Below the pieces are notes generated by a model, which saw nothing but the letters and a program-made list of their open reading frames with translations, did no database searches and was not told where the DNA came from. This document shows positions 1 through 64,000 of a DNA stretch of 64,000 bases, piece after piece; the first letter of the stretch is position 1; the number at the start of each line of letters is the position of its first letter. The position numbers and the translations under genes are program-made. This DNA comes from Melioribacteraceae bacterium (GTDB lineage: Bacteria; Bacteroidota; Ignavibacteria; Ignavibacteriales; Melioribacteraceae). The stretch is taken from assembly GCA_016342755.1 (NCBI GenBank), contig JAEINS010000015.1, positions 1-64,000 of the forward strand, read 5' to 3'.

Positions 1-45
1 TCTGAAGCTACGCTGCGTAAACTCCGCTCCGATTCAGATAAATTA
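1..45. repeat. Part of a short inverted-repeat element at the window edge
   Basis: TCTGAA at 1-6 and TTCAGA at 33-38 are reverse complements around a relatively GC-rich core that includes GCTACGCT. The same GCTACGCT string occurs in the repeat near 58976. The left side may continue outside the window, so its true extent cannot be seen. Confidence 0.3.
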
Positions 46-83
46 TTCCATTTACACAAAACTTTTTACACTACCTTTTAATT

Positions 84-113
84 ATGCAGATTATCTTATA
101 AGATAATCTGCAT
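84..113 (-). terminator. 30-base perfect palindrome after the chemoreceptor gene
   Basis: Arms 84-98 and 99-113 are exact reverse complements with no spacer. The hairpin lies 17 bases beyond the stop of the chemoreceptor gene. The downstream minus-strand sequence is not a clean T run, so intrinsic termination is likely but not certain; the plus-strand side is more T-rich. Confidence 0.5.
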
Positions 114-129
114 TGTTAATTTTAATAAT

Positions 130-2439
<2,310 letters not shown>

Positions 2440-2502
2440 TTATCGAAATTTGTTTTGGAAAGTTTATAAGGCTTGTTGTAAAGAGGTTATATCCAGTTGG
2501 GT

Positions 2503-2528
2503 AAAAAAGCGTCTTTTTAGGGACGCTT
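2503..2528 (-). terminator. Intrinsic terminator of the DUF2147 gene
   Basis: On the minus strand AAGCGTC, an 8-base loop and GACGCTT are followed by a T run (2522-2528 pairs with 2507-2513). It lies just beyond the stop of the DUF2147 gene. Confidence 0.7.
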
Positions 2529-2536
2529 ATAATAAT

Positions 2537-2992
2537 TTATTCAGTTACCCGTTCCCAAGTCTGGGTTCTTCCAAGAAGTGAAATTCCGATGTAACCACGT
2601 ACTTCTAAAGTTTTTTTATCTTCAAGAAGTTCCATATTACAGCTATAAGTTTTACCAGATTTAGGATCGTAGATTTCTCCATCTTCCCATTCAAAATCCT
2701 CGTCATATTCAAAATCTTTTAGAAGTTGCAATCCAAGTATTGGACGAGTCTGTAATTCTTCTTCTGGATTTTCTTTGTCTAACTTTGGCTGACCTTCTTC
2801 ATTCAACGGTGTTTTTAGCCAGACAATCTTGCCATCATATTTGTCGCCATTTTTGTAGATTTCAACTTTGGCATCTTTGTTACCAGTTAACCATAAACCA
2901 ACAACAGAATCACCTTCATTTTCTTGGGCTTTTAGATTTAATGTTAACGCACTTAGCAGAATTAAACAGATTGGTAATAAATTTTTGAACAT
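2537..2992 (-). CDS. DUF2147 domain exported protein
   Basis: A 151-residue protein with a cleavable signal peptide (about residues 1-22, ending LKAQ). The mature part follows the DUF2147 pattern: GLWLTGNKDAKVEIYKNGDKY at the start, an ILGLQLL-DFEYD segment in the middle, then GEIYDPKSGKTYSC and a final RGYIGISLLGRTQTWERV. Members of this family are small beta-rich periplasmic proteins of unknown function. A short leader with a possible AGGAGG site lies just upstream on the minus strand (around 3003). It is monocistronic: its own terminator follows and the next gene upstream is about 90 bases away. The family assignment is firm, the role is unknown. Confidence 0.85.
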   Translation of the reverse strand: MFKNLLPICLILLSALTLNLKAQENEGDSVVGLWLTGNKDAKVEIYKNGDKYDGKIVWLKTPLNEEGQPKLDKENPEEELQTRPILGLQLLKDFEYDEDFEWEDGEIYDPKSGKTYSCNMELLEDKKTLEVRGYIGISLLGRTQTWERVTE

Positions 2993-3078
2993 ATTAAAAT
3001 ACCTCCTCTAATAGTATGAATATCTTCGAAACTTAATTTAACAAAACAATCTTAAAAATATTATATATTTTGAAATAC

Positions 3079-3894
3079 TTAAAATTTCATTCCAAGTAAA
3101 TACTCTGGGTCAACCCGTTTATTATACCACTGAACTCCCCAATGCAAGTGTGGTCCGGTTGATCTTCCGGTTGTCCCGATTTCTCCAATTTCCTGACCCT
3201 TCTTAATAATATCACCTTCCTTAACATCTTTTTTACTAAGGTGAAGATAAAAACTATTTAATCCCTGACCGTGATCGATAAGTATAAAATTTCCGCTGTA
3301 GTAAAAATTATCTGCCGCCTGAACAACAATTCCGTCCGTCATTGCGTATACGGGAGTTCCGCGGGGAGCCGCGTAATCAACACCATTATGGAAATTTTTT
3401 GGAACTCCGTTTAAAATTCTCTGACTCCCAAATACACTTGATCTTCTCGATCTTTTAACGGGCTTGTAAAACCCCTTTTTATAAAGCGCTTTCTTAACAT
3501 CTCCAATTTTTGTCCGGTATTCTTTTTTTATTTCTCTTTCTTTAGCAATTCTATCAAGTTCTTTGTTAGGTGCAGTTACATATTTTTTCTTCATGTTATT
3601 TATTCGCTGAATATTATATTCTCTTTTTTCAACAGTTAATTTATGGGCTTCAATATTGCCTTCTGCATATTTCACTTTTAAAAAGTAAGTCCCGGTCTCA
3701 TCTCTGTCAAAACCAAAAATGAATGTTCCGTTTTCATCTATTGGAAGTTCCTCTTTATTAAGAGTAACTTTTATGGCTCCTTCAGCTTTGCCAATAATCA
3801 GACTGCCCGATTCTAACTTGCCGATAAGCTTTAATTCTCCGGCAGAAATATTTATTGAAAGGAATAGTATAATTCCAATTATTAATCTATACAT
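3079..3894 (-). CDS. M23 family metallopeptidase (LytM-type cell-wall hydrolase)
   Basis: A 271-residue exported protein, signal peptide about residues 1-18, probably acting on peptidoglycan in the periplasm. The C-terminal M23 domain (about 155-265) keeps its zinc site: H169 and D173 in HNGVDYA, and H249/H251 in GPHLHWG, with H218 in FYLHLS as the other conserved histidine. This predicts an active enzyme rather than a degenerate EnvC-like activator. Residues 20-90 form a beta-rich N-terminal domain, and 95-140 a basic, partly helical linker. It is divergent from the patatin-like gene at 4034, sharing a 140-base intergenic region. The substrate bond is not determinable. Confidence 0.9.
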   Translation of the reverse strand: MYRLIIGIILFLSINISAGELKLIGKLESGSLIIGKAEGAIKVTLNKEELPIDENGTFIFGFDRDETGTYFLKVKYAEGNIEAHKLTVEKREYNIQRINNMKKKYVTAPNKELDRIAKEREIKKEYRTKIGDVKKALYKKGFYKPVKRSRRSSVFGSQRILNGVPKNFHNGVDYAAPRGTPVYAMTDGIVVQAADNFYYSGNFILIDHGQGLNSFYLHLSKKDVKEGDIIKKGQEIGEIGTTGRSTGPHLHWGVQWYNKRVDPEYLLGMKF

Positions 3895-3993
3895 TAATTG
3901 AACTCCATAATTTTAAATTTAACCCACCAATATAAAAACTTATTTTAAAATGCGTTTTAATTAAAGTATATTTATGAAAGTACTGGGTCTGTT

Positions 3994-4022
3994 TTGCTTA
4001 GACTTAATTTAGTATATAATTG
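3994..4022 (+). promoter_or_regulatory. Possible Bacteroidota-type promoter
   Basis: TTG at 3994-3996 and TATAATTG at 4015-4022 are 18 bases apart, resembling the TTG / TAnnTTTG pair of Bacteroidota primary-sigma promoters. The predicted start of transcription would lie almost at the first TTG start codon, leaving a very short leader. Confidence 0.3.
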
Positions 4023-4033
4023 CAATAATATTA

Positions 4034-6190
4034 TTGAGTGATATTTTGAAAAGATTTCTATTAGCTTTTTTAATTATTTTTTGTTCAACTCTTTTTACAC
4101 AAGAAAAGAAAGTCGGCATTGCCTTAAGCGGAGGCGGCGCCAAAGGTTTTGCACACATCGGAGTTCTAAAAGTATTGGAAGAAATTGAGTTCCCTATTGA
4201 TTACATATCCGGCGTAAGCATGGGAAGCATTGTTGGCGGACTTTATTCTATTGGATATAGTGCGGAAGAGTTAGAGCAAATTGTAAATTCAGTTGATTGG
4301 GAAAATATTTTTAATGATAGTGCAAACCGCAGAGAATTAATAATTGATGAAAAAAACAATTTTGAAAGATATATAGCTGAACTTCCTATTGTAGATTGGG
4401 AAATGAAGCTGCCAACCGGACTTATCCGCGGACAGAAAGTTACAGAACTTTTAAATCATTATACATGGTTTGCCGATTCCGAAAAGGATTTTAGAAAATT
4501 TAAAATCCCGTTTTCATGTGTTGCAACTAACCTTAAAGATGGCAAAGCTGTTAAATTAACCTTTGGCAAACTCTCGGAAGCCATGCGGGCAAGTATGGGA
4601 ATTCCTACTGTATTTACGCCTGTTATAACTGATGATTACATACTGGCGGATGGATTTCTCTCTAGGAATCTGCCTGCAATTGATGTAAAAGAAATGGGTG
4701 CTGATCTGGTTATTGGCATTGATGTTGGCGAAGAAGTTTTGGCGAAAGATAAAATTGAATCGTTTATGGATGTACTTAATCAGACTATAAGTTATCAGGG
4801 TGCTTATGCTGATATGGAACAGCGCAAATTATGTGATTTAGTAATTACGCCTGAACTGGAGAAATATGGCTCGGGCAGTTTTAATTCGGCAGAGGAACTT
4901 ATTAAATTAGGCGAAGATGCTGCCCGTAAAATGATTCCTCAGTTATTAAAAATAAAAAATGAACTTTTAAATAACCGCAATAAAATAGAGCATAAAATAG
5001 ATGAAATCCCGGATTCCTTAATGATATCCGATATTATAATAGACGGGAACGAAAAAATTTCAGATTCGTTTATATATAGCCAGGGTGGTATATATTCATC
5101 AGGATATTATAAAGTTTCTGAAATAGAAAAAGCTGTGGATAGACTTTTTAGTTCAGATTATTTTAAGAAAGTTACATTTAGAATATTGAAAAGAGGAAGA
5201 AAAAATATTTTGGCTTTTTATGTTGATGAAAAGAATGAAGACCTTTTCCGATTTGGGATGAATTTTAATTCCATCGATAAAACCTCATTACTTCTAAATA
5301 TAAAATTAAAAAATATTTGGGGAAATGATTCTAAATTTATCGCGGATTTGAAGCTGACTAGTAATTGGAAATTTAACTTAAGTTATACAATTCCCCTCGG
5401 AATAATAGAATATGCCGGATTAAAATTAAGTTATCATGCATCAAAAGATTATCTTGATATATTTTATCAGGACCAGCATGCATTAAGATTTAATAATTAT
5501 ATAAATTCTTTCGAGATATATACCGGTACGTTTTATTCTAAAGTAATTGACTGGGGAGTCGGACTTAAATTTGAAGATCAAAATAACGAATTGAAAATTG
5601 GTCCGGCTGTAGATGAAAATATTGATGAAGGTAGATTTATTCACCTTTTTTCATCTATGTATTTGGATACATTCGACAAAACAGAATTCCCAACATCCGG
5701 AACCTCGCTTAAAATAAAGGGGGAATGGATTTACGCGTTGTCAGATGTACCTTATCATGAAAATGGAAAGTTCCGTTTAATTGGCGATTGGCAAAGTGCA
5801 ATTCCGGTTTATAATAAGACTTCACTTTTTCTAAGAGCGCAATTAGGTTATTCAACTTTAACCGGCGAAGAATATTATTATCAGTTTTCCTTAGGCGGAA
5901 TAGATAATTTTCCCGGATTAGAAAAAGGAGAATTACTTGGAACGCAATATCTTAATATTCACTTTGGCGGTCAGTACGAAATTTTCCCGCACAAGTATAT
6001 CAACGTCAGATGGAATATTGGGAAAACTTCTAATAAGTGGAAAATGTTGTTTGATAAAGAACATGAATATATTTCGGGATTTTTAATCGCATTTGGAATG
6101 GAATCCCTTCTTGGTCCAATTGAGTTTGTGATGTCTGGCAGTAGTCGTAATAAAGAGGAATTTTATTTTAATCTTGGATATAAATTTTAA
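4034..6190 (+). CDS. Patatin-like phospholipase with C-terminal outer-membrane barrel
   Basis: A 718-residue exported protein of the PlpD/RssA-like type: patatin lipase domain, POTRA-like linker and 16-strand-type surface-antigen barrel. After a signal peptide (about 1-22) the oxyanion loop GGGAKG (33-38), nucleophile motif GVSMG with S62 and the aspartate of DGF (D206) make a complete Ser-Asp dyad. Residues about 330-395 look like one POTRA repeat and about 395-718 are barrel-like, ending in an aromatic residue (GYKF). The start is uncertain: TTG at 4034 and TTG at 4046 are both in frame and no good ATG exists. The M64 lipoprotein follows 13 bases downstream, probably in the same operon. Lipase activity and surface location are inferred from the family. 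Confidence 0.88.
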   Translation: MSDILKRFLLAFLIIFCSTLFTQEKKVGIALSGGGAKGFAHIGVLKVLEEIEFPIDYISGVSMGSIVGGLYSIGYSAEELEQIVNSVDWENIFNDSANRRELIIDEKNNFERYIAELPIVDWEMKLPTGLIRGQKVTELLNHYTWFADSEKDFRKFKIPFSCVATNLKDGKAVKLTFGKLSEAMRASMGIPTVFTPVITDDYILADGFLSRNLPAIDVKEMGADLVIGIDVGEEVLAKDKIESFMDVLNQTISYQGAYADMEQRKLCDLVITPELEKYGSGSFNSAEELIKLGEDAARKMIPQLLKIKNELLNNRNKIEHKIDEIPDSLMISDIIIDGNEKISDSFIYSQGGIYSSGYYKVSEIEKAVDRLFSSDYFKKVTFRILKRGRKNILAFYVDEKNEDLFRFGMNFNSIDKTSLLLNIKLKNIWGNDSKFIADLKLTSNWKFNLSYTIPLGIIEYAGLKLSYHASKDYLDIFYQDQHALRFNNYINSFEIYTGTFYSKVIDWGVGLKFEDQNNELKIGPAVDENIDEGRFIHLFSSMYLDTFDKTEFPTSGTSLKIKGEWIYALSDVPYHENGKFRLIGDWQSAIPVYNKTSLFLRAQLGYSTLTGEEYYYQFSLGGIDNFPGLEKGELLGTQYLNIHFGGQYEIFPHKYINVRWNIGKTSNKWKMLFDKEHEYISGFLIAFGMESLLGPIEFVMSGSSRNKEEFYFNLGYKF

Positions 6191-6203
6191 CAAAAGGTGA
6201 TTT

Positions 6204-7667
6204 ATGAAAAAACTATTTTTACTAATAGGGTTGTTGTTTGTTTCCTGTAATGCACAGGAAGTTAGCTTTAATAAGTACTTTGAAGACCATACAATGAGAA
6301 TTGATTATGACCATACAGGTGATAATGAATTAGAGATTATTTCAATCGATCAGATTTATAAACATGGAATCTGGGCAGGCAGCAGAAAACATCTTCTGGA
6401 TAAATTTAATAACGGGAGATATTATGTTAATGTATTTGATCTTGAATCGAATACACTTATCTACTCAAAAGGATTTGATTCTTACTTTGGAGAATATAAA
6501 CTTAGCGGAGATGCTGCCAAAGGAATTGTAAAAACGTTTCATGAAGTTGCTGTAATTCCTTATCCAAAGAATAAAATTAAGTTTGTTGTGCAGAGAAGAA
6601 ATGATAAAAAAGTGATGGAAGATTTTTTTGAAACTGAAATTGATCCGGCCGATGTTAAAATTATTAGAGAAAAAGTTTTGGATAATGAAGTTCAGGTTTT
6701 CAAAAGTCTGGAAAACGGTGATCCTCATAAAAAAGTTGATGTTGTAATTTTGGGTGACGGTTATACTTTAGAGCAGGCAGAAAAGTTTAAAAGTGACCTG
6801 GAAAGATTTACAAAGATATTTTTTGAACAGGAACCGTATAAATCTCAAAAAAACAATTTTAATGTTTACGGTGTGTTTAAACCATCGGAAGAATCCGGTG
6901 TTGATGAACCGCGAGCCGATATCTACAGAAATACAAGCCTTAATTCAACATTCAATTCAATGGGTTCCGAACGATATTTATTAACAGAAGATCTTAAATC
7001 GATCCACGATATTGCCTCACACGTTCCGTACGATGCTATTTATATTATGTGTAACAGTCATCGTTACGGCGGCGGCGGAATTTATAATTTCTACTGCACA
7101 TTTACACCGGATAATCAATGGCACGAATACTTGTTTCTACACGAGTTTGGACATTCATTCACCGGATTAGCCGATGAATATTATACATCGTCGGTTGCGT
7201 ATAACGAATTTTATCCAAGAGGAATTGAGCCGGTTGAACCAAACATTACAGCATTACTTAATAAAGAAAATGTTAAATGGAAAGATCTACTGGAAAAAGG
7301 AATTGAAGTTCCCACAAAATGGAATAAAGCCGAATATGATTCAACTTCATTAAAATGGCAAAAGCTTCGTACCGAATTGAATAATAAAACATCAGAGCTT
7401 AAAAGAGAAAGAGCTTCTAAAGAAAAGATAAAAGAAGCTGAGGATTATTATGCAAAGATGGATCTGGAAAATTCTGAGAAAACTGATAAGTATTTAACAA
7501 AAAGCAAATACTTTGGGAAAGTCGGAGTTTTTGAAGGAGCTGGTTATTCATCGGAAGGATTGTACAGATCTATGTTAGATTGTATTATGTTCTCGAAAGG
7601 TAAAAAGCCGTTCTGTAAAGTTTGTGAAAAAGCAATTGTGGATGTTATAAATCATTACACAGAATAA
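6204..7667 (+). CDS. M64 (IgA-peptidase-like) metallopeptidase lipoprotein
   Basis: A 487-residue protein with a lipoprotein signal (LLFVSC, Cys15). The N-terminal beta domain (about 20-150) matches the usual N-terminal region of M64 proteins. The peptidase domain carries HEFGH at 313-317 followed by SFTGLADEYY, i.e. the HEXXHxxxGxxDE zinc signature expected for family M64. A charged helical insert lies at about 385-430. It follows the patatin-like gene by 13 bases with a recognisable ribosome site (AAAGGTG), suggesting co-transcription. The family was named for a clostridial IgA peptidase; nothing here indicates immunoglobulin as substrate. Probable role: envelope-anchored protein degradation. 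Confidence 0.85.
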   Translation: MKKLFLLIGLLFVSCNAQEVSFNKYFEDHTMRIDYDHTGDNELEIISIDQIYKHGIWAGSRKHLLDKFNNGRYYVNVFDLESNTLIYSKGFDSYFGEYKLSGDAAKGIVKTFHEVAVIPYPKNKIKFVVQRRNDKKVMEDFFETEIDPADVKIIREKVLDNEVQVFKSLENGDPHKKVDVVILGDGYTLEQAEKFKSDLERFTKIFFEQEPYKSQKNNFNVYGVFKPSEESGVDEPRADIYRNTSLNSTFNSMGSERYLLTEDLKSIHDIASHVPYDAIYIMCNSHRYGGGGIYNFYCTFTPDNQWHEYLFLHEFGHSFTGLADEYYTSSVAYNEFYPRGIEPVEPNITALLNKENVKWKDLLEKGIEVPTKWNKAEYDSTSLKWQKLRTELNNKTSELKRERASKEKIKEAEDYYAKMDLENSEKTDKYLTKSKYFGKVGVFEGAGYSSEGLYRSMLDCIMFSKGKKPFCKVCEKAIVDVINHYTE

Positions 7668-7670
7668 AAA

Positions 7671-7712
7671 AAAGGGGTTGAACATTTATAACTTCTGTCC
7701 AACCCCTAAAAA
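7671..7712 (+). terminator. Terminator after the M64 gene
   Basis: GGGGTTG at 7674-7680 pairs with CAACCCC at 7700-7706, with further pairing inside after one mismatch. It begins a few bases after the stop. The T run on the plus strand is weak, whereas the minus-strand side has A8/T8, so it may also serve transcripts coming from the DUF192 side. Confidence 0.55.
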
Positions 7713-7887
7713 TTGTCAGGTGGAGCCATTGCCACTCCTTCCGTGTAACTAAAATATTATGGTGAAAAACATTGAGACAAAAATTTATGTCTCGATGTGA
7801 ATGTACAAATCAATTTTTAAGTTGGCAATAGATTAAATTTGACATTGAATCTTATTTTTAATTTGATTACACTAAAAGACCGATTAA

Positions 7888-8439
7888 TTAAAACATCCTA
7901 AACACTATTTTATCACCTTCATTAACCTTAAATTTATCACAATATCCCGCATTAACTTCAACAACATACTTAGCTTTTTTAGATGACGGATAACTCTGAT
8001 CGCTGGTAGTTTCGGTATTTCTATGAATCGTAACAATTTCCAAATCTGAACTGACAAAAAGAATATCTAAAGGAATAAATGTATTTCTCATCCAGAAAGA
8101 TTGCATTGCCTCCTGTGGAAAAATAAATAACATTCCCTGATCTTCCTGCATCGAAGTTCTAAACATAAGTCCCTGAGCGCGTTCCTCGTCATTATCAGCA
8201 ACTTCAATGTTAATTTTAGAGATATAGTTTCCCCCGGAATTGCTAAAAGTTAACTCACCATTATTTTGAAATAAGTAATTCACAATATTTTTCTTAGAAT
8301 TATTTTTGGATGAATTTGAATTATTTCCAATAAAATTTGAAACAATCATTAATGCTAAAAAGCTAAGAATAATAACAGATACAACAATTGTTTTAGTTTT
8401 TGATTGTTTTGGGATTTTTTTTGCTTTTTTTTGTGTCAT
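7888..8439 (-). CDS. DUF192 domain protein, membrane-anchored
   Basis: A 183-residue protein with a basic N-terminus and one transmembrane anchor at about residues 15-37, followed by a Ser/Asn-rich linker. The DUF192 domain (about 70-183) shows the family landmarks ERAQGLMFR, DQGMLFIF, SFWMRNTFIPLDILF and VVEVNAGYC. DUF192 proteins are small beta-barrel-like proteins of unknown function, usually exported. It lies alone between the M64 gene (convergent) and the EVE gene (divergent). No operon partner helps define its role. Confidence 0.85.
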   Translation of the reverse strand: MTQKKAKKIPKQSKTKTIVVSVIILSFLALMIVSNFIGNNSNSSKNNSKKNIVNYLFQNNGELTFSNSGGNYISKINIEVADNDEERAQGLMFRTSMQEDQGMLFIFPQEAMQSFWMRNTFIPLDILFVSSDLEIVTIHRNTETTSDQSYPSSKKAKYVVEVNAGYCDKFKVNEGDKIVFRMF

Positions 8440-8536
8440 AACGTTATGTAATAATTGAATTTAAAAGTAGAATGATTTAAGTTCATTAAAATAAAACAAA
8501 AAATAGTTAATTGTATTAAAAATTAGGATGGGAATT

Positions 8537-9001
8537 ATGAAATATTGGTTAGGTAAATCTGAGCCGGATTGTTATTCAATTGATAGATTGGCGGGCGAAA
8601 AAAACAAAACTACATCATGGGACGGAGTTAGAAATTATCAGGCGCGTAATTTTATGCGTGATGAAATGAAATTAGGAGATATGTTCCTTTTTTATCACAG
8701 TAATACAAAACCGCCTGCTGCTGTAGGAATTTGTGAAGTTGTAAAAGAAAGTTATCCCGATTTTACGGCATTTGATCCGGAAGACGATCATTTTGATCCT
8801 AAAAGTAAAGATGATAATCCAACATGGTTTATGGTTGATGTAAGATTGGTTGAAAAATTTAACAGACCTGTTTCATTACAGGAAATGAAAGAAAATCCTA
8901 AGTTAAAGGATATGAAATTGATTCAGAAAGGAAATAGATTATCTGTAATGCCGGTTCTTAAAAAAGAATTTAATGAGATCGTAAAAATGTCTAAAAAATA
9001 G
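8537..9001 (+). CDS. EVE domain protein
   Basis: A 154-residue single-domain protein beginning MKYWLGKSEPDCYSIDRL, typical of EVE (PUA-like) proteins such as thymocyte nuclear protein 1 homologues. The pocket-forming segments SWDGVRNYQARNFM, GDMFLFYHSN and VGICEVVKE are all present. EVE domains are thought to bind modified bases in DNA or RNA; the ligand here is unknown. The first in-frame ATG is at 8528, but the sequence AGGATGGGA just before the ATG at 8537 is a good ribosome site and the family starts at this methionine, so I prefer 8537. No modification or restriction genes are adjacent, which argues for a housekeeping role. Confidence 0.88.
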   Translation: MKYWLGKSEPDCYSIDRLAGEKNKTTSWDGVRNYQARNFMRDEMKLGDMFLFYHSNTKPPAAVGICEVVKESYPDFTAFDPEDDHFDPKSKDDNPTWFMVDVRLVEKFNRPVSLQEMKENPKLKDMKLIQKGNRLSVMPVLKKEFNEIVKMSKK

Positions 9002-9063
9002 AACTTTTTAGTGCCGGGTGCGTCTGATTAAGTGGATTTTTGTACAATTAAAAAATTAACGTA

Positions 9064-10971
9064 ATGAAAAACATTTTCCATATAAAAGCATTTACCTTAG
9101 TTGTAATTTTACTTTCTATTTTAGGATGTAAAGAAAGAGTTAATGAAGCTCCCCTAATTCCTATTGAAGACTTTTTTAGGAATCCGCAGCAGACTAATTA
9201 TACATTATCTCCTGATGGAAAAAATATTGCATTCATGCAGCCCTGGAATACAAGGATGAATGTTTTTATTAGAAATATAAATGACGAAAATCCTATTCAG
9301 GTTACCTTTGCTGGGGATAGAGATATTCCTAAATATTTTTGGGGCAATGATAAAAAAATCATGTTTCTTCAGGACAATAAGGGTGATGAGAACCATCATT
9401 TATATTCAGTTGATCTTGACGGCAAAAATAAAATTGACTTAACACCTTTTGAATCGACAAAGGTATGGGTGGTTGATAACTTAGATAAGGTTGAAAATGA
9501 ACTTTTAATAATGCTTAACAAAAGGGATCCGAAGATTTTTGATGTTTATAGAATAAATATTAATTCCGGCGAATTAAATTTAGTTCAAAAAAACCCGGGT
9601 AATATAACCGGCTGGCTTACGGATAATGAGGGGAAACTGCGAATTGCTTCAACAACAGATGGAGTAAATACGGGAATTCTTTATAGAGAAAATGAAGAAG
9701 AAGATTTTGAACCAGTTTTAGCTTTGAATTTTCAAGAAGAATTAAGACCAATAAAATTTACATATGATAATAAATATATTTATGCGTTATCAAACATTGG
9801 GCGCGATAAACTTGCTCTTGTAAAATATGATCTGCTGAATAATAAAGAAATTGAATTAATATATCAGCATCCTGAAGTTGATGTTGCAGATGTTATTTTT
9901 TCGGATGTGAAAGAAAAAGTTGAAGGTGTATATTATAAAACCTGGAAGGGCAATTACGAGTTTTTTGATGAAGACAGAAAAATACTTCAGGAATACCTTG
10001 AAGATAAATTAGAGGGTTATGAAGTTGTTTTAGTTAGCCGGAGTAAAGATGAATCGAAATTTATTTTAAGAACATATAGCGACAGATCTTTAGGTTCATT
10101 TTATTATTACAATAAAAGGAAAAAAGAGATTGTTAGAATTGCACAGGTTAGTCCCTGGTTAAATGAAGAGCAGATGGCTAAGATGAAGCCGGTTAGTTAT
10201 AAAGCCCGGGATGGTAAAACAATAAACGCATATTTAACATTTCCTAATGTAGCCGGTAAAAAAGATTTGCCGGTTGTAGTTTTTCCGCATGGCGGTCCAT
10301 GGATAAGAGATTATTGGGGTTTTCGTCAAACTGTACAATTTTTAGCTAACAGAGGTTACGTTGTATTTCAGCCAAATTATAGAGGTTCCTCTGGTTACGG
10401 CAAAAAATTCTGGCAGGCCGGGTTTAAACAATGGGGTCAGGATATGCAGAATGATGTTACTGACGGAGTTGAATGGCTTATTAAACAAGGTATAGCTGAT
10501 AGGGAAAGAATTGGAATAATGGGTTTTTCTTTTGGCGGCTATGTTTCTATGGCAGGTTTAACACTTACTCCTGATCTTTATAATTGCGGAGTTTCTATTT
10601 CGGGTATTTCAAATTTGTTTTATTTTATTGAATCAATTCCACCCTATTGGGAAGTTTTTAGAGAAATGCTTTATACTATGGTTGGTGATCCTGAAAAAGA
10701 TAAAAATATGTTTAAAGCTTATTCCCCAAGTTTTAACGTTGATAAAATTAAAGCTCCTGTATTTATAGCTCATGGTAAAATGGATAGTAGAATTAATATT
10801 AAAGAATCTGACAGTTTTGTAAAAAAGCTGCAAAAAAATAATGTTGATGTTACATATTTTGTGAAGGAAAATGAAGGTCATGGATTTATGAATGAGGAAA
10901 ACAGAATTGAACTTCACAAAAAGATTGAACAATTTTTAGATAAAAACTTAAAATCAAATTCAGTTAGATAA
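9064..10971 (+). CDS. S9 family peptidase lipoprotein (prolyl oligopeptidase/acylaminoacyl type)
   Basis: A 635-residue serine peptidase with a lipoprotein signal (SILGC, about residue 22). The N-terminal 370 residues form a WD40-like propeller and the C-terminal part an alpha/beta hydrolase. The triad can be placed: S489 in GFSFGGY, D574 in HGKMDSRI and H606 in NEGHGF, with the HGGP oxyanion loop at about 419. These enzymes cleave short peptides entering through the propeller, here probably in the periplasm or at the outer membrane. The kinase gene starts 10 bases after its stop, so the two are probably co-transcribed, linking peptide breakdown with the sensor. Confidence 0.9.
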   Translation: MKNIFHIKAFTLVVILLSILGCKERVNEAPLIPIEDFFRNPQQTNYTLSPDGKNIAFMQPWNTRMNVFIRNINDENPIQVTFAGDRDIPKYFWGNDKKIMFLQDNKGDENHHLYSVDLDGKNKIDLTPFESTKVWVVDNLDKVENELLIMLNKRDPKIFDVYRININSGELNLVQKNPGNITGWLTDNEGKLRIASTTDGVNTGILYRENEEEDFEPVLALNFQEELRPIKFTYDNKYIYALSNIGRDKLALVKYDLLNNKEIELIYQHPEVDVADVIFSDVKEKVEGVYYKTWKGNYEFFDEDRKILQEYLEDKLEGYEVVLVSRSKDESKFILRTYSDRSLGSFYYYNKRKKEIVRIAQVSPWLNEEQMAKMKPVSYKARDGKTINAYLTFPNVAGKKDLPVVVFPHGGPWIRDYWGFRQTVQFLANRGYVVFQPNYRGSSGYGKKFWQAGFKQWGQDMQNDVTDGVEWLIKQGIADRERIGIMGFSFGGYVSMAGLTLTPDLYNCGVSISGISNLFYFIESIPPYWEVFREMLYTMVGDPEKDKNMFKAYSPSFNVDKIKAPVFIAHGKMDSRINIKESDSFVKKLQKNNVDVTYFVKENEGHGFMNEENRIELHKKIEQFLDKNLKSNSVR

Positions 10972-10981
10972 TACTTTTATT

Positions 10982-13900
10982 ATGAGGAAAATATTCCTTA
11001 CACTTATTCTTTTTTTTCTAGGCGCAAGTTGTTTATTCTCTAATTCAACTTCTGTAAAAGATTATAGATTTAAGCATCTTACCTTAAATGATGGTTTATC
11101 ACAATCAACTATAAGTGCTATATATCAGGATAATAAAGGGTATATCTGGTTTGGCACGGCAGATGGTCTTAACAGATATGACGGCTACAATTTTAAGATC
11201 TACTACAATGATATTTCGGATACCACAACAATTTCGGAAAATTCTGTTAGAGCAATATTTGAAGACGAAGAAAACAACATTTGGTTAGGTACATTAAGTG
11301 GTGTACTTAATAAATTTAACAGAAAAGAGGGTACATTTGAACATATTGATTTAAGGAAAGCCACTCCCCGTATAGAGAATGAAGATATAGATCTTTTCAA
11401 TTATCCAATTATTTATTCGCGTGGTAAAAACGAAACAATAACATGTATTAAAAAAGATAATAATAATTTGTTTGTTGGAACTCTCGGCAATGGTTTATAT
11501 ATCTACAATACTGTTACTAAATCTATTAAACATATTTTAAGCGAACCAAATAAAGATAAAACCTTAAGTTCAAATAAAGTTACAAGTTTGGAATTTGATA
11601 AAGAAAATTATCTGTGGATTGGAACTCTGGGCGGAGGTTTAAATAGGCTGAATTATGTTAGTGATAATGAAATTATTATTGAACGAATAAATCCTTTAAG
11701 CGATAGAAAAAACACAAGAGAATCTGAATCAATTACATGTTTGTTTGTAGATAAAGCTAACTATTTATGGTACGGAACATTTGGTGACGGATTAAATTCA
11801 CTAAATCTGAACAAGGACAAACCCAGTGAGAAGAAGATAAATACAAATCGTGTTTTTAAGGATTCAAATAGGTTTTTATTAAGTAATAACAATGTAACAA
11901 CTATAACTGAAGATCAAGAAGGTTGTCTATGGATTGGCACTTTTGGCGGCGGTGTTAGCCGATTTAATAAAGAAACAAATAACTATACCTCTTATGTAAA
12001 CAATCCTTCAGATCCTTCATCAATAATTGATAATGATGTTATTTCTCTATTTGTAGATAAAACCGGAATATTGTGGGTGGGAACACACTTAGGGAAGGGA
12101 GTAAGTGTTTTAGATAAAAATACTGTAAAGTTTGATCTAATTAAAAAAGAAACATTTTCTAAAAAAGGGTTGAACGATAATATAGTCTGGGGAGTTACTG
12201 AAGATGACAATTATATTTGGATAGCTACATATAAAGGTGGTTTAAACAGATATGATAAAAAAACTGGTGAGTATAAATATTATCAAAATAATCAAGCAGA
12301 TCCCTGGTCAATAAGTGATAATCACGTACGTTCATTATTATTGGATGATTATGGAAATCTCTGGGTTGGTACATATTCCGGCGGATTAAATTGTCTGGAT
12401 ATTAAAACGGATAGATTTTATAAACATGTTCATAACGGGGACGATTCAACAAGCATCAGCGGAAATCAAATTTTATCGATGTATATTGATGATAATTCAA
12501 CGTTCTGGTTAGCAGTATATAAAGGCGGCTTAAATAGATTTGAGTTTAAGAAAGATATTCATAAGGGAAAAATAAATTTTAGAAATTATACACATAAACC
12601 TGAAGATTCGGTTTCTATAAGTGATGACAGGGTATATTGTTTATTTGAATGTGATGAAGGAGATGTGTGGGTTGGTACTTTAGGCGGAGGATTTAATTAT
12701 TTTAACAAAGAGGAAGAGAAGTTTACAAGTTTCAGACATTCAAAAACTGATCAAAATTCACTGAGCAATGATCAGGTTATGAGTATACTTGAGGATTCAT
12801 ATGAAACAGTTTGGATAGGCACATTTGGCGGCGGCTTAAATAAATTTAATCATAAAACACATGAGATGACAAGGTTTATAAAAAACGGATTTCACTGTAA
12901 TTCCATTTATAGTATTCAGGAAGATTCCAGTAAAAATTTATGGATGGGAACTGATATTGGATTGGTGCAATTTAATCTGGATACGGAAAAGATTGTTTAT
13001 TATGATCATAAAGATGGCATTCAGGATCTGGAGTTTAGTGGCGGCGCTTCTTTAAAAAGTAAAGATGGAAAAATGTTCTTTGGCGGAATTAATGGATTGA
13101 ATTATTTTTATCCGGGTAAAATTAATGAAAACAAAAATATTCCATCAGTACAAATAACAGATATAAAAATTTTTAACGAATCTATTAAAGGTGAAAAAAA
13201 AGAAATAGAATTATCGTACGATCAAAATTTTTTCTCATTTGAATATGCCGCGCTTGATTTTACAAATCCGGCAGAAAATAAATATGCTTATTATTTAGAA
13301 GGTTATGAGCATGAATGGCAATACAGTAATTCTCCGCATAGATTTGCCTTTTATAAAAACCTTGCACCCGGTTATTATACATTTCGTGTTAAAGGATCTA
13401 ACAACGATGGTTTATGGAATAATGCCGATGCTTCAGTGAAAGTTACTATACTGACACCATTCTGGCGTACATGGTGGTTTATTACATTATCTGTAATTGT
13501 TATTTTGGGTTTAATAGGCTTGTTGGTTTCTAAACGTATTAAAGCTTTTTTTGATATTGAGAGATTAAAAGTAAAATTGGCCGCTGATTTACACGATAAT
13601 ATTGGCGCGGGTTTAACAGAAATATCAATACTAAGCAATTTAATTGCTGTGGAATTGGGTGAAGAATCCAAAGGTGTTATTAGTAAACTTACTAACATTG
13701 GCGATACTTCCAGACAGCTAATTGATAGTATGAGCGACATTGTCTGGGTGGTTAATCCTAAACGCGACAGCCTTCATGATCTAATAATCAGGCTAAAAGA
13801 TTCTTTTTCTGATTTCCTTTCATTGATGGATGTTTCATTTAAGACAAACAGCTTAGAGAATTTCGATAATCTTAAACTCCCTATGGAATATAGACAAAAT

Positions 13901-14194
13901 CTATATTATATATTTAAGGAGGCTATCAATAACTCTGTTAAGCATAGTAAGTGTTCAAAAATTTATTTAGAGATTGAGACCAATGGAAGTGAGCTGGTTA
14001 TGAAACTTGTTGATGACGGACATGGTATTGAAGAAGTAAATATACTTTATGGTAATGGAATTGAAAATATGAAAAGGCGGGCACAGAGTATTGGCGGAAC
14101 ATTATCATGGCATTCAACTGTTGGCGAGGGAACATCAATTCTATTTAAAGGCAAATTGAACGCATGGAGTTTAAAGAATATCCTAAGTATGTAG
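10982..14194 (+). CDS. Sensor histidine kinase with two-component propeller and Y_Y_Y domain
   Basis: A 1070-residue inner-membrane sensor. After a signal peptide (about 1-22) come about 14 propeller repeats of the form xxLWIGTxxGGLNRF (residues about 35-720, two seven-bladed propellers), then a Y_Y_Y domain (about 725-820), one transmembrane segment (about 829-852) and a HisKA_3/HATPase kinase. The phospho-acceptor is H871 in ADLHDN, and the ATP site shows NNSVKH, DDGHGIE and GNGIENM. The overall design is that of Bacteroidota hybrid sensors, but there is no fused receiver or AraC domain. Output must go through separate regulators, most simply the two NarL-type genes just downstream (48 bases to the first). 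Confidence 0.92.
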   Translation: MRKIFLTLILFFLGASCLFSNSTSVKDYRFKHLTLNDGLSQSTISAIYQDNKGYIWFGTADGLNRYDGYNFKIYYNDISDTTTISENSVRAIFEDEENNIWLGTLSGVLNKFNRKEGTFEHIDLRKATPRIENEDIDLFNYPIIYSRGKNETITCIKKDNNNLFVGTLGNGLYIYNTVTKSIKHILSEPNKDKTLSSNKVTSLEFDKENYLWIGTLGGGLNRLNYVSDNEIIIERINPLSDRKNTRESESITCLFVDKANYLWYGTFGDGLNSLNLNKDKPSEKKINTNRVFKDSNRFLLSNNNVTTITEDQEGCLWIGTFGGGVSRFNKETNNYTSYVNNPSDPSSIIDNDVISLFVDKTGILWVGTHLGKGVSVLDKNTVKFDLIKKETFSKKGLNDNIVWGVTEDDNYIWIATYKGGLNRYDKKTGEYKYYQNNQADPWSISDNHVRSLLLDDYGNLWVGTYSGGLNCLDIKTDRFYKHVHNGDDSTSISGNQILSMYIDDNSTFWLAVYKGGLNRFEFKKDIHKGKINFRNYTHKPEDSVSISDDRVYCLFECDEGDVWVGTLGGGFNYFNKEEEKFTSFRHSKTDQNSLSNDQVMSILEDSYETVWIGTFGGGLNKFNHKTHEMTRFIKNGFHCNSIYSIQEDSSKNLWMGTDIGLVQFNLDTEKIVYYDHKDGIQDLEFSGGASLKSKDGKMFFGGINGLNYFYPGKINENKNIPSVQITDIKIFNESIKGEKKEIELSYDQNFFSFEYAALDFTNPAENKYAYYLEGYEHEWQYSNSPHRFAFYKNLAPGYYTFRVKGSNNDGLWNNADASVKVTILTPFWRTWWFITLSVIVILGLIGLLVSKRIKAFFDIERLKVKLAADLHDNIGAGLTEISILSNLIAVELGEESKGVISKLTNIGDTSRQLIDSMSDIVWVVNPKRDSLHDLIIRLKDSFSDFLSLMDVSFKTNSLENFDNLKLPMEYRQNLYYIFKEAINNSVKHSKCSKIYLEIETNGSELVMKLVDDGHGIEEVNILYGNGIENMKRRAQSIGGTLSWHSTVGEGTSILFKGKLNAWSLKNILSM

Positions 14195-14242
14195 AAAATA
14201 ATTAGTACATTTAAAAATTGAAAATGTTGTGTAAGGTACTTA

Positions 14243-14881
14243 ATGATTAATGTTGTAATTGTAGAGGATAATAATACTATCCGTAACGGTTTAGCGGCTT
14301 TAATAAATGGAACAAACGAATATAATTGTGTAAGCAGTTATTGTGATTGCGAATCATTTCTGGCAGAAATAAATAAGTTTAGAATTGATGTAGTACTTAT
14401 GGATATTGGACTTCCCGGTATTAGTGGAATAGAAGGTGTTAAAGAAGCTAAAAAAATAGTACCCGATCTTAACGTTTTAATGTTAACTGTTTATGAAGAA
14501 CGCAACGTTATCTTCGAAGCATTATGTGCCGGAGCAACTGGTTATTTAGTTAAAAATACTCCGCCGGCCCGTTTATTAGAAGCCATTAAAGATGCTCATG
14601 ATGGCGGCGCGCCAATGAGTTCCCATATTGCCAGAAAAGTTATAACTGTATTCCAAAATAATCCGGAAGCTAAAAATGATAGTCTGCCGCACAATTTATC
14701 GGACAGAGAATTAGATGTTTTAAATCTTTTGGCAGAAGGAAATAATTACCGGGAAATTGCTGATAAATTATTTATTAGTATTGATACAGTGAGGCATCAC
14801 ATAAGGAACATATATAAAAAACTTCATGTTCATTCCCAATCAGAAGCTGTTGCAAAAGCTATTAAAAAGGGCATTATCTAG
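14243..14881 (+). CDS. NarL/FixJ-type response regulator 1
   Basis: A 212-residue regulator with an N-terminal receiver (residues about 1-120; phospho-acceptor D54 in LMDIGLPG; acidic pair E8/D9; Lys in LVKNTPP) and a C-terminal LuxR-type helix-turn-helix (about 148-212, LSDRELDVLNLLAEG ... ISIDTVRHHIRNIYKKL). HisKA_3 kinases normally pair with this class, so the kinase just upstream is the likely partner. It starts 48 bases after the kinase stop and is probably in the same transcript. It is very similar to the next gene, which points to a local duplication. Confidence 0.92.
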   Translation: MINVVIVEDNNTIRNGLAALINGTNEYNCVSSYCDCESFLAEINKFRIDVVLMDIGLPGISGIEGVKEAKKIVPDLNVLMLTVYEERNVIFEALCAGATGYLVKNTPPARLLEAIKDAHDGGAPMSSHIARKVITVFQNNPEAKNDSLPHNLSDRELDVLNLLAEGNNYREIADKLFISIDTVRHHIRNIYKKLHVHSQSEAVAKAIKKGII

Positions 14882-14893
14882 ATATTACTACAC

Positions 14894-14975
14894 AACCATG
14901 CTTTCTAATCGGTTTTATATGCAAAAACCACATTGTTGTGCGGTTGATTCATCTCCATCCTTTAACTTAATTGTT
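14894..14975 (+). promoter_or_regulatory. Shared operator/promoter element, copy A
   Basis: AACCACAT at 14926-14933, then four bases, then GTGCGGTTGAT from 14938. This copy is close to palindromic: AACCACA on one side, AACCGCACA on the other strand. The TTG at 14944-14946 is followed after about 20 bases by a TA-rich box (TTAATTGT, 14967-14974). A further AACCATGC half-site is at 14894-14901. It sits between the two regulator genes and would drive the second one separately. Confidence 0.5.
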
Positions 14976-15007
14976 ATATCCAATAAATAACGTCTGTACA
15001 GTTTATA

Positions 15008-15649
15008 ATGATAAATGTTGCCATTGTTGAGGATAATATCACAATTAGGGAAGGACTTGCTGTTTTAATCGGGGGGACAGCAAATTACCAATGTATTGGT
15101 GCCTTCTCTAATTGTGAATCTTTTATTTCAAAATTAGGCAAACTTAATGTAGATGTAATTTTATTAGATATACAATTACCTGGTATTAGCGGTATAAAGG
15201 GGATAAAATATATCAGAAATATTGTTCCTGATGTAAATATAATTATGCTTACAGTTTATGAAGATCGTTCAAAAGTGTTTGAAGCACTTTGTGCCGGAGC
15301 TTGCGGATATTTACTAAAAAGTACGCCGCCTCAAAAAATACTGGACTCTATTGAAGAAGCTAATTCCGGCGGATCGCCAATGAGTTCCAATATTGCTAGA
15401 AAAGTCATTTCATTATTTAGTAAAGAGTATTCAAGTTTAAGTAAAAACATTCCGGATAAACTTTTAAAAAGAGAGACAGCAATTTTAACACTATTAAGCG
15501 AAGGAAATAACTATAAAGAAATTGCAGAAAGACTTTCACTTAGTATCGATACAATTCGCCATTATATAAGACTAATCTATAAAAAACTTCATGTTCATAC
15601 ACAGTCTGCTGCTGTGGCAAAGGCATTAAAAAAAGGGTTAATATCTTAA
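15008..15649 (+). CDS. NarL/FixJ-type response regulator 2
   Basis: A 213-residue paralogue of the preceding regulator, with the same layout: receiver with D54 (LLDIQLPG) and LuxR-type DNA-binding domain (about 150-213, EGNNYKEIAERLSLSIDTIRHYIRLIYKKLHVH). The recognition helix SIDTIRHYIRLIYKKL differs from SIDTVRHHIRNIYKKL in the first regulator at only a few positions, so both probably read similar sites. Unlike the first copy it has its own upstream region of 126 bases with a copy of the shared element (14926), so it may be separately expressed or feedback controlled. Confidence 0.92.
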   Translation: MINVAIVEDNITIREGLAVLIGGTANYQCIGAFSNCESFISKLGKLNVDVILLDIQLPGISGIKGIKYIRNIVPDVNIIMLTVYEDRSKVFEALCAGACGYLLKSTPPQKILDSIEEANSGGSPMSSNIARKVISLFSKEYSSLSKNIPDKLLKRETAILTLLSEGNNYKEIAERLSLSIDTIRHYIRLIYKKLHVHTQSAAVAKALKKGLIS

Positions 15650-16001
15650 CCAATCAATTTTATTATTTAAAAGTTATGAAAAAAATATTTTGCGGTTCAT
15701 GCCCAAGATTAGGAATTGTTATGTATTGAAAATTGAATTCAGCAATGTTAAATTTTTCCTCTTGCTGGCAGTGCTTCAATAGCTGCAGTATCTTTTTCAC
15801 CTGCAAACAGAATCCCATTTTACTTTTGATTTTTGCTGCCAGTGTTTCATTTTCTCCAAACCATTCTCCAAGATGTTTAAACAATTATCATATTTATCAA
15901 CCAATTATTAAGAACACCTAAGACGATTAATTAGCACAAAAGTTATAAGAAAGCGCATGAATATGTTGAATGTTGCATGGTTAACGAGCATTTTTCTTCT
16001 A
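15650..16001. other. Intergenic region, possible gene remnant
   Basis: No convincing gene. A 73-codon minus-strand frame (15663-15884, TTG start) has no ribosome site. The other minus-strand frames read protein-like for 20-30 codons before a stop, for example ILFAGEKDTAAIEALPARG. Near-repeats GCTGGCAGTGCTTCA and GCTGCCAGTGTTTCA lie about 70 bases apart on the plus strand. This may be a decayed gene, but chance cannot be excluded. Confidence 0.3.
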
Positions 16002-16050
16002 AACCACATGTCCGTGCTGTTGTTAAAAAAGTAACATCTAGCTAATTATG
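15975..16050 (+). promoter_or_regulatory. Shared operator/promoter element, copy B
   Basis: AACCACAT at 16002-16009, four bases, then GTGCTGTTGTT from 16014. TTG at 16020-16022 is followed after exactly 20 bases by TAATTATG (16043-16050), one mismatch from the Bacteroidota -7 box TAnnTTTG. An inverted half-site GCATGGTT is at 15975-15982. It lies about 160 bases upstream of the TonB receptor start, implying a long leader. Confidence 0.55.
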
Positions 16051-16207
16051 TATTAAAAATAAAAGCCTAAATAAATAAGGGAAGGAGAAGTTTTTTTAAT
16101 TAGCAGTTTTAACAAAAGTTTAAGGAAAATAAAAGGGAGGATTTAAGCATTAAGATAAAAGTATAATTCCCAAATTAAACTTTGTGTAAAAAATACAAGG
16201 AGAAAAT

Positions 16208-19183
16208 ATGAAGAAAAAGATTACTAGCGTTTTACTCTTTTTACTAATGCCGGCCATTTTGTTTGCCGGAACAGTTGGTAAAATAAGAGGAACCGTTACA
16301 GATGGGGAAGGTAATCCTTTAATCAGTGCCAATATTTTAGTTGTCGGTACATCATTTGGCGCTGCAACAGATGTAAATGGTGAATTTTTAATAACTAACC
16401 TGGAAGCTGGAATATACGAGGTAAAAGCTTCTTATGTTGGTTTTCAATCGGTAACAATTTCAAACATACGTGTTAATGCCGATTTAACAACTGCTCTCAG
16501 TTTTGAACTTCCCGAAGAGGGTTATTCAACTGATGAGATTATGGTTATTGCTACACAACCGCTTGTTAATAAAAGCTCAACTAATGCAAATAGAATTACA
16601 ACTGGTGAAGATATTGAAGCACTTCCGGTGAGGGGAATGGATGATATTGTTTCACTTACACCAGGTGTAGTTTTGCAGGATAATACTGTTTTTATTCGCG
16701 GCGGTAGAAAAGATGAAGTTGGTTACTATTTAGAAGGAGCATCAATATCAGATCCCGTTGCCGGCGGCCGGGGGGTTACCATTCCACAGGATGCTATTGA
16801 AGAAATTCAAGTTCAGGCTGGTGGTTATAATGCCGAGTATGGTGGTGCTAATGCTGGTATCATCTATACTCAAATGAAATCCGGTCCTTCTAAATGGGGA
16901 GTAACAACTGAATATATTACAGATAATATTACTTTTAAAGGACAGGACGATCACTTTGGAAGCGATAAACAACTTGGCGCATACTGGTATGGTTACGATG
17001 AATTTACCACAACCTTAGGCGGTCCTATATTTAAAAATAATATTAGATTTTTTGGTACGTTTAATTACAGCTATCAAAGAGACAAAAATCCGCAGGCATA
17101 TCCCGGAATGAATTTGGGAATTATTAGTGATCCAACAACCCAGGATTCTATTGATTTTACATATCCGGCAGGAATACTATATAAAAACTCTCTAAGAGGA
17201 TATAGCGGTACAGCTACTCTGTCTTTAGATTTTAATCCGTTTATTTTTAAAATAATTGGTACCTATACAAGTTCTACAACATTCAATCCGTTTAGTACTT
17301 CGCGTGTAGCAGGTAACATAGCTAATATGCTTAATCTTGCCAGGGTTGAAAAACAAGACGCTGAAAATGGTGCTTTAAATTTGAAATTTACTCACCTTTT
17401 AAATGCCACAACTTTCTATGAATTGAATGTTGGTTACTCATTTAACAACCAGGAACAGTATGATCCATATTTAAAAGATGACTTTTTGAATTATGGAGAT
17501 AGTCTTGCGAATGCTAAAGTTGGATGGGATCAGTTTAGTGACAGATATGAACAGCCAACAAGGTTAAATATTTTTAACTGGAGTTTTCATGCACCAGGAA
17601 CTGTATCAGCCGGTTATTATAAATATAACAGAGAAAAACTAAATATCTCAGGTGCACTTTCAACTGAGTTTGGTAAAGAACATTCCATAAAAATTGGCGG
17701 CGAGCTGCAATTGTTCAAGATAAGAAACTACGGCCTCAATAACGAAAACGCGATTGGAATTGCGGGTATACTTGAAGCTGATAGGAACGGATCTAATTTA
17801 GGTGTTGAAGAAATACTTAGAAGACAGGGTGTTAACAATTACGGTTACGATGTATTAGGCAATGAATTTGACGGTGATGGATACGAAGCTCCTAAAACAC
17901 CCGTATTTGCCGCGTTTTATATTCAGGACAAAATTGAGTACAAAGATTTAGTCTTGAATCTTGGTCTTAGATATGATTACATAGATATTGATAATCAGCA
18001 AATGACCGATGCTACAAGACCGGAATTTTCAATCAACTATAATAACGGTAATATAATTGATGAAGGCTGGGAAGATGTTCCTGCATTCGGTGCTGTTAGC
18101 CCTCGTTTAGGTTTTTCATTTGCGGTTACCGATGAAACTAAATTCCATGCGCAATATGGCAAGTTTGTTCAGCAGACTAGATTGAGAGATGCTTATACCG
18201 GACTCAATTCCACTTCGAGAAATTTAAGAGGCGGATTGTTTATTCTTGCTCCTGTTGGTTATAATGTAAGACCTACTCGGACAACTCAATACGAAATGGG
18301 ATTTACACAGCAGATAAGTGATTTTGCATCATTCGATATAACCGGTTTTTATAAAGATATTCAAGATCAGATAGTTTTTAAACAGCAGAGAACAAATGTT
18401 GAATCTCAATTTGCCGCGTATACTATTCTTGAAAATGGCGATTTTGCAACAACAAAGGGACTCGAAATTTCTTTTAATATGAGAAGAACACAGCGGTTTC
18501 TTGTAAATGCTTCTCTATCATTTCAAGATGCACAGGGAACAGGTTCATATCCTAATTCGAATGCCGGTTTAGTTGGTGCACCGTTAGACGGAGTAACTAT
18601 ATTTGAACCGCAATACATTTCACCGCTCGAATATAATAGATCCTTAAGTGGCAATATAAGTGTCGATTACAGATTTGGTGAAAATGAAGGTTCTTCGTTT
18701 TTTAATGAGTTTGGAATTTCAACACTTTTAACCTTTAACAGCGGACATCCATTTACATTAGGAATTGGCGGTGATGACTTAGAAGGAAATCCTCGTGACA
18801 GACAGCCTATAGAAGCTTTGGGTTCTTCAACAACTCCGTCAAACTTCCAGGTTAATTTAAGAATTGATAAAACCTTTAGTTTGTTCGATAAGGTAAAAGC
18901 AAATGTCTACGTATACGTAATCAATCTATTTGATAAAAGAAATATTGAAAATGTATTCTTAAGAACCGGCTCATCTGTTGATGATGGTTATTTAAGTGAT
19001 CCTGATCTTGGAGGTTTATTGGCCGAAACAAATGGAGCGGATTACGTGGCATTATACAATGCTATAAACCATGATTATAATGAGCAGTGGCAAAATGCAA
19101 TGACCGGAGGAAATATACAGGTGCAGCCAAGAATGTATGGTCCTCCAAGACAGATTCGTTTAGGTGTAAAATTAGAATATTAA
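16208..19183 (+). CDS. TonB-dependent outer-membrane receptor with carboxypeptidase-like domain
   Basis: A 991-residue outer-membrane transporter. It has a signal peptide (about 1-20, ILFAG), a CarboxypepD_reg-like beta domain (about 24-105, GKIRGTVTDGEGNPLISANILV), a plug domain (about 120-225, containing ALPVRGMDDIVSLTPGV and FIRGGRKDEVGYYLEG) and a long beta-barrel ending in an aromatic-rich strand. There is no SusD partner next to it; the following gene is a T9SS cargo protein instead, 41 bases on. A good ribosome site (AAGGAG) precedes ATG 16208. The transported or secreted substrate is unknown. Such receptor/cargo/PorV triplets suggest a secretion-linked or surface-assembly role rather than simple nutrient uptake. 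Confidence 0.9.
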   Translation: MKKKITSVLLFLLMPAILFAGTVGKIRGTVTDGEGNPLISANILVVGTSFGAATDVNGEFLITNLEAGIYEVKASYVGFQSVTISNIRVNADLTTALSFELPEEGYSTDEIMVIATQPLVNKSSTNANRITTGEDIEALPVRGMDDIVSLTPGVVLQDNTVFIRGGRKDEVGYYLEGASISDPVAGGRGVTIPQDAIEEIQVQAGGYNAEYGGANAGIIYTQMKSGPSKWGVTTEYITDNITFKGQDDHFGSDKQLGAYWYGYDEFTTTLGGPIFKNNIRFFGTFNYSYQRDKNPQAYPGMNLGIISDPTTQDSIDFTYPAGILYKNSLRGYSGTATLSLDFNPFIFKIIGTYTSSTTFNPFSTSRVAGNIANMLNLARVEKQDAENGALNLKFTHLLNATTFYELNVGYSFNNQEQYDPYLKDDFLNYGDSLANAKVGWDQFSDRYEQPTRLNIFNWSFHAPGTVSAGYYKYNREKLNISGALSTEFGKEHSIKIGGELQLFKIRNYGLNNENAIGIAGILEADRNGSNLGVEEILRRQGVNNYGYDVLGNEFDGDGYEAPKTPVFAAFYIQDKIEYKDLVLNLGLRYDYIDIDNQQMTDATRPEFSINYNNGNIIDEGWEDVPAFGAVSPRLGFSFAVTDETKFHAQYGKFVQQTRLRDAYTGLNSTSRNLRGGLFILAPVGYNVRPTRTTQYEMGFTQQISDFASFDITGFYKDIQDQIVFKQQRTNVESQFAAYTILENGDFATTKGLEISFNMRRTQRFLVNASLSFQDAQGTGSYPNSNAGLVGAPLDGVTIFEPQYISPLEYNRSLSGNISVDYRFGENEGSSFFNEFGISTLLTFNSGHPFTLGIGGDDLEGNPRDRQPIEALGSSTTPSNFQVNLRIDKTFSLFDKVKANVYVYVINLFDKRNIENVFLRTGSSVDDGYLSDPDLGGLLAETNGADYVALYNAINHDYNEQWQNAMTGGNIQVQPRMYGPPRQIRLGVKLEY

Positions 19184-19224
19184 GAAATCGGCTCTATTGT
19201 TAAAATAGAATAGGAGTTTAATAT

Positions 19225-22200
19225 ATGAAATCAAATAAAATGTTCTCCTTACTTTTATTATTTGCCATTGTCTTATCAGCTTCGATAACGGCGGAAAATA
19301 AAGAAGGGAATGAAAGAAATAAAAAGCTGAGTAAACCGAATGGTACTCCGGTGCGTGCGTACTTAAATATAAACAACATATCCACAGTATTTAAGAACGA
19401 TGGAATCTCTGATATAGATGTAGCTGAAGCGAACTGGGGATTCTTCTTTCCCAAAGGCAGCGGAAAAGGTGCTGTATTTGAGTCTGGACTTCTTTGGGGA
19501 TTAAAGCTGGATGGTAAAGAGCAAGTTCAAGTTGGCGGATCTGCTTATAGTTCCGGATTGCAGCCTGGAAAAATTATTACCCCGGGAGTTGCGGAAGATC
19601 CGGCTTTACCAAAGAATCGTATTTATCGTGTAAGACCAGACGTATTTCCCGGTGCTCCTGATATAGATCTTGGAATGGAGGCAAATGACGAAGGGAAATC
19701 GGAAAGCATGGTAAGAGAACAATATGAAACGGACTGGTCAGAATGGCCGGCTGATGATGGTGCTCCATATAAAGATATTGATGCAAACGGGAGTTACGAT
19801 CCTAACGTAGATATTCCCGGTGTAGTTGGTGCAGATCAAACAATATGGTTTGTAGCAAATGATTTAGATGAAGGTAATACAAGAAACCTTTATGGAACAG
19901 ATCCGGTTGGAATGGAAATGCAGTTTACTGCCTGGGCTTATGCACAGCAGGGAGCTTTAGGAAATATGTTTTTTAGGAAATATAAAATTATTAATAAAAG
20001 TGAAGACGATTTCCATGATGTATATGTTTCAATGTGGTCTGATGTTGATCTGGGTACTTCTGCAAACGACTTTGCAGGCTGTGATACAACATTAAGTTTA
20101 GGATTCTGTTATAATGCCACGGCAAATGATCCTGTTTATAGTCCGCTGCCTCCGCCCGCGGTTGGGTTCGACTTTTTTCAGGGACCAATAGTTGATGGGA
20201 ACGCAAATGATATGGCTATATTCAATGGTAAATTTGTACCGGGCAAAAAAAACTTACCTATGACATCATATTATTATTTTGCCAGAAATAGAACCGATAT
20301 TGCTGATCCTACTACTGCGAATCCTCAAGGGGCAACACAGTTTTATAATTTCTTCCAAGGTAAAATAGGTTTAACCGGTGAGTATTTTGTTGATTACAAT
20401 ACTGGTCTGCCAACAACATTTGCGCTCGCTGGTGATCCGCTAACTAGAACTGGCTGGGTTGATGGTCAGCAAGTTCCTGGTGGCGATAGAAGAATAGGAA
20501 TGGCTTCCGGTCCTTTTGAAATGGCAATTGGTGACACTCAGGAAGTTGTTGTAGCCGAAATATGTGCCGGCGCTATTCCTGGAATGGATAGGTTAAGTGC
20601 TCTTGGTCTATTAAAGTTTTATGATAAACAAGCTCAACTAGCTTATGATAATTTCTTTGATTTGCCTGTTCCTCCTCCGGCACCTGAAGCAAAAACTGTT
20701 GCATTAGATAGAAAAATAATTCTTGACTGGGGATACAATCCTGTTCTTGCTAATGAAATTGAAAAATCAAATTCAAAAGGATACAAATTCCAAGGTTATA
20801 ATATCTATCAATTACCAAGCGCTTCTGCATCATTCTCGGAAGCAAAACGAATTGCTACATTCGATATTGCCGATGGTCTTGGAAAAATTGAAGACTTTTT
20901 CTTTGATGCTTCTACAGGAGTTGTTGCAAGAGGTGTTCAGCAATTTGGTAATGATACCGGTATAAAAAGATATATGGATATTAGTACAGATGAAATTAAA
21001 GGCGGTACTCCTCTAATAAATGGAATTAGATATTACTTTGCTGTAACCTCTTATAGCTACAACGAAGATCCGGATGCCGTTCCAAACAATTTGGAAAATC
21101 CGTTATCAATATTAACAGTTGTGCCTAATAGTAAAAATCCCGGTGAAATTACCAGTGAAGTATATGATGAAATGTATGTAATGTACGATGGAACTGCGGA
21201 TGCCAGTGTAACTGTAAAAGTAATTGATCCTTTTGCAACAACTGGTCACGAATATGAAATATTCTTTGATCAGCAGCATTACTATTTAGATAGAGATGGC
21301 GAGTATAAAACTACAAGCTATCCTGATTCAATTGGTAAAGTTCTTGGAAAAGATGTTAGTCCGGCTTATTTGTCCGGAGTATCTTTTATCGCTTCAAGTA
21401 CTGAATGTGATCTAATTTTTACTGTACAGGATTTAGAATTATCACCCGATTATTCCTACTCAGATGGAGTGAAATTAGTATTTCCATCATCAATAAATAT
21501 TATTAGTGCGGAGAATAGCGGTAATGATGGTGATATTGAACCAACAATTGATAGAGGTGAAAATTCAGTGACCTGGGGTTCTCCTGATACAACACAGGAT
21601 GGACCATTTCATGGTGGTGAATTACTTAGTGTTAAAGTTAGAACTCATGTACTTCCTTTGGATGTTCAATATACAATCTGGGACGATGGATGGGGTATGT
21701 TATCAGGTCCCGATTACGGAATTACTGGTGAATATAAACATGCCGAAGGTGTTGTAAGCGTTTCGGAAGAAGCAAATTATTTTCATACAGAGAATCACTG
21801 GAATGTACGGGATCTGAATACAAGTGAAGTAGTATCGGACGATCATAACGTATATGGCGGTGTTAATGTGTTTACCGGAGAAGATTTAGGAATTGATGCC
21901 GATCCGATTGTAGACGGACTGCAAATTTCTTTTGCGGGCAGCTTTGATGCTCCGTTTGATTTTGCCGCTCTATTGTTAAATGGAAGTGATGATGTTGGTG
22001 ACTACAATATTGATAGTTACGGAGCAAATGACTGGTCTACTTTTGGCCCGACAAATTCTGCAAGAGCAATTCATGCGGCCGGTGACGGTAATAATGAATT
22101 GATAGTTTTACAAAAAGATATAGAATTAAGATTTACCGGTGAATATGAAGATGAACCTGAAATAATTATAAATGGTACCGATACATTAGCCGTTTGGAAA

Positions 22201-23025
22201 ATTAAAGAAGGTACTGGTTCAGTTGCTACTATCTATCATGCCCGTGGAATGAATACTATTTCGGAACATCCTATGAATCCTAATCCGGGTAGTACCGATG
22301 CCTTTACAGTACGCATTCCGTTTGAGGTTTGGAATGTTGATGATGACAGACAAATAAATCTTGTTATGGTTGATAGGCTTCAGGATCCTACTGCTTTTGG
22401 CGGCGAAGAAAATGTTACAAGAATTGATTTTTATGGTTTCAATCCAACCGGAAGAATGTATTGCTTTATTCATGATACAGAATATAGCGAGAATGTTATT
22501 CCTATAGTAATGGATTTTGATGCCGGTGAGTTTATTCCAAGTGATGTTACTAAAGATTTAACATGGAATATTGTTTTCTGGGAAACACCATGGGTTAAAG
22601 GTGATGTTCTAAACTTTAGATATAATAATCCATTATTGGTAGGAGTTGATAAATTCAAATTTTCATCAGTTGCTCCAAGATTTTCTAAAACTGATGCAAA
22701 AAAAGATGTAAAAAAAATAAATGTGTTTCCAAATCCGTATTATGCAGTTAATTCCGAAGAGTTAAATAAATACAACCGTTTTGTAACCTTTACGCATTTA
22801 CCTGATCAAGCTAAGATTAGAATATTTGATTTAGCCGGAACTCATGTGAGAACTATAGAAAAAGATAGTGATTCACAATTTGAAAGATGGGATCTATCTA
22901 ATCAGAGTGGATTGCCGGTTGCAAGTGGAATGTATATAGCTTACATCGATATGCCAGAAATAGGAGAAACTAAAATTCTCAAACTTGGAATTATTCAAGA
23001 ACAGCAAATTCTGGACAGATATTAA
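19225..23025 (+). CDS. Large T9SS-exported protein with FlgD-like/type A sorting domain
   Basis: A 1266-residue exported protein with signal peptide (about 1-22). The C-terminal ~90 residues (INVFPNPYYA ... IRIFDLAGTHVRTIE ... PVASGMYIAYID) form a FlgD-like/T9SS type A sorting domain, so the protein is predicted to cross the outer membrane by type IX secretion. The body shows no family I recognise; it is acidic and beta-rich, with calcium-site-like stretches such as DIDANGSYDPNVD near residue 185 and a cohesin-like region around 690-820. AGGAG precedes ATG 19225. It lies between a TonB receptor and a PorV-like barrel in one operon. A structural or adhesive surface protein is a reasonable guess only. 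Confidence 0.85.
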   Translation: MKSNKMFSLLLLFAIVLSASITAENKEGNERNKKLSKPNGTPVRAYLNINNISTVFKNDGISDIDVAEANWGFFFPKGSGKGAVFESGLLWGLKLDGKEQVQVGGSAYSSGLQPGKIITPGVAEDPALPKNRIYRVRPDVFPGAPDIDLGMEANDEGKSESMVREQYETDWSEWPADDGAPYKDIDANGSYDPNVDIPGVVGADQTIWFVANDLDEGNTRNLYGTDPVGMEMQFTAWAYAQQGALGNMFFRKYKIINKSEDDFHDVYVSMWSDVDLGTSANDFAGCDTTLSLGFCYNATANDPVYSPLPPPAVGFDFFQGPIVDGNANDMAIFNGKFVPGKKNLPMTSYYYFARNRTDIADPTTANPQGATQFYNFFQGKIGLTGEYFVDYNTGLPTTFALAGDPLTRTGWVDGQQVPGGDRRIGMASGPFEMAIGDTQEVVVAEICAGAIPGMDRLSALGLLKFYDKQAQLAYDNFFDLPVPPPAPEAKTVALDRKIILDWGYNPVLANEIEKSNSKGYKFQGYNIYQLPSASASFSEAKRIATFDIADGLGKIEDFFFDASTGVVARGVQQFGNDTGIKRYMDISTDEIKGGTPLINGIRYYFAVTSYSYNEDPDAVPNNLENPLSILTVVPNSKNPGEITSEVYDEMYVMYDGTADASVTVKVIDPFATTGHEYEIFFDQQHYYLDRDGEYKTTSYPDSIGKVLGKDVSPAYLSGVSFIASSTECDLIFTVQDLELSPDYSYSDGVKLVFPSSINIISAENSGNDGDIEPTIDRGENSVTWGSPDTTQDGPFHGGELLSVKVRTHVLPLDVQYTIWDDGWGMLSGPDYGITGEYKHAEGVVSVSEEANYFHTENHWNVRDLNTSEVVSDDHNVYGGVNVFTGEDLGIDADPIVDGLQISFAGSFDAPFDFAALLLNGSDDVGDYNIDSYGANDWSTFGPTNSARAIHAAGDGNNELIVLQKDIELRFTGEYEDEPEIIINGTDTLAVWKIKEGTGSVATIYHARGMNTISEHPMNPNPGSTDAFTVRIPFEVWNVDDDRQINLVMVDRLQDPTAFGGEENVTRIDFYGFNPTGRMYCFIHDTEYSENVIPIVMDFDAGEFIPSDVTKDLTWNIVFWETPWVKGDVLNFRYNNPLLVGVDKFKFSSVAPRFSKTDAKKDVKKINVFPNPYYAVNSEELNKYNRFVTFTHLPDQAKIRIFDLAGTHVRTIEKDSDSQFERWDLSNQSGLPVASGMYIAYIDMPEIGETKILKLGIIQEQQILDRY

Positions 23026-23047
23026 TTAATAACTTAACGGAGTGAAA

Positions 23048-24079
23048 ATGAAACATAGATATATATTAAAATTAGGTTTGTTCCTCCTTATAGTAAGTCT
23101 CAGTGAGCTATTTGCTGGAGGCGGAAATAGAATTGGAACTAGCGGAGCTTCACAGCTTCTAATTCCGGTTGGTGCTCGTGGCATTGCATTGGGCGGAGCT
23201 AATTTAGCAACCACAAGAGGTGTTGATGCTATCTTCTGGAATCCGGCTGGTATTGCAAAAACTCAGCATGGAGTTGATGTAACCTTTTCGCACATGAACC
23301 ACATTGCTGATATAGGCATTGAGTATGGTGCAATTGCTGCTAGGATTAATTCTCTGGGAGTTTTCTCCTTTCATGTAAAGTCAGTTGATATGGGCGATAT
23401 TCCAGTTACAACAACTGCCGAGGTAGATGGAACCGGTAGAACATATGCCCCTCAACTATTAACTGCGGGAATTTCTTTTTCTCGACAATTAACAGATGCA
23501 ATAGCTGTTGGTATAACCGGAAATTTTATTTCCGAAACTATACAGGATGTAAGTGCTACAGGTGTTGCGTTTAATGTTGGTGTTATATACGATAATCCCG
23601 GAGGAGTTGAAGGATTAAGCTTTGGTATAGCTATGAAAAACCTTGGTCCGCAAATGCGATTTGATGGTTCTGGTTTATTAGTAACTGCGGATGTTGACGA
23701 TTATAATAGACCTCCGCAATTATATCAAGCAAAAGCTGCTTCTTTTGAATTACCTTCAACTTTTGAATTTGGATTATCCTATTCAAGAGAAATTGACGAT
23801 CAGAACAGCTTTTTAGCAACTGGATCATTTAAGCATAATAATTTCCAAGCTGATGAATATTTGGGCGGACTTGAATATAACTATAATCAGATTTTCTTTT
23901 TGAGAGGTGGATATACTTCTGCTGCTAATATTGAAAGTGACGATTATTTATATGGATTTACCGGAGGATTTGGTATTAGTTATCTGGTAGGTGCAGTAAC
24001 AATTAGAGCAGATTATGCTTTTAGAGAAGTAGAATATTTTGATGCAAATCATGTTTTTGCATTAAGTTTGGGATTCTAA
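23048..24079 (+). CDS. PorV/PorQ-family outer-membrane protein
   Basis: A 343-residue barrel protein with signal peptide ending near LFAGGG. The N-terminal motif SGASQLLIPVGARGIALGGANLATTRGVDAIFWNPAGIA (quoted in parts: SGASQLLIPVGARG; ATTRGVDAIFWNPAG) is the hallmark of PorV/PorQ (UPF0164) proteins, related to FadL-type barrels. In T9SS, PorV escorts cargo from the translocon. Its place directly after a T9SS cargo gene (22 bases) suggests a dedicated shuttle. A GTG at 23042 is in frame, but CGGAG at 23038-23042 fits the ATG at 23048 better, so I chose that start. A strong terminator follows. Confidence 0.85.
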   Translation: MKHRYILKLGLFLLIVSLSELFAGGGNRIGTSGASQLLIPVGARGIALGGANLATTRGVDAIFWNPAGIAKTQHGVDVTFSHMNHIADIGIEYGAIAARINSLGVFSFHVKSVDMGDIPVTTTAEVDGTGRTYAPQLLTAGISFSRQLTDAIAVGITGNFISETIQDVSATGVAFNVGVIYDNPGGVEGLSFGIAMKNLGPQMRFDGSGLLVTADVDDYNRPPQLYQAKAASFELPSTFEFGLSYSREIDDQNSFLATGSFKHNNFQADEYLGGLEYNYNQIFFLRGGYTSAANIESDDYLYGFTGGFGISYLVGAVTIRADYAFREVEYFDANHVFALSLGF

Positions 24080-24087
24080 TTTTTCGA

Positions 24088-24120
24088 GCCTCTCACAATC
24101 ATGTGGGAGGCATTTTTATT
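24088..24120 (+). terminator. Intrinsic terminator ending the TonB/cargo/PorV operon
   Basis: GCCTCTCACA (24088-24097) and TGTGGGAGGC (24102-24111) form a 10-base-pair stem with one wobble and a 4-base loop, followed by ATTTTTATT. Confidence 0.85.
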
Positions 24121-24141
24121 TCCAATCAAAGAACATCATTA

Positions 24142-24271
24142 GACCACGCAAAAGTAATTTTGTTTCATACAAACCACATGAATATGTAGTCAACTGTACA
24201 TTTAGCAGTAATAACCACATTAAATTACATGATTGTGCTGTTGTTAAAAGGGTCTTTTTCTCCTTTATTAG
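24142..24271 (+). promoter_or_regulatory. Shared operator/promoter element, copy C, with phased extra half-sites
   Basis: The core is AATTACAT (24223-24230), four bases, GTGCTGTTGTTAAAA from 24235, nearly identical to copy B on the right side. Extra half-sites AACCACAT lie at 24213 and 24172, and a weaker GACCACGC at 24142. Their offsets of 10, 41 and 30 bases are close to whole helical turns. TTG at 24241-24243 is followed after 20 bases by TTTATTAG. The SusC-type gene starts at 24354. Confidence 0.5.
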
Positions 24272-24353
24272 TGATGCAAATATGGAGTAGTTGCACAATT
24301 AGCTTTAATATAAATCAATTTAACTAATTCATATAACAAACTCAGGAGGTGGC

Positions 24354-27182
24354 ATGGATAAATCTTATACCATTGGCTACAAGGCTCTGAAGCTATATTT
24401 ACTGATGATCTTACTTTTAAGCTCAACAGTAATGGCACAATCAACAGGCTCAATTAAGGGTACTGTAAAAGATTCCGGAAACGATGATGTTTTAATCGGA
24501 GCAAATGTTTTTTTACCTGGAGCATCAACTGGTGCTTCAACAGATATTGATGGTGAGTATATAATCAGTAATATTCCAGCTGGTACTCATCAGGTTTTAG
24601 CAAGATTTGTTGGTTACAAACAACAGACAATTGAAGTTGTTGTTTTAGCTGGTAAATCAACACAGTTAGATTTCTTTCTTGATGCTACAGCAGTTCAGTT
24701 AGATGAACTAGTTGTAACTGGTGTTGGTTCTGCTGTTGAGAAAAGAAAATTAACATCAACAGTTTCTACAATTAGTGTGGATGAAATTAAATCTGCTCCC
24801 GTAGAATCTATTGATCATTTACTTCAAGGAAGAGTACCTGGTCTTAGTTCTTTCTCATCTTCAGGTATGCCAGGTACGGCTGGTAGAATAGCTACTAGAG
24901 GTATTAAAAGTGTATCTACATCTTCAACGCCAGTAATATATGTAGATGGTGTTAGAGTGGATAATGGAGCTGCTTTCCGTTTAGCCGATGATACTGGCGG
25001 TGCTGAAACTTCAGCTCTTTCTGACTTAGTAGTTGGAGAGATTGATAGAGTTGAGGTTATTAAAGGTGGTGCTGCATCTACATTATATGGTTCTGAAGCG
25101 GCAAATGGTGTTATACAAATATTCACGAAAAAAGGTGTTCCTGGAAAACCAAAATGGACTTTTGGTGTAACTACTGGTTTTGATGAAGCAGAAGAATATT
25201 TTGTAGTTGAAGATTATACAAAAGACAACTTCTTTCAAAAAGGTGCTTACCAAAAATATTTACTTGGTGTTTCTGGTGGAAATGAACTTTTATCTTATAC
25301 ATTAAATGGAAGTGCTTTCCAAAATGATGGAATAATGGTAAAAAATAATTCTCAATCTAAAACCTATAACTTTAATGCTGGTTTTAGATTGCATTTAGAT
25401 GATACCAAAAACTTAGAAATTTCTACAAGTTATACTAAGAATCAATATAACCGTCCATTGAACAATAATGTTACTAATGCTCCTTTTGGCTCGTTTGAAC
25501 AAGCTGATTATGGTGATCAATATGATTGGAATGATGCAATGCGAGATTCAATTCTTAACAACTATATGTTAAAAGTTGATAACAAAAATGATATTGATCG
25601 TTTCCGTGTTTCAGCTAACTTTGATTATAAACCAATCGAAAACTTCACAAATAAAATTACTCTTGGAATGGATTATAGAAAAAGTGAGGAAAGAAACTTA
25701 ATTCCAAAAGTTGCTGGTGATTTTTATGGAACTAAAGATGGCTCATTATATCGTTCGGATAGAGAGTATTCAACTGTAACAATGGCTTATAATGGTTCGT
25801 ACATCTTACCTAACTTTGGACCAGTTGAACAAACAATTAACTTCGGTTTCCAAGGTTTTAGAATTGATGATAGAGAAACATTCAACCAAGGATTACATTT
25901 TGGTTTACCTGGAACAGATGATTTTGATAATGCTGCTGATATTACATCTGGTGAAAGTAACCAAGAATTATTCAACTACGGATTTTATATTACAGATTTA
26001 ATTGGTCTATATGATAATTTATTTGTTGATCTTGGATTAAGAGTTGATGGTAACTCTACATTTGGTGATGATATAGGTTTACAGTATTATCCAAAAGCTG
26101 GTATAGCTTATAATGTAACTGATGAAGAATATTATCCTGCTTTTTTAAAACCATACATATCAACATTAAAAATTAGAGCTGCATGGGGTATGACAGGAAA
26201 CTTCCCACAGCCTTTTAGAAAAGATAGAAGTTATTTAGCACAACAGTTTTTAGGTCAAACTGCATTAATCCCTTATAACCCAAGAGGAAATGCTGCTGGT
26301 AATCCTGGTAATGATGAACTTGGTCCTGAAAAAACTTCTTCTATTGATATTGGTTTTGACATGGGTCTTTTTAATGATAAGGCCTTAGTAGAATTTAACT
26401 ATTTCCAACAGACTACTGAAGATGCTTTATTCCAGGTTCCTCAGGATCCAACAATAGGATATCCAAGTCAGTTGACAAATGTTGGTGAAATATCAAACAA
26501 AGGTATTGAATTATCAATATTTGCAAAACTATATTCATCAAGAAACTTCTCAGTAGACATGAGAGCATCTATTTCTACTAATGAAAATGAAATCACAAGC
26601 CTTGGCGGATCTTCTCCATTCACATTAATGGGTTATACTTTCTTACCATTAAGAATTGAAGAAGGACATGCTGTTGGTGCATTTAGAATTCAAGTACCAA
26701 ATGGTGATGGAACTAGTGAAGAAATAGTTACTGGATCTCCTACACCAAAACAATTTGGTAATCTATCGTTTAACTTTGATATACTTCAAGATTTAACACT
26801 AAGTGTAATGGCTGAATATGCACTTGGTCATCAAGCAGTTGATCTTAAAAAAGTATTACGTTATTTCAACGGAACCGACGATACAGGCGAAATAGTTCCC
26901 GATGGTTATAACTTTATGAATGCTTCAAGCGTTTGGTTAGAAGATGCTGATTGGGTAAAATTAAGAGAAATTTCTTTATCATATAGATTACCACAATCAA
27001 TTTTTAATGGAGTTTCACTATCAGCAAGCTGTAGAAACGTTGCAGTTCTATATACTGAGATGGAAAACGATCCTGAACTAAACAGTTTCCAATCTACCGG
27101 AGCTCCGGCGGTTGGAGGTTATTTATACTCTGATATTTCTGCTCCAAGGCAATACAGATTAAGCCTAACTGTTAATTTATAA
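24354..27182 (+). CDS. SusC/RagA-type TonB-linked outer-membrane transporter
   Basis: A 942-residue transporter: signal region (about 10-29, TVMAQ), CarboxypepD_reg-like domain (about 32-118, GSIKGTVKDSGNDDVLIGANVFLPG), plug domain (about 125-260, LDELVVTGVG ... IATRGIKSVSTSSTPVIYVDGV ... STLYGSEAANGVI) and beta-barrel. It is paired with a SusD-type lipoprotein 34 bases downstream, so it probably imports oligosaccharides or peptides with that partner. AGGAGGTGGC precedes ATG 24354, a very strong ribosome site. Codon use is notably shifted to GGT, GCT and CAA with few GGC/GCC, unlike the upstream operon, suggesting high expression or a different origin. Confidence 0.92.
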   Translation: MDKSYTIGYKALKLYLLMILLLSSTVMAQSTGSIKGTVKDSGNDDVLIGANVFLPGASTGASTDIDGEYIISNIPAGTHQVLARFVGYKQQTIEVVVLAGKSTQLDFFLDATAVQLDELVVTGVGSAVEKRKLTSTVSTISVDEIKSAPVESIDHLLQGRVPGLSSFSSSGMPGTAGRIATRGIKSVSTSSTPVIYVDGVRVDNGAAFRLADDTGGAETSALSDLVVGEIDRVEVIKGGAASTLYGSEAANGVIQIFTKKGVPGKPKWTFGVTTGFDEAEEYFVVEDYTKDNFFQKGAYQKYLLGVSGGNELLSYTLNGSAFQNDGIMVKNNSQSKTYNFNAGFRLHLDDTKNLEISTSYTKNQYNRPLNNNVTNAPFGSFEQADYGDQYDWNDAMRDSILNNYMLKVDNKNDIDRFRVSANFDYKPIENFTNKITLGMDYRKSEERNLIPKVAGDFYGTKDGSLYRSDREYSTVTMAYNGSYILPNFGPVEQTINFGFQGFRIDDRETFNQGLHFGLPGTDDFDNAADITSGESNQELFNYGFYITDLIGLYDNLFVDLGLRVDGNSTFGDDIGLQYYPKAGIAYNVTDEEYYPAFLKPYISTLKIRAAWGMTGNFPQPFRKDRSYLAQQFLGQTALIPYNPRGNAAGNPGNDELGPEKTSSIDIGFDMGLFNDKALVEFNYFQQTTEDALFQVPQDPTIGYPSQLTNVGEISNKGIELSIFAKLYSSRNFSVDMRASISTNENEITSLGGSSPFTLMGYTFLPLRIEEGHAVGAFRIQVPNGDGTSEEIVTGSPTPKQFGNLSFNFDILQDLTLSVMAEYALGHQAVDLKKVLRYFNGTDDTGEIVPDGYNFMNASSVWLEDADWVKLREISLSYRLPQSIFNGVSLSASCRNVAVLYTEMENDPELNSFQSTGAPAVGGYLYSDISAPRQYRLSLTVNL

Positions 27183-27216
27183 TTTCGTTTTGCATAATAT
27201 TTATTTAGGAGATAAT

Positions 27217-28611
27217 ATGAAAAAATATATTTTAATGCTTTTAATTCCAGTTTTGGGTTTAGTTAGTTGCGATCTTCTTGATCCTTCTGATGTTCACAAC
27301 CCGGCTGTAACGGAAGAAAAGTTATTAGCTGATGCTACAGGCGGTGCCGGTCCATTATTGGCTGGCTTACAATTCAAATATTCTGATGCAATTCTTAGAA
27401 TGGCAATTTATTCTGAGTGTGTTTCTGATAATTATGATAATACATCAACATTTTTGTCTAGTATTTTTGATAAGCCTCATGAAATAATACCAGGTGAACA
27501 ATATCTGGATGATAGACGTGAAATTTATGCAGCTCTGCAATATTTGCGTAATCAATCAGAACTAGGTCTTAATGTAATTCTGCCTCAGGATGGAACCTCT
27601 ACAGATGAACATGAAGCCGAAACACATTTTTATAAAGGAATGGCAATTTTGATGTTGGCAGAAAACTTTGCTGCATTTCCTATAGTTGATCTTGGTGGAT
27701 TAGTAAGAGCTGAAGAAGCATTACCTACAGCAATTAGTGAATTAAAAACATCTTACGATATGGTTGCTGACGTTAAGTGTAAGATTGCTTTAGCTAGAGC
27801 ATACAGATTATTAGGTGATAAAGGAAATGCTAAACTATATGCTGATGAAGCTGTATCAATGACTTTAGACTATGTATTGTTGGCTCAATATGATGTAACT
27901 AATCTTGATAATGATGTGTACGATTTTACTGTATCAAGAACATTACATGATATGCAGCCTTTACCAAGATTAGATTTCTTAGATCCTAAATATGTAGATG
28001 AGGTTTCTCCTGTTCCTACATTGAAGATTGAAGATTCATATTTAGTATTAGCTGAAATTGCAATTGCCAACGGTGATGAAACAGAAGCGAAGACACAACT
28101 GATCAACTGTATCACTTTAGCTAAATCAAGAGAAGTAACTACATTTGATGATGTTGATCCACGTGATGATAGACCTTCTAATCCTGCATTTACAGTTAAG
28201 GCTGATGCAAATGCGCCGGCTGTAAGTGGTTTAATAGCTGATAGAAGTACAACGTTAGAATCTCATGAAATTTCTAATACTAGTTTAACAGAAGAATATG
28301 TTAATGCAGTATCTGGTAAAGAAGACTTATATCATACACTATATTTGTTACGACAAGAAATATTCTTTGCAGAAGGTCGTAGAATGAGTGACTTAGGAAT
28401 TCGTTTACCAGTTAACAGAAGACAAATTGAAACAAGTTCAAGTATTGCTGAAGGTGTGTATGGAACATCAATAATAGTTCCTTCATTTATACCTACAAGT
28501 GATGAAATGGATCAGTTTGCTGAAGTTGACGGTGTTGTAACAATTCTTCATGATATGAACCGTAAAATTGCTCAAAATACAAGTGTGGCTTTCGTAGCAC
28601 CATTTGAATAA
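27217..28611 (+). CDS. SusD/RagB-type surface lipoprotein
   Basis: A 464-residue lipoprotein (LGLVSC lipobox) that would cap the SusC-type barrel and bind substrate at the cell surface. The family features visible are the helical TPR-like N-terminal half (ATGGAGPLLAGLQFKYSDAI; EAETHFYKGMAILMLAENFAAFPIVD; CKIALARAYRLLGDKGNAKLYADEAV) and the C-terminal REIFFAEGRRMSDLGIRLPV segment, equivalent to the usual LWxEGRRxxDLxR. A frame start at 27190 exists, but AGGAG at 27207-27211 precedes ATG 27217 and gives a proper signal peptide, so I use that. It has the same GGT/GCT-rich codon use as its partner. Confidence 0.85.
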   Translation: MKKYILMLLIPVLGLVSCDLLDPSDVHNPAVTEEKLLADATGGAGPLLAGLQFKYSDAILRMAIYSECVSDNYDNTSTFLSSIFDKPHEIIPGEQYLDDRREIYAALQYLRNQSELGLNVILPQDGTSTDEHEAETHFYKGMAILMLAENFAAFPIVDLGGLVRAEEALPTAISELKTSYDMVADVKCKIALARAYRLLGDKGNAKLYADEAVSMTLDYVLLAQYDVTNLDNDVYDFTVSRTLHDMQPLPRLDFLDPKYVDEVSPVPTLKIEDSYLVLAEIAIANGDETEAKTQLINCITLAKSREVTTFDDVDPRDDRPSNPAFTVKADANAPAVSGLIADRSTTLESHEISNTSLTEEYVNAVSGKEDLYHTLYLLRQEIFFAEGRRMSDLGIRLPVNRRQIETSSSIAEGVYGTSIIVPSFIPTSDEMDQFAEVDGVVTILHDMNRKIAQNTSVAFVAPFE

Positions 28612-28620
28612 TAATTTTTA

Positions 28621-28661
28621 TTTATTATACCCGATATTATTTTAATGTCGGGTATAATAAA
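28621..28661 (+). terminator. Hairpin after the SusC/SusD operon
   Basis: Arms 28621-28634 and 28648-28661 are exact 14-base reverse complements with a 13-base loop. The stem is AT-rich at its base and centred on ACCCGA/TCGGGT. It starts 10 bases after the SusD stop. Confidence 0.75.
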
Positions 28662-28724
28662 ACTTTCTCAGCCTGCTACATATATATGTCGATAAAATTC
28701 CCATTATAACTTTCTCTAGTAACA

Positions 28725-28773
28725 AACCACATAAACATGCCATTGATAGAAAATTCATCAAAGATTATATTAT
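28725..28773 (+). promoter_or_regulatory. Shared operator/promoter element, copy E
   Basis: AACCACAT at 28725-28732, four bases, ATGCCATTGAT from 28737 (8 of 11 matches to copy A). TTG at 28743-28745 is followed after exactly 20 bases by TATATTAT (28766-28773). Confidence 0.45.
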
Positions 28774-28779
28774 AAGAGA

Positions 28780-28902
28780 AATTAAAAAAGTTCTTTAAAA
28801 TAAAAATTTACTTTTGAAAATCCTTCTAGCGCCTAGGATAAAAAAGTAACTTTTTCGATGCATACCGCCGACGGTAGCCTATCCGTCGGCATTTTTTTAT
28901 TT
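28780..28902 (+). ncRNA. Candidate small RNA
   Basis: This stretch begins where copy E of the shared element would start transcription and ends in a strong intrinsic terminator. It has no open frame with a ribosome site. It contains two further small inverted repeats: around CTAG-CGC-CTAG (about 28829-28839) and AAAAGT/ACTTTT (about 28845-28857). The exact 5' end is an estimate. The alternative is an attenuated leader of the kinase gene at 29031. Confidence 0.3.
28867..28902 (+). terminator. Strong intrinsic terminator between SusD and the TPR kinase
   Basis: GCCGACGG (28867-28874), 8-base loop, CCGTCGGC (28883-28890), then ATTTTTTTATTT. It is 200 bases past the SusD terminator, so it must serve another transcript. 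Confidence 0.88.
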
Positions 28903-29030
28903 AAAGCTATAGATGTTAGGTATTCTATATTATTAAGCTTTCCTTTGCAATATTAGAATTTTCCGCTAAAATATTTCATCATTTTACCGATACTACATTA
29001 TCCTAATCAAAAAAATCTAAAGAGTTTATT

Positions 29031-31280
29031 TTGGACAAAAAGTATATTGTCTTTTTATTTATAATTTCCATTAATGGAAACTTCTTTGCGCAGCAGAATT
29101 TGGTTGATAGTTTAATAATACAACTGGGAAGTGTACAGGGAATTGAGAAAGCTAATTTATATAATGAGATATCGAAATTAACAGAAGATGATTATGCTAT
29201 TAGTCTAGAATATTCAGAACTTGCATTAGCTTTATCCCAACGGCTGAATTATAAGCTTGGTAACGCACTAGCATATAAAAACATTGGACAGGTTTATTAT
29301 AATCAACATAAATATAACTTAGCATTAGAATATTACACCAATTCAAAAAATATTTTCGAGAATATTCCATATGATTCTCTATTAGCAACCTTGCATCAAA
29401 AAATTGGTTATACACACCATAAGCTAAATGAACATGAAAGTGCAATTGAAAACATGAAAATAGCCGGACTTTTAAGATCGGAGTTAAACGATAAATATGG
29501 ACTTGCATCATCGTATGCAAATATTGGTTATATTTTTTGGTGGACTGGCGCATATGACAGTGCAATCTCCTTTTATTCAAAGGCTCTTTTAATACGTGAA
29601 GATTTAAGAGACAGCACACAGATAGGAGCTACTTTAAATAACATTGGTATAATTTATTGGCAATGGGCAAACTATAATAAAGCACTGGAATACTATCTTA
29701 AAGCTTTAAATATTAAGAAAAAATTTACTGGAAATTCTGGTAAAACGTCATTAATGTTAAATAATATAGGAATGGTTTATCAAAGACTTGGTAATTATAA
29801 ACAAGCTTTAGATTATTATTTTTCAGCAAGATTAGTTGCTGACGAAAATGATTTTAATGAAGGAATTGCTTATTCAAATTATAATATTGGTAGTATTAAA
29901 AATGAAAAAAACAACCTTGATTCTGCTTTAATCTATTTTACTAAATCACTTTCCGATTACAATTCAATTTCACATAATGGAGGAAAATTACTTTGCTTAA
30001 GCGGAATAGGCGAGGTTTATGTTAAACTGAATAAATTTAGAGTAGCAATTGACACATTATCTCATGCAATAACACTTGCAAAAAATGATAAAGCAGAACC
30101 TATGTTAGCCCGTATGTACTCTAACATTGGAAAAGCTTATTGGGGAACAAAAGACAATACTAAGGCTAAAGATTTTATAAATAGAAGTTTAGAAATATCG
30201 CAGAAAATTAATCAGCAATTTTTAACAAGTGAAAATTATAAGGTTCTATCAGATATTGAATATGCTGAAGGTAAATATAAATCAGCGTATAAAAATTTAG
30301 AAAACCATAAATCTATCAGTGATTCTATTTTTTCAAAAAAGCAAACAGAACAAATTGCAGAAATGCAGTCACGTTTTGAAACACATGAACGGGAAGCAGA
30401 ACTTAAAATATTAAAACAGCAGAATGAACTTCAAAGAATTGAACATAATTATAATATTCTATTACTTTCAGGCTGTTTATTAATATTAGTATTGGTTGCT
30501 ATCTTTTACTATTACCGATTTACCAGAAAGAAAAATGCTCATGATTTACTTATAGAAAAGAACCAGATAATTACCACTAAGAATGAGCAGCTAAAAGAAT
30601 TGAATGCAACTAAGGATAAATTATTTTCAATTATATCGCACGATCTAAAAAATCCATTTCAAATTTTACAACAGTTAACAGAAATATTATCTGAAGAATC
30701 TGGATTAGAAGAAAACGAAAGAATCGAACTGATTAAAAATATTGAACTGAAATCTAGAAGTACATACAGTATGATAGAAAATCTATTGACCTGGGCATCA
30801 ATTAGCATGGGAAAGATTGATGTAAATCTGAAAGAGGAAAATTTAAATCAAGTTATACAAGAGGGAGTATCACCTTATCTGGAAATTGCAAAGAAAAAAA
30901 ATATAACTATAAATAATAATATTCCTCAGAATACTAAATTAAAACTAGATCCCTATCTAGTTAAAACTGTTGTTGGTAATCTTGTAAATAACTCTATAAA
31001 ATTTACAAATGAAAATGGAAAAATTGACATAAAATACTCACAAAAAAATGGAACTAAAAAAATTAGTATTGTAGATAATGGTATTGGTATGGATAAAGAA
31101 CTAATATCAAAATTATTTAGAATTGAAGAAAAAACGAACAGGATAGGTACAAATTCTGAAAAAGGAAGTGGTATTGGTTTAATTTTGTGTAAGGAATTTG
31201 TAGAAAAAGCGGGAGGTGAAATATCAATAGAAAGCGAAACTGGTGTTGGAACTTCGGTAACAATAGTGTTTCAAAACTAA
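29031..31280 (+). CDS. TPR-containing sensor histidine kinase
   Basis: A 749-residue protein with signal sequence (about 1-20, NGNFFAQ), about nine tetratricopeptide repeats in the periplasmic half (residues about 30-435; e.g. GATLNNIGIIYWQWANYNKALEYY read in parts as NNIGIIYWQWANYNKALEYY), a coiled coil, one transmembrane segment (about 474-496), then HisKA with H537 (IISHDLKNPF) and HATPase (NLVNNSIKFTNENG, VDNGIGMD, GSGIGLIL). The start codon appears to be TTG at 29031; no ATG fits. There is no fused receiver. Its stop is three bases from that of the convergent REC-PAS-PAS gene, a possible partner. The signal sensed is unknown. Confidence 0.9.
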   Translation: MDKKYIVFLFIISINGNFFAQQNLVDSLIIQLGSVQGIEKANLYNEISKLTEDDYAISLEYSELALALSQRLNYKLGNALAYKNIGQVYYNQHKYNLALEYYTNSKNIFENIPYDSLLATLHQKIGYTHHKLNEHESAIENMKIAGLLRSELNDKYGLASSYANIGYIFWWTGAYDSAISFYSKALLIREDLRDSTQIGATLNNIGIIYWQWANYNKALEYYLKALNIKKKFTGNSGKTSLMLNNIGMVYQRLGNYKQALDYYFSARLVADENDFNEGIAYSNYNIGSIKNEKNNLDSALIYFTKSLSDYNSISHNGGKLLCLSGIGEVYVKLNKFRVAIDTLSHAITLAKNDKAEPMLARMYSNIGKAYWGTKDNTKAKDFINRSLEISQKINQQFLTSENYKVLSDIEYAEGKYKSAYKNLENHKSISDSIFSKKQTEQIAEMQSRFETHEREAELKILKQQNELQRIEHNYNILLLSGCLLILVLVAIFYYYRFTRKKNAHDLLIEKNQIITTKNEQLKELNATKDKLFSIISHDLKNPFQILQQLTEILSEESGLEENERIELIKNIELKSRSTYSMIENLLTWASISMGKIDVNLKEENLNQVIQEGVSPYLEIAKKKNITINNNIPQNTKLKLDPYLVKTVVGNLVNNSIKFTNENGKIDIKYSQKNGTKKISIVDNGIGMDKELISKLFRIEEKTNRIGTNSEKGSGIGLILCKEFVEKAGGEISIESETGVGTSVTIVFQN

Positions 31281-31283
31281 AAT

Positions 31284-32414
31284 TTACCCAGCCTCAACTT
31301 TATAACAAACGCCCAGGTAGCCAACAAATTTACCTTTGAAATCATTAAATGGAGTTGCAATACAAATTAATTCAACGTATTCATCCCGTTTATTTTGGAG
31401 TCTGAATCTCATTTCAAATTTATCACGTTCTACAAAAGCCTTTTTGAAATCTTCCTTAAACTTCTCACGCTCATCTTCATGTATATAATTTAGCCAGCCT
31501 TCATTAATTTCATCTTCAATTTTTCTTCCGGTAAATCGCAACCAGGTATCGTTAAAATAATCGAACCGTGCACCTTGGTTTGTCCGCCAAATTAATACAG
31601 GAAATTTTTCGAACAATGATAAATAGAAATTTCTAGACTTCAACAATTCAGATTCAAATAATCTTCTTTTGCTAATATCTTTAAAAACATAAACTTCACC
31701 AATTACTTTTCCATCGTTCCCTTTAATTGCAGTCATATTTTCTTCAATTGGAATAATATTTCCATTTTTGGTAATAAGCTGCTTGTTTTTAACAGAAGTA
31801 GTAATTTTATCACGATGGTAATATTCTGAATAATTACAAATCAATCCTTCATCAGAAATATCTAACATTGTATTGTAAACATGATCTACTTTTTTGCCAA
31901 TCATTTCATCTGCATCAAACTCAGTTAGCATTTCTGCAAGCGGATTTGCAAACTTTACATTCTGATCATTATCAGTAGCTATAACGGCATCACCAATACA
32001 TTTAAGTGTTGTCATCAGCCATCGTTCACTCTCTTCAACTTTGCTTTCAATTTTTTTCTTATAAATAATGACTTCAATTGCGGCTCTTAAATTATCCTTT
32101 TCAAAAGGCTGGACAATACAATCGTATAAATTGCTTAAATGATTTTCTTTTAATAAATCATCAGAAATAGAATTGGTTAAGAATAAAACAGGAATATTAT
32201 ATTTTGAAGATACATCATCCTTAAGAATATTTTTTCCATACTTATTTAGAGAAATATCGGTAATCAAAAGATTCGGCAGATTTTTATTTAAAGATTCAAA
32301 AATTTTCTCGTAACTATTTGATGTTACAATTACATCGTAACCCAATCCGTTTAATTCTGATCTTATTTTTTCCAGTTTTTCGCTATCTGAATAGGATAAT
32401 AATATTTTAATCAT
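31284..32414 (-). CDS. Receiver-PAS-PAS protein without output domain
   Basis: A 376-residue cytoplasmic protein. An N-terminal receiver (about 1-120; likely phospho-acceptor D53 in LLITDISLN; but the usual acidic pair near the start is reduced to SYSD) is followed by a PAS domain (about 130-250, CIGDAVIATDNDQNVKFANPLAE) and a second PAS/PAC (about 258-372, NFYLSLFEKFPVLIWRTNQ ... YLGVCYKVE). It stops right after the second PAC motif, where kinases or GGDEF domains normally follow, with no sign of frameshift. It may act as a signal-relay or sequestering protein for the convergent TPR kinase. Confidence 0.88.
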   Translation of the reverse strand: MIKILLSYSDSEKLEKIRSELNGLGYDVIVTSNSYEKIFESLNKNLPNLLITDISLNKYGKNILKDDVSSKYNIPVLFLTNSISDDLLKENHLSNLYDCIVQPFEKDNLRAAIEVIIYKKKIESKVEESERWLMTTLKCIGDAVIATDNDQNVKFANPLAEMLTEFDADEMIGKKVDHVYNTMLDISDEGLICNYSEYYHRDKITTSVKNKQLITKNGNIIPIEENMTAIKGNDGKVIGEVYVFKDISKRRLFESELLKSRNFYLSLFEKFPVLIWRTNQGARFDYFNDTWLRFTGRKIEDEINEGWLNYIHEDEREKFKEDFKKAFVERDKFEMRFRLQNKRDEYVELICIATPFNDFKGKFVGYLGVCYKVEAG

Positions 32415-32520
32415 GACTATAATATTAAACTAGTTAACTGATATGTTTATCTGACACTTATCATCGGTAACAACTACCTTTAGTTTAATTCATATCATTA
32501 TTTTCGGTAGTCAGTATTTA

Positions 32521-32555
32521 AAAGAAAAAAGGGATTCGCAAAATAGAATCCCTTT
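32521..32555 (-). terminator. Intrinsic terminator of the beta-solenoid T9SS gene
   Basis: On the minus strand AAAGGGATTC, an 8-base loop and GAATCCCTTT (arms 32546-32555 and 32528-32537) are followed by a T-rich run. Confidence 0.85.
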
Positions 32556-32567
32556 GCTGTAAAAATT

Positions 32568-34265
32568 TTATTTCAACAAATTCATTTTCTTCGTTTCAAC
32601 AAACTGATTGGTTTGAATCTGATAATAATAAACTCCGCTTGAAAGCCTGGATGCATCAAATTTATAAATATGATTACCCGGATTTAAGGTTCCATTTACA
32701 ATAGTTTCAACTTCCCTTCCAAGAATATCAAAAACAATTAATTTTACATCCGAGACTTTAGGCAGTGTAAAACTTATGTTTGTTACTGGATTAAACGGAT
32801 TTGGATGATTCTGTTTTAACAGATAGGTTTCAGGAGAATCTATTTCAACTTCTGCGATTGGCAAATATTCAAACTTTCCGTCAACATCAATCTGCTTTAA
32901 TCTGTATTTATATTTACCGCTCAAATTGGCTGTTTCATCTATGAACTGATATTCCTTTGGAGAGTTGCTGTTTCCATGACCATTTACAAAACCAATTTTT
33001 ATCCATTCTTCTGAACTCTCTAATTCTTCTGTTCCGGCAGGAAGAAAAGAGCGTTGAACATCGAAACCGTAATTGTTAACTTCTGTTGCTGTTTCCCAGT
33101 TTAAGAATACATTTTCATCAGCAATACTCGCTTCAAATGAGACTAATTCGACTGGTAACGGTTGACCATTAATAAAAAGAGTATTTCCGTTTTCTGATAA
33201 AATTTCCGGATCACCAGTAAATGAGTTTTCCACATTAACATCTGAATATAAAACTACTGGACCAGTTGAATTTGTAACATCTATATTACCAAAGGATGAA
33301 TTCCCAGTAAAGGAATCATAAGTAAAAATATTTTGCTCACCTTCACCATTAAAAACGAATGTAGCCTCGTTAACATCATTAATCAATCCATAAGAGATAA
33401 AATCACCAGAAATTCCAATGTTTACATTTTCTCCACTAGTATCAAAATTAGGAACGGCAAAATAATATATTCCTAAATCATGAAACTGTATATCTCCCAT
33501 TGAAAAATCTGAATCTGAACCAGTTCTAAAACCAACAAAAGCAACAATACCGCCTGTTGAATTAAAGACACTCTGATCGGAAGTACTTATAAATTCTTCA
33601 ACATAAAAACTTCCATCAGTTTGATTATATGTACCACCATCTAAATTAAATATATAGGTATCAACATGCCCGGCTTCTTGATTTATTGCGCCGGCTAAAT
33701 CGATTGTATTTGCATAGACTACTGAATTAGCATCAATTATATTTAATGTACCATCTACTGTAATTTCATTAGCGTCTAATTGTCCACCATCAGCTATAAA
33801 GAGAGCATCTGAGTTTATTACTATATTAGAAGAATTAATTAAACCTTCCGTTTGATTTAAAATACCATTGACAGTAATTAAGTTTGAAGTTATTCTAGAA
33901 TTAACATCAATTATATCTAATGTGCCATTTACCGTAATTTCATTGGCGTTTAACCGTTTGTCGTCAACTGTTAAAATTGCATCTGGCTCAATCGTTACTG
34001 AATTTAAATTTTTAGTATTTGCAGTTAATATGGGACTTGTGCTAACATTGGCAATTATTACGTCATCATTTTTTTTGGGTACTCCATTCGGATCCCAGTT
34101 CTTTTTATCATTCCAATCACTACTAACATTTCCGGTCCAAGTTTTAATTTCAGCCGAAATATCAGTTGTTAAAGCTACAAGTAGCAGTATGAAAAGAATT
34201 TTGCCGAGGCTTTTAAATTTAAAAGTGCGATTATAATATCTTGTTTGATTTAGTCCTTTCATCAT
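32568..34265 (-). CDS. T9SS-exported beta-solenoid protein with type A sorting domain
   Basis: A 565-residue exported protein. After a signal segment (about 20-38) comes TWTGNVSSDWNDKKNWDPNGVP, read here as TWTGNVSSDW and NDKKNWDPNGVP, a common opening of Bacteroidota surface proteins. A repetitive beta-solenoid region follows (about 60-220) with units such as NEITVNGTLDI and ANEITVDGTLNI. Residues about 370-480 resemble a fibronectin-like module (VSFEASIADENVFLNWET). The last ~85 residues (LKQNHPNPFNPVTNISF ... LSSGVYYYQIQTNQFVETKKM) are a typical T9SS type A sorting signal. It is monocistronic with its own terminator. Function unknown; likely cell-surface or released. Confidence 0.88.
   Translation of the reverse strand: MMKGLNQTRYYNRTFKFKSLGKILFILLLVALTTDISAEIKTWTGNVSSDWNDKKNWDPNGVPKKNDDVIIANVSTSPILTANTKNLNSVTIEPDAILTVDDKRLNANEITVNGTLDIIDVNSRITSNLITVNGILNQTEGLINSSNIVINSDALFIADGGQLDANEITVDGTLNIIDANSVVYANTIDLAGAINQEAGHVDTYIFNLDGGTYNQTDGSFYVEEFISTSDQSVFNSTGGIVAFVGFRTGSDSDFSMGDIQFHDLGIYYFAVPNFDTSGENVNIGISGDFISYGLINDVNEATFVFNGEGEQNIFTYDSFTGNSSFGNIDVTNSTGPVVLYSDVNVENSFTGDPEILSENGNTLFINGQPLPVELVSFEASIADENVFLNWETATEVNNYGFDVQRSFLPAGTEELESSEEWIKIGFVNGHGNSNSPKEYQFIDETANLSGKYKYRLKQIDVDGKFEYLPIAEVEIDSPETYLLKQNHPNPFNPVTNISFTLPKVSDVKLIVFDILGREVETIVNGTLNPGNHIYKFDASRLSSGVYYYQIQTNQFVETKKMNLLK
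33731..33956 (-). repeat. 174-base internal duplication within the solenoid gene
   Basis: The 52 bases from 33731 and from 33905 match at most positions, offset by 174 bases, i.e. exactly 58 codons. This corresponds to one extra unit of the solenoid. Confidence 0.7.
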
Positions 34266-34854
34266 AACTCTCTTCTCTCAAATTTTTCCATTTCTTAGTT
34301 ATAAACCGAAATCCATATAAATAATGGCCACAATTTTAACTAGATACATCTATCAATAATTTATTATGTATAAAGATAATAGTTTAAGGAATAAAATCAA
34401 GAGATTTTAATCTGCTAACCTTTTCTATTATAGGACGTTTACATACTTTACTAGCAATCAACTTTAGTTACTACAACTAACTTATTGTTTTATAATGGAT
34501 TAACAACCATAATATTACCTGTTGGGTTAGGTTCTAATCATTAACGTTATTGTTCTTAATGCATTTATTTTTTAGCATTTTTATCTAAAAATTTGCACAC
34601 ATATACATCAATCTAATAATAGATTTAGAAGAATATAAATCAATTGATATAATGGGCTCAGGACGAGCCCTATGATTAAAAGTAGTATAAATAATTGATC
34701 TTTAGAATTACTGACAGAAACATTTATTTCACATCCCCATTTGGAGATTAATTCCCATAACGTCTGATATATCTGTATAAGAATCTACTTTTTTATTAAA
34801 GAAAGTGAATTTAATTACGAAATTTTGGACTTCAAAATAAAATGACAGTTTTAG
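34266..34854. other. 589-base intergenic region
   Basis: No open frame with coding character and no copy of the shared AACCACAT element. The one notable structure is the hairpin GGGCTC/GAGCCC at 34654-34670. It must also hold the promoter of the solenoid gene on the minus strand, which I cannot place. Confidence 0.5.
34654..34670. terminator. Small GC hairpin, possible terminator
   Basis: GGGCTC (34654-34659) and GAGCCC (34665-34670) with a 5-base loop. It lies about 185 bases beyond the anti-sigma-kinase/STAS gene on the minus strand. No T run follows on either strand. Confidence 0.3.
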
Positions 34855-35586
34855 TTAACCGGAGATATCGTAGACCTTATCCATTCTTGTTAGTTTAAAT
34901 AAACTTATTAAATCTTCTCTTACATTAATTAGAGAAATTTTAGCATCCGGATTTTTCTTTTTCAGCATTTTAGAAAATGTTATTAGCAGACTCAGACATA
35001 TAGAATCAATGTCTTCAACAATTCTAAAATCTATACAAAAGTTTTGCACTTTATTATCAAGCAATTCAAAAAGAAGTGTTCTGCATTTATCCGCACAGCT
35101 AGCCGTTAAATCACCATTTGGAATAATGATATGTTTATCTTCTTTTTCAATAATTTCAAAATCTGTAGTAGTAACAAAAGTAAGATACGCAGTAACCATA
35201 TTACCTTTATCATTAAAGATTAAATCGTCTGCCATTGCATTAACCAATGCCAGACCTCTATTTCTTTGCTGGTTTGGATTGTTTGGTATTTTATAATCTA
35301 TCGATTTGAAATCAAATCCCATTCCGCTGTCTTTAACTTTTATTCTGATTCTAGTTTTATCAACCAGCTCAACGTCACACTTAACTTCTTTTTCAATTTG
35401 ATTTTTACTGCCGTGTTCAATGGCGTTTATCAATAACTCTCTAATTACAGTCTTAATTTTGTCCGATTTATTAAAACTATGTTTTTTTACAAACTCAATG
35501 CTATCCTTAATAACACGATCAACCAAAGCCATTTCCGATGAAATTACAAATTTAATTACATTATGTTCTTCATTTTCTCTAAACAC
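34855..35586 (-). CDS. Anti-sigma-factor-like kinase fused to a STAS domain
   Basis: A 243-residue cytoplasmic protein. The N-terminal half (about 5-140) is an RsbW/SpoIIAB-type GHKL ATPase: IRELLINAIEHGSKNQ (N box), KDSGMGFD (G1) and NRGLALVNAMADDL (G2). The C-terminal half (about 145-243) is a STAS domain like SpoIIAA/RsbV, with DIDSICLS carrying the Asp-Ser phosphorylation position. In classic partner switching these are separate proteins, kinase and antagonist. Its phosphatase partner is the next gene upstream (18 bases away). The start is GTG at 35586, preceded by GGGGAATGAT. No sigma factor is encoded nearby, so the output is unknown. Confidence 0.88.
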   Translation of the reverse strand: MFRENEEHNVIKFVISSEMALVDRVIKDSIEFVKKHSFNKSDKIKTVIRELLINAIEHGSKNQIEKEVKCDVELVDKTRIRIKVKDSGMGFDFKSIDYKIPNNPNQQRNRGLALVNAMADDLIFNDKGNMVTAYLTFVTTTDFEIIEKEDKHIIIPNGDLTASCADKCRTLLFELLDNKVQNFCIDFRIVEDIDSICLSLLITFSKMLKKKNPDAKISLINVREDLISLFKLTRMDKVYDISG

Positions 35587-35604
35587 ATCATTCCCCGTTA
35601 AATA

Positions 35605-36816
35605 TTATTTAATCTCAATCCCTAAAAGTGTCATATCGTCATAATGCTTATAATTTGAAAATTGATTTGCTTCAGTCCATATTTCATCAACAATCTCATG
35701 CAAACAATTATCATAATTTTTTATTAATGAATCAATAAGAAAATTATTATTAATTCTAATTTTATTCCCCGATTCACCATCAGTCTTTTTAAGACCGGTT
35801 AATCCGTCAGTATAAAGAAAAATTTTATCTTTTTTTGAAATTGATATTTTTTCTGACTCATAACTTACTTTCTTATAAATACCTAAAACATCCCCATTAA
35901 CATTTACATTTGAAGGCTTACTTGAATTTTCCTCTATTATAATTGGATAAGGATGCCCTGCTGAAACAAATTCGGCAGTCATCTCTATTAAGTTAACTCT
36001 TATAAACGCTGCCGTAACCATTCTTTCATTCGATCCGTTTTCACAAATAACATGATTTAATAATTTTAAAAAATCATTGGGCGGTTTTTGTTCTAAAATA
36101 TTTTTTTCAAATAATGTTTTAATCAAGATTGTATGGTACGACGCACCCATATCATGACCCGCAACATCAGCTATAATTACATCACATCCATTTTCTGTAT
36201 TTGCAACCGCAATAAAATCACCACCAAGATTTGAAAGCGGTTCAATTTTATAACTTATATTAATCTTAAGATTGGTTTCGTTAATTTCTACCAGATCATT
36301 GTACGATCCAACCGCCGAATCAACCTGTTCCTTTAGTTTATCAAAACTAAATTTGTAAGTTTCCATCTTCGATTTAAGTGCTCCCAATTCTTTAGACTTT
36401 TCAAGATCTTTTTGTTCAAGCTCTAGTTTTTTATTATCCACCCGCTCAAACACTTCTTCAACTTTTTGAATAATCTCTTCAGGCTCAAAAGGTTTATCTA
36501 AATAATCAGAACAACCAAGCCGCATAAGATCAATCAGCATTTCCTTCTCGCCAAACGCAGTTATAACTATGGTTGGGATTTCTATTTTTTCATCATAAAG
36601 TTTTTTGATTAGTTCTAAACCGGTCATGTGCGGCATTTGAATATCAGAAATAATTAAATCAATCTGACCGGATCTTTCTTCTATACTTTTAATAATTTCA
36701 TTATACGCTTGTTCACCATCAGCAACAGCCGTCACACTATAATCTTCACCCTTTAAGACAAACGACAATGTTAGTCTGGCTGATGATTCATCTTCCGCGA
36801 TAAGTATATGTTTCAT
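35605..36816 (-). CDS. Response regulator with PP2C (SpoIIE/RsbU-type) phosphatase output
   Basis: A 403-residue cytoplasmic protein. The receiver (about 1-125) has D58 in IISDIQMPHMTG, acidic residues ED at 8-9 and the LDKPFEPEE lysine. A coiled coil (about 128-170) leads to a SpoIIE-type PP2C domain (about 185-403) with the metal-binding motifs VIIADVAGHDMG, LYTDGLTG and YDDMTLLGIE. Phosphorylation of the receiver would turn on dephosphorylation of a STAS protein, most likely the STAS domain of the gene 18 bases downstream. The cognate kinase is not obvious; the two kinases in this window are candidates. Confidence 0.92.
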   Translation of the reverse strand: MKHILIAEDESSARLTLSFVLKGEDYSVTAVADGEQAYNEIIKSIEERSGQIDLIISDIQMPHMTGLELIKKLYDEKIEIPTIVITAFGEKEMLIDLMRLGCSDYLDKPFEPEEIIQKVEEVFERVDNKKLELEQKDLEKSKELGALKSKMETYKFSFDKLKEQVDSAVGSYNDLVEINETNLKINISYKIEPLSNLGGDFIAVANTENGCDVIIADVAGHDMGASYHTILIKTLFEKNILEQKPPNDFLKLLNHVICENGSNERMVTAAFIRVNLIEMTAEFVSAGHPYPIIIEENSSKPSNVNVNGDVLGIYKKVSYESEKISISKKDKIFLYTDGLTGLKKTDGESGNKIRINNNFLIDSLIKNYDNCLHEIVDEIWTEANQFSNYKHYDDMTLLGIEIK

Positions 36817-36922
36817 TTATGTTCTGGAGCTGTATTTTTAATAATTGAACTAGTTCCATTATCGGATTTAATTTAGAACTTTTAATTGAGTTGTTCGTCA
36901 AATCGTAAAAAAGGGAATTTCA

Positions 36923-37126
36923 ATGGCTACTTTCTTTCTTTGGATAATACTTTTTATAATTTGCTGGCCTGTGGCAATCATAGCTCTATTTGTTTACCCT
37001 TTAGTATGGCTGTTACTTCTTCCATTCCGACTTTTAGGATTTGCAGTTGGAACAGTACTGGATTTGGTTGTTAGTATTATTAAACTGCCAATTAGAATTT
37101 TAAAAGGTTCTTCTGCTGTTAGATAG
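36923..37126 (+). CDS. Small hydrophobic membrane protein
   Basis: A 67-residue protein, mostly hydrophobic, with two probable membrane segments (about 4-28 and 30-60, the second amphipathic and broken by basic residues: LPIRILKGSSAVR at the end). AAAAAAGGGAA upstream of ATG 36923 is a fair ribosome site. It ends immediately next to the stop of the convergent PH-like gene. I do not recognise a family. The composition and start site make it more likely real than the overlapping frame at 36886. Confidence 0.6.
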   Translation: MATFFLWIILFIICWPVAIIALFVYPLVWLLLLPFRLLGFAVGTVLDLVVSIIKLPIRILKGSSAVR

Positions 37127-37672
37127 TTACTTCTTTTTCTTACGTGAAGTTTTTTTAATCTTACCCGACATTTTATTTATAGCAGGAAGCTTCTGATTTT
37201 CACGGACTTTAAGAATTAAATCATCGTACATGTTTTTATTAATCCTGCTTAAGATTAGTGTTAATAGCCTGTTATAATTTTTCATGTGCGGAGAGATGCT
37301 AATAGACTGTTCTTTTCCTTCGGCATAAATAACTAATGCCTTTGTTGGCTTATTCTCAAAAACTCCACCCTCAATATTTTTTATATCAGCAAATTTAATT
37401 TCAAATCCATCTTTACCATACTTAAAGTTTTTACAAATTAATTTCTCTTCAGTCACTTCAATTTCAAAAGGAAACTGTGCATAAGATTTAACATAGAATC
37501 TAATAATAACATAAAGAAAAAGAATATTAATTAGCATAGGAAGTACATTCATAACATCTAAGTGAATTCCGGATGCCGAAACAACAATATAGAAAAGCAT
37601 AATGCTGGCAATTGGAATAAAAGAATATCTATAAAGAAATTTTGCAATGATAGAGAATTTAAACGTTTTCAT
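37127..37672 (-). CDS. Membrane protein with PH-like cytoplasmic domain
   Basis: A 181-residue protein with two transmembrane segments at the N-terminus (about residues 12-35 and 42-62), followed by a beta-rich domain (FEIEVTEEKLICKNFKYGKDGFEIKFADIKNIEGG read in parts: FEIEVTEEKLICKNFK; GFEIKFADIKNIEGG) of the type seen in bacterial PH-domain membrane proteins. It ends in a very basic tail (KKTSRKKKK). A GTG at 37690 is in frame, but AAGGAC lies just before ATG 37672, so I use the latter. Role unknown. It abuts the small membrane gene tail to tail. Confidence 0.75.
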   Translation of the reverse strand: MKTFKFSIIAKFLYRYSFIPIASIMLFYIVVSASGIHLDVMNVLPMLINILFLYVIIRFYVKSYAQFPFEIEVTEEKLICKNFKYGKDGFEIKFADIKNIEGGVFENKPTKALVIYAEGKEQSISISPHMKNYNRLLTLILSRINKNMYDDLILKVRENQKLPAINKMSGKIKKTSRKKKK

Positions 37673-37810
37673 TTTGTCCTTATTTTTCACTGAACAAACA
37701 TAGTGATTTTTTGAAAGGTTAGAAAATTGTTAATGAACAAAATGGAAGTTATCATGAAACTATTCTGGGATTTTATAATTTTTAATTGCCCATTTAAATT
37801 CTGCTTAAAT

Positions 37811-37842
37811 AAAAAAAAAGCTCAACAAAGAATTGCTAAGCT
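37811..37842 (-). terminator. Intrinsic terminator of the tRNA-Asn pair
   Basis: On the minus strand AGCTTAGCAA, 4-base loop, TTGTTGAGCT (two wobbles) is followed by nine Ts. It begins five bases after the first tRNA in the listed coordinates. Confidence 0.85.
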
Positions 37843-37846
37843 TTTG

Positions 37847-37918
<72 letters not shown>

Positions 37919-37954
37919 AGATAAAAATACTAATCTAAAATTTTAAGAACTCTG

Positions 37955-38026
<72 letters not shown>

Positions 38027-38421
38027 ATCAAAATGTCAAATAATTAAATTTGAGTTGGTAAATATAGAGCCTTTTTTATTTATTGTCAATATGGGTTTTA
38101 AAAAGTATTTCTTAAAAAAAACCATAATATATCCGATAATTCTTTTAGAAATATAAAAAATATATTAATTTTTTAAAACTTGTTTATATAAGGAAAAATT
38201 TCCTTATATTTTAAATGATAAAATTAAAATAATTGTAAGATATTTCGGAGTTGAATATATTCAAATTAGGATAAAATAAACTAGTAAGATAACATCATAA
38301 TTTCGCAGATTTTTCTTGAAAAATGTTTTTAATAAGTAGTATTATACTCTCCTAATTTTAGATCCCAAAAAGAACACTTATTTAAATAAAATTATAAAAA
38401 AAGTATAAATGGAGCAGTTAT
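38027..38421. other. Intergenic region between tRNA genes and the decarboxylase operon
   Basis: Very AT-rich, no coding frame. It must contain the divergent promoters of the tRNA pair and of the epimerase/decarboxylase operon. The only clear structure is the palindrome at 38186-38209. Confidence 0.6.
38186..38209. promoter_or_regulatory. Perfect 11-base-arm palindrome, candidate operator
   Basis: ATATAAGGAAA and TTTCCTTATAT are exact reverse complements separated by AA. It lies 213 bases upstream of the epimerase gene and is not followed by a T run, so a dimeric repressor site is more likely than a terminator. Confidence 0.4.
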
Positions 38422-38826
38422 ATGGAATTAACTCATATTGAACATATTGGCATTGCAGTAAAAAGCATTGAAGAATCACTTAAATATTATGAAGGTGTTT
38501 TAGGATTAAAATGTTACGCTATTGAAGAAGTAACTGATCAAAAGGTAAAAACTGCATTTTTAAAAGTTGGGCAGACAAAATTAGAATTATTAGAAGCTTT
38601 GGCAGAAGACAGTCCGGTTGCAAAATTTATTGAAAAGAAAGGTGAAGGTATTCATCATTTAGCATTTGCAACTCCTGATTTGCCCGGTGCATTAAAAGAA
38701 GCTGATGAAAAAGGATTAAGATTAATTGATGCCGCACCAAGAAAAGGAGCTGAAGGATTAAACATAGCCTTTTTACATCCCAAATCGACTGGAAGTGTTT
38801 TAACTGAATTCTGTTCAGATAAATAA
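38422..38826 (+). CDS. mce: Methylmalonyl-CoA epimerase
   Basis: A 134-residue vicinal-oxygen-chelate enzyme interconverting (R)- and (S)-methylmalonyl-CoA. It shows the two beta-alpha-beta modules and metal ligands of the family: HIEHIGIAVKSIEESLKYYEG, quoted in parts as HIEHIGIAV and EESLKYYEG, LELLEAL, GIHHLAFATPDL and a terminal FLHPKSTGSVLTEFC. It is the first gene of the operon encoding the methylmalonyl-CoA decarboxylase subunits (47 bases to the next gene), which fits its role in supplying the correct stereoisomer. GGAG precedes the ATG. Confidence 0.95.
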   Translation: MELTHIEHIGIAVKSIEESLKYYEGVLGLKCYAIEEVTDQKVKTAFLKVGQTKLELLEALAEDSPVAKFIEKKGEGIHHLAFATPDLPGALKEADEKGLRLIDAAPRKGAEGLNIAFLHPKSTGSVLTEFCSDK

Positions 38827-38873
38827 TTATATATAATATGGCAAACTATAAGTTTGCATTTTAAGGAGATAAA

Positions 38874-40433
38874 ATGGCAATTCAAGAAAAAATTAAAGAA
38901 TTAATGGAAATGCGCGAAAAAGCGCGTTTGGGCGGTGGAGAAAAAAGAATTGAAGCCCAGCACAAAAAGGGGAAACATACGGCACGTGAACGTATTGATA
39001 TGCTTTTAGATGAAGGCAGTTTTGAAGAGTTTGATATGTTTGTTTCTCACCGCTGTATGGATTTTGGTTTACAGGGACAGGACTTTTTGTCAGATGGTGT
39101 TGTAACCGGTTACGGAACAATAGATGGCAGATTAGTATATGTGTTTTCTCAGGATTTTACAGTATTTGGCGGATCTTTGTCAGAAATGTTTGCTGCTAAA
39201 ATTTGTAAAGTTATGGATCAGGCAATGAAAGTTGGTGCTCCATTAATTGGTATTAATGATTCTGGCGGTGCAAGAATTCAGGAAGGTGTAAAAAGTCTTG
39301 GCGGATATGCAGATATTTTTCAAAGAAATATTATGGCTTCGGGTGTTATTCCTCAGATATCAGCTATATTTGGACCATGCGCGGGTGGTGCGGTTTATTC
39401 TCCTGCATTAACTGACTTTAACATTATGGCAAAAGATACAAGTTATATGTTTGTTACAGGACCTAAAGTTGTTAAAACTGTAACTGGAGAAGTTGTATCA
39501 ACAGAAGATCTTGGCGGCGCATCAGTACATTCATCAAAATCTGGTGTTGCGCATTTTGCTGTTGAAAATGAAGAAGAAGGTCTTCTATTAATTAGAAAGC
39601 TTTTATCTTATCTTCCACAAAATAATTTAGAAGAACCGCCAGTTAGTGTTTGCGATGATCCAATCGATAGATTAGAAGATTCATTAAACGAAATTATTCC
39701 AGATAATCCGAATAAACCTTACGATGTTAAAGATGTTATTCATCATATAGTTGATGATGGCGAATTCTTAGAAGTTCAAAGAAATTATGCCGCAAATATT
39801 GTTACCGGTTATGCTAAATTTAATGGAATACCAGTTGGTATAGTTGCAAATCAGCCAATGTTCTTAGCCGGAGTGCTGGATATTAATGCTTCAAGAAAAG
39901 CTGCCAGATTTGTTAGATTTTGTGATGCTTTTAATATTCCAATATTAACTTTAGTTGATGTTCCCGGATTTTTACCCGGTACAACTCAGGAATATGGCGG
40001 TATTATTATTCATGGTGCAAAATTATTATTTGCTTATGGAGAAGCTACGGTTCCTAAAATTACAGTGATTTTAAGAAAAGCTTATGGCGGTGCTTACGAT
40101 GTAATGAGTTCAAAACATCTTCGCGGTGATTTAAACTATGCCTGGCCGGGTGCCGAAATTGCAGTTATGGGTCCTAAAGGTGCAATAGAAGTTCTTCATG
40201 CAAAAGAACTTAAAACTATGGACAATACAGAAGAAAGAGCAAAATTTGTTGCTGAAAAAGAAGAAGAATATAAAGATAAATTTGCTAATCCTTATGTAGC
40301 GGCAAAATATGGATATATTGATGATGTTATTGAACCAAGAAATACACGTTTTAGAATTATTCGTGCGTTACAAATGTTAGCAACCAAAAAGGATAGTAAT
40401 CCACCTAAAAAACATTCAAATATACCATTATAA
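38874..40433 (+). CDS. mmdA: Methylmalonyl-CoA decarboxylase alpha subunit (carboxyltransferase)
   Basis: A 519-residue acyl-CoA carboxylase-type carboxyltransferase. Typical segments are [41 protein letters not shown] (as [11 protein letters not shown] and [10 protein letters not shown]), [48 protein letters not shown] and [14 protein letters not shown]. It transfers the carboxyl group from methylmalonyl-CoA to biotin on the carrier subunit. The length is as expected. AAGGAG precedes ATG 38874. The next three genes supply the membrane anchor, biotin carrier and sodium pump, so the decarboxylase role is favoured over a propionyl-CoA carboxylase role. Confidence 0.93.
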
Positions 40434-40445
40434 TTGAGGCGATAA

Positions 40446-40895
40446 ATGTTTTATGATGTAATAAATAACTCTGATACTGTTAAAGCCGCAGTGCAAAAAA
40501 CTACTGAAGCTGTGGCAACGGGAGGAAAATCATTAGGTGAAGTTACTTTCGATCCCTCGTTAATTGGTAGTCAGGGTGTAGTTGTATCCATTATTGGATA
40601 CGTAATTGTATTTATTGCTTTAATGTTGCTGTTTTTTATGATAGCACAAATGAGTAAAGCAATAAACTACACTGTTAAGAAAAAATTAAAATCTCAGGGA
40701 AAAGATGATGCTTCAGATGAAGAGTTTACATTAACCGGAGAGATTAACGCGGCAATTTCTATGGCAATATATCTTCATTATCAGGAAGCGCATGATATTG
40801 AAAATACAGTATTAACAATAGAAAAAGTTCAAAGAAGATATTCACCCTGGAGTTCTAAACTTCACGGCTTAAGAAGATATCCAACTAAAAGATAA
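40446..40895 (+). CDS. mmdD: OadG-family delta subunit of the sodium-pumping decarboxylase
   Basis: A 149-residue protein with one transmembrane helix (about 37-60, VVVSIIGYVIVFIALMLLFF) and a polar C-terminal half ending in YSPWSSKLHGLRRYP, matching OadG/MmdD subunits that anchor the carboxyltransferase to the membrane pump. The C-terminal part is longer than in minimal OadG proteins. It lies 12 bases after the alpha subunit gene and 12 before the carrier gene. Confidence 0.85.
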   Translation: MFYDVINNSDTVKAAVQKTTEAVATGGKSLGEVTFDPSLIGSQGVVVSIIGYVIVFIALMLLFFMIAQMSKAINYTVKKKLKSQGKDDASDEEFTLTGEINAAISMAIYLHYQEAHDIENTVLTIEKVQRRYSPWSSKLHGLRRYPTKR

Positions 40896-40907
40896 CGGAA
40901 AAGAAAA

Positions 40908-41345
40908 ATGAAGAAATTTAAATTTACCATAAGAGGTAATAAATATGATGTTGAACTTCATAATATGGAAGACAACATTGCAGAAATTGAAGTAAACGGA
41001 AGTACTTACAAAGTTGAAGTTGAAAGTCAGGTTAAAACTACAAAAACTCCTAAGTTAGTAAGACCGGCAGTTGTGCCAACTGGTAATGCGGATAGAGCAA
41101 AAACTTCTAGTCCAACATCAGCTAAAGGAGCCGGGCATATTAATGCGCCGCTTCCAGGTACTATTTTAAGTCTTCATATTAATGTTGGCGATGCTGTGAA
41201 ATCTGGTGACAGGCTTCTTGTAATGGAAGCTATGAAAATGGAAAATAATATTAATGCTGATAAAAGCGGAACTATTACTGCTATTAAAGTAAATGTAGGT
41301 GACTCTGTTTTAGAAGGTGATGTACTGGTTGAGATAGGGAGTTAA
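40908..41345 (+). CDS. mmdC: Biotin carboxyl carrier subunit
   Basis: A 145-residue carrier protein. The N-terminal 45 residues form a small beta domain, residues 46-75 a Pro/Thr/Ser/Ala-rich flexible linker, and 76-145 a biotinyl domain with the biotinylation motif EAMKMEN (K110). It shuttles the carboxyl group from the carboxyltransferase to the membrane beta subunit. Its place between the delta and beta subunit genes is typical of methylmalonyl-CoA decarboxylases. Confidence 0.95.
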   Translation: MKKFKFTIRGNKYDVELHNMEDNIAEIEVNGSTYKVEVESQVKTTKTPKLVRPAVVPTGNADRAKTSSPTSAKGAGHINAPLPGTILSLHINVGDAVKSGDRLLVMEAMKMENNINADKSGTITAIKVNVGDSVLEGDVLVEIGS

Positions 41346-41348
41346 TAA

Positions 41349-42506
41349 ATGGAAATATTAAATGAAATTTTTTCCGGTGTAGCTCATTTCTGGCAGTTTA
41401 CCGGATTTGCAAATGTAACTTTGGGGCATATTGTAATGATAATTATTGCGGGTATATTTATCTATCTTGCAATAGCAAAAGAATATGAACCATTATTATT
41501 AGTTCCAATTGGCTTTGGTATAATTGTAGGTAATATCCCGTTTTTTGAGGGAATTGGTTTGCAGTTAGGTATTTATGAAAGCGGCAGTGTTCTTAATTAT
41601 TTATATCAGGGAGTATTAAAAGGTATTTATCCGCCATTAATTTTTCTGGGTATTGGTGCAATGACGGATTTCTCTGCGCTTCTATCAAATCCTAAATTAA
41701 TGCTTTTGGGTGCAGCCGCCCAGGTAGGTATCTTTATTACATTTATGGCAGCTATGGCATTAGGTTTTAATGTACAAGAAGCTGCTGCTATTGGTATTAT
41801 TGGTGGTGCCGATGGACCTACTGCTATTTTCTTATCATCAAAATTAGCTCCTCATTTAATTGGTGCAATTGCTATTGCGGCATATTCATACATGGCATTA
41901 GTGCCTGTTATACAGCCGCCTATTATAAAGCTTCTTACTTCTAAAGAAGAAAGAACAATGAGAATGAAACCTTCCCGTTCTGTAAGTAAATTGGAAAAAA
42001 CATTATTTCCAATTGCCGGATTATTATTAACTACTTTCATTTCGCCTGGCGGTCTTCCACTTTTAGGAATGCTTTTCTTTGGTAATTTATTGAAAGAATC
42101 TGGTGTCACAAAACGTCTTGCCGATACAGCTTCTAAACCATTAATAGATATTGTAACAATACTGCTGGGTTTAACAGTTGGTGCTTCAACACAGGCAACA
42201 ACATTCTTAACTCCGCAATCAGTATTTATATTTATTCTTGGTGCAATTTCCTTTATGATTGCAACTGCCGGCGGAATTCTTTTTGCTAAATTTATGAACC
42301 TTTTCTTAAAGGAAGGTAATAAAATAAATCCGATGCTTGGTGCGGCTGGTGTTTCTGCTGTTCCTGATAGTGCACGTGTAGTTCAGCATTTAGGTATAAG
42401 TGAAGATCCTTCGAACCACTTGCTAATGCACGCAATGGCACCAAACGTTTCTGGTGTTATTGGTTCTGCCGTTGCAGCCGGTATTTTATTAAGTTTGTTA
42501 ATGTAG
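41349..42506 (+). CDS. mmdB: Sodium-translocating decarboxylase beta subunit
   Basis: A 385-residue integral membrane protein that decarboxylates carboxybiotin and pumps sodium ions out. Signature segments are GIGAMTDFSALLSNP, IGIIGGADGPTAIFLSSKLAP (in parts GIIGGADGPTAIF), the loop AYSYMALVPVIQPPI, and near the end GAAGVSAVPDSARVVQ and MHAMAPNVSGVIGSAVAAG. About nine to eleven membrane helices are expected. It is the last gene of the operon; a long perfect hairpin follows 18 bases later. Confidence 0.95.
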   Translation: MEILNEIFSGVAHFWQFTGFANVTLGHIVMIIIAGIFIYLAIAKEYEPLLLVPIGFGIIVGNIPFFEGIGLQLGIYESGSVLNYLYQGVLKGIYPPLIFLGIGAMTDFSALLSNPKLMLLGAAAQVGIFITFMAAMALGFNVQEAAAIGIIGGADGPTAIFLSSKLAPHLIGAIAIAAYSYMALVPVIQPPIIKLLTSKEERTMRMKPSRSVSKLEKTLFPIAGLLLTTFISPGGLPLLGMLFFGNLLKESGVTKRLADTASKPLIDIVTILLGLTVGASTQATTFLTPQSVFIFILGAISFMIATAGGILFAKFMNLFLKEGNKINPMLGAAGVSAVPDSARVVQHLGISEDPSNHLLMHAMAPNVSGVIGSAVAAGILLSLLM

Positions 42507-42523
42507 ATAATTAATATGGTATT

Positions 42524-42555
42524 AAACTCTGGAGGTCTTAAAACCTCCAGAGTTT
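42524..42555. terminator. Bidirectional terminator between the decarboxylase operon and the lipoprotein operon
   Basis: Arms 42524-42536 and 42543-42555 are perfect 13-base reverse complements with a 6-base loop. It is placed between two convergent stop codons (42506 and 42561), so it probably serves both. Confidence 0.85.
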
Positions 42556-42560
42556 CTTAA

Positions 42561-44039
42561 TTAATAGTCTGGATCATTCCATGTTTTGTATTTTGTAAGT
42601 CCGCCACCTTTAGAGCCAAACCAAATATTTCCCTTAGAATCAAATGCCACAGAAGATATATTGTTTTTAGTCAGACCAGAATTCCCAACGTTATAAGTAG
42701 TAAAATTACCATTGCTTATAAACATAACAGCACCTTTTTCAGCGGCAATCCATAAATTTTTATCAGGATCCAAACAGAGTTCATTAATAATCTCATAAGT
42801 ATCTCCCATACTAACACTGCTCCAGAAACCATCAATAGTTAATCTTGCTAAACCGCCAGTTAAATCACTTGTATTGGCGGGTTTAACCGCTGACCACATC
42901 TGTCCGTTTTTATCAATAATAATGTCGTCGACAGTATTCCCAAATATCGATGGTTCAGTATAACCACTCCAGCTATTTAATTCAGGGTTATAAATCCCAA
43001 TACCAGATCCGCCCGTTCCAATCCATATTTCATTAACATCGGCAAAAACGCAGGTTACAAATTCAGATGGAATACCGGAATTTCGGTTGTTAAAAACTTT
43101 GAATTCATAACCGTTAAATCTTACTAATCCTTTTGGAGTCGCAATCCAGGCATTTCCAAAATTATCAAATGAAATATCTGTAATAAAATTTGATGGTAAA
43201 TCAGTATCAAAAGTTGTATAGATTTTCCAATCTAAATAATCGTATTTAACAAGACCTTTGCCCGTGCATAACCAAATATTTCCCACAGGGTCTTCTACAA
43301 TTCTATTAATAAAATCACCATACAAAATAGAGTTTTCCGAATTCAGAATTTCCCAAGTATTATTTTTAATCAGAAATAATCCGGCATCACTTGTTGCGCA
43401 CCACACCTGATCATTTTTATCAACATATACATCAGTTATGTTATAACTGGTTAGGGGCGAATTATTACGATTATAATTGACCCAGATGGTTGTGTCTTCT
43501 AAGAAAAAATCAAGTTTTGTATTTGTACCGCCACGCAAAAATAATTTCGTACTATCGGAACGATGTTCGGGATAGGTTAATTTAAATCTATGATCACCCG
43601 GATAGATATCTTTTAAAATATAAGGTGTTTTAGAAACTAATAATGTATCATCAAAATAGACTGATGCGTTTTTGGGAGTTGAGTTAATTGTAACGGCAGC
43701 AAAATTTTCGGGATATGAATAATAATCATGAAAATAGCTTGAAATATTATTTGTATCGGCATCCATTTTAATGTTGAAGTCCTGAAACAAATACATTTTT
43801 AGTGATATATTATGCTGACCGTTTGCGAGAAAACTGACTGTATCAGGTGTTCGTTTTCCGCTGTTTTTACCATCAACAAATATTTCAACATTTGCCGGTT
43901 TAGAATCAATAAATATTTTTGCTAATTCAATCTGAAATACCTGCGGCTCACTTACTGATACTTCCTGATTACAGGAAAAAAGTAAACTTCCAATTAAAAG
44001 ACAACAGACACTATTTGAGAATATGGATTTCAATTTCAT
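42561..44039 (-). CDS. PEGA-domain/propeller lipoprotein, paralogue 3
   Basis: A 492-residue lipoprotein (LLFSC lipobox). Two PEGA-like beta modules come first (about 38-110, AKIFIDSKPANVEIFVDGK; about 115-185, VTINSTPKNASVYFDDTLL ... TYPEHRSDSTKLFLRGG). A two-component-type propeller of about six or seven blades follows (about 195-490; DQVWCATSDAGLFLI, GNIWLCTGKGLVKYD, GNAWIATPKGLVRF, NEIWIGTGGSGIGIYN, GNIWFGSKGGGLTKYK). There is no kinase and no transmembrane helix. It is last of three tandem paralogues in an operon with a TonB receptor and DUF4249 lipoprotein, so it is probably an accessory surface or periplasmic binding protein. Confidence 0.85.
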   Translation of the reverse strand: MKLKSIFSNSVCCLLIGSLLFSCNQEVSVSEPQVFQIELAKIFIDSKPANVEIFVDGKNSGKRTPDTVSFLANGQHNISLKMYLFQDFNIKMDADTNNISSYFHDYYSYPENFAAVTINSTPKNASVYFDDTLLVSKTPYILKDIYPGDHRFKLTYPEHRSDSTKLFLRGGTNTKLDFFLEDTTIWVNYNRNNSPLTSYNITDVYVDKNDQVWCATSDAGLFLIKNNTWEILNSENSILYGDFINRIVEDPVGNIWLCTGKGLVKYDYLDWKIYTTFDTDLPSNFITDISFDNFGNAWIATPKGLVRFNGYEFKVFNNRNSGIPSEFVTCVFADVNEIWIGTGGSGIGIYNPELNSWSGYTEPSIFGNTVDDIIIDKNGQMWSAVKPANTSDLTGGLARLTIDGFWSSVSMGDTYEIINELCLDPDKNLWIAAEKGAVMFISNGNFTTYNVGNSGLTKNNISSVAFDSKGNIWFGSKGGGLTKYKTWNDPDY

Positions 44040-44045
44040 TATTAA

Positions 44046-45521
44046 CTAATTAATTTTCCAGATTTTATATTTAGTTAATCCGCCGCCTGTCGCTCCAGAC
44101 CAGATATTACCAATTTCGTCTTTTATGATTGAGGTGATTTCATTTCGTATTAATCCAGAATTATCGGCTCTGAATAAAGTAAAATCAGCATCCGCTTTAT
44201 ACCAGATTAAACCGGATCTTGTACCTAGCCAGATTGTTCCGTCATCCGAATGATAAAAATCGTACGCGTCTCTTAATGTTATTTGAAAATCCAATTCCTT
44301 CCATTCACTCATATTATATCTTACAATTCCGCCTTTATCAATAATAGCGCCTTTTTTTGTTATAGTTCTTATGGCAGCCCAGATATTTCCATTATTATCG
44401 ACACTAATATTGTTTATGCTGTTTCCTGGTAACGCGTGTGAGAACTTAGAAAAAAAGTCCCAGTTTTCACTGTCAAATCTTATTATACCCCAGCCATTTG
44501 TTCCAAGCCATTTCCTGTTTTGATGATCGATTGCAATAGTTGTAAAAAAGTTTGTTGGTATAGCTGAGTTACCGGAATTATAGACTTTGAAAATATTCCC
44601 GTCAAATGAAACTAAACCATTCTGAGTAGTTATCCATGCAATGCCATTGTTATCAAATGCTACATCGGAAAGAAAGTTATGCGGCAAATTTGAATTAAAA
44701 GTTGTGTACGAATTCCAGACGGAACCATTATATATTGATAAACCCTGATGTGTACAAACCCAAATATTTCCATTTGGTCCTAACACTAATTTATTAATAG
44801 CATCGTGACTTAAACCGGAATTGGAAGTATTAATAAAATCCCAGCGTTTTCTATCGAAGGTAACTATTCCCTCTTCATTTGTGGCAATCCAGATTTTGTT
44901 ATTATAAACTGCCAGATCATTAAGTTTATAACTTTTTAACTGGGAATTTGATTGATTATAATTTACCCAGATGCTAGTATCAGTTAAAGTTATGTTAAGA
45001 TTTTTATTATTTCCGCCGGTTAAAAATAAGTTAATACTATCAGCTCTATGTTCAGGATAAGTTAATTTAACTTTATGATTTCCCGGAAAAATGTTTTTAA
45101 TAGTATGCGGGGTCTTTTCAGTCAGTAATGAATCGTTAAAGTATATTGCGGCAGAATCCGGTTCCGAAAATATATTTAGTTTTGCAAAGTTATATTCGTA
45201 ATTATAGTAGTTATGATAGTAGTTGTTTACCTGTTCATCATTAGCGTTCATCGTAAAAGTAAAGTCTGTAAACAGGTTCATCTTTAAAGTTATTTCATGT
45301 TCGCTATTCGAGAGCCATTTAACTGTGTCGGGAGTTAACAATCCCGTGTTTTTTCCATCCGCAAAAATGCGGGCTTTGGGTGGTTTTGAATCAATAAATA
45401 TCATGGCTTTTTCTGGAACCATGTTGTACTTGGGAGCTAGAGATACTTCTTTGTCACACGAAAATAAAACAGTTATAGAACATAAAATGACGCAACTAAT
45501 GGATAAAATTCTTTTTAGCAT
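44046..45521 (-). CDS. PEGA-domain/propeller lipoprotein, paralogue 2
   Basis: A 491-residue paralogue with the same order: lipobox VLFSC, two PEGA-like modules (AMIFIDSKPPKARIFADGK; KLNIFSEPDSAAIYFNDSLL ... TYPEHRADSINLFLTGG) and a propeller (NKIWIATNEEGIVTFD, GNIWVCTHQGLSIYNG, GIAWITTQNGLVSFDG, RKWLGTNGWGIIRF, GTIWLGTRSGLIWY, GNIWSGATGGGLTKYK). It is closest to paralogue 1 in the PEGA part (shared SNSEHEITLKMNLF and TYPEHRADS). It is separated from its neighbours by only 3 and 6 bases, so translation is probably coupled. Confidence 0.85.
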   Translation of the reverse strand: MLKRILSISCVILCSITVLFSCDKEVSLAPKYNMVPEKAMIFIDSKPPKARIFADGKNTGLLTPDTVKWLSNSEHEITLKMNLFTDFTFTMNANDEQVNNYYHNYYNYEYNFAKLNIFSEPDSAAIYFNDSLLTEKTPHTIKNIFPGNHKVKLTYPEHRADSINLFLTGGNNKNLNITLTDTSIWVNYNQSNSQLKSYKLNDLAVYNNKIWIATNEEGIVTFDRKRWDFINTSNSGLSHDAINKLVLGPNGNIWVCTHQGLSIYNGSVWNSYTTFNSNLPHNFLSDVAFDNNGIAWITTQNGLVSFDGNIFKVYNSGNSAIPTNFFTTIAIDHQNRKWLGTNGWGIIRFDSENWDFFSKFSHALPGNSINNISVDNNGNIWAAIRTITKKGAIIDKGGIVRYNMSEWKELDFQITLRDAYDFYHSDDGTIWLGTRSGLIWYKADADFTLFRADNSGLIRNEITSIIKDEIGNIWSGATGGGLTKYKIWKIN

Positions 45522-45524
45522 TAA

Positions 45525-46991
45525 TTATTCATTCCAGAGTTTATATTTTGTTAAACCGCCACCCATAGCACTAAACCAGAAAGTTCCTCTAGAATCAATT
45601 TCAATTGAAGTTATATCGTTCCTAATCAGTCCGCTGTTTCCGGCATTAAAGACTTTATAATTGCTTTCTGATCTGTACCAGACAACTCCGGATCTTGTAG
45701 CAAACATAATACTTCCGTCGTTTAATTCCTTAATTCTTTCGGTGCTGGGAAAAACCAATTCAAAATTGAGCGTTTTCCAGAAACCATTTTCTAATTTTGC
45801 TATACCGCCCCGCTCTCCTTTGGTTTCTCTAGAGATGAAGGTAACCCAGACAGTTCCGTTTGCGTCAATATTAATATCTGATACTGCGTTTCCGGGTAAG
45901 CCGTCAACATCCATTGTATAGGTTACCCAGTTTTCACCGTCAAATTTAAATACACCAAAACCAACAGATCCAAGCCAGAGATTTTGCTGTTTATCAATTG
46001 CTATTGCAGAGATGAAATCGGCGGGTATACCTGAATTAATAGTATTTAGGGTCTCAAATTTATTGTTGTAAAACTTAACCAGACCTCTTTGTGTACCAAT
46101 TAAAACTGTATCATTATCCTTAAAATAAATATCAGTTATATAGTTTGAGGGAAGATTAGAATTAAATGTTGAATAAGACTGCCAGTCAGAGCCATTATAT
46201 TTAGATAAGCCTGAATATGTGCATGCCCAAATATTATTATAAGAATCAATATCAAATCTGTTAATACCGTTGCCGGCTAATAACGAATTTTCTTTAGTAA
46301 TAAAACTCCATGAATTTCCTTTAAACGAAGCTATTCCATTATCACTGGTTCCAACCCAGATCTCATTTTCACCAACAATTTTTATGTCATTAATAATATG
46401 ACTTGTAAGGGGAGAATTATACCTGCTATAGTTGACCCAAATGCTTGTATCGGTTAATGTGAAATTAACAGTTTTATCCATTCCGCCGCGTAAAAATAGC
46501 TCAAGACTATCCGCGCGATGTTCCGGATAAGTTAATTTTATTTTATGATTTCCCGGAAAAATATTTCTTATAGAATATGGGGTTTTTTTTACTAGCAGCG
46601 AATCGTTAAAGTATATTGATGCGGAATCTGGCTCCGAATAAATATTAAGTCTCGCAAAGTTATAAGAGTAATCATAATAATTATGAAAGTATCCGTTAGT
46701 TTTTTCATCTTCAGCGGTCATTAAAAAAGTAAAATCCATAAATAGATTCATTTTTAAAGTTATTTCGTGTTCACTGTTCGAAAGCCATTTAATTGTATCT
46801 GGTGTTTTTAATCCGGTGCTTTTCCCATCAACAAAAATTTCCGCATTTGCAGGACTAGAGTTAATGAATATTTTTGCTTTTTCAATTTTCCATTCGTCAG
46901 GTGTACTGACAGAAACTTCTTTATCACAAGCATAAAATAGCAGTAACAGCGATAAAAATAATAGAGTTTTTTTTAGTGTTTTCACTTTCAT
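45525..46991 (-). CDS. PEGA-domain/propeller lipoprotein, paralogue 1
   Basis: A 488-residue paralogue, first of the three in transcription order: lipobox LLFYAC, PEGA-like modules (AKIFINSSPANAEIFVDGK; RLNIYSEPDSASIYFNDSLL ... TYPEHRADSLELFLRGG) and a propeller (NEIWVGTSDNGIASFKG, NNIWACTYSGLSKYNG, QNLWLGSVGFGVFKFDG, GTVWVTFISRETKG, GTFWFSAMGGGLTKYK). It starts 13 bases after the DUF4249 gene. PEGA modules are thought to mediate envelope anchoring, and the propeller could bind polymer or protein; no substrate can be named. Confidence 0.85.
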   Translation of the reverse strand: MKVKTLKKTLLFLSLLLLFYACDKEVSVSTPDEWKIEKAKIFINSSPANAEIFVDGKSTGLKTPDTIKWLSNSEHEITLKMNLFMDFTFLMTAEDEKTNGYFHNYYDYSYNFARLNIYSEPDSASIYFNDSLLVKKTPYSIRNIFPGNHKIKLTYPEHRADSLELFLRGGMDKTVNFTLTDTSIWVNYSRYNSPLTSHIINDIKIVGENEIWVGTSDNGIASFKGNSWSFITKENSLLAGNGINRFDIDSYNNIWACTYSGLSKYNGSDWQSYSTFNSNLPSNYITDIYFKDNDTVLIGTQRGLVKFYNNKFETLNTINSGIPADFISAIAIDKQQNLWLGSVGFGVFKFDGENWVTYTMDVDGLPGNAVSDINIDANGTVWVTFISRETKGERGGIAKLENGFWKTLNFELVFPSTERIKELNDGSIMFATRSGVVWYRSESNYKVFNAGNSGLIRNDITSIEIDSRGTFWFSAMGGGLTKYKLWNE

Positions 46992-47004
46992 TTTTAAGCC
47001 ATAT

Positions 47005-47973
47005 TTATTCAGTTAAACCAGGTGTATATCCAAATGAGCGGATATAATCATGTGAAAACTTAATTGCTCTATATTGTTTAATATAGGAACCAAAAATTCC
47101 AATTCCACCTTCAATATTAGTATAGTTTGCTTCATTAACAGTTATAGAAAAACCTTCTTCCAACTCTGCTTTTGAGGCATAGTAACTAGTTAAATTTTGA
47201 TCATATATAATTGTCTCAAGTATAAAAGCCAAAATTGTATAATCTTCTTTTGGTGTAACTCCGTCCCATATTTCTTCAAGTGCGGTTTCAAAAGTTAAAA
47301 GAGGAACATCAATACTGCTTATATAACTAGGTTCAGGAAAGAATGGTACATTTTTACCATTATGTTTTTCATATTTATGAGGAATATCTTTTACATACCT
47401 TATATTTATACCGTTTTCTCTTTTGAAATAAATAAAGGTGAATTTTGAAGCGGCGTATAATGGAGTTTCTTCAAAAGACCGCCATCTAATAAGTACAAAG
47501 TCCTTTTCTAATGGGGGTATTATTGTATCACTTTGTGCAGCCGAAAATTTTACCAGTTTAGGAGAGTGGGTTATACTTTTTAATTTTCTTCCGTCTGGCA
47601 ATGCAGCTTCAATTTCATAATCAGTATCAGGCGCAGGTACAAAAGAATTATGATAGTAGAACTTTAACGGTTTTTCATATTTAGAGCCTTCACCGGGCTG
47701 GGCTATTGTATCATTAAAAATTTTAACCGAATCTTCAAACCAAACCCGGATATGAGCATCACCAATAACATTATCATCTGTGTAAGAATAGGGATCAAAA
47801 TTATCAACATAGTAGCTTCTTGAGAAGTTTGCTATCTGTGTATCTCTATCGCCGCCAAGCACGCAGTTTAATATTAATTTTTCATCCGGTTCGCCAAACG
47901 GATTTAAATCATCCTCGCAGGAAACGGAGACAAGTACGCCAATAAATAGTAATATAATTTTTAGTAGTTTCAT
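47005..47973 (-). CDS. DUF4249 lipoprotein
   Basis: A 322-residue lipoprotein (SVSCEDDLNPFGEPDEKLIL, with Cys19 as lipid site). The N-terminal beta domain with LNCVLGGDRDTQIANFSRSY and the later YDQNLTSYYASKAELEE ... NIEGGIGIFGSY end match DUF4249, a family almost always encoded next to TonB receptors in Bacteroidota. The terminal NIEGGIGIFGSY motif is characteristic. The start overlaps the TonB receptor stop in an ATGA junction, so translation is coupled. Probably a surface partner of that receptor, by analogy with SusD, but its function is unproven. Confidence 0.88.
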   Translation of the reverse strand: MKLLKIILLFIGVLVSVSCEDDLNPFGEPDEKLILNCVLGGDRDTQIANFSRSYYVDNFDPYSYTDDNVIGDAHIRVWFEDSVKIFNDTIAQPGEGSKYEKPLKFYYHNSFVPAPDTDYEIEAALPDGRKLKSITHSPKLVKFSAAQSDTIIPPLEKDFVLIRWRSFEETPLYAASKFTFIYFKRENGINIRYVKDIPHKYEKHNGKNVPFFPEPSYISSIDVPLLTFETALEEIWDGVTPKEDYTILAFILETIIYDQNLTSYYASKAELEEGFSITVNEANYTNIEGGIGIFGSYIKQYRAIKFSHDYIRSFGYTPGLTE

Positions 47974-50210
47974 AATTCCATCTTAATTGTTGCAGTTGGT
48001 AATATTGGAAGCATATTTACTCTTTTACCGGTATCTCTTCTAAAGTAGAAAATGTTTTTTCTATCGTAGACATTTATAATATTGAAGTTCAGTTCAAATT
48101 TCATAAACGCTAATTCTAGTTTTTTTGTCAGACTTAGATCAAGTCTATGATAATCCGGTAATCGTCCCAGGTTTTTATCATCAAGTAATGTAAAAGGTCT
48201 TGATGTATCAAAATAATTTCCGCCGAAGAAATAATCATCAATGTAAAATTTATCGTAATACCCGGTAAGTTTAGTAAAAGGCAGACCAGTATTGAAGTTC
48301 CACATTATTGAAGTTTGCCAGCCGTAACCAAGATTAATTTCCAGACCAAGATTTAAAGTGTGTCTCGAATCATATTTAGGATAAAAAAGCCATCCTTCTA
48401 CTTCTTTATATGCCCAGGCATTTGCATAAGAAGCCGTAAAGTTAATTGGATCGTTGTTGTATCTTAAAAGTGCTTCCCAGCCGTATGCTTCGCCGGTTCC
48501 GTCTAAGAAATCGGGATCGCTGGCTCTAAATTTATTTTGGTTAACTGCCGGAAGATTTTGGATGTCTTTATAATAAGCTTCCATTTTTAAGGTTAAATTT
48601 TCGGTTAAATGCGATTCTAAACCAACAATGTAATGAGTCGCACTTGATGGATTAAGATAATCCGGCGTAATTAACCAGGGCTCAAATATTGTAATTATAT
48701 CATCTTCGTTTGAAAGTGTTGATAAATCCTGCTGGAAGAAACCAATGGCTCCTTTAATTGTTAATAACGGTGAAAAATTATATGTAAGATTTAATCGTGG
48801 TTCTAATACCGATCCGGCTTTGGATGATAGAAAAGTCATATTAACTCTGCTTCCTACGTCCATACCAAAATTTTCGAAACGGAGAAATTCATATTTTACA
48901 AAAGCGTTAAATTTAGTGCCGCTGGAACCAACATTAGAAATTATTCCTTTATTGTTTTCCAAAAGTAAATTTGTTTCAACATCTTTAATTTGCAGACCAA
49001 CGCTCAATTCATCTTTACTGTCATATACATAAGAGAAATCAACATCCAGAGTAATATCTGTTAAGTCGTTTGATTTTGGTCTTGTAGAACTTAAATTAGG
49101 AATTACTTCTCCGCTAAAAGTACTTACTGAAAGTCCAAGATTAAAAAAGAGGGGAGTATCTTCGCCAACCTGAAGCCACTTAAATGCAAACAGATTGTTT
49201 TCCCACTTATAATCTTCTTCTAAAGGATCATTCTGTTCAAGATTATCTTTACTTGTAAATCCGTGAACTTCTATTTTTGTACCCGGACTAAATGAAGGGC
49301 TGATATTAAACTTAAAGGAAGCGTCGTAAAAATCTATTGGAACATCGCGGTCATCCATAAATTTTTTCATTATATCGTTAGAATAACTTTTACGGCCGGT
49401 AATCATAAAAGATCCGTTCGGAATTGGTCCTTCAATTAATCCTTTGGCAGTTAAATAACTTCCGCTAAACTTAGCACCAAATTTGTTTTTATTACCGTCT
49501 TTTGTAATTATTTTTAATACAGAAGATAATCTTCCGCCAAATTCGGAAGAGAATCCGCCTTTATAAAATTCTACATTATTAATAGCTTCAGGATCAAAAA
49601 TACTGAACATGCCAAGCGCGTGAAACGGATTATAAACTGTAACACCGTTTAATAAAACCAGGTTCTGATCGCCTGCTCCGCCTCGTACATAATATTTTGC
49701 AGAAACATCTCCGGTTGTCCTAACACCCGGAACATATTGCAGTGAACGGAATATGTCTGTTTCTACTCCTTTAGGAAGAGATTCTAGTTCTTTAATTGAA
49801 ATTCTTTGTAAGCCAATATCAGTTGCGTTTTTTTCCGCGACTCTTTTACCAACTTTTTCTATTGTCTGCAATTCGAAACTGGATGGCTCCAGTTCAACAT
49901 CAACATGTGTAACTTTGTTTGGTCTTATAAAGATATTAATTTCTTTTGGCTGATAACCGACATAGGAAATTTTTACCTTATAATATTTGTTTGCCGGAAT
50001 TGAAGGAATCACGAAATAACCGCGTTCATCAGTTGACGCACCCATATTCAGTTCTGTTACAAGAGCGTTTCCGTAAGCCAGTGATTCACCATTGTTAGCG
50101 TCTGTTACCAATCCTCTTAAAGTTCCTTTTTGCTGGGAGTAAATATTGAGTGATAATAAAAGATTAATAACAAAAACTAAAACAAAAGTGTGTTTAATTG
50201 TTTTTTTCAT
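47970..50210 (-). CDS. TonB-dependent receptor, first gene of the lipoprotein operon
   Basis: A 746-residue outer-membrane receptor: signal peptide (about 1-25), CarboxypepD_reg-like domain (about 28-112, GTLRGLVTDANNGESLAYGNALV read as GTLRGLVTDANNGESLAYG), plug (about 125-230, IRVSIKELES-like region with YYVRGGAGDQNLVLLNGVTVYNP, i.e. VRGGAGDQNLVLLNG) and a shorter barrel ending MLPILPTATIKMEL. It is smaller than SusC proteins and pairs with DUF4249 (4-base overlap). Five genes run head to tail from here to 42561 and probably form one operon. Substrate unknown. Confidence 0.92.
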   Translation of the reverse strand: MKKTIKHTFVLVFVINLLLSLNIYSQQKGTLRGLVTDANNGESLAYGNALVTELNMGASTDERGYFVIPSIPANKYYKVKISYVGYQPKEINIFIRPNKVTHVDVELEPSSFELQTIEKVGKRVAEKNATDIGLQRISIKELESLPKGVETDIFRSLQYVPGVRTTGDVSAKYYVRGGAGDQNLVLLNGVTVYNPFHALGMFSIFDPEAINNVEFYKGGFSSEFGGRLSSVLKIITKDGNKNKFGAKFSGSYLTAKGLIEGPIPNGSFMITGRKSYSNDIMKKFMDDRDVPIDFYDASFKFNISPSFSPGTKIEVHGFTSKDNLEQNDPLEEDYKWENNLFAFKWLQVGEDTPLFFNLGLSVSTFSGEVIPNLSSTRPKSNDLTDITLDVDFSYVYDSKDELSVGLQIKDVETNLLLENNKGIISNVGSSGTKFNAFVKYEFLRFENFGMDVGSRVNMTFLSSKAGSVLEPRLNLTYNFSPLLTIKGAIGFFQQDLSTLSNEDDIITIFEPWLITPDYLNPSSATHYIVGLESHLTENLTLKMEAYYKDIQNLPAVNQNKFRASDPDFLDGTGEAYGWEALLRYNNDPINFTASYANAWAYKEVEGWLFYPKYDSRHTLNLGLEINLGYGWQTSIMWNFNTGLPFTKLTGYYDKFYIDDYFFGGNYFDTSRPFTLLDDKNLGRLPDYHRLDLSLTKKLELAFMKFELNFNIINVYDRKNIFYFRRDTGKRVNMLPILPTATIKMEL

Positions 50211-50254
50211 AGCGCCTGGTATGTAAGAATCTTAAGTAATCTAAAAATATAAAA

Positions 50255-50289
50255 TTTTAATTTATTATTTATTAAAAAATAAATTAAAA
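50255..50289. repeat. AT-only inverted repeat in a divergent promoter region
   Basis: TTTTAATTTATT (50255-50266) and AATAAATTAAAA (50278-50289) are perfect 12-base arms with an 11-base spacer. It lies between the divergent TonB receptor and M1 peptidase genes. Being pure AT it may be chance. Confidence 0.35.
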
Positions 50290-50501
50290 TAGTGTATTTA
50301 AATTGGGACATTTCTATACAGCAATCCTAATTATTATTAGCAAAGTTAAGTAAAAATCTACTTATATCTAATATTTTTTGCTTACTTGTTAAATGCGTTT
50401 TGCAATAGTAAATGTAAACTGATTCCTAAACTTGATATATAGTTAATTATTTTTTTATTAAACTTTGGTCTTTAATTTTTTAATACTTAAATGAGTTTGT
50501 T

Positions 50502-52469
50502 ATGAAATACACAAATATATTATTACTGCTATTTTTTATAATATTTCTTCCTAAGAATTTTTATGCCCAGGAAGAATTTCATCTATGTGCTAAATCAAAA
50601 ATTCAATCGGGTTATAACCAAAATAGTCTGGCTAAAATTAACTATCCCGGTGATCAGACAATTGATGTAACCTACTATAAGTTAAATATTGATATTAACC
50701 CGGAGAGTAAGTTTTTATCTGGAATTGTAACGGTTAAGGGCAGTTTTAATAAATCATTAAACAATGAGTTCTATTTAGATCTGCAAAATGTTTTTTCAGT
50801 AACAAGTGTTAAATCTACTAATAATGATATTTCCTTTTCGCATAACAATAATCAAGTAATTATTACGCTGGAAAAAGTTTATGAAAAAGATGAAGAATTT
50901 TCAGTTGATATATATTACAGCGGTCATCCCGGAAGTTCTGGTTTTGGAAGCTTTGCTTTTAGTGCCCATGCAGATGAACATGCTATATGGAGTTTAAGTG
51001 AACCCTTTGGCGCAAGTGACTGGTTCCCGGTAAAGGATACGCCGGATGATAAAGCTGATTCGGCTGATATATGGATTACAGTGCCGGCAGGATTAACCGC
51101 GGTTTCTAACGGAATATTAGTTGATAAATCTACAGCCGGTTCAAAAACAACTTTTAAATGGAAAACCCAATATCCAATCGCGCAATATTTATTATCAGTA
51201 GCAATAACAAATTATTCAATCTATAAAGATTATTTTAAGTATTCGGAAACAGATTCTATGGAAGTTGTACATTACATTTATCCTGAAAATCTTACCCCGG
51301 AAAGGAAATTACAGCTTAACAGAACAACTAATATGCTCGAAGTATTTACAGAATTGTTTGGCGAATACCCATTTATAAAGGAAAAATACGGACATGCGGA
51401 ATTTGGCTGGGGCGGAGGAATGGAACATCAGACAATTTCATCCATGGGCTCATTTGGAACTGATATTACTTCGCATGAACTTGCACATCAATGGTTTGGC
51501 GATAAAATCACCTGCAAAAACTGGGAAAATATTTGGCTTAATGAAGGATTTGCAACCTATTCTGAAATGCTATACCGTGAAGTTAGTGATGGAAAAAATT
51601 ATTACGACTGGTTAGTTACAAATGAAATGAATAGTGCTAGACACGCGTTAGGCAGTATTTATGTTGAAAACTTAACCGTTTCTGAAATTTTTAACGGTAA
51701 CAGATCTTACGCAAAAGGGGGAATTGTATTACATATGTTAAGAGGTATTGTTGGCGATGATAATTTTTTTACGATAATTAAAAATTACGCAAATGATCCT
51801 GAACTTGAATATAATGTTGCTGTTACTGAGGATTTTAAAGCTCACGCTGAAACTGTATATGGCAAAACTCTCGATTATTTCTTTGATGAATGGATATATG
51901 GCGAGAACTATCCTAAATATTCTTACGATTGGAGAGCCGCAGAATTAGGAAATAATAATTATGAAGTTAATATCGATATTTCACAGAACTCAAATTCAAA
52001 TCCACTCTTTTTTACAATGCCTGTTGAATTAAAAATTGAAAGAAATATTGGTGATACAACAGTTACGGTTTTTAATAATGAGCAGATGCAGTCGTTTACA
52101 TTTAATGTAAAAGGAAAACCATCCAACTTAGTTTTTGACCCGCGGAATTATATTCTTAAAGACATATTATCGGCAACTGATATAAATGATGAAGCTGTAA
52201 TTAGTAATTATAAATTGGCACAAAACTATCCAAATCCGTTTAACCCGACTACAACTATTGAATATAGTCTTCCCATCGTAAAAGCATCAGTAGAATTAAA
52301 AATATTTGATATGTTGGGACGTGAAATTGAAACGCTGGTTAATGGAATTCAGAATCCGGGAAACTATGAAGTAGTTTGGAATGCCAGTAAATTTTCCAGC
52401 GGAATTTATTTTTATAGTTTGAAAACAGATAATTTTCACGCAGTAAAAAAAATGATTTTATTAAGATAG
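50502..52469 (+). CDS. M1 family metallopeptidase exported by T9SS
   Basis: A 655-residue exported aminopeptidase-like enzyme. Signal peptide about 1-22 (FYAQ). The M1 N-terminal saddle domain spans about 45-235. The catalytic domain has HELAH (325-329) and E348 in the HEXXH-x18-E pattern, plus GGMEH in place of the more usual GAMEN exopeptidase motif. The last ~85 residues (LAQNYPNPFNPTTTIEY ... FSSGIYFYSLKTDNFHAVKKM) are a T9SS type A sorting domain, so the enzyme is probably secreted or surface bound. It is monocistronic. With the S9, S46 and M64 enzymes here it points to extracellular protein use. Confidence 0.93.
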   Translation: MKYTNILLLLFFIIFLPKNFYAQEEFHLCAKSKIQSGYNQNSLAKINYPGDQTIDVTYYKLNIDINPESKFLSGIVTVKGSFNKSLNNEFYLDLQNVFSVTSVKSTNNDISFSHNNNQVIITLEKVYEKDEEFSVDIYYSGHPGSSGFGSFAFSAHADEHAIWSLSEPFGASDWFPVKDTPDDKADSADIWITVPAGLTAVSNGILVDKSTAGSKTTFKWKTQYPIAQYLLSVAITNYSIYKDYFKYSETDSMEVVHYIYPENLTPERKLQLNRTTNMLEVFTELFGEYPFIKEKYGHAEFGWGGGMEHQTISSMGSFGTDITSHELAHQWFGDKITCKNWENIWLNEGFATYSEMLYREVSDGKNYYDWLVTNEMNSARHALGSIYVENLTVSEIFNGNRSYAKGGIVLHMLRGIVGDDNFFTIIKNYANDPELEYNVAVTEDFKAHAETVYGKTLDYFFDEWIYGENYPKYSYDWRAAELGNNNYEVNIDISQNSNSNPLFFTMPVELKIERNIGDTTVTVFNNEQMQSFTFNVKGKPSNLVFDPRNYILKDILSATDINDEAVISNYKLAQNYPNPFNPTTTIEYSLPIVKASVELKIFDMLGREIETLVNGIQNPGNYEVVWNASKFSSGIYFYSLKTDNFHAVKKMILLR

Positions 52470-52483
52470 AAATGTGAGAGGTT

Positions 52484-52546
52484 GAAGCCAGACTGAGCTT
52501 GTCGAAGTCTGGAAACGAGTTCTTATTTTCATCTTTCGACAAGTTC
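52484..52546. repeat. Dispersed REP-like hairpin, copy 1
   Basis: CCAGACT (52488-52494) and AGTCTGG (52506-52512) flank GAGCTTGTCGA. A second inverted copy of the loop core, TTCGACAAG, is at 52535-52543. The same layout (xxxACT-GAGCtwGTCGR-AGTxxx) recurs at 58836-58858. Confidence 0.6.
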
Positions 52547-52585
52547 AATATGAATGATAAACATATAGACAATCAATTCGATTCT

Positions 52586-53596
52586 ATGAAAAAAACGCGA
52601 CATTACAACATCCCGATATTTATTCCGGAACTTGCCTGTCCTCACAGATGTATTTTCTGCAGCCAGGATAAAATAACCGGACAGTTAAAATCACCTGAAG
52701 TATCAGAAGTTGATTCCATTATAAAAGAATACTTAAGCACAATTGATTATGAAAACAGTTTTGTGGAAGTCGCTTTTTTTGGCGGAAATTTCACAGGTAT
52801 TCCGGTTAAAGAGCAAGTGAAATATTTGAATGTTGTAAAACCATATATAGAGAAGGGAATTATTAAGGGGATAAGACTTTCAACCCGTCCGGATTATATT
52901 AATAAAGAGATCCTTGAGTTATTAAAAGATTATAATGTTAAAACTATTGAACTTGGTGCGCAGTCATTTGATGAAGAAGTTTTAATAAAATCGGGGCGTG
53001 GACACAAAGTTGAAGATACAATTAATGCCGCCGGAATGATTAAGGAATCCGGATTTGATCTTGGATTACAAATGATGATTGGATTGCCAGGTGATACTTT
53101 AGACAAAGCTATATTTACGGCAAACAAGATTGCAGAGCTTGGAGCTAGTAATACCCGCATTTATCCGGCAGTTGTAATTAAAGCAACCAAACTTGAGGAA
53201 ATGTATTTTAATGAATTATATAATCCATTAAAAATGGATGAAGCGGTTCTTTGGAGTAAAGAGATTTATAAAATATTTGAAAATAATAATGTTACAATTT
53301 TGCGTGTCGGTCTTCATCCATCGGAAGGATTATTAAGCGGAGATGATTTAATTGCCGGTCCGTTTCACATTTCTTTTAGGGAATTAGTTCTTACAGAATT
53401 ATGGAACGATCAATTTGCTGAATTAAAGAATAAATCGGAATATAATTTAAAAATTGAAGTACCGGTTAAAGAAATTAATTATGCGGTTGGTTATCATAAG
53501 AAAAACAAACTCGAACTTGAAAGGTATTATAAATCGGTAAAGATAGTAGGGAATAAAGAACTAGCCGGAAGGGAATTTAATGCTGTTTATAATTGA
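52586..53596 (+). CDS. Radical SAM protein, Elp3-like fold
   Basis: A radical S-adenosylmethionine enzyme of about 336 residues. The N-terminal IPIFIPELACPHRCIFC (CxxxCxxC, quoted as CPHRCIFC) binds the 4Fe-4S cluster. FFGGNFTGIP, STRPDYIN, ELGAQSFDEEVL and QMMIGLPGDT are typical barrel motifs of the Elp3/HemN-like group, and AGPFHISFRELV follows in the C-terminal part. In-frame starts exist at 52499 (TTG, within a repeat) and 52550 (ATG), but family members begin a few residues before IPIFIP, so I prefer ATG 52586. It overlaps the next gene by 17 bases, so the two are probably linked functionally. Reaction unknown. Confidence 0.85.
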   Translation: MKKTRHYNIPIFIPELACPHRCIFCSQDKITGQLKSPEVSEVDSIIKEYLSTIDYENSFVEVAFFGGNFTGIPVKEQVKYLNVVKPYIEKGIIKGIRLSTRPDYINKEILELLKDYNVKTIELGAQSFDEEVLIKSGRGHKVEDTINAAGMIKESGFDLGLQMMIGLPGDTLDKAIFTANKIAELGASNTRIYPAVVIKATKLEEMYFNELYNPLKMDEAVLWSKEIYKIFENNNVTILRVGLHPSEGLLSGDDLIAGPFHISFRELVLTELWNDQFAELKNKSEYNLKIEVPVKEINYAVGYHKKNKLELERYYKSVKIVGNKELAGREFNAVYN

Positions 53597-54263
53597 TAAA
53601 AAACTTCCAGCTGAAGCTAAAGATAATTTGAAAAATTTTGGCGTAGTTATTGAATTGGAAACAGAAGGAATTACAGACTCATATCTTTCGGGTCATCCTG
53701 ATATCTTTTTTTGTAAAACTAAAAACGGATTAGTTGCAGCCCCAAATCTTCCCCAAAAATATTTTGATGTTTTGAACGAACATAAAATTGAATTTACGGT
53801 TGGAGACAAGTCTGTAAAGAAGGGATATCCAGATTGTGCAGTATACAACGCTGTTGCAACGGACGATTTCTTAATTCATAAAACTGAACTTACAGATAAT
53901 GAGATTAAAAATATTTATTCATCTAATAATATTGTAAATGTTCCTCAAGGATTTACACGTTGTAATCTGATTGAAATTAAACCTAATGTATTTATAACCT
54001 CTGATAAAAGCATTTATAACTCACTCAAAAAAATATCTGATATACTATATGTTAATCCGGAGAGTATAATTCTTCCCGATGTAAAATATGGTTTTTTTGG
54101 TGGAACCTGCGGAATGTTTGATGATAAACTTTTTATCTGCGGCAGTTTATCAAAATATGCAGATGGTGCTTTTGTAAAAGAGTTTGTTGAAAAACAGAAT
54201 ATAGAAATTATTCAACTTTACGAAGGACAGTTGTTTGACGGTGGTTCGATATTGATTTTATGA
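53580..54263 (+). CDS. DUF6873-like (GME-fold) protein
   Basis: A 227-residue protein that reads like DUF6873 family members, predicted to have the guanidino-group-modifying-enzyme propeller fold: GHPDIFFCKTKNGLVAAP, YPDCAVYNAVATDDFLIHK, NVPQGFTRCNLIEIKPNVFITSD (as VPQGFTRCNLIEI), YGFFGGTCGMFDDKLFICGSL and EGQLFDGGSILIL at the C-terminus. The catalytic cysteine expected near the C-terminal GGS in active GME enzymes is absent here, although other cysteines exist (TRC, GTC). The 17-base overlap with the radical SAM gene implies coupling. I recognise the family from memory only. Confidence 0.6.
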   Translation: MLFIIDKKLPAEAKDNLKNFGVVIELETEGITDSYLSGHPDIFFCKTKNGLVAAPNLPQKYFDVLNEHKIEFTVGDKSVKKGYPDCAVYNAVATDDFLIHKTELTDNEIKNIYSSNNIVNVPQGFTRCNLIEIKPNVFITSDKSIYNSLKKISDILYVNPESIILPDVKYGFFGGTCGMFDDKLFICGSLSKYADGAFVKEFVEKQNIEIIQLYEGQLFDGGSILIL

Positions 54264-54334
54264 ATTATTATCATATTTGCATTTATAACCCATCATCTTT
54301 ATTATTGAATCTTCTATCTTAAACGAGTGAGTAT

Positions 54335-55870
54335 ATGGAAATCGAATTTGGTATCTGGTCGGTATTACCTCCCTTAGTAGCTATTCTATTATGTTTTCTT
54401 ACCAAACGTGTTTTGATTTCTTTATTCATAGGGGTTTTAACTGGAGGAATAATTATTTCATCAGGTAATCCGTTATTAGGATTAACATACACATTCGATA
54501 AAATTGTTGTTTCTATGAGTGATGAATGGAATACAAGATTACTTATATTCAATTTACTTATGGGCTCGGGAGTTGCTTTTATATGGCGGCTTGGCGGCAG
54601 TACCGCGCTTACAAACTGGGCCCGCCCAAAAATAAAAACAAATTCGCAGGCGGGAATAGGTGCATGGTTATTAGGCATTGTAGTTTTTTTTAATGATATA
54701 GTTAATGCAGCAATTGTCGGTAATGTTTTCCGTGATGTTTACGAAGAGAAAAAAATATCAAAAGAAAAACTTTCTTATATACTCGATTCAACTGCTGCGC
54801 CCGTAGCTACTTTTTTTATATCGGACTGGATAGCTTTTCAGATTGGAATGATACAGTCGGGGATGGATGCTGCCGGTATTGAGGGGAATGCCTTTACATC
54901 GTACCTTCAGGGAATTCCGTTCAACATATACTGTATCTTTGCTGTTCTATTTGTAGGAATTGTTGTTCTGTCTAAAAAAGATTTTGGCCCAATGTTTTTT
55001 GCCGAAAAAAGAGCTAGAACAACTGGTAAAACGATCAGGGAAGACGCTAGCCCTATGATGGATGTTGGGCTTGAGCTTGGTAAAGCAAAGGATGATAAAC
55101 CGATGTTGAAATCATTCTTTTTCCCTTTAATAGCTTTAGTTGGTATTACATTATTCGGATTTTACTGGACAGGCAGAGCCGGTGGAAGTTTTACCGAAAT
55201 TCTTGGCGCATCCGATCCTTCAAAAGCCCTTTTATGGGGAGCGTTTGCCATGACATTCACCGGAGCCTTTATAGCTCTTTTCCATAAGCTAATGAATTTA
55301 AAAGAAGTAATGGAAACCATTATTGACGGTATGAAAATTATGCTGTTGGCTTGTTTAATTTTAGTTTTAGCATGGTCACTTGGCGGTATAACAAAGGACT
55401 TAAAATTAGCTGGTTATTTAATTACTCTTATTGGAGACTCAATTCCGTTTGGACTATTTCCATTGATAATCTTTTTACTCGGGATGGTTATTGCTTTTTC
55501 TACCGGTACAAGCTGGGGAGCTATGACTATACTTACTCCCGTTGCAATTCCAATGGCTTACAGCATGACTGGTGATGTTTACTTATCAGTTGTAATGGGA
55601 GGTATTGTCTTCTCGGGTGCTATATTTGGCGATCACTGTTCTCCTATTTCGGATACAACTGTAATGGCATCAATATTTTCCGGCTCCGATCACATGGATC
55701 ATGTAGCAACCCAAATTCCATACGCGCTTGTTTGTGCAGCAATTGCAAGTATTATGTATTTGTTGTTTGGATTCTTTAATCTTAATCCCTTTATATTAAT
55801 TACTGTGGGAATAATATTTTTAGTTTCTATTCATTATCTTTTAGGCAGCTATTACGAAAAAAAATATTAG
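54335..55870 (+). CDS. NhaC-family Na+/H+ antiporter
   Basis: A 511-residue integral membrane protein with about 11-13 helices. It shows NhaC-family features: WSVLPPLVAILLCFLTKRV near the start, VFFNDIVNAAIVGNVFRDV, STAAPVATFFISDWIAFQIGM (as TAAPVATFFISDW), and the highly conserved STGTSWGAMTILTPVAIPMA and GAIFGDHCSPISDTTVMAS segments. It would exchange sodium or another small ion or organic ion for protons across the inner membrane. GAGTGAG precedes the ATG. The serine hydrolase gene follows 66 bases later, possibly co-transcribed. In this genome it may return sodium or balance the sodium exported by the decarboxylase at 38-42 kb. Confidence 0.9.
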   Translation: MEIEFGIWSVLPPLVAILLCFLTKRVLISLFIGVLTGGIIISSGNPLLGLTYTFDKIVVSMSDEWNTRLLIFNLLMGSGVAFIWRLGGSTALTNWARPKIKTNSQAGIGAWLLGIVVFFNDIVNAAIVGNVFRDVYEEKKISKEKLSYILDSTAAPVATFFISDWIAFQIGMIQSGMDAAGIEGNAFTSYLQGIPFNIYCIFAVLFVGIVVLSKKDFGPMFFAEKRARTTGKTIREDASPMMDVGLELGKAKDDKPMLKSFFFPLIALVGITLFGFYWTGRAGGSFTEILGASDPSKALLWGAFAMTFTGAFIALFHKLMNLKEVMETIIDGMKIMLLACLILVLAWSLGGITKDLKLAGYLITLIGDSIPFGLFPLIIFLLGMVIAFSTGTSWGAMTILTPVAIPMAYSMTGDVYLSVVMGGIVFSGAIFGDHCSPISDTTVMASIFSGSDHMDHVATQIPYALVCAAIASIMYLLFGFFNLNPFILITVGIIFLVSIHYLLGSYYEKKY

Positions 55871-55936
55871 AAAGTTTTTCTTTAACATTTGCACAAAAAT
55901 AAAAAGTTTAGAAAATCAATTTATGGGGATATTTTG

Positions 55937-57172
55937 ATGAAGCGTATTTTTACATTTTGTTTTTCAGTAATCTTAATTGTCAGTTGTCAGTTAAAAAATA
56001 CTGATGATAATTTAGTCTTAAACCTAATGGAATCGGATAAGGCTAATTTTTCTTATGTCTTAGATAATCTGGATAAACATGAAGTTCAGGTTCTATATAC
56101 CGAGGTTAACAGAGACTCAGACAACACTCCGCATTTTGTTTCGCATACATTAAAAGCTAATAATATAAATTATTTTTATCCGGCAAGCAGTGTTAAGTTA
56201 TATGCAGCTATACTTGCGCTTCAAAAGCTAAATGAATTAAATATAAATGAATTAGATGGAAACACATCTCTAAAAATTGATAGTTCACATACAGGACAAA
56301 GTACCGTTTTAACCGATTCAACATCAGAAAATACTTATCCTTCAATTGCGCATTATATTAAGAAACTCTTTTTAGTAAGTGATAATGACGCTTTTAACAG
56401 ACTCTATGAGTTTTGCGGTCAGCAATATTTAAATGAAGAGCTTTGGGAAAGAGGATTTGACCAGACTCAGTTATTTCATAGACTTTCAATAGCATTATCC
56501 CGGGAAGAGAACAGAAATACAAATCAGTTTACTTTTTACGACGGGGCAAAAACAATATATGAACAGAAAGCTAAATTTAATGAGGATGATATTTATCCGA
56601 TGAATAAAGTATCAAAAGGTCTCGGGTATAAAAAAGATGGCGAACTAATTACTGAACCCATGGATTTTACTTATAAAAACCATACTTCTATTGAAAATCT
56701 GCAATTAGCTTTAAGAAATATTATTTTTCCCGGGGCGGCAGATGAAAAATCCAAATTTAATTTAACAGATGCCGATTATAAGTTCCTGCAAAGGACAATG
56801 GCCATGTTCCCGCGCGAAAGTAATTATCCAAAGTATAATCTGGAGGATAATTATGTTAAGTTTTCTTTGTTTGAAAAAGATAGTACAAAGCCTGGCGGTA
56901 ATGTTCGTATAATGAGTAAAATTGGAATGGCATACGGATTTTTAACTGAGAATGCTTACGTATTTGATGTTGAAGCCGGGGTTGAATATTTTTTATCAGC
57001 GGTTATCTATGTAAACGAGAACCAGATATTTAATGATAATATTTACGAGTATGAAAAAACCGGATTCCCGTTTCTGGAAGAGTTGAGCCGGGTTATTTAT
57101 AATCATGAATTAAAAAGAGAAAAGAAATATAAAGCGGATCTGAGTGAATTTGATTTCAATTTTTCTAATTGA
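55937..57172 (+). CDS. Serine hydrolase lipoprotein, class A beta-lactamase-like fold
   Basis: A 411-residue lipoprotein (IVSC lipobox, about residue 18). The active-site order of penicillin-recognising enzymes is present: SSVK in YPASSVKLYAAI (S-x-x-K), SDN in LFLVSDNDAFNRLYEF, and KIG (KTG equivalent) in MSKIGMAYG. It is larger than true class A beta-lactamases by about 120 residues and lacks a clear ExxLN motif, so resistance activity should not be assumed; an esterase or peptidase role is as likely. An upstream in-frame start at 55889 would hide the signal peptide, so ATG 55937 is preferred. It overlaps the convergent helicase stop by 8 bases. Confidence 0.78.
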   Translation: MKRIFTFCFSVILIVSCQLKNTDDNLVLNLMESDKANFSYVLDNLDKHEVQVLYTEVNRDSDNTPHFVSHTLKANNINYFYPASSVKLYAAILALQKLNELNINELDGNTSLKIDSSHTGQSTVLTDSTSENTYPSIAHYIKKLFLVSDNDAFNRLYEFCGQQYLNEELWERGFDQTQLFHRLSIALSREENRNTNQFTFYDGAKTIYEQKAKFNEDDIYPMNKVSKGLGYKKDGELITEPMDFTYKNHTSIENLQLALRNIIFPGAADEKSKFNLTDADYKFLQRTMAMFPRESNYPKYNLEDNYVKFSLFEKDSTKPGGNVRIMSKIGMAYGFLTENAYVFDVEAGVEYFLSAVIYVNENQIFNDNIYEYEKTGFPFLEELSRVIYNHELKREKKYKADLSEFDFNFSN

Positions 57173-58790
57173 CGCTAATGTTCAACTGTCCGCGTAACCA
57201 TTTTTTTCGTTTTTGAAGTTCATTCATAGTTTCTTTATGGATAGGCTTACCGCCGACTTTTAGCCATTCTTTATGAGCTAAATTCCAATCGATAAACTCA
57301 CTTTTGGAACGCTTCATTGCCAGTCGCCTTGAGAGATCCTTTATATCATCTTTAAGCCGTTCTATCTGTTCATAAACCGGTATATGCTGATAATCTTCAA
57401 CAACCGTAGGCTTTTCCTCGTGTATCATTTCCATTCCGGGTTCATCTTCTTCCTCCGGGAGAGCAAAAGCAGAACCAAAATCTAATTCAAGCTGAGTCTT
57501 TTTAGTTGCTATTGACCAAATGGCTTCAAAACTATCTTCACCCGGTTCAGTTGTTTTTCTTTTTCTTTCAACTTCCGGTTCACCTTCATTAACGCCGGAA
57601 CCTATGTAATGTTCACGTTCAATCTCAATCTGTTTTGCGTATTCAACCAAAATAATATCTTTTGGGATATAGAAAAATGCGTCCTGTTGTTTTAATCCCT
57701 TTTGTGTTCGCACAAATCTGCCAACCGCCTGTCTAAAGAAAAGCTCACTTTTTATATTGGAAGCATAAACGCCAACTCTTAATCTTGGAATATCAACTCC
57801 CTCCGAAACCATCTTAACAGCTACTAGCCACTTCTGCGAAGTTTTATTAAATCCCGCTATTTTTTTAGAAGCTTTTGGATCATCAGATACAACTATTGTG
57901 GGAAGGGTTCCTGTTAATCTTTCAATTAAAGAGGCTACACGTCTGGCATGTGACTGATCGATAGTTATAATTAGTCCGCCGGCAGCTTTATGATCAGAAT
58001 CTCTAATTTCATCAAGCTTACTGTTTGCATCTTTTATTACCATCTTAAGCCATTTACCATCAGGATCAAGTGCCGTACGCAGTCTTTCAGAAGCTCTTGA
58101 CTGATTAAGCATTCTGCCAAATGTTGATTTGAAAACTTTATTTTTTACACGCCATTCCATTTCGCCTTCAAACGCAGGAAAAAACACGGGTCTGCAAACA
58201 TTATCAATTATTGCATCGGAATAACCGTAAGTAAAATCGGCCATACTCTGGAATTTTTTATACTTTACAAATGGAATTGGATTTGCGTCTCGGCGGAATG
58301 GAGTTCCCGAAATTGAGAGTCTGTAAGCTGCCTTTTCGAACGCATAACGAGTTCCGTCGCCCCAAGAAAGGTTATCACCAAGGTGATGAATTTCATCAAA
58401 TATTACAAGCGTTTTTCGGCTGTCGCACGTTCTTTTATGAATTACCGGCGATCTTCCTACCTGCGCATAAGTTAAAGAAACTCCCCAGTAATCAGTTGAT
58501 TCCTGTTGATGCGCGTTTTCAAATTCCGGATTTATATCAATACCAATTTGTGCGGCGGATTCTGCCCACTGTTTTTTGAGATGTTCAGTCGGACATAGAA
58601 TTACAACACGCTTTATCTTTTTTTCCATAAATAAATGATGTACAACACGAAGAGCAAAAATAGTTTTTCCCGCCCCGGGAGTAGCCACACAAAGAAAATC
58701 TTTGTTCTGTTCATAATTTACCGCAACTTTTTCAAAGGCTTTTTGCTGCCATTTTCTAAGTTTAAGTTTCCAAGGATAAAGTATTTTCAT
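57165..58790 (-). CDS. SF2 DEAD/DEAH-box helicase
   Basis: A 541-residue helicase of the XPB/type-I-restriction-like SF2 group. Motif I is ATPGAGKT (K42), motif II DEIH (132-135), motif III SISGTPFRRD, and in the second RecA domain MVSEGVDIPRLRVGVYAS (as MVSEGVDIPRLR) and motif VI QAVGRFVRTQ. The start LRKWQQKAFEKV is a Q-motif-like region. The C-terminal ~60 residues (RLKDDIKDLSRRLAMKRSKSEFIDW ... GGKPIHKETMNEL) resemble a small helical DNA-contact domain. No nuclease, methylase or other defence gene is adjacent, so I would treat it as a DNA repair or remodelling helicase of unknown partner. Confidence 0.85.
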   Translation of the reverse strand: MKILYPWKLKLRKWQQKAFEKVAVNYEQNKDFLCVATPGAGKTIFALRVVHHLFMEKKIKRVVILCPTEHLKKQWAESAAQIGIDINPEFENAHQQESTDYWGVSLTYAQVGRSPVIHKRTCDSRKTLVIFDEIHHLGDNLSWGDGTRYAFEKAAYRLSISGTPFRRDANPIPFVKYKKFQSMADFTYGYSDAIIDNVCRPVFFPAFEGEMEWRVKNKVFKSTFGRMLNQSRASERLRTALDPDGKWLKMVIKDANSKLDEIRDSDHKAAGGLIITIDQSHARRVASLIERLTGTLPTIVVSDDPKASKKIAGFNKTSQKWLVAVKMVSEGVDIPRLRVGVYASNIKSELFFRQAVGRFVRTQKGLKQQDAFFYIPKDIILVEYAKQIEIEREHYIGSGVNEGEPEVERKRKTTEPGEDSFEAIWSIATKKTQLELDFGSAFALPEEEDEPGMEMIHEEKPTVVEDYQHIPVYEQIERLKDDIKDLSRRLAMKRSKSEFIDWNLAHKEWLKVGGKPIHKETMNELQKRKKWLRGQLNISVN

Positions 58791-58831
58791 AAATATTTAT
58801 ATTAACGGGGAAACCCGTCTGAAATTCCATT

Positions 58832-58860
58832 TAGTCACACTGAGCTAGTCGGAGTGTGAG
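58832..58860. repeat. Dispersed REP-like hairpin, copy 2
   Basis: CACACT (58836-58841) and AGTGTG (58853-58858) flank GAGCTAGTCGG, the same architecture as the copy at 52488-52512 but with a different outer stem, so base-pairing is kept while sequence differs. Confidence 0.6.
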
Positions 58861-58911
58861 AAGTTTTACATTAAAATTTTTTCTAATCTGTAATCCCAAA
58901 AGCCAAAAAAT

Positions 58912-58995
58912 GTCATTCTGAGGAATTCTGATCTATCAGGATGACGAAGAATCTTTTATTTAAGATTCCTCTTTGCTACGCTCATTCGGAATGAC
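58912..58995. repeat. Nested inverted-repeat element
   Basis: Outer arms GTCATTC (58912-58918) and GAATGAC (58989-58995). Inner arms GAATCTT (58949-58955) and AAGATTC (58962-58968). An 84-base element of this shape, ending GTCATT/AATGAC, looks like a dispersed non-coding repeat rather than part of a gene. Confidence 0.6.
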
Positions 58996-59141
58996 AAATT
59001 TAAGTTTAAGATGCGCTGTTTTTTTTGTTGGGCAAAGATAAAAAAAACAGAATTATTATTCCGTGTCAAGCAGAAAATAATTTTTTTATGCTATAATATT
59101 GAGCAGTAAGCGTGATTTGCTTAGTAACTTTTTCTTGGTGG

Positions 59142-59179
59142 GTGTCATGGTTTTGAGACAGCCTCTCGCACCATGACAC
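59142..59179 (-). terminator. Hairpin after the TraB/GumN gene
   Basis: GTGTCATGGT (59142-59151) and ACCATGACAC (59170-59179) are perfect 10-base arms, with GAGA/TCTC pairing inside. It is 10 bases past the stop of the TraB/GumN gene. On the minus strand the following bases are A-rich rather than T-rich, so it may be a processing or rho-related hairpin. Confidence 0.5.
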
Positions 59180-59188
59180 TGGTTAAAT

Positions 59189-60047
59189 TTACTCAGTAAT
59201 AATTTTTACTTCATATCCTTTAGACTTCAATAGACTAATAACATTCTCATCACCAACTAGGTGCTCTAATCCAATAGTTACAAAAATATTTTGTTTCTTA
59301 GTTAAGAAGGTTTCCATTTTATTTACAATCTTTAAATTTCTGTTCTTAATAACACTCTCATAAAAAGTAGGATATTTACTAAAATGCTCTTCAACAAATT
59401 TCTCAAAATAACTTAGATCACCTTCCCGCCATTTTAGAAGCATTTCTTCCATTTTTTCTGTTGATTGATCTCTGGTTTCTAATACTTCAACTAGCATATT
59501 CTCAAGTTCGTTACTATCAACTTTATTAGTCGCAGCAAGAATTTCTTCATAGGATTCAAATCCATCAATCTCAATATTTGATTTATTTGCTTCGTAGTGG
59601 AAATTTCCTTCAATACCTTTTTGAGAAATAAATCCACCTCTTTTTAATTCATCAGTTTCAATAAATGAAATTAGCCTATATGGTCTTTTGCTAGCTAAAA
59701 TACTTAAAGGAATGCCTATATCTTCAGAATATTCTTTTATAAGATTGTATGTTTTTTCTGAAACATGATTCGAAATATTATCATCTCCTTGATAATACTT
59801 ATTTTGTATTACTGCTGAACTATCAGATTTAGGTTTAATCTCCATCACTAATTTTGATGAATTTTTAAACCTCGACATTACATAGTTAGGCAGTGGATAG
59901 ATTGAATCATCACTTGTGTGGATTGAACCCAAAATATAAAGAGTACTATTGTCTGAGCTAATCTCGAATAAAACAGGTGAGTTCCCTTTTTTAGCTGTAC
60001 ATGATACCAAAATTACGATAAGCAAAAGTGCGAGTATTTTTTTTCAT
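59189..60047 (-). CDS. TraB/GumN-family lipoprotein with a homopolymer frameshift at its start
   Basis: A TraB/GumN (PF01963-type) protein, about 280 residues, resembling Tiki-like metalloproteases. The two conserved GxxH motifs are GSIHTSDDSIYPLP near the N-terminus and GLEHLVG near the C-terminus. The intact frame covers 59189-60025 and would need a TTG start inside the signal peptide. The natural ATG at 60045-60047 is followed by eight As (60037-60044), which puts it one base out of frame. With seven As the product would begin MKKILALLLIVILVSC, a perfect lipoprotein signal. So either one A is a sequencing error, or the tract slips to switch the lipoprotein on and off. Confidence 0.8.
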
Positions 60048-60086
60048 AATAGTACCCATAAAGTGCCCGAAAAATTTTTAGATCAA

Positions 60087-60119
60087 ATACCTCCAAGGTT
60101 TTTAAAACCTTGGAGGTAT
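60087..60119 (-). terminator. Terminator after the S46 peptidase gene
   Basis: Arms 60087-60102 and 60104-60119 are perfect 16-base reverse complements around a single base, with core AAGGTTTT/AAAACCTT. It starts 10 bases past the S46 stop. The core GGT-TTTAAAA-CC recurs in the hairpins at 42524 and 62388. Confidence 0.75.
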
Positions 60120-60128
60120 AATTTAAGT

Positions 60129-62264
60129 TTATTCTACAATCTGCCCATTTATAAGTTCCTTAACTAATTTCTCAGTTTTGTAAACATGTTTTAATGCTTC
60201 AAGAAGACCTTTACTATCAACAGCAACAGTTCTATTTTTTTCTGGAAGATAAACCATACTTCCGGGAAGACTTTCTAAGTTACCGTCAAATACAAGTCCA
60301 ACAACTTCTAAATTAGAGTTTATCATTGAGCTTCCTGAGTTACCGCCTACAATATCCGTTGTAGTTGCAATGTTCACCGGAGTTGTTAAATCCAATCCGG
60401 CCGGAGGATTTTTCCAGTTATCGTTTAATCCCCATGGATAAGTTTTTTTACCGAATGAATTATATCTATCATACATTCCGTAATAAGTAGTTTTTGGAGG
60501 AGCTAAAGTGCCGTTATACTCGTATCCTTTTATTACACCGTCTGTAATTCTAAGTGTAGAAGTGGCATCGGGCGGAATCTGATCGCCGTAAAGATCAAAA
60601 ACAACTTCACCTAACATCTGATTAAAAACACCAATATTACTTTGCACTTCTTTTATTTTTCCACTGATATTGGCTAATTCAGCCTTTGTGTTTTGGATAA
60701 AATAGATAAACGGATCATTAGAATTTAGAATTTCATCCGGCGATTTTTTTGCCAACTCAATAACTTTTTCTTTTGAAGTAATTGAAGATCGCTCTAAAAT
60801 AGAATTAACCGCATCCATACCTTTAAGATCTTTGAAAACAGCTTTTACAATTGGGTTTTCAGTTTGCAACTGATTTAACACTAACTCAGTATGGGCTTTA
60901 AGAAGCAGAGTCTGTAGTTCAGTATCAAAGTTATCGGGAAATATTTTGCTTATTGTTTCATCCAATTTATCAGCTTTATAATCATCCTCACGTTCTTCTT
61001 CTTTAAGTTTTAACTGATTTGCAAGTTTAATTATTTTATTAGCAATTTTGAAATATTCTGGCACACCCCAGTTTCTTGTATTATAAACAAATGATTTTGG
61101 ATAATACTTTGCTAATTCAGCTAGATTTGATTCCAAACCTTCCCAAAGATGCCCGTAAACTTTGTTTAGCTCTTCATCTTCTTTAACCTTAGCTTGTAGC
61201 TGATTATCAAAATGTTTTTTTCGCGCCATCAGATATTCATCCTTCAAGCCCAATAACATTCCCGCATAAACTTTTCTCCCGTTTCCAATTCCCATAACTC
61301 TGTTTAAAAGCTCAGATTCACGTTCTGGATATTTCTCAAAAAGCTCATAATAAGTATTATAAAGTCCGTTTAACAACTTAAGTGTTGCCGGATAACGTAC
61401 ATCACGGAAATATTCTAACTGAGCATAAGAAAGTAATCTGTCTGTATTTCCCGGGCGACCAATAACAAACACCGGTTCGCCAGCTTCCGCGCCTTCCGCG
61501 CTCCATTTGAAATAATTATCAGTATATAAAGGTTCTCCGTCTTCGTAAGCCCTAAAGAACATAAAATCCAGTTCATATCTTGGATAAGTAAAATTGTCCC
61601 AATCCCATCCTGTAGAAGCTATCTGGAAATCGGGTGCCATAACTAATCTTATATCTGTATATCTTTTGTATCCGTAAAGCGAATATTTTCCGCCGTTATA
61701 AAGTGTTACAACAGAACAAAGAAGTCCGGTTTCTTCACGATATTCTGCTTCAAGCTCTCTCATTTTTGTGTCACGGTTAGCAAGTTTTTCTTCGTTTGTT
61801 TCGCCACTGTGAAGAGCCAATAATACATCGTTTGTTACATCTTCAATTAAAACTAGTTGATCTACAAACAGATTAGGGATTTTTCTTTCTTCCTGAAGTG
61901 TTTCGGCATAAAAGCCAGTTTTAAAGAGATCTTCATTTTCCTTTTGGACTTTTAACATTACATCACGGCCGCAATGATGGTTTGTCATTATCAATCCATC
62001 CGAAGAAACAAAAGCTCCGGAGCAGCCTCTGCCAAATTGTAAAGCAGATTTTTTAGCTTTTTCTAGCCATTCTTCTGTAGGTTTGAAGTTGTATTCTGTT
62101 TCCCAATATTCAAAAGGGATGTCATCGAAAGTCCACATTTTACCAATATCTTTTAATGAGGATTCAATTTCATCAGTTTTAACGGGGTTATAAATGTTAT
62201 GCTGTGCGGATGTTACTATAAAAAGACTTAATAATAAAATTACAATTAAATATTTTTGTTTCAT
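60129..62264 (-). CDS. S46 family dipeptidyl peptidase (DPP7-like)
   Basis: A 711-residue exported serine peptidase, signal peptide about 1-20 (VTSAQ). The chymotrypsin-like parts are split by a helical insert as in DPP7/DPP11: CSGAFVSSDGLIMTNHHCGRD with H97 as catalytic histidine (quoted as GLIMTNHHCGRD), and GGNSGSSM with S643 as nucleophile. The S1-pocket position 18 residues after the serine is glycine (G661 in VFDGN). In known enzymes glycine there goes with preference for hydrophobic residues (DPP7), while arginine marks acid-specific DPP11. It would release dipeptides from peptides in the periplasm. A terminator follows; it is probably monocistronic. Confidence 0.93.
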   Translation of the reverse strand: MKQKYLIVILLLSLFIVTSAQHNIYNPVKTDEIESSLKDIGKMWTFDDIPFEYWETEYNFKPTEEWLEKAKKSALQFGRGCSGAFVSSDGLIMTNHHCGRDVMLKVQKENEDLFKTGFYAETLQEERKIPNLFVDQLVLIEDVTNDVLLALHSGETNEEKLANRDTKMRELEAEYREETGLLCSVVTLYNGGKYSLYGYKRYTDIRLVMAPDFQIASTGWDWDNFTYPRYELDFMFFRAYEDGEPLYTDNYFKWSAEGAEAGEPVFVIGRPGNTDRLLSYAQLEYFRDVRYPATLKLLNGLYNTYYELFEKYPERESELLNRVMGIGNGRKVYAGMLLGLKDEYLMARKKHFDNQLQAKVKEDEELNKVYGHLWEGLESNLAELAKYYPKSFVYNTRNWGVPEYFKIANKIIKLANQLKLKEEEREDDYKADKLDETISKIFPDNFDTELQTLLLKAHTELVLNQLQTENPIVKAVFKDLKGMDAVNSILERSSITSKEKVIELAKKSPDEILNSNDPFIYFIQNTKAELANISGKIKEVQSNIGVFNQMLGEVVFDLYGDQIPPDATSTLRITDGVIKGYEYNGTLAPPKTTYYGMYDRYNSFGKKTYPWGLNDNWKNPPAGLDLTTPVNIATTTDIVGGNSGSSMINSNLEVVGLVFDGNLESLPGSMVYLPEKNRTVAVDSKGLLEALKHVYKTEKLVKELINGQIVE

Positions 62265-62387
62265 CGTTCAACCTTCTTTTTGATTAATGTTTAAAGTTAT
62301 CAAAGTAAAAGGAATAAATAAACTTTTTTGATTGAGAAATAATGGGTTTGGTTATTTATTGTTGCAGAGATAATAACTGTAATAATA

Positions 62388-62443
62388 AACTTACGAGGTT
62401 AACGGCACATGAGGGGCAGGCCAATTTTAAAACCTCGCAAGTT
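62388..62443. repeat. Interrupted hairpin related to the ACCTCC terminators
   Basis: AACTTACGAGGTT (62388-62400) and AACCTCGCAAGTT (62431-62443) pair with one mismatch. The 30-base loop ends in TTTTAAAACC, the core of the hairpins at 42524 and 60087, so about 24 bases seem inserted into a once compact hairpin. It lies just past the stop of the TerB-like gene. Confidence 0.5.
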
Positions 62444-62450
62444 AATTTAT

Positions 62451-62876
62451 TTAGTTAGCAAGAAAAGGGAGTATTTCTAAATTGCTAGCTAAAACATCTT
62501 TTTCATAATCTAAATGTGTTAATGCTCTAAATTGTGTTTCTAGCCACTGATTATTTATGTTGTTATTTGCGGCTACCGTAATTAGCCATTCATATTCTGC
62601 ACTTGCTAAATCATTATCAGCTAGCGCAAGTTTAATTCCGTCTTTTAAAAATGCTTCCGCAAATATTGAACTTGAAAATTTAGGCGGATCTTTTTTTATA
62701 TATTCATTTTCAAATAGTCCATTAATTGCTTCTTCTACAAAATATTTTTCAAAGCCTAAAACTTTGCCAAGTTTTTTTATTAAATCATTTTCCGGCTGGG
62801 TGATTTTTTCATCTTTTCCAATAAGCAGTAATAATCCTTTAAAGTAGTTACTGCGGTCTAATAAGCTGAGTGTCAT
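62451..62876 (-). CDS. TerB-like helical protein
   Basis: A 141-residue cytoplasmic, all-helical protein. The pattern NYFKGLLLLIGKDEKITQPENDLIKKLGKVLGF (quoted as YFKGLLLLIGKDEKITQPE) followed by FLKDGIKLALADNDLASAEYEWL resembles the duplicated acidic-helix layout of the TerB (tellurite-resistance/DjlA N-terminal) superfamily, with the DGxIxxxE-like loops KDEKITQPE and ADNDLASAE. No other ter gene is nearby, so metal resistance should not be inferred. AGGAGGAAGG precedes ATG on the minus strand, a strong ribosome site. Confidence 0.6.
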   Translation of the reverse strand: MTLSLLDRSNYFKGLLLLIGKDEKITQPENDLIKKLGKVLGFEKYFVEEAINGLFENEYIKKDPPKFSSSIFAEAFLKDGIKLALADNDLASAEYEWLITVAANNNINNQWLETQFRALTHLDYEKDVLASNLEILPFLAN

Positions 62877-63048
62877 CCTTCCTCCTGCTCTTTGTGAGTA
62901 TTGAATTTTAGATAATAATTTATAGTAAAAAGCAGTATGTTATCTCCATTTATTGTTGTTGAAAATTACTGAGTTTCTACAAACGAATCAAGTTATAGTT
63001 CCATTAATATCTGTTTTTGTGATAGGCATCATGCGGTTTGGTTTTTCA

Positions 63049-63112
63049 CAGATTGCAAGCAATCTGCGTAACTAAGAGAAGGTAAGTGGTTTTGCTGTTG
63101 GAAACCACTTAC
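63049..63112. repeat. Two adjacent hairpins between the dus and TerB-like genes
   Basis: CAGATTGC-AA-GCAATCTG at 63049-63066 is a perfect palindrome. GTAAGTGGTTT (63082-63092) and AAACCACTTAC (63102-63112) are perfect 11-base arms with a 9-base loop. They lie just past the dihydrouridine synthase stop on the minus strand; no clean T run follows, so termination is only possible. Confidence 0.55.
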
Positions 63113-63134
63113 TGACAGTAGAATAAATCCTATT

Positions 63135-64000
63135 CTAACTTATAAAATCATGTTTTTGAAGTTCAGCATCATTTTGAAAAAACTTATTTACAATATCTTC
63201 ATAATTATTTGTGCTGTTTGTTTTCTGAATCTTCTTTAAGATTTTTTTGTTGTTAACAAATTGATGTGAATAATAATACCAGAATTCTTTCATTCTGCCT
63301 AAAATAGAAGCCGGACCAAAAAGAACTTTAGAATATTCCTGATAAACTTCATCATGAAAATCTTTAAGTATTTCTATTTTATCAGCAATTTGCAAAGTGT
63401 TATCCGATTTGATTTCACCCGGCAGAAACGGGTTTACCATTGCGCCGCGCCCAATCATCCATTTTGTTATATCTGGGAATCTTTTTTTCAATTCAATTAT
63501 ATCTTCGTAGTAAAATATATCGCCGTTATAAACTACCTGATGATCAATAAGTTTATAGCATTTTTCAAAAACATCCAGAAAAACAGTTCCTTCATACATT
63601 TGTATTCCGGTTCTCGCATGAATTGTAACTTCAGCAAGTTCATGTTTATTAAATACCGGAATCAGGTTAAAAATTTCATCAGTAGTAATTCTTCCAAGTC
63701 GTACTTTTATAGAAAGTCTGTTAGGAATATTTGGAATTATATTAGAGAGCAGTTCATCCATTTTTTCTGGAAAGGGAAGTATACCGGAACCGCGTCCGCG
63801 TTTTGCAACCATTTTATGCGGGCAGCCGAAATTGAGATTTACATCTTTGTAACCCAGATTAAATAATAATTTTGAAACATTAATTATATCTTCAGCATCA
63901 TTGCCAATTATTTGCGGAATAAGCGGCATTGCATTATTATTTTCAGGCAGTACTTCTCTAAAAACTTTCGGTTTTAATTTTACCCCTTTAAAAGACGCTA
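63135..64000 (-). CDS. tRNA-dihydrouridine synthase, N-terminus beyond the window
   Basis: The visible 288 codons encode a Dus-family flavoenzyme that reduces uridines in the tRNA D loop. The catalytic motif NFGCPHKMVAKRGRGSGIL (Cys in GCPHK) is followed by SIKVRLG, TIHARTG, VVYNGDIF and WMIGRGAMVNPFLPGEI, covering the FMN-binding TIM barrel, and a helical C-terminal domain. An ATG exists at 63929, but the frame stays open to 64000 and encodes VFREVLPENNNAMPLIPQIIG, quoted as VFREVLPENNN, which belongs to the family; the true start is outside the window. The usual N-terminal FMN motif is therefore missing here. Confidence 0.93.
   Translation of the reverse strand, partial: ASFKGVKLKPKVFREVLPENNNAMPLIPQIIGNDAEDIINVSKLLFNLGYKDVNLNFGCPHKMVAKRGRGSGILPFPEKMDELLSNIIPNIPNRLSIKVRLGRITTDEIFNLIPVFNKHELAEVTIHARTGIQMYEGTVFLDVFEKCYKLIDHQVVYNGDIFYYEDIIELKKRFPDITKWMIGRGAMVNPFLPGEIKSDNTLQIADKIEILKDFHDEVYQEYSKVLFGPASILGRMKEFWYYYSHQFVNNKKILKKIQKTNSTNNYEDIVNKFFQNDAELQKHDFIS

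Follow-up and report, generated by a model that had tools for sequence, protein, structure and literature searches.

Four intergenic regions in a 64-kb stretch of DNA (the window, analysed here at its full length) carry the same short element. A sequence-only reading had noticed these copies and proposed that a dimeric LuxR/NarL-type regulator encoded next door acts through them on the promoters of an outer-membrane regulon. Is the element the operator of that neighbouring regulator? Or, is it bound by an unlinked factor, or is it a sequence that works in RNA or has been copied as a repetitive element? Operators in uncultured lineages are seldom assignable to regulators by sequence alone, yet here the regulator, operator, promoter geometry and target set are readable together. 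From the comparisons described below, the two-component regulator RR1 very probably has its operator in this element and would act through it as an activator of the nearby outer-membrane genes. The original finding is correct and stronger than first claimed.

A palindrome at four promoters

The sequence AACCACATNNNNRTGCNRTTG is exact at 14926, 16002 and 28725 (sites A, B and D) and is present with 2 mismatches at 24223 (site C), as AATTACAT. Allowing up to 2 mismatches, the window has no further match beyond these four, compared with a mean of 0.12 in 100 shuffles. The four intergenic copies of one composite element, their absence from the rest of the window, the half-site spacing of 12 bases in all four and the final TTG are as first claimed. 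The near-inverted halves noted in copy A are real, but they are not limited to A: read as one unit, each of the four is an imperfect palindrome of 20 bp, AACYRCAT-N4-ATGYRGTT. The palindrome overlaps the -33 TTG of a Bacteroidota-type promoter, and a weaker palindrome often lies 51 bp upstream. The TA box that had been placed about 20 bases past the TTG is found at 20 for B (16043) and D (28766); at C the aligned box is TTTATTAG (24264), and the best box of A, TAATTG (14968), is at 21.

A matrix for the proximal palindrome was built solely from promoters of other organisms, those of the small protein SmP described below. On the + strand its four top window scores are sites A, B, D and C, in that order (Table 1), followed by 24172 at 12.9 and then by 4.6; unrelated positions reach at most 6.0 on either strand. 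With a distal matrix, the sole standout in the 21–125 bp upstream of the sites is at 51 bp for B, C and D and at 40 bp for A. Only the distal palindrome at 24172 is strong. For those at 15951 and 28674, some 1.5 of every 10,000 positions in the window score as well, and positions 59876 and 56067 outscore the distal partners of A, B and D. The 'extra half-sites' once described before 24223 are a full second palindrome (24172) plus a lone half-site (24213).

Table 1. Features of the regulatory locus, with proximal- or distal-matrix scores where given
Feature	Position	Strand	Details
Sensor kinase	10982..14194	+	Pfam: Reg_prop propeller, Y_Y_Y, HisKA_3, HATPase_c
RR1, NarL-family response regulator, proposed binder	14243..14881	+	helix TVRHHIRN; Pfam, alignment, tree
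Doubtful distal partner of A, 40 bp upstream	14886..14905	+	distal score 2.2; equalled by 3.75e-4 of window positions
Site A, proximal palindrome before RR2	14926..14945	+	score 23.1; TTG 14944-14946; possible -7 box 14968-14975
RR2, fast-evolving duplicate of RR1	15008..15649	+	helix TIRHYIRL; Pfam, alignment, tree
Weak distal partner of B, exactly 51 bp upstream	15951..15970	+	distal score 7.3; fraction 1.48e-4
Site B, proximal palindrome before TonB-receptor/cargo/PorV genes	16002..16021	+	score 18.7; TTG 16020-16022; box 16043-16050
Target genes of B: TonB-dependent receptor; large cargo-like protein; PorV/PorQ family	16208-19183; 19225-23025; 23042-24079	+	
Distal palindrome of C, exactly 51 bp upstream	24172..24191	+	distal score 22.2, best of the window
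Lone half-site AACCACAT, one helical turn upstream of site C	24213..24220	+	
Site C, proximal palindrome before SusC	24223..24242	+	score 16.1 (+), 18.8 (-); TTG 24241-24243; box 24264-24271
Target genes of C: SusC/RagA family; partner	24354-27182; 27190-28611	+	
Weak distal partner of D, exactly 51 bp upstream	28674..28693	+	distal score 7.8; fraction 1.41e-4
Site D, proximal palindrome	28725..28744	+	score 18.3; TTG 28743-28745; box 28766-28773
Candidate small RNA or attenuated leader from D	28778..28899	+	fold z -3.19; terminator-like hairpin 28867-28890

Strong sites are rare in the genome

The window's own genome (4.73 Mb in 56 contigs) was searched by patterns, with the palindrome at up to 2 mismatches, so that sites with more than 2 mismatches elsewhere would escape; site C, which differs from the palindrome by 3 mismatches, was scored alongside the hits. 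The looser pattern AACCACATNNNNNTGCNRTTG has exact matches in the whole genome only at 14926, 16002 and 28725, and its reversed control has 0. The palindrome itself occurs at 42 places versus 13 for the reversed control. The single perfect copy, C14:98769, is beside rpoD on another contig and stands before an open frame of 87 aa, which we call SmP; a second palindrome lies 50 bp upstream of it.

Hits at random positions, including inside genes, had been named in advance as evidence against the element, and the element passes this check. The five best proximal scores belong to the SmP promoter (27.8) and to sites A to D (18.3–23.1 on the best strand), and the next is 16.0. Eleven further hits score 10.3–16.0. 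Of the ten examined (all but C52:155687), nine fall within open frames that are 90 aa or longer, and C34:73358 lies between divergent genes. Locus L004 (C12:87611), considered as a further site, falls inside an open frame.

SmP and its promoters in relatives

SmP is present in 71 of 296 genomes drawn from the phylum and is a conserved small protein family, brought to light here, for which Pfam and NCBIfam have no entry: searches of both gave hits only at E 0.016–0.17, far under the cut-offs. The best sequence match in the PDB has an E of 0.035. An AlphaFold model (mean pLDDT 84.7) has helices at residues 24–32, 38–55, 60–70 and 76–84. Foldseek comparison of the model with the PDB gave 13 matches at E <= 10, none of them at or below 0.001, and VIA-align on 22 chains gave a best Z of 4.5. 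Against viral models the best E was 0.1 at probability 1.00, and the match ranked second is named 'Homeodomain-like'. A helix-turn-helix protein is only suggested by this model.

Is SmP linked to the operator in other genomes? SmP in relatives is often the gene right after the same kinase-regulator pair, and the palindromes are then located between them. When species genomes were scanned for matches to the SmP alignment, 271 loci emerged, and the best 80 were taken; 2 had less than 300 bp upstream, which left 78. The genome titles of the 80 are Ignavibacteria, Ignavibacteriaceae, Melioribacteraceae and similar, or just 'Bacteroidetes' or 'Chlorobiota bacterium'. Where the regulator gene is directly upstream of SmP, sites are present within 350 bp in 30 of 30 loci (27 at up to 2 mismatches and 3 at 3), versus 5 of 48 where it is not (Fisher p 9e-17, a value that is too small since the loci are related). 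Site-less SmP genes are mostly one paralog in a conserved neighbourhood: 49 loci, which overlap the 80-locus collection, have a downstream gene that is DprA-like, as named from its sequence. Of the three SmP genes in the window's own genome, the first has the operator, another has the DprA-like neighbour, and the third has neither. Among genomes chosen non-randomly for several or unlinked copies, six (G000, G010, G013, G030, G031 and G114) have an unlinked SmP that still has the operator. From these comparisons SmP, encoded outside the window, appears to be the conserved target in relatives.

The geometry is conserved as well. Among the best 80 of the 271 loci, 34 named SmP promoters have sites, and in 20 of these there is a second site, at 51 bp in 17 and at 52 bp in 3. 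Other spacings are 41 bp (L116, L131, L276) and the 50 bp of the own SmP promoter. In the same collection the base after the proximal site is G, giving TTG, in 23 of 34 promoters and T in 11, of which two (L155 and L157) are probably distal sites; the base after the distal site is G in 2 of 20. The -7 consensus of Bacteroidota sigma-A promoters is TAnnTTTG (PMC9723704). The best box of this kind is located 18–20 bases past the TTG in 15 of 23 foreign SmP promoters of the collection, in keeping with a -7 box at a fixed distance from the TTG; the box is weaker in the window.

Regulator loci and the recognition helix

Both regulators of the window have the receiver and GerE domains of the NarL/FixJ family (RR1, Response_reg E 5e-23 and GerE 2.8e-18; RR2, 3.3e-23 and 2.9e-11), and at the sequence level a palindromic operator is found next to the targets and the regulator. 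Up to 20 kb was taken around 33 regulator loci and 7 other places, picked by an RR2 search in 58 genomes with the own genome included. Regulators followed by the operator have the recognition helix TVRHHIRN (TVRHHIKN in L114). This HHI helix is present in 24 of the 33 relative loci, and SmP is the next gene after the regulator in 13 of the 24. Sites directly behind the regulator begin 5–112 bp past its stop codon, and 380 bp past it in L115. Site A, which begins 45 bp past the RR1 stop, has the same placement; in the window RR2 occupies the position that SmP holds in relatives. A site is present with no SmP gene after it in L107, L108 and L123, and in L122 a site pair stands before a SusC gene.

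Eight clusters have a different helix, TVRFHFRN or TVKFHFRN (FHF). In six of them kinase, regulator, second regulator, TonB receptor, cargo-like gene and PorV follow one another as in the window, in some cases with an additional gene. At up to 2 mismatches the AACYRCAT operator is near the regulator in 20 of 25 HHI clusters, the window counted, versus 0 of 8 FHF clusters. For each of the five HHI clusters without a nearby site (L105, L114, L119, L125 and L129), a site is present if 3 mismatches are allowed, or at another place in the locus or genome.

The FHF intergenic regions hold another palindrome, TACCYAWWTRGGTA, which was spotted by eye. At up to 1 mismatch the FHF loci (149,530 bp) contain it 7 times, each time immediately after a regulator gene and in 4 of 8 loci, a count made after the fact since the pattern was derived from these same regions; in 510,935 bp of HHI loci it occurs 0 times. 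Right arms are 51–55 bp apart in 9 of 15 regions inspected. There are exceptions. The L136 regulator has TVRFHVKN, yet a perfect AACYRCAT site lies behind it, and L130, with an FHF helix, has a 3-mismatch-like palindrome, CTACACATATGTGTAG, that is intermediate in look. On the whole, where the regulator of a sister cluster has the other recognition helix, the same genes are mostly preceded by a different palindrome.

In a tree of 43 regulators one branch, with support of 100/98, separates two groups whose labels were assigned in part from the helix; 18 rows belong to one group, 11 to the other, and 14 are unlabelled. The change of operator and helix is therefore at best one switch, seen once. 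RR1 and RR2 join at 96/89, with an end branch of 1.3 for RR2 versus 0.32 for RR1.

Could these clusters form an undescribed Ignavibacteria family of self-contained modules? Each would combine a propeller kinase, a NarL regulator and a 51-bp tandem operator fused to a -33 box, the operator having been rewritten together with the helix (HHI with AACYRCAT, FHF with TACCYA) while geometry and targets were kept, and SmP would be a new small helix-turn-helix regulator forming a second tier of control. We regard this as possible though rather doubtful, and lowered its odds a little because L136 and L130 misfit a simple helix code. The sister clade is nonetheless a natural experiment on regulator and operators changing in step.

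Target genes and the predicted site D transcript

The gene at 24354-27182 passes the SusC/RagA model TIGR04056 with 414.8 bits against a cut-off of 368.25. Site C had been placed before a SusC/SusD pair, and the SusC half of this assignment holds; the partner at 27190-28611 has no SusD match in Pfam or NCBIfam at E <= 0.001, and in Pfam only TPR_8, below cut-off. Orthologs of this SusC (54–60% identity) have sites in 3 of 4 other genomes, or 4 of 5 with the window. In G031 one perfect site is about 350 bp upstream. In G033 there is a site pair 51 bp apart with 1 and 0 mismatches. G043 has two pairs, both spaced at 51 bp: the sites of the nearer pair have 3 mismatches each, and those of the other, which lies another 550 bp upstream, have 1 and 2. 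The G003 ortholog has no sites, nor, when up to 2 mismatches are allowed, do six distant SusC homologs. TonB receptors, PorV and SusC together suggest the uptake or surface breakdown of a polymer.

A transcript from site D would reach the terminator-like hairpin after about 110 nt. Its product is a candidate small RNA, or may be an attenuated leader of the TPR kinase gene that follows at 29031. A DNA search with it against 58 genomes returned, besides itself, short partial matches among those listed (best E 1.4e-5), which were taken as A+T-rich chance. In a search with Rfam models the only matches in the window were two tRNAs, and six loci gave no match.

The proposed switch and its alternatives

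In the proposed mechanism the propeller-type sensor kinase would phosphorylate RR1, in response to a signal that is likely periplasmic given the Reg_prop, Y_Y_Y, HisKA_3 and HATPase_c domains of the kinase. Phosphorylated RR1 would then dimerise and bind the 20-bp palindrome, whose proximal copy includes the -33 TTG of a TTG-N19/20-TAnnTTTG promoter. The second, weaker palindrome 51 bp up, about five helical turns, could place a second dimer on the same face, perhaps binding cooperatively. Polymerase would be recruited to RR2, to the TonB-receptor/cargo/PorV genes, to the SusC genes, to the small RNA or leader from D before the TPR kinase gene, and to SmP. The steps of phosphorylation, dimerisation, binding and activation are modelled on known family behaviour. 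A proximal palindrome over the TTG with a second site five turns upstream fits activation by polymerase contact. NarL itself represses as well as activates (PMC4549865), and the palindrome includes the -33 TTG, so might a bound dimer instead block polymerase until a signal removes it? We consider this unlikely: the fixed 51-bp upstream site would suit an activator better, as would the retention of the palindrome in the 9–11 promoters where TTG is lost.

Which protein binds? Both neighbouring NarL-type genes had been named as candidates, and a regulator of this type encoded next door fits all the comparative evidence, with RR1 the likely binder and RR2 less so. RR2 sits behind site A and is the sister of RR1, which might make RR2 or an RR1-RR2 heterodimer the main binder and site A a strict autoregulatory loop. 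This is improbable, given that the operator is kept in relatives with a single regulator that is closest to RR1, and that RR2 has two changed recognition-helix residues and evolves fast. The claim of self-control survives in that site A precedes RR2, but no site was seen before the kinase-RR1 genes. A single unlinked factor could control all these genes, the regulator's neighbourhood among them, yet sites track regulator linkage among the best 80 of 271 SmP loci and mostly change with the regulator's recognition helix, and we give this explanation little chance. Sites in relatives are often just past the regulator's stop codon, where a palindrome could be a terminator or processing hairpin in RNA, or the copy of a repetitive element. 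This is highly improbable: no T run follows the palindrome, SusC genes and unlinked SmP genes have sites in front of them too, the spacing is constant at 51–52 bp, several FHF clusters have a different palindrome in the same place, and the genome has few strong sites. RR1 as an activator acting through the palindrome is in our view very probable. The link between regulator and operator makes the regulon directly testable, and the outer-membrane uptake and secretion genes of Ignavibacteria gain a testable switch.

Comparison with known systems

Among the papers listed by literature searches, including one with the operator arms as letters, no description of the operator or the regulon was seen. 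The kind of mechanism is already known; the regulon is not described in the literature searched. In hybrid two-component systems (HTCS) a single protein is sensor, kinase and DNA-binding regulator at once, and those of Bacteroides polysaccharide loci have a Reg_prop and Y_Y_Y sensor, an AraC-type regulator and a SusC-family target. The window is similar in its Reg_prop and Y_Y_Y kinase and SusC-family target. Unlike an HTCS, its kinase has no regulator domain in the Pfam hits, and its regulators are separate genes of the NarL type.

PorXY-SigP, as outlined in PMC4800418, is a two-component control of the type IX secretion system via an ECF sigma factor. The likeness is in two-component control touching PorV-family and secretion genes. 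RR1 and RR2 are unlike PorX, scoring 47.6 and 46.7 bits against an NCBIfam equivalog cut-off of 300, and it is through the ECF sigma factor that PorXY-SigP, in that outline (PMC4800418), differs from the system of the window.

A further comparison is with E. coli NarL as presented in PMC4549865, with which RR1 shares the Response_reg and GerE domains and, as proposed here, a palindromic dimer site. The 7-2-7 site described there consists of inverted heptamers of the TACC...GGTA type with two bases between them. The FHF-cluster palindrome TACCYAWWTRGGTA resembles an engineered NarL site, TACCCCTAAAGGGGTA, reported in the same source. The window operator AACYRCAT-N4-ATGYRGTT, unlike the NarL sites of PMC4549865, is not a heptamer pair in the 7-2-7 arrangement. 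It differs further in being joined to a Bacteroidota -33 box, in being paired at 51 bp and in having outer-membrane genes as its targets.

Regulators and the proposed helix code

The idea that the recognition helix of the regulator (HHI or FHF) sets the operator sequence is not followed everywhere. At L136:8286, a locus from the relative G047, a perfect AACYRCAT palindrome lies directly 3' of a regulator gene and 5' of a 638-aa open frame. This regulator is more distant, with 50% identity to RR1 and the helix TVRFHVKN, and the pairing does not fit the code. The clusters of loci L130, L132, L133 and L135 each have a degenerate copy of 195–206 aa as their second regulator, and its DNA-binding helix has decayed.

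The SmP family and other features

SmP belongs to a conserved family of 80–90 aa found in 71 of 296 genomes sampled from the phylum, for which Pfam and NCBIfam have no entry. A DprA-like gene adjoins an SmP paralog that is without operator sites.

Among ten weaker candidate palindromes examined in the source genome, the only intergenic one, C34:73358 (L289:1459), is flanked by two divergent genes. In the window, site D is the operator copy at 28725–28744, and the inverted repeat just upstream of its distal partner probably marks a transcript end behind the SusC operon. The tandem tRNA genes have the same Rfam score (72.7 bits each).

Features located in the window, source genome and relatives
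Feature	Location	Strand	Remarks
tRNA gene	window 37847–37918	-	tandem; Rfam
tRNA gene	window 37955–38026	-	tandem; Rfam
Inverted repeat	window 28621–28661		19 nt, 3-nt gap; 3' of SusC operon
SmP, source genome	C14:98882–99124 = L143:8865–9128		
SmP, relative	L104:8080–8331		one example of several
G-tract stretches	L107, L108, L123, L127		behind regulator
G-tract stretch	L255		before SusC

G tracts downstream of the operator

Where a regulator has no SmP behind it, G5–G6 tracts and no long open frame are found 3' of the operator. Tracts of G5 or more occur in 6 of the 25 stretches downstream of regulators, and in the four listed behind a regulator they lie within strongly folding RNA. An Rfam search of the G-tract stretches behind the operator gave no match. 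It is possible that these stretches are small RNAs under control of the regulator.
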